Shown here in pieces: positions 1 to 32,435 of a stretch of DNA of 32,435 bases. The position numbers were made by a program, and so were the translations under genes. The stretch's first letter is position 1, and each line of letters begins with the position of its first letter. Source of the DNA: Flavobacteriales bacterium (GTDB lineage: Bacteria > Bacteroidota > Bacteroidia > Flavobacteriales_E > Vicingaceae); contig CAJPFH010000054.1 of the NCBI GenBank assembly GCA_905339165.1, forward strand, positions 1-32,435, given 5' to 3'. The notes beneath the pieces were generated by a model, which saw only the letters and a program-made list of their open reading frames with translations, had not been told where the DNA came from and ran no database searches.

Positions 1-8
1 TTTACAGC

Positions 9-142
9 CACTAACAGCAGTTACCCACAAGCAGGGTTTTGTTTTTTCATCTTGACAAAATTTGTTACATTTGGTGTGCAGTTATACTTTGGTAGTTCTC
101 GTTCGACATACCCTGCCTGTGGGTAGCTGCAAAACGTTAGCC
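9..142 (+). repeat. attC site 1
   Basis: Left core CACTAAC (9-15), right core GTTAGCC (136-142). The arms pair through ACCCACA (23-29) with TGTGGGT (118-124) and GCAGGG with CCCTGC. It closes a cassette that starts before the window. Its central part lacks the GTGCTTCG modules seen in the other sites and instead holds TTGACA and TACATTTG stretches. Cassette 1 starts at T137. Confidence 0.8.
38..73 (+). promoter_or_regulatory. possible Bacteroidota-type promoter inside attC 1
   Basis: TACATTTG (66-73) matches the -7 consensus TAnnTTTG. The nearest upstream TTTG (38-41) is 24 bases away, longer than the usual 19-21. If active it would transcribe cassette 1, whose gene starts only 25 bases after its cassette boundary and so has almost no room for its own promoter. 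This is inference from motifs only. Confidence 0.3.
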
Positions 143-161
143 ACAATTATAAACAGAGACT

Positions 162-620
162 ATGAATACAATTGACCTAATAAAAATAATCCTTGGTTCA
201 TCCTTAGTGACAACAGCTTTTATGACTTTGATTTCATTAATAGCTAAAACATGGATTGTTGAACGAATTAAACTTGCTTTGCAAAAGGAGCATACTCAGT
301 TTAATACTGACCTTCAATGGGAGGTGAAAGTAAGAGAAAGGGCAGAAAGAGTAGCAGAATATATTTCGTTGGCAAGGAGCCTACGTGAGAATTCAACAGA
401 AGAAGAGTATAGAAAGGCTAACAGACTTTCGTGGGAATTAGCAATGTGGCTACCGGCAGACATATATAGTCAAATGGTTCTAGCAATTGCTAATCCCAAT
501 CAAGCAAACAATGAGTTGACAGTAGTAATTGCCGTGAGAAAATTATTACTAAAAGAAAAAGCTGGAAACTTGACAGAAAACCAAATTGCCCACCATGCTC
601 CTGGAATTGGAAAAAAATAA
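162..620 (+). CDS. small N-terminally membrane-anchored protein, unknown function (cassette 1)
   Basis: This 152-residue protein has one clear hydrophobic segment at about residues 8-30, then a charged, probably helical region (LQKEHTQFNTDLQWEVKVRERAE, roughly residues 40-63) and a mixed C-terminal half. The architecture is a short membrane anchor followed by a cytoplasmic helical part. I do not recognise a named domain. It is the only gene of a 614-bp cassette (137-750), starts 25 bases after the cassette boundary and stops 4 bases before the next attC core, the tight packing usual for single-gene cassettes. ATG 162 is the first start after the boundary. The leader AATTATAAACAGA resembles those of cassettes 7 and 8, so the leaders may contribute a shared translation-start context. 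Small membrane-anchored proteins of this kind are often found among phage-defence and stress cassettes, but no function can be read here. Confidence 0.7.
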   Translation: MNTIDLIKIILGSSLVTTAFMTLISLIAKTWIVERIKLALQKEHTQFNTDLQWEVKVRERAERVAEYISLARSLRENSTEEEYRKANRLSWELAMWLPADIYSQMVLAIANPNQANNELTVVIAVRKLLLKEKAGNLTENQIAHHAPGIGKK

Positions 621-624
621 CTGT

Positions 625-756
625 GGCTAACACGGGTTTTGCGTCAGGCGGGGTGACGTGCAAACTTGAAGCTTTGTGCTTCGTATCAAGTTCAGTGTAG
701 GTTGACAGTTTTGTGCTCCGAAACCCGCCAGAACGCAAAGCCCGAAACCGTTAGCG
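625..756 (+). repeat. attC site 2
   Basis: 132 bp. Left core GGCTAAC (625-631), right core GTTAGCG (750-756). TGTGGCTAA at its left end is the exact reverse complement of the start of cassette 1 (TTAGCCACA, 137-145). The arm around CGGGTTTTGCG pairs with CGCAAAGCCCG near the right end, leaving extrahelical bases. The centre has AACTTGA pairing with TCAAGTT and two GTGCTTCG/GTGCTCCG modules. Confidence 0.88.
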
Positions 757-799
757 GTAATTATAGCAGACGACATTGTAAACTTTAAAACTATACAAG

Positions 800-1366
800 A
801 TGAAAAAAGCAATCTTAACAACGGTAATTCTGACTTGCTTTATGAATTTTTCATTCGGACAAGTTGGGCAGTTACCTCAGCCCGTGGACTTGGGCATTCA
901 AAACATTACACAACAGACAAGTAGCTGGTGTTGGGCAGCGACAGCTCAACAGGTTATTTACTGGTTGAAAGGAAACGCACCTCCGCAATGCCAACTCGTG
1001 GCAAATGCTTTTAATGCAAATGTTCAATATTGCTGCACCTACCCCCAAGCTTGCAATTCGCCCGGTTATATGCAGCAAATTCAAGGACTAATCTTGGCTT
1101 ATGGAGGACATTATTCTTCTATTTCTCCTCCTGCGAATGAAATGGCTGTCTATCAGACATTGTCCCAAGGCAAAGCAATTGTTCTTTTCTTACAAACAAC
1201 ACCCTATGTGGGACACTTTGTTGTTTTGCGGGGAATGGCTTGGGTTCCGACACAATTTGGGTATCAATCGGTGCTTTACATCAATGACCCAATGTCTTAT
1301 TTTACTCAACCAGTTTCTTTTAATCAATTATTGACAATTTGGAGGGCAGCTATTGTAGTATATTAA
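800..1366 (+). CDS. secreted papain-like cysteine protease (AvrRpt2/C70-like) (cassette 2)
   Basis: This 188-residue protein begins with a Sec signal peptide (residues 1 to about 20, ending FSFGQ, a very common Bacteroidota cleavage context). The mature part carries the papain-like signature QTSSWCWAAT with nucleophile Cys44 followed by Trp. A later GHFVVLRG supplies a candidate catalytic His139, and YINDP gives Asp163 as the third member of the triad. The family is best known from the bacterial effector AvrRpt2 and from many short secreted bacterial proteases; cleavage specificity cannot be read from sequence. Four further cysteines (about residues 64, 78, 79 and 85) could form disulfides in the periplasm or outside the cell. 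It is the only gene of cassette 2 (751-1483). The start at 800 is preferred because it gives an intact signal peptide. Role inferred: an exported protease, possibly acting on peptides or competitors. Confidence 0.8.
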   Translation: MKKAILTTVILTCFMNFSFGQVGQLPQPVDLGIQNITQQTSSWCWAATAQQVIYWLKGNAPPQCQLVANAFNANVQYCCTYPQACNSPGYMQQIQGLILAYGGHYSSISPPANEMAVYQTLSQGKAIVLFLQTTPYVGHFVVLRGMAWVPTQFGYQSVLYINDPMSYFTQPVSFNQLLTIWRAAIVVY

Positions 1367-1394
1367 TCGTGACAAACGAACAGAGAATAACTAC

Positions 1395-1489
1395 CGCTAA
1401 CAGCGGTTTGGCGTAATGGCGGGTTCAGTGCTTCGTATCAACATTTGTGGTGAAAATCCGCCACTACGCCAAGCCGCAAACCGTTATCA
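1395..1489 (+). repeat. attC site 3 (short form)
   Basis: 95 bp, the shortest of the set. Left core CGCTAAC (1395-1401), right core GTTATCA (1483-1489). TACCGCTAA matches the start of cassette 2 (TTAGCGGTA, 751) as reverse complement. Arms GCGGTTTGGCGTAATGGCGG and CCGCCACTACGCCAAGCCGC pair almost fully. The centre has only one AGTGCTTCG module, which explains the shorter length. Confidence 0.87.
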
Positions 1490-1581
1490 GCAACCCTAAC
1501 CAACGACCGTGCAACCATCAACCGACAGACAAAACCCGACAGACAGTGCAATTTTCGGCAAAGCCGTTTGGCTATCCCTTC

Positions 1582-1647
1582 GCAAAATAAAAAGAGCTGC
1601 AAAGCCTCCCACAAGCCGACCCTCTTTTGCAGCACATTTTATTTTGC
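1582..1647 (+). repeat. mismatched hairpin A (left end of cassette 3)
   Basis: The arm 1582-1604 pairs with 1625-1647 over 23 positions with two A-A mismatches and one G-T wobble. The unpaired pair lies within AAAGAG (left arm) opposite CACATT (right arm). The loop contains CACAAGCC, shared with hairpins C and E. The arms are in the opposite order to hairpins B-E (AAAGAG first). It lies between attC 3 and the first metal gene. Confidence 0.7.
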
Positions 1648-1702
1648 CCAACCGCACCAGTGCCACCCGACAGTTTTGTGCTAAACCGACAAATTTTTTA
1701 CT

Positions 1703-1710
1703 TACATTTG
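1703..1710 (+). promoter_or_regulatory. putative -7 promoter element for the metal operon
   Basis: TACATTTG fits the Bacteroidota -7 consensus TAnnTTTG. An upstream TTTG (1675-1678) is 24 bases away, looser than usual. The element ends only 4 bases before the GTG start at 1715, so the transcript would be nearly leaderless or translation starts later. Confidence 0.4.
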
Positions 1711-1714
1711 CCCC

Positions 1715-2038
1715 GTGAAAAAAGTTTTGACACTCATATTCAGTTTCTACTTGTTGGCTCTGGCAGTTATGCCGTGCAGCGACAAGGACGACTGTAAATA
1801 TCAGGGTGCCGACCAATCTACTTTCGCCACTACCGACCACTCAGACCACAACAGCGACACCGAGAATTGCTCACCTTTTTGTATGTGTGCTTGCTGCGGA
1901 CAGACTTTCAGCAGTTCGTTTACTTATTACAGTTTAGCACTTCACGTTCCAGTTTCAGTAGAAAAATTTCCTATTTACAACGCCTCATTTGTTTCAGAGG
2001 TGTATTTGTCTATTTGGCAACCGCCAAAAATCAGTTAA
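1715..2038 (+). CDS. small Cys/His-rich exported protein upstream of CzcA (DUF6660-like)
   Basis: This 107-residue protein starts with a hydrophobic signal (MKKVLTLIFSFYLLALAVM). It then has an acidic, His-containing stretch (HSDHNSDTEN) and a tight cysteine cluster, CSPFCMCACC, at about residues 51-60, suited to binding soft metals in the periplasm. Small proteins of this type commonly sit just upstream of CzcA-type pumps in Bacteroidota; I attribute it to the DUF6660 group from memory, not from a search. A periplasmic metal-binding or accessory role for the pump downstream is inferred. The start is GTG 1715, which gives the intact signal sequence; the next in-frame ATG would remove most of it. 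About 100 bases containing two strong hairpins separate it from czcA. Confidence 0.72.
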   Translation: MKKVLTLIFSFYLLALAVMPCSDKDDCKYQGADQSTFATTDHSDHNSDTENCSPFCMCACCGQTFSSSFTYYSLALHVPVSVEKFPIYNASFVSEVYLSIWQPPKIS

Positions 2039-2050
2039 TGAATTTATGAT

Positions 2051-2069
2051 GTTCCGCTTTCAGCGGAAC
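2051..2069 (+). promoter_or_regulatory. hairpin between DUF6660-like gene and czcA
   Basis: Perfect 8-bp stem GTTCCGCT / AGCGGAAC with a TTC loop. It is followed by an A-rich rather than T-rich stretch, so it is not a classical terminator on the + strand. It may be an mRNA processing or stability element. Confidence 0.45.
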
Positions 2070-2079
2070 AAAACAAAAC

Positions 2080-2107
2080 TACTTACGGTGCTAACGCACC
2101 GCAAGTA
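2080..2107 (+). promoter_or_regulatory. second hairpin in the czcA leader
   Basis: TACTTAC-GGTGC-TAAC-GCACC-GCAAGTA folds to an 11-12 bp stem with one A-C mismatch and a TAAC tetraloop. It ends 33 bases before the chosen czcA ATG. Together with 2051-2069 it could control translation or attenuation of the pump; no known riboswitch was recognised. Confidence 0.45.
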
Positions 2108-2140
2108 ATCGTGTATTCATTCATTAAACTGATTAAAATA

Positions 2141-5100
2141 ATGTTAGACAAAATAATTGCATTCAGCATAAAAAATAAATTCATCATTGCATTGATGACA
2201 CTTGCACTCATTGTTTGGGGAGTGTGGAGTGCAACAAAACTGCCTATTGACGCAGTTCCCGACATCACCAACAACCAAGTGCAAATCATTACGGTTTGCC
2301 CCACTCTTGCAGGACAAGAGGTTGAACAGTTGGTAACTTACCCAATAGAACAAAGCATTGCCAACCTTCCCGACTTGGAGGAATTGCGGAGCATTTCCCG
2401 TTTCGGACTTTCGGTAATTACCGTTGTGTTTGACGACAAAGTGGACATCTACTTTGCCCGACAACTCATAAACGAAAGGCTAAAAGAAGCCGAAAGTAAA
2501 ATACCAAAAGGTGTTGGCACACCTGAATTAGCACCCGTTAGCACAGGATTGGGAGAAGTGTATCAATACATTATTCACCCAAAAAAGGGAAGCGAAAGCA
2601 AATACACAGCTATGGACTTACGGACAATGCAAGACTGGATTGTAGCCCGTCAATTATACGGCACAACTGGAATTGCGGAAGTAAACAGTTTTGGCGGACA
2701 ACTCAAACAGTATGAAGTAGCCGTAAATCCTGACCGTTTAATTGCAATGGGAATTACCATTCCAGAAATTTTTACCGCCTTAGAAAAAAATAATGAAAAT
2801 ACAGGCGGGGCATACATTGACAAAAAACCAAACGCCTATTTCATTCGTGGAGTTGGTTTGATTGGTTCGTTTGACGACATCAAAAACATTGTTGTAAAAA
2901 CAAATCCTAACGGCATTCCAATTCTGATAAAAGATGTTGCCGAAGTGCAATTTGGTAGTGCAGTTCGTTACGGTGCTATGACTTATAACGGGGAAGTAGA
3001 TGCCGTTGGTGGAGTTGTTATGATGCTAAAAGGTGCGAACAGTGCCGATGTGGTTAGCAGAATTAAAGATAAAATGGCAACCATTCAAAAATCATTGCCC
3101 AAAGATGTAGTAATAGAACCATACTTAGACAGAACAGATTTAGTAAACAGAGCCATCAGCACAGTAGAAAAAAACTTAATTGAAGGAGCATTAATAGTAA
3201 TCTTCGTTTTGGTTTTATTTCTTGGAAACCTTCGTGCAGGGCTTATTGTAGCTTCTGCCATTCCATTATCAATGCTTTTTGCATTGGGTTTAATGAATGT
3301 ATTTGGCGTAAGTGCAAACCTTATGAGTTTGGGAGCAATTGACTTTGGTTTAATTGTGGACGGGTCTGTAATTATTGTAGAAGCCACCTTGCATCATTTA
3401 GGAATGCGAAAAGCAATCGGCAGACTTTCACAGAAAGAAATGGACGAGGAAGTTTTTCAGTCCGCTTCAAAAATTCGTAGCAGTGCAGCGTTTGGAGAAA
3501 TTATTATCCTCATTGTATATATTCCTATTCTTACTCTTATTGGCATTGAAGGCAAAATGTTTGGCCCAATGGCTCAAACCGTTGGCTTCGCCATTTTCGG
3601 AGCATTGATTTTATCGCTTACCTACATTCCAATGATGTGTGCAGCGTTTTTACCAAAAACTATTTCGCACAAACAAACATTGAGTGATAGAATGATGAAT
3701 TTTTTCCAACGCGTTTATGCACCACTATTAGAAAAAGCAATCCGTTTCAAAAAAGTAATTGTAGTTGCAACCGTTGCGGTGTTTGTAGTTTCAGTTTTTC
3801 TATTTTCAAGAAGGGGCGGTGAGTTTATCCCAACCTTGCAGGAAGGCGATTTTGCTTTTCATTGCATTTTGCCACAAGGCACATCACTTTCTCAAAGTTT
3901 GGAAACTTCTATGCAAGCATCCCGACTAATCAAAGAATTTGATGAGGTAAAAATGGTAGTTGGAAAAACAGGTGCAGCCGAAGTCCCTACCGACCCAATG
4001 CCACCCGAAGCAACAGATATGATGATAATTCTGAAACCACAAAGCGATTGGAAACGTGATGTTTCTTATGATGAACTGGCAGAAGAATTTGAAGAAAAAC
4101 TCAACACAATTCCTGGGGTCTTCTTTGAAAAAAATCAACCTATTCAAATGCGATTTAATGAACTAATGACTGGAATTAGACAAGATGTTGCAGTAAAAAT
4201 ATTTGGTGAAAATATGGACACACTTTTAAGTTATGCCAATAAGGTAAATTCAGTAGTGCAAAGTGTTGATGGAGCAACCGAACCAAGTGTTGAACGAGTG
4301 GCTGGACTACCACAAATCGTAATAAAATACAACCGTTCGCAAATTGCCAATTATGGTTTAAACATTGAGGATATAAACCACATTGTAAGCACAGCTTTTG
4401 CAGGTGGAGGTGCAGGAGTTGTTTATGAAAACGAACGCAAATTTGAATTAGTGGTTCGCTTGGACAGCACACACCGAAACAACATTGAAGATGTAAGCCA
4501 TTTGTATATTCCAACTACAAACGGAACTCAAATTCCATTATCGCAAGTAGCCGAAATAAAAATGGAATTGGGTCCTGCACAAATAAGCCGTGAAGACGGT
4601 AAACGCAGAATTGTTGTAGGTTTCAATATTTCGGGTAGAGATGTAGCCAGTGTAGTTACTGATATTCAAAAGGAATTGAACGAAAAAGTAAAATTGCCTG
4701 AAGGCTATTATTACACTTATGGTGGAACATTTGAAAATCTGCAAGCAGCGAGCAAACGCCTAATGATTGCTTTACCAGTAGCTTTAGCACTCATTTTTAT
4801 GTTGCTTTATTTCACATTTGGTTCAGTAAAACAAGCAACCCTAATTTATACAGCAATTCCAATGAGTGCCATAGGTGGCGTTTTCGCCTTGCTCATTCGT
4901 GATATGCCTTTTAGCATTTCGGCTGGTATTGGTTTTATAGCATTGTTTGGAGTAGCCGTTTTAAATGGTATTGTGTTGATTGGAACTTTTAACCAATTGG
5001 AAAAAGACGGAATGACTGACATTATCCAACGCATAAAAGAAGGAACTAAAATCCGTTTGCGACCCGTATTAATGACTGCAACCGTTGCATCTTTAGGATT

Positions 5101-6502
5101 TTTACCAATGGCACTTTCGCACAGTGCAGGAGCAGAAGTGCAAAAGCCATTAGCAACCGTTGTAATTGGCGGTTTGCTTACTGCAACTTTCCTTACACTT
5201 TTTGTATTGCCCTTATTGTATGTGATGTTTTCAAAAATCAGAAAACCAAAACGCAAAGTATCAGCAACTGCTATTATAGTTTTTGCATTGTTTTCATTCA
5301 ATGTGGCAAATGCTCAAACGCCAACAACCAAAACCATTTCGGTTGATGATGCAATAAGCACAGCATTGAAAAACAATTTAGAAATTCAATCGCAACAATT
5401 CAATGTGCAATCATCTATCACTTTGAAAAAATCGGTGTTTGAATTGCCAAAAACGAATGTCAATTTTCAGTTTGGGCAATACAACAGCATCAATCAGGAC
5501 AAGGCGTTTCAAGTTTCACAAAGTATTCCGTTCCCGACTTATTTTACTGCAAAATCAGATTTGTATAAAGCCGAGTTGCAAAGCAGTGAATTGCAAAAGC
5601 AAGCCACAGCCAGCGAAATAAAAGCACAAGTTCAATATTGGTTTTATCAGTTGCAGTATTTACAAACCACAAAAAAGCAATTGCAATCTTTAGATAGTTT
5701 GTATAATGATTTTGTAAGTGCAGCAGCTTTGCGATACAAAACAGGCGAAACAAATTTGTTGGAGAAAACCACAGCCGAAACCAAGCGGGGACAACTTTCA
5801 CAATTGCTCAAACAAAACGAAACAGATTTTGCAACGGCTTACAATTCCCTTAAAACGCTAATGAATACAAGCGAAGATTTTACAATTACAGTAAATGATA
5901 ATTGGCAACCGCTTGTGTTAATCAGTTCGTTTGACACGACACTACTTGCGAATAATCCATCGCTTAAAGTATTGTATCAGCAAGCGATAATTGCCGAACA
6001 AAACAAAAAGTTAGAAACAGCATCTACCTTGCCCGATTTTAATGTGGGTTATTTCAACCAGTCGTTAATTGGAGTGCAAAGTATTAATGGAGCAGATGTA
6101 AATTTTGACGGTAGCAAACGTTTTCAAGGTTTTAATGTAGGTATCATTATTCCAATTACTTTTTTTAGCAACGCTTCAAAAATAAAATCGCTTGACTATA
6201 AACAGCAAGCATTGCAAAAAGAAGCTGACAACGGAAAACTAATTTTACAAAACCAGTTGCAAAATGCTTTTCAGCAATACAACCAAAATTTGTCGCAATA
6301 CAATTATTACAAATCAACCGCTTTGCCCAATGCTGACATAATTATCAGCACTGCCAAAGTTGGTTTCAAAAGTGGAGACATTGGTTACATTGAATACTTA
6401 CAAGCCTTGCAAACCGCTACCGATGTGCAGTTAAGTTATCTGCAATCGGTTAATCAAATCAACCAATCCATTATCAATATCAATTTCTTAACTAACAAAT
6501 AA
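2141..6502 (+). CDS. czcA: CzcA/CusA-type heavy-metal RND pump fused to a TolC-like outer-membrane channel
   Basis: The protein has 1,453 residues from ATG 2141; a GTG at 2111 would add ten residues not needed by the family. Residues 1 to about 1,035 form a complete HME-RND proton antiporter: first membrane helix near residues 10-30, periplasmic porter domains, and helix 4 with the metal-pump motif AIDFGLIVDGSVIIVE, whose Asp401, Asp407 and Glu414 match the charged proton-relay residues of CzcA/CusA. After the last inner-membrane helix a basic linker and a signal-like segment ending NVANAQ lead into a TolC/CzcC-like domain (about residues 1,045-1,453) rich in Gln, Asn and Ala helices. The pump-channel fusion is standard in Bacteroidota, not a lost stop codon. 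With the adaptor downstream it exports divalent or monovalent heavy metals from periplasm or cytoplasm to the outside. Metal specificity (Co/Zn/Cd or Cu/Ag) cannot be settled. Confidence 0.93.
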   Translation: MLDKIIAFSIKNKFIIALMTLALIVWGVWSATKLPIDAVPDITNNQVQIITVCPTLAGQEVEQLVTYPIEQSIANLPDLEELRSISRFGLSVITVVFDDKVDIYFARQLINERLKEAESKIPKGVGTPELAPVSTGLGEVYQYIIHPKKGSESKYTAMDLRTMQDWIVARQLYGTTGIAEVNSFGGQLKQYEVAVNPDRLIAMGITIPEIFTALEKNNENTGGAYIDKKPNAYFIRGVGLIGSFDDIKNIVVKTNPNGIPILIKDVAEVQFGSAVRYGAMTYNGEVDAVGGVVMMLKGANSADVVSRIKDKMATIQKSLPKDVVIEPYLDRTDLVNRAISTVEKNLIEGALIVIFVLVLFLGNLRAGLIVASAIPLSMLFALGLMNVFGVSANLMSLGAIDFGLIVDGSVIIVEATLHHLGMRKAIGRLSQKEMDEEVFQSASKIRSSAAFGEIIILIVYIPILTLIGIEGKMFGPMAQTVGFAIFGALILSLTYIPMMCAAFLPKTISHKQTLSDRMMNFFQRVYAPLLEKAIRFKKVIVVATVAVFVVSVFLFSRRGGEFIPTLQEGDFAFHCILPQGTSLSQSLETSMQASRLIKEFDEVKMVVGKTGAAEVPTDPMPPEATDMMIILKPQSDWKRDVSYDELAEEFEEKLNTIPGVFFEKNQPIQMRFNELMTGIRQDVAVKIFGENMDTLLSYANKVNSVVQSVDGATEPSVERVAGLPQIVIKYNRSQIANYGLNIEDINHIVSTAFAGGGAGVVYENERKFELVVRLDSTHRNNIEDVSHLYIPTTNGTQIPLSQVAEIKMELGPAQISREDGKRRIVVGFNISGRDVASVVTDIQKELNEKVKLPEGYYYTYGGTFENLQAASKRLMIALPVALALIFMLLYFTFGSVKQATLIYTAIPMSAIGGVFALLIRDMPFSISAGIGFIALFGVAVLNGIVLIGTFNQLEKDGMTDIIQRIKEGTKIRLRPVLMTATVASLGFLPMALSHSAGAEVQKPLATVVIGGLLTATFLTLFVLPLLYVMFSKIRKPKRKVSATAIIVFALFSFNVANAQTPTTKTISVDDAISTALKNNLEIQSQQFNVQSSITLKKSVFELPKTNVNFQFGQYNSINQDKAFQVSQSIPFPTYFTAKSDLYKAELQSSELQKQATASEIKAQVQYWFYQLQYLQTTKKQLQSLDSLYNDFVSAAALRYKTGETNLLEKTTAETKRGQLSQLLKQNETDFATAYNSLKTLMNTSEDFTITVNDNWQPLVLISSFDTTLLANNPSLKVLYQQAIIAEQNKKLETASTLPDFNVGYFNQSLIGVQSINGADVNFDGSKRFQGFNVGIIIPITFFSNASKIKSLDYKQQALQKEADNGKLILQNQLQNAFQQYNQNLSQYNYYKSTALPNADIIISTAKVGFKSGDIGYIEYLQALQTATDVQLSYLQSVNQINQSIININFLTNK

Positions 6503-6513
6503 AATTCACAACG

Positions 6514-7788
6514 ATGAAAAATATAATCTTTATAGCAGCCATTGCAACATCAATAGTATTTGCATCCTGCAACAGCAAAAAAACAGAAACGCACGGAGAG
6601 GAAACCGAGCTTCACGATGAACACGAAAACTCCAACACGGCTATGCTTACAGCCGAGCAAATGAAATCTATAAAAATAGAGTTGGGTAGTATTGAAAAAA
6701 AGCAACTCACCGCCTCACTCAAAGCCAATGGTATTTTAAAAGTGCCAAATCAAAACCGTGCTAATGCCACAGCATCATTGGGCGGAGTTATCAAATCTAT
6801 TCTGGTGCAAACGGGAAATACTGTAAGCAAAGGACAAGTAATTGCAACCATTTCAAACAATTCTTTTATCACAATGCAGGAAGAATTTTTAAGCGTTTCT
6901 TCAAAAGCAGAGTTGGCACAATTAGAATTTACCCGTCAAAAAGAATTGCAACAAGGCAACGCAGGTGCGTTGAAAAACTTACAGTCAGCCGATGCAGAAC
7001 TTAAAACCTTGAAAGCCCGAAAAGCAAGTTTGCAAAAACAATTAGAGTTAATCGGTATCAACACCGCTTCACTCACAAGCGAAAATATTCAATCCGTTGT
7101 AAATATTACAAGCCCCATAAACGGCACTATCAGTAATGTAATGGTAAACATTGGTAGCTATGTAGATGCCAACAATCCCATTGCCGAAATAGTGGACAAC
7201 AGCCAACTGCATTTGGATTTGTATGTGTATGAAAAGGATTTGCAAAAACTAAAAGTTGGGCAAACCATACATTTCACCCTTACCAATAATCCCGGGAAAG
7301 AATATGATGCAGATGTTTACGCCATTAGCAACACTTTTGAGCAAAACACCAAAGCCGTTGCAGTTCACGCAATGGTAAAAGGCAACAAACAAGGCTTAAT
7401 TGACGGAATGAGTATTACAGCATTGGTAAGTTTGGAAAATGCAACCGTTGATGCAGTGCCAACCAACGCAATTGTAAACCACGAAGGGCAGGATTATATT
7501 TTTATTGTAACCGATGCTCACAAGGAAGAAGAACACCATAGCGAAACTGAAACAGCCGAACACAAACACGATGAACACGGACACGAGCATAGTGAAAAAG
7601 AAGAACCTGAACACAAAGAAGAAGGAACAACTTTTGAAAAAATACCCGTTCGCAAAGGCACTACGGACGTAGGTTACAGTGAAATTACTTTGCTGAAAGA
7701 AATTCCTGCTAACTGTAAAGTAGTGGTGAACGGAGCATTTTTTATATTGGCTAAAATGAACAACAAAGGAGAGGCTCACGCACATTAA
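6514..7788 (+). CDS. czcB: periplasmic adaptor (membrane fusion) lipoprotein of the metal RND pump
   Basis: This 424-residue protein has a lipoprotein signal peptide ending in VFASC (Cys19), placing it on a membrane facing the periplasm. A His/Glu-rich stretch follows the Cys (HGEETELHDEHEN). Next comes an HlyD/CzcB-type core: a lipoyl-like half (GGVIKSILVQTGNTVSKGQV), an alpha-helical hairpin (about residues 125-180, LAQLEF to LQKQLELIGI), the second lipoyl half (ITSPINGTISNVMVNIGSYV) and a beta-barrel region. A loop near residues 335-375 contains nine histidines among acidic residues, probably a metal-chelating insert. It joins the pump to its channel domain and hands over metal. It starts 11 bases after czcA and is followed 17 bases later by the P-type ATPase, so the three genes probably share a transcript. 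Confidence 0.9.
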   Translation: MKNIIFIAAIATSIVFASCNSKKTETHGEETELHDEHENSNTAMLTAEQMKSIKIELGSIEKKQLTASLKANGILKVPNQNRANATASLGGVIKSILVQTGNTVSKGQVIATISNNSFITMQEEFLSVSSKAELAQLEFTRQKELQQGNAGALKNLQSADAELKTLKARKASLQKQLELIGINTASLTSENIQSVVNITSPINGTISNVMVNIGSYVDANNPIAEIVDNSQLHLDLYVYEKDLQKLKVGQTIHFTLTNNPGKEYDADVYAISNTFEQNTKAVAVHAMVKGNKQGLIDGMSITALVSLENATVDAVPTNAIVNHEGQDYIFIVTDAHKEEEHHSETETAEHKHDEHGHEHSEKEEPEHKEEGTTFEKIPVRKGTTDVGYSEITLLKEIPANCKVVVNGAFFILAKMNNKGEAHAH

Positions 7789-7805
7789 TTAAAAACATTC
7801 ATAAA

Positions 7806-9710
7806 ATGAAACTACCAATCAACGACAAAAAATTTCTCTTTCTTCTTTTGGCAATCACAATAGTGGTTGCCTTAGAAATTTTATCCATCATCGGCATACA
7901 TATACCTATGCCTTATGCACCTTTCGTTTTCGCCATTTTTATTTTAGGCATTGGCTACAATGTTTTATGGAACGGATTAAAAGCAATCTTCAAACTCCAA
8001 TTCAGCAACATCAATCTTTTAATGCTTATAGCAGTTGTAGGTGCATTCTACTTAAAGGAATTTCCCGAAGCAGCAGTTTTGGTAGTGTTATATGTATTAG
8101 GCGAACGCTTAGAAGATATTGGCATAGAAAATTCAAAATCGGCATTAGATGAATTGGTAAGCAAAGCACCCAAGACAGCATTTGTAAAATCAGAAAATAC
8201 AAATGTGGTTATTGATAAAATTGCAGTAGGCACAATCATTCAAGTGAAAGCAGGAGAAATGATACCGCTTGATGGCAAAATTATTTCAGGCGAAACATTG
8301 GTTGATGAAGCAGCCATCACAGGCGAACCAATTGCTAAAGACAAACGCACAGGCGATAATTTGTTTGCAGGAACACTCAACAAAAATGGTTTTATAGAAA
8401 TGGAAACAACAAAACTTTCCATTGATACCACTTTCTCAAAAATCATTCGCCTAACATTTGAAGCAACAGCAAACAAAAGTGAAACACAAAAATTCATTCA
8501 GCAATTCGCTAAGTATTACACGCCTGTAATGCTTGCACTTTCCATTTTACTGTTTGTTGTTCCAGTTTTCGTTTTGAATTTAGATTTTAACCATTGGTTG
8601 CAGCAAGCCATTACACTTTTAGTAATTGCTTGTCCGTGTGCATTGGTTATATCTACACCAGTTGCCATTTACGCAGCCATTGGAAACGCATCTGCAAAAG
8701 GAGCATTGGTAAAAGGTGGGAAATATATTGAAGCCCTTGCATCAATCAAAGCAATTGCATTAGATAAAACACGAACCATCACTTTCGGAAATCCAATCGT
8801 GTCAGATATTTTTCCATTGAACGGAACAAGCCGTGAAGAACTATTGGCTTGCACCGCAGGAGCAGAAATTTTCAGCGAACACCCATTGGCACAAGCCATA
8901 GTTGATGCAAGCAAAAAAGAAGGATTTGAACCACACAAAACCGAAGGTTTCAAAAGCATTATGGGCAAAGGGGCAACAGCAAAATGTTTAGTTTGTGAGG
9001 ATGAAACAATTTATGTAGGCAAATTAGATTTTATTCAAGAAACGCAAACCATAGACAACGAAGCCGTAAAAATTGTAGAGCAACTTTCATCACAAGGCAA
9101 AACAAGTGTAGTAGTTAGTTTCGGAAACGGGGTTGCAGGGATTATAGGATTGATGGACGAAATAAAACCTGACAGTGCAGCAGCGTTAAAAGAAATTGAA
9201 GCAATGAATATAGAACCTGTAATGCTCACAGGCGACAGCGAAAAGGCAGCAAACTATGTAGCACAACAAGTAGGCATCAAAAAAATATTCGGCAATATGC
9301 TACCCGAAAACAAAGCCGAAAAAATCAAAGAACTTTTACAGCAATATAAATTTGTAGCAATGGTAGGTGATGGCATCAATGATGCACCAGCCCTTGCACA
9401 AAGCACCGTAGGTATTGCAATGGGAGCAGCAGGAAGCGACACCGCAATAGAAACCGCCAACATTGCGTTGATGAATGATAAACTTTCACTCATTCCGTTT
9501 TTAATTCGGTTAAGTCAAAAAACTTTACGCAGAATAAAATTCAACACCATCGGAGCCATAGCAGTAAAATTGATTTTCATAACCCTTGCATTCATTGGTT
9601 ACAGCAATTTGGTTTTCGCCATTGCAGCAGACGTAGGAGTAACGCTTATAGTAATTTTGACAAGTTTGAATTTGATGAAGTTTGAAAATAAAATTGTAAG
9701 CGGACAGTGA
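7806..9710 (+). CDS. P1B-type heavy-metal translocating ATPase (CadA/ZntA-like)
   Basis: This 634-residue protein lacks an N-terminal HMA metal-binding domain. Paired hydrophobic helices lie at about residues 8-60 and 65-100, the actuator motif ITGEP near residue 177, the metal-site CPC (Cys276-Pro-Cys278) in ACPCAL, the nucleotide-domain SEHPLAQ motif and the hinge GDGINDAPA near residue 525. It should use ATP to move a heavy metal out of the cytoplasm, complementing the RND pump. The phosphorylation motif reads DKTRTIT (Asp320, Arg323) instead of the near-invariant DKTGT. The rest is intact and there is no frameshift, so I take it as functional; this may be a subfamily trait. The absence of the HMA domain and presence of CPC fit Zn/Cd/Pb-type pumps more than copper pumps, but this is not proven. 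Confidence 0.9.
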   Translation: MKLPINDKKFLFLLLAITIVVALEILSIIGIHIPMPYAPFVFAIFILGIGYNVLWNGLKAIFKLQFSNINLLMLIAVVGAFYLKEFPEAAVLVVLYVLGERLEDIGIENSKSALDELVSKAPKTAFVKSENTNVVIDKIAVGTIIQVKAGEMIPLDGKIISGETLVDEAAITGEPIAKDKRTGDNLFAGTLNKNGFIEMETTKLSIDTTFSKIIRLTFEATANKSETQKFIQQFAKYYTPVMLALSILLFVVPVFVLNLDFNHWLQQAITLLVIACPCALVISTPVAIYAAIGNASAKGALVKGGKYIEALASIKAIALDKTRTITFGNPIVSDIFPLNGTSREELLACTAGAEIFSEHPLAQAIVDASKKEGFEPHKTEGFKSIMGKGATAKCLVCEDETIYVGKLDFIQETQTIDNEAVKIVEQLSSQGKTSVVVSFGNGVAGIIGLMDEIKPDSAAALKEIEAMNIEPVMLTGDSEKAANYVAQQVGIKKIFGNMLPENKAEKIKELLQQYKFVAMVGDGINDAPALAQSTVGIAMGAAGSDTAIETANIALMNDKLSLIPFLIRLSQKTLRRIKFNTIGAIAVKLIFITLAFIGYSNLVFAIAADVGVTLIVILTSLNLMKFENKIVSGQ

Positions 9711-9751
9711 AACCTGCAATCATAACGACAGTGCATACAAAGCCCACGCAT

Positions 9752-9816
9752 TTGCACTCACATTTGCTTTTGCCACCACGCACAGGCAAACGCAGCAAAA
9801 GCAAAAGAGAGTGCAA
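9752..9816 (+). repeat. mismatched hairpin B (right end of cassette 3)
   Basis: Arms 9752-9773 and 9795-9816 are complementary at 20 of 22 positions. The only two mismatches are A-A, separated by one C-G pair, where CACATT faces AAAGAG. It starts 41 bases after the ATPase stop codon. There is no T-tract, so a simple terminator is less likely. Confidence 0.75.
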
Positions 9817-9914
9817 GCAACCGCACCCGTTTACCGCAGACCAGACCGTAAACAACGTGGACAATTCAGTGTATATTCAACAACGACAACACTTCGGACA
9901 GACAGAAGGGCAGC

Positions 9915-10046
9915 TGATAACAGCGGTTTGGCAAAAGTGGCGGTTCAGTACTTCGTATGACAGTTTTTCGTAAATTTGAAGTGTGTGCTTCGTATGAAAG
10001 TTCAGTGGTTAAATCGCCACCTTCGCCAAGCCGCAAACCGTTAGGC
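9915..10046 (+). repeat. attC site 4
   Basis: 132 bp. Left core TGATAAC (9915-9921), right core GTTAGGC (10040-10046). Its left end GCTGATAA is complementary to the start of cassette 3 8.4 kb upstream (TTATCAGC, 1484). Outer arms around GCGGTTTGGC and GCCAAGCCGC pair; inner arms AAAGTGGCGG and CGCCACCTTC pair. It is close in sequence to attC 7. Confidence 0.88.
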
Positions 10047-10088
10047 GATAGCTTAAACGAACGTTCTGCACAAAACAAACTGAGTACA

Positions 10089-10113
10089 AATTTTGGACGA
10101 CTTGACCAAAATT
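10089..10113 (+). promoter_or_regulatory. inverted repeat upstream of the cassette 4 R-M genes
   Basis: AATTTTGG and CCAAAATT form a perfect 8-bp inverted repeat separated by nine bases, 47 bases before the methyltransferase start. It could be an operator or an mRNA leader hairpin. No regulator gene is present in this cassette. Confidence 0.4.
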
Positions 10114-10159
10114 CACTAACTTGGCGAACTAAAATATTTAGCAACAGGAAAAGCGTAAA

Positions 10160-11002
10160 ATGGCAAAAAACAACAAGTTAGTAGCACCATTTCTAAAATG
10201 GGTTGGAGGCAAAAGACAGCTTATGCCTTCAATTGTTGAGCATTTGCCTGAAAATATTAAGGACTACAAATATATTGAGCCATTCATTGGTGGCGGAGCG
10301 GTATTATTTAATTTGCAACCTAAGAACGCAATTATTAATGACTTCAACGAAGAGTTAATCAATGTGTATCAGGTCATTAAAAACAATCTTGACGAACTAA
10401 TTACTGACCTTAAAAAACATAAAAACGAAGCTGAATATTTCTATTGGATAAGAAGTTTGGACAGAAATGTCGAGTTTAAAAAACTTTCTGCTGTTCAAAG
10501 AGCGTCAAGAGTAATTTACTTAAATAAAACCTGTTTTAATGGACTTTACAGAGTGAATAATGCAGGTGAATTTAATTCGCCTTTTGGACGCTACAAAAAC
10601 CCAAATATTGTAAATGAACCAACATTAAAAGCTGTAAATAAATTTTTGAATAGTAATAATGTAGACATTAAAAGCGGGGATTATTCTGAAATTTTAAAAC
10701 AAGCAGACAAAAAATGTTTTGTTTATTTAGATCCGCCATATCATCCAATTTCTGAAAGCTCAAACTTTACAGGTTATGTTCAAGGCGGTTGGAATATATA
10801 TGACCAAATTGACCTAAAAACCGCTTGTGACGAACTACATAAAAAAGGAGTAAAATTTTTACTTTCAAATTCATCAGCAGATTTCATCAAAGACTTATAC
10901 AAAGATTATAAAATAACAATAGTAAAAGCCAATAGAGCAATTAACTCAAACGGTGCGGACCGTGGAGAAGTTGATGAAGTTTTAATAAGAAACTATGAGT
11001 AA
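10160..11002 (+). CDS. D12-class DNA adenine N6-methyltransferase (Dam/DpnM-like), type II R-M
   Basis: This 280-residue protein shows the D12 (alpha-class) layout: the AdoMet motif FLKWVGGKRQL at about residues 11-21, EPFIGGGAVLFNL (residues 44-56), a target-recognition stretch with NKTCFNGLYRVN, and the catalytic DPPY at residues 191-194. The family transfers a methyl group from S-adenosylmethionine to the N6 of adenine; members modify sites such as GATC, but specificity cannot be read here. It overlaps the next gene by 8 bases, which codes for a probable restriction enzyme, so it is the protective half of a type II system. ATG 10160 starts nine residues before the FLKWVGG motif, typical for the family. 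Cassette 4 (10041-12415) consists only of this pair, so protection and cutting move together. Confidence 0.9.
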   Translation: MAKNNKLVAPFLKWVGGKRQLMPSIVEHLPENIKDYKYIEPFIGGGAVLFNLQPKNAIINDFNEELINVYQVIKNNLDELITDLKKHKNEAEYFYWIRSLDRNVEFKKLSAVQRASRVIYLNKTCFNGLYRVNNAGEFNSPFGRYKNPNIVNEPTLKAVNKFLNSNNVDIKSGDYSEILKQADKKCFVYLDPPYHPISESSNFTGYVQGGWNIYDQIDLKTACDELHKKGVKFLLSNSSADFIKDLYKDYKITIVKANRAINSNGADRGEVDEVLIRNYE

Positions 11003-12281
11003 ATCAAAAAATGACATTGCTTGGGAAAAGATATTTGAAAAGCACAAAATCCTTGACAGGATTTTGAAAGACGGTCATATTGAGATTACCGCAACAAAAA
11101 TTAATGAGTTTCGTGAAGCAAGATTAATGACAAAATTTGATCATAAATCTCAACTTCCAAAACTTTTTGCAGATAACAAACTTTCAATATTACCAACCTC
11201 AAGAGGTGGTTACGTTATTGGAGAATTTGAAACTTTTTGCGACTTCAATACAGATGATATTGAGGTTTCACCCATTGAATTTCCTACATTTTTAGAGAGC
11301 CTTGATTATCGTGATATAACAAGTGAAGCGACCGCTATTAACTGTGCTTTCGTTTCAAAAATTCTTCACGATTTCACAAATGAGGAAAATCTATTACCAA
11401 CCGTTAGCGGACGAATGAGTTCATCATCATTTAATTTTGGTATCAACTCACCTAAAGGGTTATTTAATGTTAGCGTTGGAAATTCACAAGTAGAAATTGA
11501 CGGAGGTTATGAGGGCGACACCTCATTAAATCTTATTGAAGCTAAAAACTATATTTCGGACGACTTTCTTGTTAGACAGCTTTATTATCCGTTTAAACTT
11601 TGGAGTGGTAAAATTCAAAAACAAGTTCGTCCAATTTTCTTGACTTATTCAAATGGAGTTTTTCATTTAAGAGAATATGCGTTTTCAAATGTCAACCATT
11701 ACAATTCTCTTGTTCTTGTCAGACATAGAAAATATGTTGTTCAGGAAGGCAGTTTCAACCTTGAAGCCTTATCGCAAATTATTGACACAACAAAAACTGT
11801 AAAAGAACCTGAAATTCCTTTTCCACAAGCAGACAGTTTTGAAAGAGTAATCAACCTTTGTGAACTTTTGAAGCAAAAAGAATTTATTTCAAAAGAGGAT
11901 ATTACTCAAAACTATGACTTTGACGGAAGGCAGACAGACTATTATTCTAATGGAGGGAAATATTTAGGATTAATTGATACTGGACGAGATCCACTAACAG
12001 GACAGACAGGCTGTTTCTTAACAACAAAAGGAAAGCAAGTTTTTAATTTAAACCTTATTGACAGACAAAAGGAATTTGTACGGCTAATCGTTTCTCACAA
12101 AGCGTTTAAAGAAACATTAAAACTTTATCTTGACAACGGAGAAATGCCCAATAAAGAAACTATCGTAGAAATAATGAAACGTTCCAAATTGTATAATGTT
12201 GGTTCTGACACGACATATTTCAGAAGAGCATCAACAATTATAGGTTGGACAAATTGGATTATAAACCAGACTGAAGAATAA
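10995..12281 (+). CDS. probable type II restriction endonuclease, PD-(D/E)XK-like
   Basis: This 428-residue protein overlaps the methyltransferase by 8 bases. A candidate PD-(D/E)XK nuclease core lies near the middle: Asp169 in EIDGGYE, followed by Glu182-Ala-Lys184 in NLIEAKN. The spacing and strand context fit the metal-dependent nuclease fold. The C-terminal third (about residues 280-428, VINLCELLKQKEF through NGGKYLGLID) resembles winged-helix segments, which may read the recognition sequence. The pairing with a D12 methyltransferase is the strongest evidence for function: it should cut unmethylated copies of the site the methyltransferase protects. The family name and recognition sequence are not known to me. 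It ends 8 bases before the attC core. Confidence 0.78.
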   Translation: MSKSKNDIAWEKIFEKHKILDRILKDGHIEITATKINEFREARLMTKFDHKSQLPKLFADNKLSILPTSRGGYVIGEFETFCDFNTDDIEVSPIEFPTFLESLDYRDITSEATAINCAFVSKILHDFTNEENLLPTVSGRMSSSSFNFGINSPKGLFNVSVGNSQVEIDGGYEGDTSLNLIEAKNYISDDFLVRQLYYPFKLWSGKIQKQVRPIFLTYSNGVFHLREYAFSNVNHYNSLVLVRHRKYVVQEGSFNLEALSQIIDTTKTVKEPEIPFPQADSFERVINLCELLKQKEFISKEDITQNYDFDGRQTDYYSNGGKYLGLIDTGRDPLTGQTGCFLTTKGKQVFNLNLIDRQKEFVRLIVSHKAFKETLKLYLDNGEMPNKETIVEIMKRSKLYNVGSDTTYFRRASTIIGWTNWIINQTEE

Positions 12282-12289
12282 AAGCCATC

Positions 12290-12421
12290 GCCTAACAAGG
12301 GTTTTGCGATAGTGGGGCGAAACTACAAAATTCAACAGTTGTTCTTCGGGTCAACTTTTGTGCAAAATTAAAGTTTTGTGCTTCGATTACCCCACCATCG
12401 CAAAGCCCCAAACCGTTCTCG
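12290..12421 (+). repeat. attC site 5
   Basis: 132 bp. Left core GCCTAAC (12290-12296), right core GTTCTCG (12415-12421), the only right core that does not begin GTTA. ATCGCCTAA pairs with the cassette 4 start (TTAGGCGAT, 10041), and pairing extends to 13 of 14 positions. Arms GGGTTTTGCGATAGTGGGG and CCCCACCATCGCAAAGCCCC pair. Confidence 0.86.
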
Positions 12422-12565
12422 GAAATCCCTCCGAAGCACAAGCCCAACGCAACGGGCTTTCCGAGAACGGCTGCGAATTTGTGAAGTCCTCGTACAGCCC
12501 TGCGGGACTGTCCGAGAACAACAAATTTGAGAAATTCAAATTTGAACTTCACAAATTCGCAGCCG
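12416..12565 (+). mobile_element. geneless mini-cassette 5
   Basis: 150 bp from T12416 to G12565. Only 46 bases precede its attC core, too short for a gene. Start TTCTCGGAAA and the sequence TTTCCGAGAA before the attC are exact 10-bp complements, the longest such match in the array. It is either a cassette reduced to its recombination site or a spacer that affects transcription; no promoter motif was seen. Confidence 0.75.
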
Positions 12566-12571
12566 TTATGC
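12462..12571 (+). repeat. attC site 6 (atypical)
   Basis: 110 bp. Left core CGAGAAC (12462-12468), right core GTTATGC (12565-12571). The outer arms 12469-12486 and 12547-12564 are perfectly complementary over 18 bp, with none of the extrahelical bases seen in the other sites. A second copy of TCCGAGAAC lies inside at 12511-12519, and a 9-bp inner stem (CAAATTTGA / TCAAATTTG, 12522-12544) forms the tip. It lacks the GTGCTTCG modules and looks like a different lineage or a composite site. Confidence 0.75.
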
Positions 12572-12720
12572 CCAACCGTAGGACGACCATTCTTCGTAGA
12601 CAATGACACAGGTAATTTGACACCGACTGCAAATAAATAACGAGTGGACTTTTGCACAGAGACAGTTCATTGCAATCTTGACACAGACCGACCTTGCCGA
12701 CACGCAAGCCGACCCAAATG

Positions 12721-12761
12721 TTTTAAAAAATTTTGCCCACGCTCATTTAAAAAATAATTTT
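12721..12761 (+). repeat. left AT-rich terminal block of cassette 6
   Basis: Two AT-rich words, TTTTAAAAAATTTTG (12721-12735) and ATTTAAAAAATAATTTT (12745-12761), separated by nine bases. Both occur as exact reverse complements, in mirrored order, at 18385-18399 and 18357-18373. The 32 matching bases cannot be explained by AT-richness alone. Confidence 0.8.
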
Positions 12762-12776
12762 ATCGCAATCACACAT

Positions 12777-12840
12777 TTGGCACATTGCCTTTTGCCGCTA
12801 CCACACAAGCCACCCCAAATGGCAAAAGTCAAAGAGCCAA
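12777..12840 (+). repeat. mismatched hairpin C (left end of cassette 6)
   Basis: Arms 12777-12796 and 12821-12840 pair at 17 of 20 positions. Two of the three mismatches are the A-A pair where CACATT faces AAAGAG, as in hairpins A, B, D and E. The loop contains CACAAGCC-ACCCC, shared in form with hairpins A and E. Confidence 0.75.
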
Positions 12841-12876
12841 GTTTTCCCACCGCTTGATTGTTGATAACTTTTGTTC

Positions 12877-12906
12877 GGACATAATTTGTCCTAATTAAAT
12901 TAGTCC
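12877..12906 (+). promoter_or_regulatory. probable operator of the R-M controller protein
   Basis: GGACATAATTTGTCC (12877-12891) has 5-bp inverted arms, and CTAATTAAATTAG (12891-12903) is a perfect palindrome around a central A. AATTTGTCC and AATTAGTCC (12883-12891 and 12898-12906) also form a 15-base direct repeat. These overlap the -33 box and spacer of the promoter, the usual position for autoregulation by the XRE-type protein encoded just downstream. Confidence 0.55.
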
Positions 12907-12915
12907 TTACATTTG
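12885..12915 (+). promoter_or_regulatory. Bacteroidota sigma-type promoter of the R-M operon
   Basis: TTTG (12885-12888), a spacer of exactly 19 bases, then TACATTTG (12908-12915) match the consensus TTTG-N19-TAnnTTTG. Transcription would start near 12922, about 12 bases before the regulator ATG at 12934. Confidence 0.65.
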
Positions 12916-12933
12916 TTCCAAAATAAATTCGAT

Positions 12934-13254
12934 ATGGCTAAACGAAAAATCTCAACTTTTGGCGAATATATACGCCAACTTCGTGAAAACGCAGGACTAC
13001 CATTAAGAAAAGTTGCGGCTCAATTAGACATTGACCCTTCCATATTGGGAAAAATTGAGCGAAATGATAGACAACCTTCAAAGGAACAGATTAAAAAGCT
13101 TGCAGTAATCTTCGACCAAGACGAGAATTATTTATTATCAGAATATTTGAGTGACCAAATTGCATACAAAGTGTTGGAAGAAGAAAGCAACTTCGACATA
13201 TTGAAAGTAGCGGAGAAAAAAGTTGCTTACTTAAAAACAAAAAAGAATGGCTGA
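12934..13254 (+). CDS. XRE-family HTH regulator of the R-M operon (controller-like)
   Basis: This 106-residue protein has a helix-turn-helix over residues 8-62: FGEYIRQLRENAGLPLRKVAAQLDIDPSILGKIERNDRQPSKEQIKKLA, the classic XRE pattern in which the recognition helix is around DPSILGKIER. The C-terminal part is helical and charged, perhaps for dimerisation. Start ATG 12934 is chosen because an earlier TTG at 12913 lies inside the -7 promoter box. Its stop overlaps the first methyltransferase start by 8 bases. The palindromes over its own promoter suggest autoregulation, as for controller proteins of type II systems, which delay the nuclease until the host DNA is methylated. It is larger than many C proteins, which are around 80 residues. 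Confidence 0.85.
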   Translation: MAKRKISTFGEYIRQLRENAGLPLRKVAAQLDIDPSILGKIERNDRQPSKEQIKKLAVIFDQDENYLLSEYLSDQIAYKVLEEESNFDILKVAEKKVAYLKTKKNG

Positions 13255-14125
13255 AGCATTAACAATAGAAAAAACAGTTAAGACGGTTGACAAAAGAAAC
13301 GACCTGAATGATTTAACATCAACCGAATGGGTTCAGGAAACGAAAAGTTTCTTCTATCAAAAAGGGCTTGGTGCAGGTAGTCCCGAAGCTAAGTATGAGA
13401 AAATGCACCCGGCACCTTTCTCATTTACCGACATAACTAAACTCATTAAGTTTTTTACTAAGAAAGACGGAAAAGTATTAGACCCGTTTTCTGGTGTTGG
13501 CTCAACTATCAAAGCTTGTGTAGAGCTTGAAAGAGAAGGATTCGGGGTTGAATTATCTTCCAGTTGGTGTAAGATTACACAACAAAGACTTTTGGTTGAA
13601 TCAAAGGTGAAATTAGATAAAGAACATCTAATTTGTGGAGACAGTAGAGACCTGAAAAAGTTTTTTCCAAAAAATCACTTTGACTTTATTGTTACTTCTC
13701 CGCCATATTGGAACATCCTTGAAAAGAAAGACCACAAAGCAAACAAAAGAGTTGTTAATGGTCACGAGACTAAATACAGCGAAGATGAAAATGACTTAGG
13801 AAATATTGATGATTACGAAAAATTCTTGACTGAACTTTCAAAAATATTCTTGAGTTGTTATGACCTTTTAAAAGCAGGAAAGTATATGTGTATAATTGTT
13901 AGCGACTTTAGACATAAATCCGAATTTTATTCTTTTCATTCAGACCTTATGTATAAATTGACTGACAAAAAACTAAAGAAACGATTCCATTTAAAAGGAA
14001 TAAAAGTTTTAATTCAAAACGCAAAAAAACTATTTCCTTACGGCTATCCATTTTCTTACGTTGAGAATATCCATCATCAATATGTTTTAATCCTTCAAAA
14101 ACCAAAAGATGAAAGAACTAAATAA
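13247..14125 (+). CDS. DNA methyltransferase with SPPY motif (N4-cytosine or N6-adenine)
   Basis: This 292-residue protein carries the AdoMet-binding motif DPFSGVGST (Asp79) followed later by the catalytic TSPPYWN (residues 150-156). The SPPY form is most common in N4-cytosine enzymes but also occurs in adenine enzymes. An N-terminal part with KMHPAPFSFTDI resembles the substrate-side motif of these enzymes. It overlaps the regulator by 8 bases and the next methyltransferase by 17, so translation is probably coupled. Two different methyltransferases before one nuclease usually mean an asymmetric recognition site, each enzyme protecting one strand. The C-terminal region (IQNAKKLFPYGYPFSYVENIHHQYVLIL) ends on the short strand pair seen at the end of such folds. 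Recognition sequence unknown. Confidence 0.88.
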   Translation: MAEALTIEKTVKTVDKRNDLNDLTSTEWVQETKSFFYQKGLGAGSPEAKYEKMHPAPFSFTDITKLIKFFTKKDGKVLDPFSGVGSTIKACVELEREGFGVELSSSWCKITQQRLLVESKVKLDKEHLICGDSRDLKKFFPKNHFDFIVTSPPYWNILEKKDHKANKRVVNGHETKYSEDENDLGNIDDYEKFLTELSKIFLSCYDLLKAGKYMCIIVSDFRHKSEFYSFHSDLMYKLTDKKLKKRFHLKGIKVLIQNAKKLFPYGYPFSYVENIHHQYVLILQKPKDERTK

Positions 14126-14882
14126 AATTTACCTTCAAGACTGCATAACATTTATGCGAGAATTAGAATCCGAATCGGTGGACTTGATTATTGCTGACCC
14201 ACCCTATAATCTTAAAAAAGATTTCGGGAATAAAAGCGACAATTGGGACAATGTTCAAGATTGGCTTAACTGGAGCAAAGAGTGGATTGATGAAAGCGTT
14301 CGAGTATTAAAACCAAGCGGGAATTTATTTATTTACGGTATTCATCACTACCTGTGTTATATCCAATGTCATCTTTATGAAAAGGATATGCGGTATAGAA
14401 GGCAAATTATTTGGCATTATGAAAATGGTTTTTCAGGATATAAAACATTAAATGCTTTTTACGAACCACTTCTTTGGTTTAGCAAGACTGATGATTTTAC
14501 TTTTCACGAAATCAGAGAACCTTATAAAAGTCAAGATAGAATTAAAAATAAAATCATAAAAAACGGAAAGGTCTGGACACCAAACCCTGACGGACGATTG
14601 GCTGGTGACGTATGGAGTTTCCCAACACTTGCGGGCAAGCGATTTGAAAATGAAAAAGTTGACCATCCAACACAAAAACCCCTTGCCCTTTGCGATAGAA
14701 TCGTAAAACATTTCAGCAATCCTAATGACATTGTTTATATACCTTTTGGAGGGAGTGGCTCGGAATGCGTGAGTAGTAAAACGAATGGCAGAAATTTTTT
14801 AGCTACAGAAATAAATACTGAATACATTGACATAGCAAACCAACGCTTATTTTCAACAATACATTATGATAAGATTGCCTAA
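14109..14882 (+). CDS. beta-class DNA adenine methyltransferase (DPPY)
   Basis: This 257-residue protein has the catalytic motif ADPPYNL (Asp30 to Tyr33) near the N terminus and the AdoMet-binding region near the C terminus. The latter contains the conserved DHPTQKP and IPFGGSGSE (residues 211-219). This order, motif IV before motif I, defines the beta class of N6-adenine/N4-cytosine enzymes. Ile211 stands where many members have Asp in DPFxGSG; the variant IPFxGSGSE is one I remember in related enzymes, so it is not taken as damage. It overlaps both the upstream methyltransferase (17 bases) and the downstream nuclease (17 bases). With the SPPY enzyme it probably methylates the two strands of an asymmetric site. 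Confidence 0.9.
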   Translation: MKELNKIYLQDCITFMRELESESVDLIIADPPYNLKKDFGNKSDNWDNVQDWLNWSKEWIDESVRVLKPSGNLFIYGIHHYLCYIQCHLYEKDMRYRRQIIWHYENGFSGYKTLNAFYEPLLWFSKTDDFTFHEIREPYKSQDRIKNKIIKNGKVWTPNPDGRLAGDVWSFPTLAGKRFENEKVDHPTQKPLALCDRIVKHFSNPNDIVYIPFGGSGSECVSSKTNGRNFLATEINTEYIDIANQRLFSTIHYDKIA

Positions 14883-17133
14883 CCCAAAATCGGATATACA
14901 GGAGTATATCAAAATTATTTCTGTAATAAATGCTTATGTTGAGCAACAGAAATCAACTACTTTTTCTTTTGATGATATTTCAAAAAGTTTAACTCAAATC
15001 GGAAACATTTCGTCTCAAAAAGCTTTTGGTTCAAAGGCAATGGTAGCCAGTTTCAGAGAAGATAAAAGTTTAGATTCCGTTTTCAATCAGTCAAAAGCAT
15101 TATCCGAAGTATTAAGATTATTAGGGCTTATCGTATCAGATGAAAATCAGCATACCTTCAAAATAACAAAGTTTGGAAAATTTGTAGCATCTTATTTGGC
15201 AACTCCAAGAGACGATTTTAAAAACGAAATCCTGAATCTACTCTGTCATTCATTTCTCAATATAAACTACAAGCATCCGCAGATTATTGCCAATGATTCA
15301 TTGACGGTTAAACCCTTTTTAGCGACATTGAGAATATTGCCACTGATTGAAAATTTCATTACCAAAAACGAGTTCAATTATTTCATTTTATCGCTTGAAG
15401 ATGATTCAGACGGAACTCTTAAACAAACCGCAACAGAGATTCTGACATCAAGAGTTACAAAGGATAATTTTCAGAATTACAAAAAGAGAATTTTAAAATC
15501 CAGTAATATTGCCGAGAACACAGCGAGCAATTACACAAGAATACCAATTGCTTTTTTCAAATCTTTTGATTTACTCCAAAAAACAAGTTTGAAAGATGTC
15601 CCTGAATTAAGCGAATATTTAACTGAAACGAATAGATTTATTGACGGAAACAAACCATCAAAAAATACGGAAATATATGTAATAGCCGAACACGGAAAAA
15701 CCGTATTGGCAAATTTCAAAGCATCAATCAATGTTAAGTTCAAAGAAATTGAAGCAGAAGAAAAAGATACAAGAATTTACAAAGCTTTAAAGGCAATAAC
15801 CGATTATTACGACTTAACCGAAACAGCATCAAAATACTTTTCTTCTGTTTTCAAAAAGCTAAAAAAGGAATCCAAATGCTTTTTCTCTTTTCCCTATCAA
15901 ATTTTAAATGGTAACGAGATTCAGGAATTTGAAACACATCTTGAAAAATTGAATCAACAATGCGATTTATTGCTTCTCAATCCATACAGTAGTAAAGATG
16001 AAACCATTGAATTTTATCTTTGGAAAAGCAAAAAGGTAAAAATATCAGCGAGTTTAAATTCATTTCCCACTACAGGACAAACCAAAGGAAAGTTTGGATG
16101 TGTGAATTGCCGACCTGCAAGATGTTATGAATATTCAGAAACTGAATTGCTATGTAACGATACTACGCTACAAGAAATACCCGACAAGAATCCCGCTCAA
16201 GTATGCCCCGTAAGTGCAATAAGTTTTAATAGCAAGTTGTTTCCTGTATTAGATTATGACAAATGTGTGGATTGTGGTATTTGCGTTTCAAGATGCCCAT
16301 ACGGAGTAATAAATTATCAAAACGATATACTTGTTATTAATCAGGAGTTATCCAGGAAAAATTTAACTGTAAAAAAAGCATCTGAATCAGAGGCAATTGA
16401 AATTTACAAGAAATATGAAATTGCTCTTGACTATGTTTTGGATAACCCCTTAATGATTAAAACGCTTGGGAAATTTTTCACGAAAGTTCAGAAGCTCAAA
16501 AAGGACGAGTTTTATCCGCTTGTCCGCAATTTATTCAGAAGTTTAGGACTAAAAGCTAAAGTTGGTAAAAGTGGCGATACTCAATGGAGATATGATGCAA
16601 TTGTTGTTGAACCTTTGGTAATTCCTGCAGAAATAAAATCTCCCACAGAAGATACAGTCATTAATCCAAACTCAATCCGACAAGCAATTGAAAATTCTAT
16701 CACAATTGAAGCCAGTCACAGATTAGTTAAGAAAGGAATGAGTGCAGTTGTTGCCTTGATGTATTCAAATAAAAGAAGTGCAGCAGAAGATATGTTGAAA
16801 GATGCAAACGACTTGCACAATATGCGAATCCTTTTAATTTCAGCAGTTGTCTTGGCATACTTGAACTTCAAAAATCTTCAAAATAAGTTTACAATCAAGG
16901 ATATTGAATTCCTGTTCAAGAATACAATCGGTTCTTTTGATGATTACGCTATAAAAGAATTTTGGATTAACTATTTGGCAAGGCGTGAAGAATTAGAAGC
17001 ATTGGACGGCAGAGCGGAATATTTTGACCTTAAAGACAGCTTGCAAAATCAAAATTTCAAGTTTCAGGATAAATTGAAAAAAGAGGTGGACGTTTTTGAT
17101 GATGTTTTTGAGATGATAAAAGCGAAAAAATGA
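14866..17133 (+). CDS. restriction endonuclease with dicluster ferredoxin-like domain and PD-(D/E)XK core
   Basis: This 755-residue protein is translationally coupled to two methyltransferases, which marks it as the nuclease of the system. Residues 1 to about 390 are helical, with winged-helix-like stretches (for example SEVLRLLGLIVSDENQHTFKITKFGKFVASYL, about residues 80-110) and may bind DNA; this region recalls AlwI/BstNBI-type IIS enzymes, from memory only. Residues 412-480 form a typical two [4Fe-4S] ferredoxin module: Cys412, Cys415, Cys420 and Cys447-Pro, then Cys467, Cys470, Cys473 and Cys477-Pro (YDKCVDCGICVSRCPYGV). After it comes a nuclease signature, Asp577 in RYDAIVVE and Glu589-Ile-Lys591 in PAEIKS. 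Iron-sulfur clusters occur in Cas4/AddB-type nucleases, but a classical ferredoxin dicluster between the DNA-binding part and nuclease is unusual. It may be structural or redox-sensing. The reading frame is intact. Confidence 0.8.
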   Translation: MIRLPNPKSDIQEYIKIISVINAYVEQQKSTTFSFDDISKSLTQIGNISSQKAFGSKAMVASFREDKSLDSVFNQSKALSEVLRLLGLIVSDENQHTFKITKFGKFVASYLATPRDDFKNEILNLLCHSFLNINYKHPQIIANDSLTVKPFLATLRILPLIENFITKNEFNYFILSLEDDSDGTLKQTATEILTSRVTKDNFQNYKKRILKSSNIAENTASNYTRIPIAFFKSFDLLQKTSLKDVPELSEYLTETNRFIDGNKPSKNTEIYVIAEHGKTVLANFKASINVKFKEIEAEEKDTRIYKALKAITDYYDLTETASKYFSSVFKKLKKESKCFFSFPYQILNGNEIQEFETHLEKLNQQCDLLLLNPYSSKDETIEFYLWKSKKVKISASLNSFPTTGQTKGKFGCVNCRPARCYEYSETELLCNDTTLQEIPDKNPAQVCPVSAISFNSKLFPVLDYDKCVDCGICVSRCPYGVINYQNDILVINQELSRKNLTVKKASESEAIEIYKKYEIALDYVLDNPLMIKTLGKFFTKVQKLKKDEFYPLVRNLFRSLGLKAKVGKSGDTQWRYDAIVVEPLVIPAEIKSPTEDTVINPNSIRQAIENSITIEASHRLVKKGMSAVVALMYSNKRSAAEDMLKDANDLHNMRILLISAVVLAYLNFKNLQNKFTIKDIEFLFKNTIGSFDDYAIKEFWINYLARREELEALDGRAEYFDLKDSLQNQNFKFQDKLKKEVDVFDDVFEMIKAKK

Positions 17134-17152
17134 TTTTTAAATTATAACTAAA

Positions 17153-17593
17153 ATGCAAACAGATAAATATTTTGAACTGAATGTCAATAAAAGAAAGCAA
17201 ACTTTTTTGTTTCAGCATTCCTATTCTTATATCTCAATAAAGAAAATCGTTATTTCTTCTTTATTTGGGAATAAACCTGACGAGTGGTTTTCTAAATTGA
17301 TGCAGTCAAATCCATATTTAAAAATAAAATGCACAAAAAGTAGTGGCGAAACTCTTGAATATCCAGTTGTAATTTCAAGTTTAGTTTCTCCGTTCCACGC
17401 ACAACCAGTATTTGAATTTCAAAATAATTTTGTAGTTCCAGAACAAAATATGCTCAATAAATCATCTTTTTTCCTTCACTATAATAATGCGTCTATTGAA
17501 CTTTGTTTTAACGGTAAAGAAGATACAGAATTTAAAATTACCTTGTTTTATCAATTAACACCCGGGGCAAATGTGGAACAAGAAGATTTATAG
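17153..17593 (+). CDS. unknown protein in R-M cassette
   Basis: This 146-residue protein has no membrane segment or recognised domain. Short alternating hydrophobic runs (KQTFLFQHSYSYISIKKIVISSLF, ASIELCFNGKEDTEFKITLFYQL) suggest a mostly beta fold. It starts 19 bases after the nuclease and overlaps the next gene by 23 bases, so these two genes form a coupled pair at the end of the operon. Since the R-M system is already complete, the pair is either an accessory to it or an independent module carried in the same cassette. I cannot assign a function. The start ATG 17153 is the first in frame after the nuclease stop. Confidence 0.65.
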   Translation: MQTDKYFELNVNKRKQTFLFQHSYSYISIKKIVISSLFGNKPDEWFSKLMQSNPYLKIKCTKSSGETLEYPVVISSLVSPFHAQPVFEFQNNFVVPEQNMLNKSSFFLHYNNASIELCFNGKEDTEFKITLFYQLTPGANVEQEDL

Positions 17594-18263
17594 AATTATT
17601 AGAAATTGGATTGGGCAATTTGGGAAAATACTTTTTATTCCAATAACTTTATTTTTCATTTTCTTATCTGTAGTTTGTCTTTATCTCGCATTTCGTGATT
17701 ATTGTTCCGATTCTGATTTTACTGTTTTTCTGAATAACATAAACAAGTATGGAAATATCTTTACTATCACGATTGCTCTTGTTACTGTTTTTCTAATTCT
17801 TAATCAAATAGCTTTAGCGTTAGAAGCAAACAAACTAACGCCTAAAACTAAATGGATAGAGAATTTTGATTCACATTTAAAAGAATTAAAGGAAGACAAA
17901 ACATCTCAACAAATCAGTGCAATGATTCATAAGTATTTTCAAAGAAATGCCGAAGATATTTTTGATTTTCTGTATGGTTTAGAGCTTACAATGCGTGTTA
18001 ATAATGAAAAAGAACTGGCTGACTTTTTCAATGTTTTTCTAAAAGATAAGGTCAGGGAATTTGAGTTGGATTCAAATGGTTATCATCAGAATAATAAATC
18101 TTATAAATCACTTGACACGTCATATTCCATCACTGACATACAAAAAATTCTTCCTTACTTACTAAAACCAACAAGAAGTTACCAGACGCTTGAAAGTGAT
18201 TTTGCAAAATTATATAAGAACGAAGTAACGAAAATGATTCAAGAAAATGAACTTAAGAAATAG
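17571..18263 (+). CDS. two-helix membrane protein, unknown function
   Basis: This 230-residue protein has two strong hydrophobic segments, about residues 17-42 (FGKILFIPITLFFIFLSVVCLYLAF) and 60-85 (GNIFTITIALVTVFLILNQIALAL). A long helical, charged cytoplasmic C-terminal part follows, without a recognisable catalytic motif. Two helices with a soluble tail is a common layout for membrane effectors of defence systems, but that is only an analogy. It overlaps the upstream unknown gene by 23 bases. It is the last gene of cassette 6; hairpin D starts 10 bases after its stop. Confidence 0.68.
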   Translation: MWNKKIYRIIRNWIGQFGKILFIPITLFFIFLSVVCLYLAFRDYCSDSDFTVFLNNINKYGNIFTITIALVTVFLILNQIALALEANKLTPKTKWIENFDSHLKELKEDKTSQQISAMIHKYFQRNAEDIFDFLYGLELTMRVNNEKELADFFNVFLKDKVREFELDSNGYHQNNKSYKSLDTSYSITDIQKILPYLLKPTRSYQTLESDFAKLYKNEVTKMIQENELKK

Positions 18264-18273
18264 CCCTGACACA

Positions 18274-18342
18274 CTTGCAAGCACATTTGCAGCTTTTTTC
18301 AGCGGTATAAATGTTTATTATGGCTGCAAAAGAGCTTTCAAG
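18274..18342 (+). repeat. mismatched hairpin D (right end of cassette 6)
   Basis: Arms 18274-18293 and 18323-18342 pair at 17 of 20 positions. Two mismatches are the same A-A pair (CACATT facing AAAGAG). The loop is T-rich and does not contain the CACAAGCC of the left-end hairpins. It starts 10 bases after the last stop codon and could also end transcription. Confidence 0.72.
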
Positions 18343-18356
18343 TTTCCGACCCAAGA

Positions 18357-18399
18357 AAAATTATTTTTTAAATTTCCTTCCCTTCAAAATTTTTTAAAA
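18357..18399 (+). repeat. right AT-rich terminal block of cassette 6
   Basis: AAAATTATTTTTTAAAT (18357-18373) and CAAAATTTTTTAAAA (18385-18399) are exact reverse complements of 12745-12761 and 12721-12735. The spacer TTCCTTCCCTTC contrasts with the left spacer and is shared with the right block of cassette 12 (32068-32080). Confidence 0.8.
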
Positions 18400-18494
18400 C
18401 GCCACCGCACAACCCACGACAGGAAAGCAATACAGTTTGACAATGTGTGCAAAAACATTCGGTGGACACTGACACGAAAGACAGAACGGCTGGG

Positions 18495-18627
18495 GCATAA
18501 CACGGGTTTGGCAAAAGTGGCGGTGCAGTGCTTCGTAGGACAGTTTTGTGGGTATATTAACTTTAGTTCTTCGTATGAAAGTTAGTGCTGAAAATCGCCA
18601 CCTTCGCCAAGCCCGAAACCGTTAGCT
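18495..18627 (+). repeat. attC site 7
   Basis: 133 bp. Left core GCATAAC (18495-18501), right core GTTAGCT (18621-18627). GGGCATAA complements the start of cassette 6 (TTATGCCC, 12566). Arms GGGTTTGGC/GCCAAGCCC and AAAGTGGCGG/CGCCACCTTC pair. AGTGCTTCG and AGTTCTTCG modules lie in the centre. Confidence 0.88.
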
Positions 18628-18678
18628 GCAACCATAAACAGACGACAGAACAAATGAAATAAACAGGAAAAATAAATA

Positions 18679-18764
18679 TCACCCTCGGACGATTGGTTGA
18701 GTCGCCTACCTTCAAAGACATTTAAGATAAAGTAGGAAAAGTTGGTTCGATTCCAACAGGGTGA
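18679..18764 (+). tRNA. tRNA-like element with a 22-nt anticodon loop (cassette 7)
   Basis: The acceptor stem TCACCCT / AGGGTGA is perfect over 7 bp (18679-18685, 18758-18764). The D arm is GAC-GATTGGTTGA-GTC and includes the conserved GG. The T arm GTTGG-TTCGATT-CCAAC is canonical (18741-18757), and the variable region is AAAA. The anticodon stem CCTAC / GTAGG (18705-18709, 18732-18736) encloses 22 bases instead of 7. If its first seven (CTTCAAA) were the normal loop, the anticodon would be TCA with about 15 extra bases. Position 8 is C instead of T, and no CCA is encoded. So this is a tRNA-derived or tRNA-mimicking element, not an ordinary tRNA. Its 3' end abuts a HEPN-motif gene. Alternatives are a decayed tRNA or a structured leader. 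Confidence 0.6.
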
Positions 18765-18778
18765 CAAATAAAAAAAGA

Positions 18779-19612
18779 ATGTTAGAACTTAATTGGTCAG
18801 GACACTTAAATCACTTCAAGAGCTTAATCGGACAAACTAACCATTATCTGATTACAATTCTCGTTGGACTTGAAGGTGTAAGGACGGGCAAAGTAACCAA
18901 AGACGAAACCTTTAATGTGACTTGGAACCCAAAGTCAGTTGAAGAATCAGCAGTTCGTAGCAGACGTTTTGCAAGAAATTCAGCTCTTTCTTGGGCAATA
19001 GATTCGCTTGACGCTTATTTGGGTTATTTAAGAAAAAAACCTTTTGAGTTTTCTGACCACCAACTAATCAAGGTGTTTTCAGAACGTTCAATTTATAAAT
19101 CCCTTAAAGAAGTAACCCGATTTTGCAATTATCAGACAGACTTACCACTCTCAATAATTCATTTGGGAATACAGTGGAGAAACAATTTGGTTCATTTTCA
19201 CGCAGACAATGAACTTGAACCCGAATACAGAAAATTTCTTTTAGAGTATGACCAGACAAAAGTTGCAGAGAGATTTAGGGGATTAGATGGGAACTTAATG
19301 GTAAATAATTTTGACGAGAGAAATTCACCAACACTCAAAGAAGTTGCAGCAATTATACAGTGTATTCATTTTGTTGTTTTAGAGCTTGACAAGGTTTTAA
19401 TTCAAAATGTGAACTTAGAAGATTATATAAAACAACTAATTGCCGACAACGACCTTGAATACAAAAACATAATGGCAGCCAGTCCAGACAAACGACTTAA
19501 AAAATTTCAGCAATTCTTAATTACTAAAGGATTTAAGGAAACAAACGGAGCGACTTCAACCAACATATTGACAGACGAAAAAATAGAAAAACTAATGAAT
19601 GGCAGCAGCTAA
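18779..19612 (+). CDS. HEPN-motif protein, candidate ribonuclease (cassette 7)
   Basis: From ATG 18779 this is a 277-residue helical protein. WRNNLVHFHA near residue 134 contains R-N-x3-H (Arg134-Asn-Asn-Leu-Val-His139), the catalytic motif of HEPN RNases, set in a helix after SIIHLGIQ as in HEPN folds. HEPN proteins are RNA-cleaving toxins and defence effectors; several known ones cut or modify tRNA. Upstream, 15 bases away, is a tRNA-like element. A GTG start at 18761 would add six residues but lies inside that element's acceptor stem, so ATG is preferred. The stop codon TAA is formed by the attC 8 core (AGCTAAC), so gene and recombination site overlap. No antitoxin protein gene is present in the cassette. 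Function as an RNase is inferred from one motif. Confidence 0.7.
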   Translation: MLELNWSGHLNHFKSLIGQTNHYLITILVGLEGVRTGKVTKDETFNVTWNPKSVEESAVRSRRFARNSALSWAIDSLDAYLGYLRKKPFEFSDHQLIKVFSERSIYKSLKEVTRFCNYQTDLPLSIIHLGIQWRNNLVHFHADNELEPEYRKFLLEYDQTKVAERFRGLDGNLMVNNFDERNSPTLKEVAAIIQCIHFVVLELDKVLIQNVNLEDYIKQLIADNDLEYKNIMAASPDKRLKKFQQFLITKGFKETNGATSTNILTDEKIEKLMNGSS

Positions 19613-19738
19613 CAGGCGTTTGGCAAAAAAGCGGGTTCAGTGCTTAATTGAAGCTCTGTGCTTCGAATCAAGTTTAGTGCTGAAAGAAAGTTTAGTGCTT
19701 CGAAATCCGCTTCTTCGCCAAGCGCCAAAACGTTAGGC
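19607..19738 (+). repeat. attC site 8
   Basis: 132 bp. Left core AGCTAAC (19607-19613), right core GTTAGGC (19732-19738). GCAGCTAA complements the cassette 7 start (TTAGCTGC, 18622). The core supplies the stop codon of the upstream gene. The centre has several GTGCTTCG-type modules and an AATTGAAGC...TCGAATCAAGTT inner stem. Confidence 0.88.
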
Positions 19739-19763
19739 ACAATTATAAAACAGACGAATTACA

Positions 19764-20642
19764 ATGGCAAAAAAACAACAACCAATAGTTGTCGACCAAA
19801 CACCGACAGAATTAACTACTCCTAAAGAAGAATTCAATAGAATATTGGACGAAAGAATTGCAATTGGTGACGAAATATTTAATAGACAAATAACCACTCA
19901 AGAGGCTTTTAAAACCAATCGTGAGGACTTCTCCAATTGGAATGACTACAATTCAGAATATTTAAAGCATGCTTTCAATAAGGAGTACAATGAATACAAA
20001 AAAAGATATGATGATGCTGGCTCATTTTCCTTCGGCTTCATAGGTGGTCGAACATCTCCTGCGCAAGAACTTAAAGAGTTTAAAGACAAAGTCAACTACA
20101 AATTAGATAATCTAAAAAAGCTCAGAGCGAAGACAGATTTACTTAAGTCGACAGTCGAAGAAAAATATGCAGTAGCAGAAAAATCAATGCCATTGGACAA
20201 ATCACAAGTATTTATTGTTCACGGACATGACGATGAAGCAAAAACCAAAACAGCACGCTTTATTGAAAAATTAGGTTTAAAACCGATTATACTTCATGAA
20301 CAAGCAAGTGGAAGTAAAACTGTAATTGAAAAAATTGAAGCATATTCTAATGTAGGCTTTGGAATTGTGCTTTACACACCATGCGACATCGGTGCAAAAA
20401 ATGAAGAAAAACCTAATTTGAAAAATCGAGCAAGACAAAATGTTGTTTTTGAACACGGTTTTTTAATTGGCAAAATAGGAAGAGAAAATGTTTGCGCATT
20501 AGTTAAAGACGAAATTGAAACACCAAATGATATATCTGGGGTTGTTTATGTAAAAATGGATAATGAGGATGCTTGGCATCTCAAAATTGCCCGAGAGCTT
20601 AGAAATTCAGGTTATGAGATTGATATGAATAAAGTAATTTAA
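19764..20642 (+). CDS. TIR-like nucleotide-binding/NADase domain defence protein (cassette 8)
   Basis: This 292-residue protein has a helical N-terminal half (residues 1 to about 140, with the family-typical FGFIGG near 90-95). The C-terminal TIR-like domain runs from residue 147: QVFIVHGHDDEAK at the start, GFGIVLYTPCDIG in the middle, and RARQNVVFEHGFLIGKIG, where Glu230 is the candidate catalytic glutamate. The domain matches the group described as predicted nucleotide-binding proteins with a TIR-like fold (PF10137-like). TIR domains of bacterial defence systems usually degrade NAD+ on phage infection. It begins 31 bases after the cassette start, so it probably relies on upstream transcription. 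A membrane-anchored protein follows 5 bases after its stop, suggesting a two-gene system. Confidence 0.83.
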   Translation: MAKKQQPIVVDQTPTELTTPKEEFNRILDERIAIGDEIFNRQITTQEAFKTNREDFSNWNDYNSEYLKHAFNKEYNEYKKRYDDAGSFSFGFIGGRTSPAQELKEFKDKVNYKLDNLKKLRAKTDLLKSTVEEKYAVAEKSMPLDKSQVFIVHGHDDEAKTKTARFIEKLGLKPIILHEQASGSKTVIEKIEAYSNVGFGIVLYTPCDIGAKNEEKPNLKNRARQNVVFEHGFLIGKIGRENVCALVKDEIETPNDISGVVYVKMDNEDAWHLKIARELRNSGYEIDMNKVI

Positions 20643-20647
20643 AAAAA

Positions 20648-21349
20648 TTGGAAAAGTTTGACTGGACATATATCGCTGCGCTTTTAAGTGTTGCTTTTGG
20701 TTGGTTCTTAAATGAGCTTGGTCAGTGGTTTAGAACACGTAAAGAAGATAGGAAAATAAAAAAGCAAGTTTTATTCTATCTTTTGGAAACACATTTCACA
20801 TTCAACAAACTTGACACAAGCGAAATAACAAATCTTCTTTCACAAAAGGTTTTAGAACGAATCCCTAAAAACGAACAGACTGATGAAGCAAAGCAATTTA
20901 TTAATCAACTCTATGCTGGAATAATTGGAGGTTTTGTTGAAGATAATGTTGCTGAATCACTTGAAGAAACGGAAGAACATTATACAAAATCAATTAACGA
21001 ACTTTCAAAACTTGACCCAATTACAGCCTACCGATTGAATGGTAAGAATAAAATATTTCAAGTATTTGACTTACTGCATGACTATTATGATGAAGTCAAA
21101 GAAACTTTTCCAAACGAACCAGGACTAAATGAACAAATTGAATTGACCGTTGAAACAATTAAACCGGAAATAATTAAAGATGCAATTTCCGATTTGGAGG
21201 ACGAAATAAGGGGTATTGCTTTTTCTATTAATCTTTGGACTTGGTATCGTGCAAGAAAGACCGTAAACAACACAAAGACAAAGATACGCAAGGACGATGA
21301 AAAGAAAATAGACGAATTGTTGAACATGGTAATGCCCAAAATGACATAA
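20648..21349 (+). CDS. membrane-anchored helical protein paired with the TIR gene
   Basis: This 233-residue protein starts at TTG 20648, 5 bases after the TIR gene stop; no nearer ATG keeps the N-terminal hydrophobic segment (about residues 7-23, TYIAALLSVAFGWFLNEL). A basic stretch (RTRKEDRKIKKQ) follows, which places the rest in the cytoplasm, and then a long acidic helical region. No domain is recognised. The tight spacing to the TIR gene, in a cassette of only these two genes (19733-21481), suggests a partner, such as a membrane sensor or regulator of the TIR enzyme. This is inference from context. Its architecture resembles the cassette 1 protein in having one N-terminal anchor and a helical tail. 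Confidence 0.7.
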   Translation: MEKFDWTYIAALLSVAFGWFLNELGQWFRTRKEDRKIKKQVLFYLLETHFTFNKLDTSEITNLLSQKVLERIPKNEQTDEAKQFINQLYAGIIGGFVEDNVAESLEETEEHYTKSINELSKLDPITAYRLNGKNKIFQVFDLLHDYYDEVKETFPNEPGLNEQIELTVETIKPEIIKDAISDLEDEIRGIAFSINLWTWYRARKTVNNTKTKIRKDDEKKIDELLNMVMPKMT

Positions 21350-21356
21350 TAACTGT

Positions 21357-21487
21357 GCCTAACACGGGTTTTGCGTTAGTGGGCGGACAGTGCGAATAGA
21401 AGCTTTTGAGCAATTAATAAACGTTAGTGCTGGTAGACAGTTTACGGTTTCAATAGCCCACCAACGCAAAGCCCGAAACCGTTATGG
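21357..21487 (+). repeat. attC site 9
   Basis: 131 bp. Left core GCCTAAC (21357-21363), right core GTTATGG (21481-21487). The cores do not match each other, but GTGCCTAA matches the cassette 8 start (TTAGGCAC, 19733) as complement. Arms GGGTTTTGCGTTAGTGGGC and GCCCACCAACGCAAAGCCC pair strongly. Confidence 0.88.
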
Positions 21488-21526
21488 GTAATGGTAGAAC
21501 AACGCCACAACAAACATAGTAGGACA

Positions 21527-22009
21527 ATGAAACATATCTTAATCTTAACACTTCTGATAATTACCAACTTTACTTTCGGACAGTCAAATTCGGAAAAAGA
21601 CACCTTGACAACTAATCCAAATTACGACAAAGCATTAGCCGATAAATTAGGGGGAGACGATTACGGAATGAAAAGTTACTTTTTGGTCATTCTGAAAACA
21701 GGAAAAAGCACAACTACTAACAAAGAGTTTATCAGCAAAAGTTTCAGGGGACATCTTGACAACATAAACCTCTTAGTAGAAGAAGGAAAATTAATCGTAG
21801 CGGGACCTTTAGGGAAAAATGCGAACAATTACAGAGGTATTTTCATATTGAGTAACATAAAATCATTAGAAGATGCAGTAAAATTGTTGCAAACTGACCC
21901 AGCCATAAAGAACGAATTGTTGGATTACGAAATTTTTACTTGGTACGGTTCGGCTGCATTACCAGAATACTTGCCTTTTTCCGACAAAATATGGAAATCC
22001 AAACCTTAA
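21527..22009 (+). CDS. secreted YciI-like protein (cassette 9)
   Basis: From ATG 21527 this 160-residue protein has a signal peptide (MKHILILTLLIITNFTFGQ), so the earlier ATG 21491 is rejected. The mature part has a YciI-like ferredoxin-fold domain: YFLVILKTG, then HLDNINLLVEEGKLIVAGPLG, RGIFILSNIKSLEDAVKLL and a final YEIFTWYG strand. YciI family members are small dimeric proteins with a conserved His-Asp site, usually intracellular; an exported version is a variant seen in Bacteroidota. Enzymatic activity is unknown. It lies 5 bases upstream of a DUF4287/DUF5655-like gene in the same cassette. Confidence 0.8.
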   Translation: MKHILILTLLIITNFTFGQSNSEKDTLTTNPNYDKALADKLGGDDYGMKSYFLVILKTGKSTTTNKEFISKSFRGHLDNINLLVEEGKLIVAGPLGKNANNYRGIFILSNIKSLEDAVKLLQTDPAIKNELLDYEIFTWYGSAALPEYLPFSDKIWKSKP

Positions 22010-22014
22010 AAAAA

Positions 22015-22566
22015 ATGGACAAAGTAACACAAACAATGGTTGAAAACCTGCTCAAGAACACAGGTAAAACTTTGGAACAATGGATTGAGATTGTGAAGAA
22101 ACAGAACTTTGTAAAACACGGAGAAATTGTAAAATTCTTAAAAGAAAAACACGAATTTACACACGGATTTGCCAACCTTGTTGCCCATAAAACCAAAGAA
22201 ACAGACGCAGGTTCGGCAGAAAATACGGATGACTTAATAACTAAACAGTATGTAGGAAAAGAACATTTCAAACCGATTTACGACAAACTAATCTCAGAAA
22301 TTCAGGGCTTCGGGAATGACATCGAAATCGCACCCAAAAACGCTTATGTGAGTTTAAGACGGAAAAAGCAATTTGCAACATTAAACCCTGCAACAAAGAC
22401 CCGTTTTGAAATTGGTATTAATCTAAAAGGACAAGAACCGAAAGGAAAATTAGAACCAGAAAAACCAAACGCAATGTGTTCTCATAAAATTAATCTTACT
22501 GACCTTAAAGACATAGACAACGAAGTAATTGAATGGATAAAAACTGCCTACAACAATGCAGGATAA
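22015..22566 (+). CDS. DUF4287/DUF5655-like protein
   Basis: From ATG 22015 this is a 183-residue cytoplasmic protein. Residues 1-60 (MDKVTQTMVENLLKNTGKTLEQWIEIV through KHEFTHGFANLVAHKT) fit the helical DUF4287 pattern. Residues about 75-180 (HFKPIYDKLISEIQGFGNDIEIAPKNAYVSLRRKKQFATLNPATKTRFEIGI) fit DUF5655, a small alpha/beta domain whose basic surface suggests nucleic acid binding. These names come from memory. The start is the first ATG after the upstream stop; an upstream extension would overlap the YciI-like gene out of frame. The cassette (21482-22704) seems metabolic or stress-related rather than defensive. Function unknown. Confidence 0.78.
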   Translation: MDKVTQTMVENLLKNTGKTLEQWIEIVKKQNFVKHGEIVKFLKEKHEFTHGFANLVAHKTKETDAGSAENTDDLITKQYVGKEHFKPIYDKLISEIQGFGNDIEIAPKNAYVSLRRKKQFATLNPATKTRFEIGINLKGQEPKGKLEPEKPNAMCSHKINLTDLKDIDNEVIEWIKTAYNNAG

Positions 22567-22578
22567 AAGAACCACTAC

Positions 22579-22710
22579 CCATAACATGGTATTGCCAAAA
22601 TGGCGGCAGAAGTGCTACTATGAAACATTTGTGCTAAATTCAACGGTAGTAATTCTATTGAACTTTAGTGCTAATAATCCGCCACTTCGGCAATACCCAA
22701 AGCGTTATGC
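22579..22710 (+). repeat. attC site 10
   Basis: 132 bp. Left core CCATAAC (22579-22585), right core GTTATGC (22704-22710). TACCCATAA complements the cassette 9 start (TTATGGGTA, 21482). The centre is nearly the same as in attC 11 (GTGCTACTATGAAACATTTGT), showing close kinship of the two sites. Confidence 0.87.
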
Positions 22711-22753
22711 GGCAGCTTAAAAGACAACAACCAACGACATTGACAGTAAGAAA

Positions 22754-23353
22754 ATGAAATCAGATAATAAACTTGCAGGACTTGGACTTTTGACAGCAAT
22801 TTCGGCATCACTATGCTGCATTACACCTGTTTTGGCTCTGTTGGCTGGAACAAGTGGACTTGCTTCTACTTTCTCTTGGCTTGACCCATTCAGACCATAT
22901 TTAATTGGCTTGACAGTTTTGGTTCTTGCGTTTGCTTGGTATCAAAAACTGAAACCTCAAAAACAAATTGACTGCTGCGACACAACTGAAAAAACACCCT
23001 TTATTCAGACAAAAAAGTTTTTGGGTTTCGTAACAGTTTTTGCAGGACTGATGCTTGCGTTTCCAAGTTATGTCCACATATTCTTTCCAAAGACAGAAAG
23101 TCAAACAATCATAACCGACCAATCAAACATTAAAACAGCAGAATTTACAATTAACGGAATGACTTGTGCAGGTTGTGAAGAAAACGTAAATCACGAAGTA
23201 AATAAACTGACAGGAATAATTAAGACGAATGTTTCTTACGACAACGGCAACGCAATCATAGAATTTGATAGAACTCAAACCGACATTCAAGAGATAGAAA
23301 AAGCCATAACTAAAACAGGCTATTCCGTAACCGACAAAAAAGAAATAAAATGA
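22754..23353 (+). CDS. merTP: MerTP: mercuric transporter fused to an HMA domain (cassette 10)
   Basis: This 199-residue protein joins MerT-like membrane helices to a MerP-like domain. Helix 1 contains the vicinal Cys21-Cys22 (SLCCITP) that carry Hg(II) in MerT; helices 2 and 3 lie at about residues 45-63 and 88-110, with a second Cys pair (DCCD, residues 74-75) between them. The C-terminal HMA domain begins near residue 128 and has GMTCAGC (Cys138, Cys141). MerTP proteins import mercuric ions, normally for reduction by MerA. No merA or merR is in this cassette, so import alone would be harmful unless a reductase is elsewhere. The next gene overlaps by 4 bases (ATGA). Confidence 0.88.
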   Translation: MKSDNKLAGLGLLTAISASLCCITPVLALLAGTSGLASTFSWLDPFRPYLIGLTVLVLAFAWYQKLKPQKQIDCCDTTEKTPFIQTKKFLGFVTVFAGLMLAFPSYVHIFFPKTESQTIITDQSNIKTAEFTINGMTCAGCEENVNHEVNKLTGIIKTNVSYDNGNAIIEFDRTQTDIQEIEKAITKTGYSVTDKKEIK

Positions 23354-23556
23354 ACATAATCCTGCAATCAACTATCACTTGCCCTGAATGTGGACATAAG
23401 AAAGAAGAAACTATGCCGACAGACGCTTGCCAATATTTTTACGAGTGCGAAAGCTGCAAAAAGGTATTAAAGCCAAAACAGGGCGACTGTTGTGTATTTT
23501 GTAGCTATGGAACAGTGAAATGTCCATCCATTCAAGCCGGGACAAATTGCTGTTAA
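23350..23556 (+). CDS. GDCCVxC-motif small cysteine-rich protein
   Basis: This 68-residue protein has twelve cysteines. It carries CPEC near the N terminus, CESC in the middle, and the signature GDCCVFC (residues 45-51) that names the GDCCVxC family, then CPS and a terminal CC. The arrangement suggests zinc-ribbon-like folding and binding of mercury or another soft metal. These proteins are usually encoded next to merT or merTP genes in Bacteroidota, as here. ATGA overlap with merTP implies coupled translation. It may receive mercury from the transporter or act as a buffer; the exact role is not known. Confidence 0.87.
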   Translation: MNIILQSTITCPECGHKKEETMPTDACQYFYECESCKKVLKPKQGDCCVFCSYGTVKCPSIQAGTNCC

Positions 23557-23593
23557 AGACAATGATAAAACTGACTGAAATCGAAAGCCGACC

Positions 23594-23725
23594 GCATAAC
23601 ATCGGTTTTGCAATATGGCGGGTGAAGTGCTACTATGAAACATTTGTGCAAGATTCAACATCAGTAATTCTATTGAACTTTTGTGCTAAAATGCCGCCAC
23701 ATCGCAAAGCCGAGAACCGTTATGC
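23594..23725 (+). repeat. attC site 11
   Basis: 132 bp. Left core GCATAAC (23594-23600), right core GTTATGC (23719-23725). CCGCATAA complements the cassette 10 start (TTATGCGG, 22705). The start of cassette 11 is the same TTATGCGGCA, so cassettes 10 and 11 share a core type. The arms GGTTTTGCAATATGGCGG and CCGCCACATCGCAAAGCC pair. Confidence 0.87.
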
Positions 23726-23749
23726 GGCATGCTAAATGAGTGAATTCAT

Positions 23750-24619
23750 ATGACAACAATAGAGAAAAAAATAAAAGACAAATACGAACATGCCGACAAT
23801 CTAATCGACTTAATCAGAGAATTTCAATTGGAGAACGTTATAAATCAAGCCATACATCAAATTGAATTGAAACTGACAGGTGGAAAAATAACAGACTTAC
23901 CTAAATTATCTGGGATAATCCTCAACGACATCAATTCATATGTTTCCAAAATAACTGACACAGAAAAAAAGAAGCAGATTGAATACCTTTTAGGAGACAT
24001 CTTTCAGGACTATTTGACCGAGATACTTCAAAGTAAAAACTCCGAAAGTGTCCTAACCGAAATACAGGCAAACATACAGGCCGCCTGTGAGTATAGAGGA
24101 TATGACTATGAAAAACTTTCATCATTCTTGAATATCGAAAAGAAACAAATTTTATTACCAAAACAAAATCAAAGAAGTATTTACTATGACTGGAATGGCG
24201 AATTGCAGGAGTTGGATGAACTTGCGCGAGATATATGTGACATGAGATTGATACTTTCAGTTAAAGAGTTTAAAAAATTATTTAAACCCGTATCAGGCCA
24301 TTTATCAGTAAAATGTTACCGAGAAAACATCGATAAATTATTAATTCTGTTTCAGGTCTTAAAAGAATCATGTTTAATAACGCCCAAGGGGAAAGGTAAT
24401 AGCGGACATTTTGCACCATTTGTTCAATATTCTGTGGACAAGGACGGAAATTTTTTGATCGAAAAGTCCGCAAATAAAGAGCATGAAAAACTAAAAAGAA
24501 ATGCATCTAGATACGACAAATTACACAAGAAAATGGAGTCTGTTGTTAAAGCAAACGCTGGTAAGTCTATGCGACAACGGAAGGACAACGGTGATTGTCC
24601 ACCAGTTAAGGGTAAGTAA
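23750..24619 (+). CDS. unknown protein, possibly RteC-like in its C-terminal half (cassette 11)
   Basis: This 289-residue soluble protein is mostly helical. The region IYYDWNGELQELDELARDICDMRLILSVKEFKKLFKPVSG (about residues 143-182) resembles the C-terminal part of RteC-type regulators and related Bacteroidota proteins, where a W-x-G strand-turn and an EFxxLF helix recur. The match is weak and from memory. The C-terminal tail is strongly basic and may be disordered or bind nucleic acid (residues 240-289). It is followed by an LRAT-like gene within 40 bases, the only other gene of cassette 11. Codon use looks like the surrounding cassettes. Function is unknown. Confidence 0.65.
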   Translation: MTTIEKKIKDKYEHADNLIDLIREFQLENVINQAIHQIELKLTGGKITDLPKLSGIILNDINSYVSKITDTEKKKQIEYLLGDIFQDYLTEILQSKNSESVLTEIQANIQAACEYRGYDYEKLSSFLNIEKKQILLPKQNQRSIYYDWNGELQELDELARDICDMRLILSVKEFKKLFKPVSGHLSVKCYRENIDKLLILFQVLKESCLITPKGKGNSGHFAPFVQYSVDKDGNFLIEKSANKEHEKLKRNASRYDKLHKKMESVVKANAGKSMRQRKDNGDCPPVKGK

Positions 24620-24657
24620 CCTTTCTAAATTTGATGCATAAACTTAAATTTATTAAA

Positions 24658-25164
24658 ATGACACTTACACAATTTATTCAGGTTAACAACCTGCAACAAG
24701 CAGACGCAATCGTCTTGAGAAAAAAATTATTAGGCATGGTAGACCATTTTGCAATATTTTTGGGCTATCGGGGAAATCATCCTGTATTTGTTGCAAATTA
24801 CAGGGACGGTGTTAAGGAAGTCTCTGTTTCAGAAATGAGACAACTTTTGCAAACACTTGAACCAACACAAATCGACCGGTTTCCTGGACCAGAGCATCAA
24901 AGAAAGTCAGCCGTTAGAAGAGCAATTTCCAGAATTGGAGAAAGGGCTTATAGCTACATTTTCAATAATTGTGAACATTTTAAAACGTGGGTACACTACG
25001 GAGAGAATCGCAGTAAACAAGTTGATACCGCAGGAAATGTTGCACTTGGAATTGGTGCAGGAACAGCAATTGCCGCCATTGCGACAAAGAACCCCAAAGT
25101 AGGAGCTGTAGCATTAGGGCTTTTGTTGCTCGGAGCTATTTTAAAAGATGCCGCAGACGAATGA
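24658..25164 (+). CDS. LRAT/NlpC-P60-like cysteine acyltransferase or hydrolase with hydrophobic C-tail
   Basis: From ATG 24658 this is a 168-residue protein (TTG 24631 or ATG 24634 would extend it; the LRAT fold does not need these residues). It has the LRAT triad: His30 in MVDHFAIFLGY, His41 in GNHPVFV, and Cys105 in the signature NNCEHF. The spacing matches the H-rev107/LRAT group of thiol acyltransferases and phospholipases. Residues about 125-160 (TAGNVALGIGAGTAIAAIA to VALGLLLLGA) form a glycine/alanine-rich hydrophobic segment, which would anchor the protein to the membrane. The anchored layout is like that of eukaryotic family members acting on phospholipids, so a lipid substrate is inferred. 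A role as an effector with the upstream protein is possible. Confidence 0.78.
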   Translation: MTLTQFIQVNNLQQADAIVLRKKLLGMVDHFAIFLGYRGNHPVFVANYRDGVKEVSVSEMRQLLQTLEPTQIDRFPGPEHQRKSAVRRAISRIGERAYSYIFNNCEHFKTWVHYGENRSKQVDTAGNVALGIGAGTAIAAIATKNPKVGAVALGLLLLGAILKDAADE

Positions 25165-25174
25165 AAGCACGACC

Positions 25175-25306
25175 GCATAACAGCACCTACCCAAAAGTGG
25201 CGGTTCAGTGGTTCAATCAAGCTTTGTGCTTCTATCAAAGTTTCTGCTTGGTTGACAGTTAAGTGCTTCGAAATCGCCACCTTCGGGTAGCTGCAAACCG
25301 TTACCA
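25175..25306 (+). repeat. attC site 12
   Basis: 132 bp. Left core GCATAAC (25175-25181), right core GTTACCA (25300-25306). CCGCATAA complements the cassette 11 start (TTATGCGG, 23720). The arms AGCACCTACCC and GGGTAGCTGC, AAAGTGGCGG and CGCCACCTTC pair. It differs from attC 13 at about eight positions by eye outside the terminal cores. Confidence 0.88.
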
Positions 25307-25447
25307 GCAAGCGTAGAGAACGACACGACAACAAGAAAACGAACGACAAAAACAGAAAAAGTAAACCATTTTGACAGGTGACCAAGGACATAGAAACGAT
25401 ACAACAAACGGACAGCGAGTAAGCCGACACTCATTGCCGACCCTTCT

Positions 25448-25488
25448 GTATTTTTTATTTTCCCCTCCGCATATTTTTTTTAATTCAA
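25448..25488 (+). repeat. left AT-rich terminal block of cassette 12
   Basis: GTATTTTTTATTTTC (25448-25462) and ATTTTTTTTAATTCAA (25473-25488) are exact reverse complements of 32081-32095 and 32052-32067. The words differ from those of cassette 6, but the two-word layout is the same. Confidence 0.8.
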
Positions 25489-25504
25489 ATTTATGCCGAC
25501 CCGC

Positions 25505-25572
25505 AAACGGCACATTGGCTTTTGCCCCAATCGCACAAGCCAACCCTTCAGGCAAAAGCCAAAGAGCCGTTT
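25505..25572 (+). repeat. mismatched hairpin E (left end of cassette 12)
   Basis: Arms 25505-25526 and 25551-25572 pair at 20 of 22 positions. The only mismatches are the two A-A positions where CACATT faces AAAGAG. The loop has CACAAGCCAACCC, like hairpins A and C. Confidence 0.78.
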
Positions 25573-25680
25573 TTGCCAACGCACCGACAGAGCATTCAGA
25601 AAACAAAGGTGATTTTTTTCTTATTTTGACAAACTCAAACTTTCAGAGCGATGGCATATACTTTCAATTAATTCAAGACT

Positions 25681-26592
25681 ATGGATTTTAAACCGAGCAT
25701 AAGCGAAAAATTCTTAGACCTCTTTTACAAAGAGATTGAATGTGATGTGCCTGATACTAATTCAAAACTCAACTTGCATATTCTTAAAATTGAGAATAAC
25801 CAGTTTTGTTATGAGGAGCTAATTGAGCATTTGGGTGAAAGCATGATACCATTTGCTTTATCAAGAAAACAAATAAAAGAATTTGAAAAGGATAAACGTT
25901 GGCATGGTTTAGTAAAGGAGGCTTCGAGAAAGTTTAGAGATTATAATGTTAATGATGGTGAAGCGGGCGAATTACTGCTATTTTGTTTTCTTGAAGCACA
26001 TCTAAAAGCACCTAAAATTCTCACAAAACTAGAAATCAAACTTTCGTCAAACGACTATGCAAAAGGTTCGGACGGTATTCATTTGCTTGAATTGGCTCCT
26101 AAAAACTATCAACTGATTTTCGGAGAATCGAAACTATATCAAGAACTAACAACTTCCCTATCGAAAGCATTTGAATCAATTCATGATTTTAGAACAAGGA
26201 AAAAGAATAACATCCATGATGAGATTGGTTTAATCAACTCTCAACTATGCAAGGAGGCATTTGATGAAGATTTATATCAGTTTCTAAAATCAGTAATTAT
26301 ACCCAAGGCAAGTGATACTGACCCAATTGTAAAGAACAATGCCTTTGCCATTTTCGCAGGTTTTGAGATTGACCCAACGGATGATGAAAAGCGTTTGACC
26401 AACGATAAGTTTCTGGCATTGATAAAATCACAAATTAAGGAAGAGGTTGAACGCAAAATGAACCATATCAAAAAGAAGATTGAAGAATACGAGCTATACA
26501 GCTATACTTTTTACGTTTATGTTTTCCCGTTCATGAAACTGGATGAAACAAGAAAAGAAATCATCAAGAAAATAACACGAACAGAAGAATGA
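25681..26592 (+). CDS. hamA: HamA (DUF1837) nuclease of the Hachiman defence system
   Basis: This 303-residue protein has the DUF1837 pattern: KEASRKFRDYNVNDGEAGELLLFCFLEA (about residues 80-107), then a PD-(D/E)XK-like site with Asp in YAKGSDGIHLLE and Glu-Ser-Lys in IFGESKLYQ. The C-terminal helices contain long charged repeats (KSQIKEEVERKMNHIKKKIEEYE). HamA is the nuclease subunit of Hachiman; with the helicase HamB it destroys DNA after sensing damaged or phage DNA. It overlaps hamB by 4 bases (ATGA), the usual order hamA-hamB. ATG 25681 starts the conserved region. No strong promoter consensus was found in the 380-base leader. Confidence 0.87.
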   Translation: MDFKPSISEKFLDLFYKEIECDVPDTNSKLNLHILKIENNQFCYEELIEHLGESMIPFALSRKQIKEFEKDKRWHGLVKEASRKFRDYNVNDGEAGELLLFCFLEAHLKAPKILTKLEIKLSSNDYAKGSDGIHLLELAPKNYQLIFGESKLYQELTTSLSKAFESIHDFRTRKKNNIHDEIGLINSQLCKEAFDEDLYQFLKSVIIPKASDTDPIVKNNAFAIFAGFEIDPTDDEKRLTNDKFLALIKSQIKEEVERKMNHIKKKIEEYELYSYTFYVYVFPFMKLDETRKEIIKKITRTEE

Positions 26593-29162
26593 TAGAACGT
26601 TTGGCCAATGATGTGTTGCAAGATGAATACTTTATTAAACTCAATAATAAAGCGGCTAAACTATTGGCTAATAATTTGTTTTCAGAAAATGGCAGAAGTA
26701 TAAAACTGACCGAAAAGGAATTGAATGACACACTTCGCTTTGCTGACATACTTTCAAATTCAAAAAATCCGAAAGCACGAAACAAAGCCTACCAACTCAT
26801 CACCCTGCTCAACGAAGATTATAAGACTAACCCTTATTATCAGACCTTCTCTCACTCTGTATTAGCAAAACTGGGAAACTTTCCGGGCATTGAATTTTTA
26901 AAGAATGAAAACAACAGTTCTGAATTGCCTTTTGAAAGAGAACTTGAAAAGAAAGTCAAAGAGTTTATTCAAGCAGTTCCCGATACGGAGGATTTAATTT
27001 TCACCGATTCACAATTTGAACTTTACAAAAAGATAAGCGGCTCAAAGCATTTTAGCTTTTCAGGCCCGACTTCAATGGGTAAATCGTTTATCATTAAATC
27101 CTTTATCAGAAAAGTAGTTGGCAACAAACCGCCTGAGAATATTGTCATAATGGTTCCGACCAGGGCTTTGATTAATCAGTTTTCCTTAGACCTGAACAAA
27201 GAACTCAAAGATGTTTTGGAGCATTATAATTACACGGTAATTACCAACTCCAATGTTTCTGAATTGCCATCAACAGAGCAGCATTACATTTTTGTGTTAA
27301 CTCCTGAAAGACTTTTGAGTTATTTGTCACAAAAGAAAAATCCAAACATTGCTTATCTTTTCATAGATGAAGCCCATAAACTGGCAGCTGAAAAAGACAG
27401 TCGGGCAGTAACTGCGTATTCAGCTATTTCAAAGGCACTAAGAAGAAATCCAAACCTGAATTTATATTTCTCTTCTCCGAATGTTTCAAATCCTGAAGTA
27501 TTTCTGAAACTTTTCAAAAAAGATGAGAAGCAATTTTTCAGAACCATAGAAACACCCGTTTCGCAGAATCTGTTTTTTGTTGATTTGGTTGAGAAAAAAG
27601 TGACCCACTATCTTGACAATGGTAATTATGAATTTGAACCGAAAATTGTAACGAAAGCAGAGACAATTTTTGATTTACTTTCAGTAATTGGTGACGAAGA
27701 GAGCAATATTGTGTATTGCAGTTCAAGATTTGATGCTGTAGATAAAGCTGCGAAACTGTTTGAGCAAAATCAGAATAAGCAGGTTGAAGTATCTAGAAAT
27801 GTAAAAAGAGTTATCCGCCAAATCAAAGGCTACATTCATAAGGATTATTATTTAGGTGAGTTTCTAAATAGAGGAATTGGGTATCACTTTGGAAATTTGC
27901 CCCAAATCATTCGAAATAAAGTTGAAGGGCTCTTTAAGGAAAGAGAAATCAATTATGTTTTTTGCACATCAACTCTATTAGAAGGCGTGAACTTGCCAGC
28001 AAAAAATGTTTTTATCCTGAATAACAAAAACGGTAGAAATACATTTCAGCCAATTGACTTTTGGAATCTTGCAGGACGAGCAGGACGACTTAAACATGAA
28101 CTTTCAGGTAATATCATTTGCCTAAAAGAAACCGATAAGGACTGGAAGAAACACGAAGCTCTTTTAGAAGGTAATGCAGAAATAAACCTAAATCCATCTG
28201 TAGAAAACTACATTGACAAAAAGTTAAAGAAGATTGAGCAAATACTGAATGAAAAGCCCGATATAAAAGGGGAAACAGAAACAATGAAGGAGATATTGGA
28301 ATACATTGCCAATATCATCAGTATTGACACACTTGAAATTGAACGAGCAAATTACAATAGTGAGATTATAAAAAAGCTAATTGCCGACAATAAGGAAGCA
28401 ATAATTGAATTGGCAAAAAAGAAAAACGGGAAGATTGACGTTCCTTCAAGCGTTTTAAATACAAACAATTCAATCAAACTAAAAATCCAGAATGAAATTT
28501 TCATTGCTTTAAAAAAGCAATCCAAAAGCCCAACAGCTATTAAGTTGCCAAATCGTGTAACTTATGAGATTTGCCAAGAGTGGCTTCATAAATTCTATAC
28601 AATGTTCCATTGGGAAACAGAGGAAAAGAAGTTTAAATCTCAAAACCAACTTGACTATTATGCTGTTCTGATGAATCAATGGATAAATGGAGTTCCATTA
28701 AGCCAAATCATTAATGAATCTATTGCTTACTACAATCGTAAAGGCAGCACACTAATGGTTGGTTACAAAAACGGTAAACCATCCTATGAGGTGTTCGACA
28801 ATAGCAAACATCACATCAATGTCCTGATTGGAAATATCATTGATGATATTGAAAGTGTTCTTAGATTCCTGTTTGAAAAATATTTCAATAACTATTACGC
28901 CATGCTTGTTGAAATATTAGGTGAGGACAATGCAGGTGTAAACTGGGCGACATTTTTAGAATATGGAACACAAAACACAATTGTGATTGCTTTACAGAAT
29001 TACGGTCTATCAAGACACTCCGCAGACTACATTTTTAAGAGGTTTAAAGATTGCCTAAAAATCGAAGGAGATAAACTTATTGAAATCAACATTAAGAAGC
29101 TAAAAAGCAGACTTAGTAAGGAAGAAATAGAGTATGATGAAATCAGTTCAATATTATTTTAA
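26589..29162 (+). CDS. hamB: HamB superfamily 2 helicase of Hachiman
   Basis: This 857-residue protein carries all main SF2 motifs: Q-like FTDSQFELYKKI, Walker A GPTSMGKS (159-166), motif Ia VPTRALINQ, Walker B with DEAH (Asp260 to His263), motif III-like YFSSPN, motif V TLLEGVNLPAKNVFI and motif VI DFWNLAGRAGRLKH. The N-terminal 130 residues are helical, and the long C-terminal part (about residues 520-857) is helical with no further named domain. In Hachiman the helicase loads on DNA and controls the HamA nuclease. It overlaps hamA by 4 bases and abuts the next gene directly (the ATG follows the stop codon). Confidence 0.88.
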   Translation: MIERLANDVLQDEYFIKLNNKAAKLLANNLFSENGRSIKLTEKELNDTLRFADILSNSKNPKARNKAYQLITLLNEDYKTNPYYQTFSHSVLAKLGNFPGIEFLKNENNSSELPFERELEKKVKEFIQAVPDTEDLIFTDSQFELYKKISGSKHFSFSGPTSMGKSFIIKSFIRKVVGNKPPENIVIMVPTRALINQFSLDLNKELKDVLEHYNYTVITNSNVSELPSTEQHYIFVLTPERLLSYLSQKKNPNIAYLFIDEAHKLAAEKDSRAVTAYSAISKALRRNPNLNLYFSSPNVSNPEVFLKLFKKDEKQFFRTIETPVSQNLFFVDLVEKKVTHYLDNGNYEFEPKIVTKAETIFDLLSVIGDEESNIVYCSSRFDAVDKAAKLFEQNQNKQVEVSRNVKRVIRQIKGYIHKDYYLGEFLNRGIGYHFGNLPQIIRNKVEGLFKEREINYVFCTSTLLEGVNLPAKNVFILNNKNGRNTFQPIDFWNLAGRAGRLKHELSGNIICLKETDKDWKKHEALLEGNAEINLNPSVENYIDKKLKKIEQILNEKPDIKGETETMKEILEYIANIISIDTLEIERANYNSEIIKKLIADNKEAIIELAKKKNGKIDVPSSVLNTNNSIKLKIQNEIFIALKKQSKSPTAIKLPNRVTYEICQEWLHKFYTMFHWETEEKKFKSQNQLDYYAVLMNQWINGVPLSQIINESIAYYNRKGSTLMVGYKNGKPSYEVFDNSKHHINVLIGNIIDDIESVLRFLFEKYFNNYYAMLVEILGEDNAGVNWATFLEYGTQNTIVIALQNYGLSRHSADYIFKRFKDCLKIEGDKLIEINIKKLKSRLSKEEIEYDEISSILF

Positions 29163-31061
29163 ATGAAGGACTTTAAACTTATAGCAATAAGACCACTCAC
29201 TGGATGTGATAAAAAATTTACGAAAATATTAAGTGAAGGAGTGACGTATGTATTTTACAATGAATATGATTTTTCTAAATACACTGACCAAGCGAGAATT
29301 ATCAAGCAAAAAGAAAATACAACTCCAGATTTATTTTCTGTAAAAAACAATTTTAAGAAGGAAGTAAATATTAATATTTCAGCTATAGTTGGTGAAAATG
29401 GCTCTGGCAAGAGTAGCATAGTTGAGTTGTTTTATGTGTCTTGCTATAACATATCTGTAATAAATGAAGTGCTATATGATGAAGACGAAGAAAGACTTTT
29501 AAATTCAAAGGACATTGTGCCTGATATTAATGTTGAGATTTTCTATAAGATTGATGCAGAAGTTTTTCTATTAAAACTAAACAAATCGGAAATAAAGATT
29601 TTCAATTTACAGAAAGACGCTTTTGTTGAATTAAGGAATCATACATTTAGCTTAAGTAATTTTTTTTATACAATTTCTATTAATTATTCTCTACACTCTC
29701 TTAACTCTTTGGTTCTTGGAGATTGGGTTAAAAGGATTTTTCACAAAAATGATGGATATCAAACTCCAATTGTCTTAAATCCTTACAGAAATAAAGGCAA
29801 TATTGAAATAAATAACGAAGAGTATTTGGTGAAGTCTAGGCTTATTTCAAATGTTCTTGGCAAAACAGATGGTAAATTAAAGCCAGAGGATACTTTAAGA
29901 AATATTCTTGACAAGAAAATAGCTCACAAACTTAAAGTGGAGCTTAATAAAGAGAAATTCAAATACGACAAAAATAATAAACCAATTTTTGAAATTACCG
30001 AAGAAATTGGAGATGTTATTTTGCCTCTTGTATACAAACACTTTTTGAAGAACAAAAGCTTTGTGCCACAAGACACTTTACTTAACCGTTATGCGAAAGA
30101 ATATATTCTTTATAAGTTAAAGAGCATTGCTTCCAAATATCAACCATACAAAAGACTGTTTAGATATTTCTACGAAGATGCGAGTAACGCTGACGCATTC
30201 CTATTAATGCTAGCAGAAGAAAATAGTCATGTTACCTTTAAACTTATTCAGGCAATAAATTTCCTTTCAAATGAATTATATTTTAATAGAAAAGAATCGT
30301 TTGAATTGACTGTGGCTTATTTGTCAAATCAACTTGATAAGGAAAGTAAGACAAAAGGCAAGGAACTAATTGATATTTTACCCCCAGCATTTTTTAAAGT
30401 TGATATTGAGTTTAAAGATTCGGATACATTTAGCTTACTTAGTTCAGGGGAAAAGCAAAGAGTTTACAGTATTGCTACTTTGATTTACCACTTGAACAAT
30501 TTAAGTTCAACAAATGCAAAAATTATAAATCATAAATACAGGCGTGTAAACGTCATTTTTGACGAACTCGAACTTTATTTTCATCCTGAACTGCAAAGGA
30601 ACTTAATAAATGATATTATCGAAAGCATTAAGAAAATCCATCTAAAAGAAGTGGATGCGATAAATATTCTTTTAATAACACATTCACCGTTTATTTTATC
30701 GGACATTCCTGATTCAAACATATTATTTTTAACTGAAAAGGGATTGCCGGAAGAGAACAGAATAAATATAAAAACATTTGGAGGCAATATTCATGAGTTA
30801 TTAGCTCACAGTTTCTTTTTAAATAATGGTTTTATTGGTGAATTTGCAAAAAACAGAATACAAACCATTATCGACAATCTTAAACCTGATGAAAAAAAAT
30901 CTAATAAGGCTGTAAACAGAGATTTAATTTGGAAAGAGATTCAAATTGTCGGAGAGCCTTTCCTGAAAGAGAAACTTGAAGAAATGTATTATTCGAAATT
31001 TGACAAGACTAAAAGAATAAATGAACTGAGAGCAGAATTAAACCGATTGGAAAATGATTAG
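29163..31061 (+). CDS. SMC/ABC-type ATPase, Septu PtuA-like
   Basis: This 632-residue protein has Walker A GENGSGKS (residues 77-84), an ABC-type signature LLSSGEKQRVYSIATL, Walker B VIFDELELYFHPE (Asp467, Glu468) and an H-loop THSPFILSDI. The inserted middle part (about residues 100-400) is helical and replaces a coiled coil. Together with the HNH protein that overlaps it by 8 bases it matches the two-gene Septu defence system (PtuA ATPase, PtuB nuclease), in which the ATPase senses infection and controls the nuclease. Similar ATPase-HNH pairs also occur in some retron systems; no reverse transcriptase is seen here. It starts immediately after the hamB stop. Confidence 0.82.
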   Translation: MKDFKLIAIRPLTGCDKKFTKILSEGVTYVFYNEYDFSKYTDQARIIKQKENTTPDLFSVKNNFKKEVNINISAIVGENGSGKSSIVELFYVSCYNISVINEVLYDEDEERLLNSKDIVPDINVEIFYKIDAEVFLLKLNKSEIKIFNLQKDAFVELRNHTFSLSNFFYTISINYSLHSLNSLVLGDWVKRIFHKNDGYQTPIVLNPYRNKGNIEINNEEYLVKSRLISNVLGKTDGKLKPEDTLRNILDKKIAHKLKVELNKEKFKYDKNNKPIFEITEEIGDVILPLVYKHFLKNKSFVPQDTLLNRYAKEYILYKLKSIASKYQPYKRLFRYFYEDASNADAFLLMLAEENSHVTFKLIQAINFLSNELYFNRKESFELTVAYLSNQLDKESKTKGKELIDILPPAFFKVDIEFKDSDTFSLLSSGEKQRVYSIATLIYHLNNLSSTNAKIINHKYRRVNVIFDELELYFHPELQRNLINDIIESIKKIHLKEVDAINILLITHSPFILSDIPDSNILFLTEKGLPEENRINIKTFGGNIHELLAHSFFLNNGFIGEFAKNRIQTIIDNLKPDEKKSNKAVNRDLIWKEIQIVGEPFLKEKLEEMYYSKFDKTKRINELRAELNRLEND

Positions 31062-31998
31062 ACTGCAAAAAAATAATACAGAAGCACATACCCACATGGT
31101 TATTGCAGAAAAATTAATTCGTAAACGTATTAATTCTTTACTTGCCAAAGGTTCTATTGGTAGAACGACAGTAATTCATTTAACACGAGCAACGACTGCT
31201 TATTTAACAGACTTGTTGAATGGGCATAATCTTCGTGATTTAATTCTTACCAGTCCTGAAAATATGCCAAGCTTAATAGCTGGTATTTCAGCCGTATTTC
31301 CAGACTTCGTTATACCTAATTCGGATGAGAATTTAATTCTTCGTAATGTATTCATTTCACATGGTTACGAGCATAAGGACTTTGATAAATTAGATTTCAT
31401 TAAAAGAATAAATATTGATACTTGCCCGTATTGTAATAGGAGCTATATTTATTATTTATCAAAAGATGGAAAAATCAAACCTCAAATAGACCATTTTTAT
31501 CCAACTAATATTTATCCATTCCTTGCGTTAACATTTTACAATTTGATTCCTTCTTGTCAGACATGCAATGGATTTGGAGCAAAGGAAGGTAATAACCCGT
31601 TGTTAGTGAACTTAGTAAATCCGTACTTAATTGAAAATCATAATTTCAAATTCACTTACAAGATAAATCACATTAACTTTTTGAACCCTCTGCTTGATAA
31701 AAATAGCGTAGAAGTAAAATTGAAGCATCATCTTACAGGGCATACGGATGTATTTAAACTTGACAAATTGTATCAGCAGCACTCTGACCATGTGCTTGAA
31801 TTAATAATAAAGAGCAAAATCGCATATTCAAACAAATACAGAACATACTTACATTCATATAAAGGACTAAAATTCAATGATGCTGAAATTGACAGAATGA
31901 TTTTAGGAAATTATTCAAAAGAGGATGAAATTCATAAAAGACCCTTAGCAAAATTGTATCAAGACATTGGAGTAGAATTAGGATTAATTAAAAGATGA
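31054..31998 (+). CDS. HNH nuclease, Septu PtuB-like
   Basis: This 314-residue protein has a zinc-stabilised HNH core: CPYC (Cys124, Cys127), then IDHFYP with Asp146-His147, Asn163 in FYNLIPSC, and Cys168/Cys171 in SCQTCN. The His-Asn arrangement fits the beta-beta-alpha-metal nuclease site. Helical regions flank the core; the N-terminal part probably contacts the ATPase. It overlaps the ATPase gene by 8 bases, as expected for a coupled PtuA-PtuB pair. The longer C-terminal half (HLTGHTDVFKLDKLYQQHSDHVLELI) is typical of this HNH group. It is the last gene of cassette 12. Confidence 0.84.
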   Translation: MIRLQKNNTEAHTHMVIAEKLIRKRINSLLAKGSIGRTTVIHLTRATTAYLTDLLNGHNLRDLILTSPENMPSLIAGISAVFPDFVIPNSDENLILRNVFISHGYEHKDFDKLDFIKRINIDTCPYCNRSYIYYLSKDGKIKPQIDHFYPTNIYPFLALTFYNLIPSCQTCNGFGAKEGNNPLLVNLVNPYLIENHNFKFTYKINHINFLNPLLDKNSVEVKLKHHLTGHTDVFKLDKLYQQHSDHVLELIIKSKIAYSNKYRTYLHSYKGLKFNDAEIDRMILGNYSKEDEIHKRPLAKLYQDIGVELGLIKR

Positions 31999-32051
31999 GA
32001 AGAAACATAAGCCATCGCAAATGTGCTTCCACCTTTCCCACGCTGACAAAA

Positions 32052-32095
32052 TTGAATTAAAAAAAATTTCCTTCCCTTCTGAAAATAAAAAATAC
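32052..32095 (+). repeat. right AT-rich terminal block of cassette 12
   Basis: TTGAATTAAAAAAAAT (32052-32067) and GAAAATAAAAAATAC (32081-32095) are exact inverted copies of 25473-25488 and 25448-25462. The spacer TTCCTTCCCTTCT is nearly the same as that of the right block of cassette 6. Upstream, GCAAATGTGC (32017-32026) resembles one hairpin arm, but I found no clear partner for it. Confidence 0.78.
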
Positions 32096-32172
32096 GCAAC
32101 CGCACAGACCAACACTACAAAGAAACTCAAAAAGGACAATGGTTTACAGACACGGTGGACAAGAACGCCAGC

Positions 32173-32304
32173 TGGTAACAGCACCTACCCAAAAGTGGCG
32201 GTTCAGTGGTTAAATCAAGTGAAGTGCTTCTATCAAAGTTTGTGCTTGGTTGACAGTGAAGTGCTTCGAAATCGCCACCTTCGGGTAGCTGCCAACCGTT
32301 AGTG
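32173..32304 (+). repeat. attC site 13
   Basis: 132 bp. Left core TGGTAAC (32173-32179), right core GTTAGTG (32298-32304). GCTGGTAA complements the cassette 12 start (TTACCAGC, 25301). Nearly identical to attC 12, including arms, centre and modules. Confidence 0.88.
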
Positions 32305-32435
32305 GCAATAAATGACGAAGACGGTATCGTAAAATTTGAAAAGTCTAACGGCAGACTGTTTTCTTGCCCCTTTCCTTTTAATTTAAAAAAAATGACACGT
32401 TTGTCGCGGTCGACATTTTTAAATCGGCCTCTCGC
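32299..32435 (+). other. start of cassette 13 (truncated by window)
   Basis: The cassette starts TTAGTGGCA. No gene is seen in the 137 bases available. A T/A-rich stretch (TTTAATTTAAAAAAAATG) near the end resembles the AT-rich left blocks of cassettes 6 and 12, so cassette 13 may be another large one; its partner would lie beyond the window. Confidence 0.45.

What the first reader, a model, noticed from the sequence alone, without database searches (positions are those of the whole stretch)
18679..19612. tRNA-like element with expanded anticodon loop next to a HEPN-motif gene
Acceptor, D and T arms are tRNA-like, with a perfect 7-bp acceptor stem and canonical T arm, but the anticodon loop has 22 bases. 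The neighbouring gene has the R-N-x3-H motif of HEPN RNases, several of which attack tRNAs. The cassette contains nothing else. A tRNA mimic could be an RNA antitoxin, decoy or sensor for the HEPN enzyme, with infection altering the balance. Processing at its 3' end would also release the HEPN mRNA.
Basis: partly seen in the sequence, partly recalled or inferred. Interest (0 to 1): 0.85.

Follow-up and report, generated by a model that had tools for sequence, protein, structure and literature searches.

The report
tRNA mimic paired with HEPN nuclease
A small RNA that folds like a transfer RNA, but with a swollen anticodon arm that usually reads a stop codon, sits directly in front of a gene for a probable RNA-cutting HEPN protein, and the two have stayed together across at least eight bacterial phyla, which points to an undescribed RNA-plus-enzyme defence or toxin–antitoxin unit.

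Summary
The window holds a cloverleaf RNA (18679-18765) with a 22-nt anticodon loop, 14 nt before a 277-aa ORF with an RNx3H motif. Both lie in one integron-type cassette between attC-like repeats.

I found 48 homologues of the protein (26-54% identity in the alignment; at least eight phyla) whose upstream DNA could be read. All 48 carry a tRNA-like element with an expanded anticodon loop just upstream (gap median 12 nt); in one locus (L035) gene and RNA are both damaged. Of 26 base pairs, 25 show double changes, including an extra hairpin inside the loop of most members. RNA and protein distances correlate (Mantel r 0.66, 0/5000 permutations). In 40 of 43 aligned elements positions 34-36 spell a stop-codon anticodon (UCA, UUA, CUA). 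WRNxxxH is invariant. AlphaFold2 (pLDDT 93) gives an all-alpha fold whose best solved matches are HEPN toxins. Pfam, NCBIfam, PADLOC and Rfam do not contain the protein or RNA family.

Most likely the RNA is a tRNA-mimic antitoxin or decoy for a HEPN RNase: it works like type III toxin–antitoxin or AbiF systems but belongs to neither. Toxicity, binding and the trigger are untested.

The parts
18498..18630 (.). attC-like recombination site (TAAC...GTTAGC) at the upstream border of the cassette
   Evidence: direct-repeat families D1/D3; read as attC from the R''/L''/L'/R' box pattern in the sequence; inference
18679..18765 (+). tRNA-like RNA: 7-bp acceptor, D arm, anticodon arm with 22-nt loop, T arm, discriminator C
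   Evidence: covariance model R1 68.0 bits (this sequence is in the model's training set)
18710..18731 (+). expanded anticodon loop CUUCAAAGACAUUUAAGAUAAA; positions 34-36 = UCA (18712-18714), reading UGA
18766..18778 (+). 13-nt leader between the RNA 3' end and the start codon
18779..19612 (+). HEPN-fold protein, 277 aa (probable RNase), W133 R134 N135 ... H139
19175..19195 (+). codons for W133-H139 (WRNNLVH), the invariant RNx3H HEPN motif
   Evidence: invariant in 39 aligned homologues
19610..19740 (.). attC-like recombination site at the downstream border of the cassette
   Evidence: repeat families D1/D3/D5; long inverted arms seen as a spurious mir-3926 hit

Best explanation
The cassette encodes a two-part module: a probable HEPN ribonuclease, and a tRNA mimic made on the same transcript that restrains it. 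SHOWN HERE: the RNA is a conserved cloverleaf with an enlarged anticodon arm (usually an inner hairpin, entry motif CUUYA, mostly stop anticodons); it sits 1-22 nt before the gene in every homologue; the pair is co-inherited and moves between phyla as a unit; the protein keeps an invariant RNx3H motif and a HEPN-like fold. INFERRED: the mimic is matured like a tRNA and binds the HEPN protein as an unproductive substrate, because the fold is tRNA-like while the swollen loop spoils normal use; a stop anticodon helps keep it out of sense-codon translation. When host RNA synthesis or tRNA metabolism is disturbed, for example by a phage, the mimic is lost, altered or competed away, and the freed nuclease cuts RNA (tRNA being the likeliest target) and stops growth. 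Because the start codon abuts the acceptor strand, a folded or uncleaved mimic probably also limits HEPN translation from the same transcript.
For: 48 of 48 homologues with readable upstream DNA carry the element, including L035 (62.9 bits), L044 (56.4), L070 (50.2) and L119 (76.7, upstream of L029), which were not used to build the model (L119 is a near-copy of a training member). None of 17 loci that matched the DNA pattern by chance carries one. Covariation: 87.8% of cells paired versus 61.1% shuffled and 34-44% slid; 25/26 pairs with double changes, 5/5 in the apical helix. Mantel r 0.66, 0/5000. WRN...H invariant in 39. AF2 pLDDT 93.1 / pTM 0.89; best VIA matches HepT 5yep Z 8.6 over 131/133 residues, 7bxo 8.5, 7ae6 8.3, plus HEPN 4nqf 6.9. 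SO_3166 (5yep) is a toxin whose RNIAVH motif, again RNx3H, needs R, N and H (PMC4621449). Gap to start codon median 12 nt. Neighbours vary, with no conserved third gene in the sample, and include HsdM, GmrSD, Eco57I methylase, DEAD/ResIII helicases and integrases. In L044 the acceptor is extended to about 13 bp and followed by a U run, like the terminator between RNA and toxin in type III TA.
Against: No expression, binding or toxicity data. Foldseek gave no E <= 0.001 hit, and the tool warns that Z under about 13 can be chance for helical bundles. There is normally no terminator and only one RNA copy, unlike type III TA. Neighbourhoods also include housekeeping genes. Broken genes with intact RNA (L003, L016, L028) fit toxin loss but also fit assembly errors. 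The most diverged members (L003, L070) lack CUUYA.
Confidence: 0.5

Rival explanations
1. Guard or sensor: the tRNA mimic is bait for invader enzymes (phage anticodon nucleases, tRNA ligases or modification enzymes). Cleavage or change of its exposed loop switches the bound HEPN protein on. RNA and protein form a standing complex and the RNA is the sensor, not merely an inhibitor.
For: The exposed loop motif CUUYA is nearly invariant while the stems vary freely; no other sensor gene is seen; homologues occur on mobile elements and beside restriction genes.
Against: No trigger known; many lineages are far from the mobile or defence genes sampled.
Confidence: 0.17
2. Cis-acting leader: the tRNA-like element is a processing or translation switch in the HEPN mRNA (cut by RNase P/Z or by HEPN itself) and sets toxin synthesis, with no role in trans.
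For: The element is always in cis, 1-22 nt before the start codon, 25 of 42 within 15 nt, so the ribosome site overlaps the acceptor strand.
Against: A leader need not keep full tRNA-like features (T-loop UUCRA, D-loop GG, anticodon-arm details) across phyla.
Confidence: 0.13
3. Interrupted suppressor tRNA: the insert after about position 37 is a small intron-like piece. The HEPN enzyme (or a host enzyme) cuts it out, and ligation would give a 7-nt loop C-U-U-Y-A-A/G-A with a stop anticodon, that is, a conditional nonsense suppressor.
For: 40/43 anticodons read stop codons; position 35 changed at least 12 times on the protein tree but only 3 changes cross purine/pyrimidine; the loop ends in R-A in nearly all rows; ARAGORN itself calls L026 and L039 tRNA-Stop.
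Against: UAA (2), UGA (1) and the diverged L070 break the rule; no ligase gene in the neighbours scanned; stop codon of the gene versus anticodon not significant (Fisher p 0.07); CUUYA could be a protein-binding motif.
Confidence: 0.1
4. Chance neighbourhood: a degenerate tRNA left beside an unrelated gene, for example by integration into a tRNA gene.
For: tRNA genes are common integration sites (general knowledge); integrases lie near two homologues.
Against: 48/48 co-occurrence, fixed order and spacing, covariation and correlated divergence.
Confidence: 0.01

Closest known systems
AbiF / Abi_2 with abiF RNA (RF03085)
   Same: HEPN toxin with RxxxxH-type motif, encoded just downstream of a ncRNA that binds and neutralises it (C. 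difficile AbiF, PMC12373285)
   Different: Protein does not match Abi_2 in Pfam; RNA is a full cloverleaf, not the 37-nt abiF motif, and Rfam reports no abiF hit in the window
Type III toxin-antitoxin (ToxIN, CptIN, TenpIN)
   Same: RNA encoded directly upstream of an endoribonuclease gene; RNA proposed to neutralise it
   Different: Type III RNAs are tandem-repeat pseudoknots followed by a terminator and the toxins are a different fold (PMC5086642); here a single tRNA-like copy, usually no terminator, HEPN fold
HEPN-MNT toxin-antitoxin (HepT; SO_3166, PDB 5yep/7bxo/7ae6)
   Same: Closest solved folds; RNx3H active motif
   Different: No MNT nucleotidyltransferase partner found beside the gene; the partner is an RNA; about 10% identity
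Allo-tRNAs and other irregular bacterial tRNAs (PMC7609411)
   Same: tRNA-like RNAs with odd structure on mobile DNA; a TA link was once suggested
   Different: Allo-tRNAs have 8/4 or 9/3 acceptor branches; here 7/5 with the abnormality in the anticodon arm and a fixed protein partner

Membership tests
HEPN superfamily | R-x4-6-H motif with a polar residue after R | tested here: met
   R134 N135 ... H139 (RNx3H) invariant in 39 homologues
HEPN superfamily | HEPN helical-bundle fold | tested here: inconclusive
   AF2 pLDDT 93; top three VIA matches are HepT HEPN toxins at Z 8.3-8.6 covering nearly the whole target, but Foldseek E > 0.001 and Z under 13 can be chance for helical proteins; no confident Pfam HEPN hit
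HEPN superfamily | metal-independent RNase activity | not testable with these tools
   needs an assay
AbiF (Abi_2) systems | Abi_2 protein family match | tested here: not met
   no Abi_2 match at E <= 0.1 in any of 39 members
AbiF (Abi_2) systems | abiF RNA motif RF03085 upstream | tested here: not met
   no Rfam hit at gathering in the window and none listed in the E <= 10 scan of the element; in L002 only an antisense 20.3-bit match inside the gene, cut-off 37
Type III toxin-antitoxin | RNA of tandem repeats upstream of the toxin | tested here: not met
   single copy in the window and homologues
Type III toxin-antitoxin | Rho-independent terminator between RNA and toxin | tested here: not met
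   gaps of 1-22 nt leave no room; a terminator-like form only in L044
Type III toxin-antitoxin | toxin of the ToxN/CptN/TenpN fold | tested here: not met
   no Pfam or NCBIfam toxin match; predicted fold HEPN-like
Type III toxin-antitoxin | RNA neutralises the toxin by direct binding | not testable with these tools
   needs co-expression and pull-down
HEPN-MNT toxin-antitoxin | adjacent MNT nucleotidyltransferase antitoxin | tested here: not met
   flanking cassette genes are a no-match protein and a CAP12/PCTIR TIR protein; no MNT among 20 neighbours of homologues
canonical tRNA | 7-nt anticodon loop | tested here: not met
   20-38 nt in all aligned elements
canonical tRNA | cloverleaf with T-loop UUCRA, D-loop GG and 7-bp acceptor | tested here: met
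canonical tRNA | aminoacylation and decoding | not testable with these tools
   needs acid-gel northern or tRNA sequencing
allo-tRNA | 8/4 or 9/3 acceptor branch | tested here: not met
   7-bp acceptor and 5-bp T stem

The most novel reading that the evidence does not exclude
The RNA is a stop-codon (suppressor) tRNA kept inactive by an insert at the usual intron position. The HEPN enzyme cuts at that insert, so that in a challenged cell the RNA either licenses nonsense suppression or switches the nuclease between guarding its own tRNA and destroying others: a tRNA-based molecular switch with no known counterpart in bacteria.
Probability: 0.1. Interest if true: 0.95.

Novelty: new variant of a known kind. 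Interest (0 to 1): 0.85.

Why it matters
HEPN nucleases that are restrained by small RNAs lie at the root of Cas13. A second, unrelated RNA-plus-HEPN design, in which the RNA copies the fold of the probable target, would show how RNA mimicry can control a nuclease. It would also give a compact mobile unit for engineering, and explain a class of elements that tRNA finders miss or call odd 'stop' tRNAs. Whether such a mimic is charged, spliced or cleaved is directly testable with one construct.

Tried and rejected
Chance neighbourhood or degenerate tRNA: rejected by 48/48 co-occurrence and covariation. Normal tRNA missed by the finders: rejected by the conserved 20-38-nt loop and inner hairpin. 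Selenocysteine tRNA (best Rfam hit): rejected, because the 7/5 acceptor/T geometry and short variable region do not fit and the match relies on the CUUCAAA loop.

Pattern scan of genome contigs with single-sequence peptides found nothing, likewise viral contigs and phages; only the conserved GxxNHxxIT motif as a DNA pattern opened the family. Protein searches of 100 relatives and 395 class genomes found only the window itself; 395 Bacteroidota genomes gave one more homologue, so the family is rare.

Model R1 is not specific enough to find stray elements: ordinary 72-nt tRNAs score up to 60 bits, so 'RNA without the gene' is not excluded. Base pairing of CUUYA with the 3' UUUAAA flank is possible (84-95% of cells) but never covaries and is not favoured by folding (2/43). 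Match between the gene's own stop codon and the anticodon: p 0.07, not used. Programmed frameshift in L003, L016 and L028: the breaks fall near the same place, but the shift differs in direction (L028) and no slippery site was seen; treated as broken genes. Viral fold library: nothing significant. The library of papers gave no description of this pair; subscription journals are mostly not held.

Full report
1. What is in the window. The element at 18679-18765 is a cloverleaf: 7-bp acceptor, 3-bp D stem with GG in the loop, 5-bp anticodon stem closing a 22-nt loop, 5-bp T stem with UUCGAUU. On its own it is weak evidence: ARAGORN none, Rfam none at gathering, best relaxed hit tRNA-Sec 26.9 bits, folding z -1.64. 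It lies between two attC-like repeats, so the RNA plus the ORF 18779-19612 make up one integron-type cassette. No integron integrase above the family cut-off was found in the genome, so the array looks like a cluster of attC sites without its integrase, or the assembly is incomplete. The protein has no Pfam, NCBIfam or PADLOC family.

2. The pair elsewhere. tblastn against plasmids found two distant homologues, in Sinorhizobium americanum (36%) and Pseudoalteromonas (30%, two reading frames). Both have a tRNA-like element with an expanded anticodon loop just upstream; the Sinorhizobium one even passes the Rfam tRNA cut-off at 52.6 bits with a 26-nt loop. A viral-contig search added two. The shared motif G-x-x-N-H-x-x-I-T-x-L-V-G, scanned as DNA, gave 4/4 true members in viral contigs and 58 stretches in species genomes, of which about 40 are true homologues. 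Two custom scans plus hand inspection found the element upstream of all of them with readable upstream DNA. A diverged Bacteroidota member found by profile, without using the motif, also has it, as does L029 once its upstream DNA was fetched. Total 48 of 48, counting three near-copies (L005, L029, L066). In L035 the gene is truncated and the T arm is damaged too. Seventeen loci that matched the pattern by chance have no such element.

3. RNA structure. The alignment of 43 elements supports the cloverleaf very strongly: 87.8% of cells paired against 61.1% in shuffles and 34-44% when slid; 25 of 26 pairs with changes on both sides. A fifth helix inside the expanded loop covaries at 5/5 pairs, so in most members the 'loop' is an internal loop plus apical hairpin; the window's own 22-nt loop lacks that hairpin. 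The loop begins CUU in 42/43, position 35 is a pyrimidine in 40/43 (binomial p 3e-9 against one half, ignoring shared descent) and position 36 is A in 43/43. Read as an anticodon this gives UCA 20, UUA 19, CUA 1 (all stop codons), UAA 2, UGA 1. Position 35 changed at least 12 times on the protein tree, only three changes crossing purine/pyrimidine. ARAGORN independently labels L026 and L039 'tRNA-Stop'. T-loop and D-loop hallmarks are kept, and 9 of 43 encode NCCA, consistent with tRNA-like maturation. The most diverged elements (L003, L070) do not follow CUUYA.

4. Coupling to the gene. The gap from the RNA 3' end to the start codon is 1-22 nt, median 12, shorter than a ribosome's upstream footprint in many cases (general knowledge). 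RNA and protein distances correlate (Mantel r 0.66, 0/5000), most of all for the anticodon arm (0.57). The tree mixes phyla; the window's nearest relative is in Elusimicrobiota at 54% identity. Together this means a co-inherited pair that is also transferred between phyla. Nine homologue genomes searched in one call hold one copy each. It is rare: one other genome of 394 Bacteroidota searched.

5. Protein. In 39 aligned homologues W133, R134, N135 and H139 are invariant. The AF2 model is confident (pLDDT 93.1, pTM 0.89) and all helical, with the motif at the end of helix 122-138. Foldseek found nothing at E <= 0.001, but the VIA second look ranks three HepT chains first (Z 8.6, 8.5, 8.3, nearly whole targets) with HEPN 4nqf at 6.9. 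SO_3166 (5yep) is a growth-stopping toxin whose RNIAVH motif needs R, N and H (PMC4621449). I take the protein to be a HEPN RNase; the motif is shown, the activity inferred.

6. Neighbourhood. Of 20 neighbours in 15 homologue loci, those with names include HsdM, GmrSD, an Eco57I-type methylase, two phage integrases and two DEAD/ResIII helicases, next to housekeeping genes. No third gene recurs in the sample. In the window the next cassette encodes a CAP12/PCTIR TIR protein.

7. Mechanism. The anatomy (RNA first, RNase gene next, nothing else, mobile, rare, patchy) is that of an RNA-regulated toxin or abortive-infection unit. AbiF shows that HEPN toxins can be held by a ncRNA encoded upstream (PMC12373285). 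Here the RNA copies a tRNA; since several HEPN toxins attack tRNAs (general knowledge: PrrC, RloC), substrate mimicry is the simplest account. The swollen loop and nonsense anticodon would keep the mimic out of translation. The leading rivals are a guard/sensor role, a cis leader, and an interrupted suppressor tRNA.

8. Novelty. It works like type III TA and AbiF but fails their defining tests (no tandem repeats, usually no terminator, other protein family, other RNA). Neither the protein nor the RNA family is in the libraries searched, and no paper found describes the pair. I call it a new variant of a known kind; if the RNA proves to be an interrupted suppressor tRNA it would be a new kind.

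Noticed in passing
window 18498-25330: Series of attC-like repeats (18498, 19610, 21360, 22582, 23597, 25178) separating cassettes in a Bacteroidota genome without an integron integrase above cut-off.
   Followed up: partly
window 19764-20642: The next cassette encodes a CAP12/PCTIR TIR-domain protein (PF10137, E 1.5e-39), a Pycsar/CBASS-type effector fold, alone or with an unknown membrane protein at 20648-21349.
   Followed up: no
window 10160-17133: Probable restriction-modification cluster: a Dam-like methylase with a DUF6996/6997/7226 protein, then an HTH gene, two DNA methylase-like genes and a 755-aa protein with a 4Fe-4S motif.
   Followed up: no
window 25681-31998: Four genes in a row (unknown, helicase-like, ATPase-like, HNH-like) that look like further defence modules, possibly Hachiman-like and Septu-like; judged by eye only.
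   Followed up: no
L100 1902-1993 (G106:C47:4901-4992, minus strand): A tRNA-like gene with a long extended anticodon arm but no HEPN gene, followed by a second tRNA-like gene with an insertion in the D arm, in another Bacteroidota genome.
   Followed up: partly
L003, L016, L116 (L028): HEPN genes broken by frameshifts near residues 115-125 while the upstream RNA is intact; could be toxin loss, assembly error or something programmed.
   Followed up: partly
L044 7630-7760: In Neobacillus the acceptor stem is extended to about 13 bp and followed by a U run, so the RNA may end in its own intrinsic terminator.
   Followed up: no
L002 5432-8534: The Sinorhizobium plasmid unit is followed by a second annotated HEPN-domain protein and a RES NAD+ phosphorylase gene.
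   Followed up: no

Follow-up and report, generated by a model that had tools for sequence, protein, structure and literature searches.

The stretch of DNA analysed here (the window) comprises 32,435 nt from a Flavobacteriales bacterium (GCA_905339165.1 CAJPFH010000054.1:1-32435) and is an array of 12 attC-like sites, each of the form TAAC..GTTA. Features of cassettes 6 and 12 are all given on the + strand. Cassette 12, which contains the region of interest (25448-32095), starts with the terminal bases GTTACCAGC of a 126-nt left-bounding attC (TAAC..GTTA, 25178-25303) and is followed by its right attC (32176-32301). It encodes HamA (Hachiman, 303 aa, 25681-26592), the HamB helicase (Hachiman, 857 aa, 26589-29162), a PDC-M62A-like AAA ATPase related to PtuA (632 aa, 29163-31061) and its PDC-M62B-like partner related to PtuB (314 aa, 31054-31998). 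The cargo is thus Hachiman HamAB together with a Septu-like ATPase/HNH pair, and the Hachiman assignment rests on adjacent HamA (DUF1837, E=4.3e-117) and HamB helicase (E=0) matches. A further cassette is cut by both ends of the window (1-153 and 32302-32435) and stands whole on contig C82 of the same genome (L004, 1092-1587); the contig therefore probably broke at this repeated cassette.

Two words at the left end of cassette 12 had been reported to match inverted copies at its right end exactly. Indeed, all 31 of 31 bases are exact reverse complements, 15 nt in W1 and 16 nt in W2. The left end reads W1 GTATTTTTTATTTTC (25448-25462), an unpaired spacer CCCTCCGCAT (25463-25472, family form CCCACCGCACA) and W2 ATTTTTTTTAATTCAA (25473-25488); the right end reads W2' TTGAATTAAAAAAAAT (32052-32067), an unpaired spacer TTCCTTCCCTTCT (32068-32080) and W1' GAAAATAAAAAATAC (32081-32095). 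The two spacers are not reverse complements of each other. The two-block score was 31, whereas 3,000 dinucleotide shuffles of the same flanks never gave more than 19. Additional pairing elements were found nearer to the attC sites: W0 GTAAACCATT (25361-25370) with W0' AATGGTTTAC (32138-32147), and the left core helix GTTACCAGC-AA-GCGT (25300-25314) with its partner ACGC-CA-GCTGGTAAC (32165-32179). A local hairpin, H, lies at 25505-25572 (AAACGG-CACA-TTGGCTTTTGCC .. GGCAAAAGCCAA-AGAG-CCGTTT).

Cassette 6, which carries two DNA methyltransferases and other genes, has W1, spacer and W2 GTTTTAAAAAATTTTG / CCCACGCTC / ATTTAAAAAATAATTTT on the left (12720-12761) and W2'-TTCCTTCCCTTC-W1' on the right (18357-18400). 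Its two-block score was 33, compared to a shuffle maximum of 23 (3,000 dinucleotide shuffles, same flanks). The right spacer had been described as common to cassettes 6 and 12, and TTCCTTCCCTTC does occur exactly in the window only at 18374 and 32068. A third exact copy lies on contig C82 of this genome, where it terminates a further large cassette of identical layout but different words. When cassettes of more than 4 kb were compared, cassettes 6 and 12 carried the paired words but the 8.4-kb efflux cassette (about 1483-9920, encoding RND and P-type ATPase genes) did not; the longest block shared between its ends is 9 nt. At 1559-1680 the window also contains an H-type hairpin in which AGAG comes before CACA (stems GCAAAATAAA and CTGCAAA); the internal loop is the usual one, but closed from the opposite side. 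A small cassette contains a tRNA-like element at 18678-18765, with a readable 7-bp acceptor (TCACCCT/AGGGTGA) and a T-arm. Its match to Rfam tRNA-Sec is weak (26.9 bits, below gathering), and ARAGORN reports nothing.

Relatives were searched in an assembled-genome collection with the right-end spacer and its AT-rich flank as query. This gave 44 stretches, roughly 36 of which were true members as judged from flanking sequence, nearly all from Bacteroidota. Since right ends were collected using the spacer itself, conservation of the right spacer is partly imposed by the sampling. Two variant spacers were found without the motif as bait in the Bacteroidota SSA2 genome (G057), indicating that the spacer is not absolutely fixed. 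The exact right-end motif was present in 2 of 395 genomes of a phylum sample, which makes its distribution patchy, and in none of the viral contigs searched. Left ends were found in the same genomes by a left-spacer pattern, so that both ends were available for 35 cassettes. Word matching served at first to find the own left ends (24-33/33 in the cassettes used), and all carry independent flanking landmarks. For L137-L143, whose left end lies outside the retrieved stretch, the best chance word match was 21-24/33, without landmarks.

In most true members an attC lies about 110-140 nt beyond the right motif, while several run off the contig or into other sequence instead, including group II intron-like sequence. 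Rfam matches to group II introns near cassette ends were obtained at L111 (32-143 and 6945-7022), L116 (776-851) and L129 (520-710). For nearly all cassettes with detected attC sites, the distance was about 114-161 nt from left end to left attC and 112-138 nt from right motif to right attC. Exceptions are L135, with 73 nt, and cassettes in which the neighbouring site escaped the detector, which give larger left distances. Long inverted repeats flanking multi-gene cargo could also be read as the inverted-repeat termini of a transposon that lies within the cassettes. This we find hardly credible, because these distances are nearly constant on both sides, conserved sequence runs on to the attC and the words differ between elements. 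Moreover, no target-site duplication was noticed and no insertion outside an attC context was seen; flanks are conserved out to the attC and there are no independent targets, unlike a transposon, whose conserved ends would be recognised in different, duplicated target sites.

Comparison of the 35 cassettes indicated that the words are part of a larger multi-helix structure. Inward from the attC, the helices follow one another as the 9-bp core, an AA/CA mismatch (22/27), 3-4 bp, W0, W1, an internal loop and W2. The loop between W1 and W2 is conserved and C-rich or pyrimidine. The words are extremely AT-rich, and they change while the unpaired, non-complementary spacers are kept. W0 occurs as TTTCGCTGT, GTAAACCATT, TTTTGCACA, ACAACCATT, AAAGCAC and other forms, each matching its own right end; its sequences differ, yet they match in most cassettes. 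Many ends also carry a local covarying H hairpin, with variable stems and a constant CACA/AGAG internal loop (34 distinct).

To measure covariation, every left end was scored against every right end, with the alignment re-optimised each time. Own end pairs totalled 1090, against 806.9±38.1 for swapped pairs (35 cassettes; maximum 985 in 20,000 permutations). Phylogenetic correction was limited to collapsing identical word sets; for the 25 distinct sets the own total was 763 against 540.0±33.5 swapped, and none of 50,000 permutations reached it. Row-shuffle z-scores were inflated because the own register had been optimised, and significance was therefore taken from the end-swap test. Watson-Crick cells amounted to 94.0% in W1, 95.8% in W2 and 97.4% in the 9-bp core, with at least two pair types at 10/13, 12/15 and 5/9 positions, respectively. 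The words fall into unlike types, A (GGTTTTAAAAATTTT), B (GTATTTTTTATTTTC) and C (GTTTTTTATTTTTTT), with several W2 forms. These types stand side by side in one genome, so they are not host lineages. The preliminary description had proposed that the ends are selected to pair, in parallel with the core complement rule, and this is supported by own-end matching above all 20,000 swaps and by compensatory pair types in W1, W2 and the core. Thus, in the large operon cassettes of Bacteroidota integron-like arrays, end complementarity covaries between cassettes.

Relatives with non-matching words would have refuted this proposal. Such cases do exist, but as exceptions, in 1-2 of the 35 cassettes: L132 is fully mismatched and L127 matches only in part. 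L132 (G053:C30:109000-117000) has a type-C left end, a type-A right end and a mismatched core, and adjoins an attI-like stretch and sequence that looks like the end of a decayed recombinase. We read it as a chimera. At L123, a type-A right end abuts a type-B left end at one attC, and these facing ends do not match. Matching thus holds between the left and right ends of a single cassette and not across an attC of the array, which points to the cassette unit, most simply as a circle, as the object of selection. Circle junctions (right end, attC, left end) were also folded with DNA parameters, and the own junction beat the swapped-left mean in 27 of 27 cases. Top- and bottom-strand folds were about equally stable, hence a bottom-strand preference of the attC is not independently demonstrated.

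The same partner ends would also meet if they paired across the cassette as single-stranded DNA, closing a 2-10-kb loop and uniting the flanking attC sites for excision, with the single strand coming from a replication gap, conjugation or transformation. The covariation fits this scheme equally well, and the limitation of the ends to large cassettes suits a problem of distance. However, several kb of DNA would have to be single-stranded, the distance of the W words from the attC (112-161 nt) is smaller than a tether needs, and some large cassettes have no W words. We consider it unlikely.

The level at which the ends pair, DNA or RNA, was approached through promoters and through the non-Watson-Crick cells. 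In 22 of the 35 cassettes, against 7.2% of shuffles, the interval from the left H hairpin to the first gene holds a match to a Bacteroidota-type promoter pattern (TTTG-N17-22-TAnnTTTG, one mismatch). With promoters placed in this way, the left words probably precede the transcript. In W1, W2 and the core, the non-Watson-Crick cells were 2 GT and 7 AC, showing no G·U excess, in small numbers; elsewhere there were 3 GT and 5 AC in H, and 23 GT and 21 AC in the attC stems. Choosing a strand from G·U against A·C counts was rejected, as there are too few cells to decide. Promoters inside the left end and the lack of a G·U excess fit selection at the DNA level better than at the RNA level. A structure formed between the 5' and 3' regions of a cassette-length transcript, for stability or regulation, is accordingly very unlikely: conserved internal loops, covarying helices and local hairpins at both ends do look RNA-like, but W1 and W2 lie upstream of the likely start, G-U pairs are not in excess and Rfam gave no match over gathering score in the window.

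Perfect Watson-Crick matches without G-U excess, few intermediates and the extreme AT content of the words are also what would be seen if pairing were a by-product, with AT-rich ends selected for melting or insulation and hairpin-templated correction keeping the quasi-palindromic arms identical. Templated correction should make the spacers complementary too, but these are conserved yet non-complementary, which argues against simple copying of one end onto the other. Moreover, covariation extends to the W0, core and H helices, which contain G+C. Such a by-product appears quite unlikely to us.

The paired ends define a class of large operon cassettes, but not every cassette over 4 kb belongs to it. 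The own core matched at 7 or more of 9 positions in 26 of 32 cassettes. Ordinary small cassettes displayed core pairing only, and their extended ends match no better than swapped ones. In the array of Bacteroidota SSA2, H hairpins were found in 0 of 132 cassettes shorter than 2 kb and in 15 of 21 of at least 3.5 kb (P=2.4e-16). The cargo is mixed: type II, IIG and III restriction-modification, Hachiman, Sir2, HerA, helicase-nucleases and efflux-type transport genes. The end structure is thus independent of cargo, whether restriction-modification, Hachiman, Sir2/HerA or efflux transporters. Every one of the 146 ORFs of 130 aa or more in the 35 cassettes is encoded on the cassette strand, in keeping with the single orientation of cassettes in an integron array. 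Nine related cassettes from different hosts (L033, L112, L115, L116, L121, L124, L129, L130 and L136) have ORFs of about 444, 356 and 1030 aa in common, which would fit the efflux-type families of the pooled scan; the genes that precede these ORFs vary. The efflux assignment of this set rests on matching ORF sizes and pooled Pfam hits.

The best explanation of the paired ends, to which we give an even chance, is that W0-W2 lengthen the attC stem in the excised circle and so aid re-integration of large cassettes; no recombination has been observed. Selection would then act on the cassette as a DNA unit, an inference from the comparisons above. Excision would make the cassette ends neighbours on either side of the rebuilt attC. 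The core helix would follow the known rule, and W0-W2 would extend the attC stem into a structure of roughly 450 nt. Supercoiling is known to govern how attC sites fold by cruciform extrusion (PMC8946536). If the circle is supercoiled, AT-rich W helices could make melting or extrusion of a cruciform easier, and proteins could make contact with the conserved loops. The outcome would be efficient re-integration of a multi-kb operon circle. Against this explanation, the need for an extension in large but not in small cassettes remains unexplained, the window has an 8.4-kb cassette without W words, and the mismatched L132 and L127 exist.

An integrase for these cassettes was also sought. The repeated attC sites with a paired outer core are those of an integron array. 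A canonical integron was not recovered, since no IntI integrase with the I2 insertion was found at the curated cut-off: TIGR02249 gave no match over cut-off in 46 genomes of the family, nor in 12 genomes carrying these cassettes. At a loose E-value, IntI searches gave matches in every control genome and are uninformative alone. The control genomes have no IntI, so that a strongly diverged IntI is not excluded.

On the chromosome of Bacteroidota SSA2 (CP058707), more than 230 attC sites were detected between 3.476 and 3.982 Mb (loci L151-L170, L209 and L223-L228). They make up an array about 500 kb long, and all but about a dozen of the detections share one strand. A 371-aa tyrosine recombinase (3985801-3986895) stands at the array head, about 3.4 kb from the first detected attC. 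In another genome (G070) a recombinase ends about 150 bp before a first cassette. At L113 a distance of about 150 bp separates the recombinase from a ACGCAATATGCG stretch and a first cassette; this stretch recurs at L132 beside the decayed recombinase. A three-sequence profile of the SSA2 recombinase and its relatives gave strong matches in 31 of 32 genomes searched, and also catches ordinary Xer proteins at lower scores. The nearest solved relatives of the array recombinase are of XerA type, followed by IntI4. In all three recombinases examined, the match to TIGR02249 is split into two stretches that omit I2 (2-181 and 234-314 in G000:C18). Canonical integrases use this domain to recognise the extrahelical bases of attC (PMC4792948). 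From position and co-occurrence we infer that the acting enzyme is probably the Xer-like recombinase found with the arrays.

A wider proposal, which can only be tentative and may well be wrong, is that Xer-like recombinases without I2 run integron-like systems in Bacteroidota (about 500 kb in one genome), and that operon-sized cassettes stand apart as a class that needs, for its mobility, a long covarying DNA structure formed by the two ends and read by shape and not by sequence. If the ends matter for recombination, they would provide an explanation, open to testing, of how integrons can mobilise DNA of operon size; combined with a recombinase lacking I2, they could reveal a different means of reading folded recombination sites. 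Arrays of this kind may be undercounted, since a published survey found no complete integron in Bacteroidetes beyond Salinibacter ruber (PMC9024848).

Several known systems resemble parts of what is described here. The cargo of cassette 12 matches both Hachiman (HamAB) and PDC-M62 defence modules; here, however, both share one cassette, and the end structure is specific to neither. REP/BIME-type palindromic repeats are likewise intergenic hairpins with conserved small tags, whereas the H hairpins are located at cassette ends and have CACA/AGAG internal loops; none of the listed H sequences showed the GTAG/CGTC tags that appear in the title of PMC3733652. Xer-type tyrosine recombinases (XerA/XerH family, NCBIfam NF040815) are the best match of the array recombinases, which differ from them by an extra N-terminal stretch and by heading a very large attC array (SSA2) or adjoining the first cassette (G070). 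The closest comparison is with the cassettes of sedentary chromosomal integrons. Direct arrays, attC-like TAAC..GTTA sites, co-oriented genes and the own-end core complementarity that rebuilds the attC in the circle (the core complement rule) are shared with these. Unlike integrons, the twelve genomes here yielded no integrase over cut-off, and the recombinase heading the SSA2 array has no I2. The large cassettes further differ in their multi-gene cargo with promoter-like sites and in pairing through W0-W2, about 190 nt beyond the core. Integron cassettes are known to keep a few complementary end bases; here the rule reaches several helices, and it applies to a class of large cassettes by which entire operons are moved, among them anti-phage systems and metal efflux.
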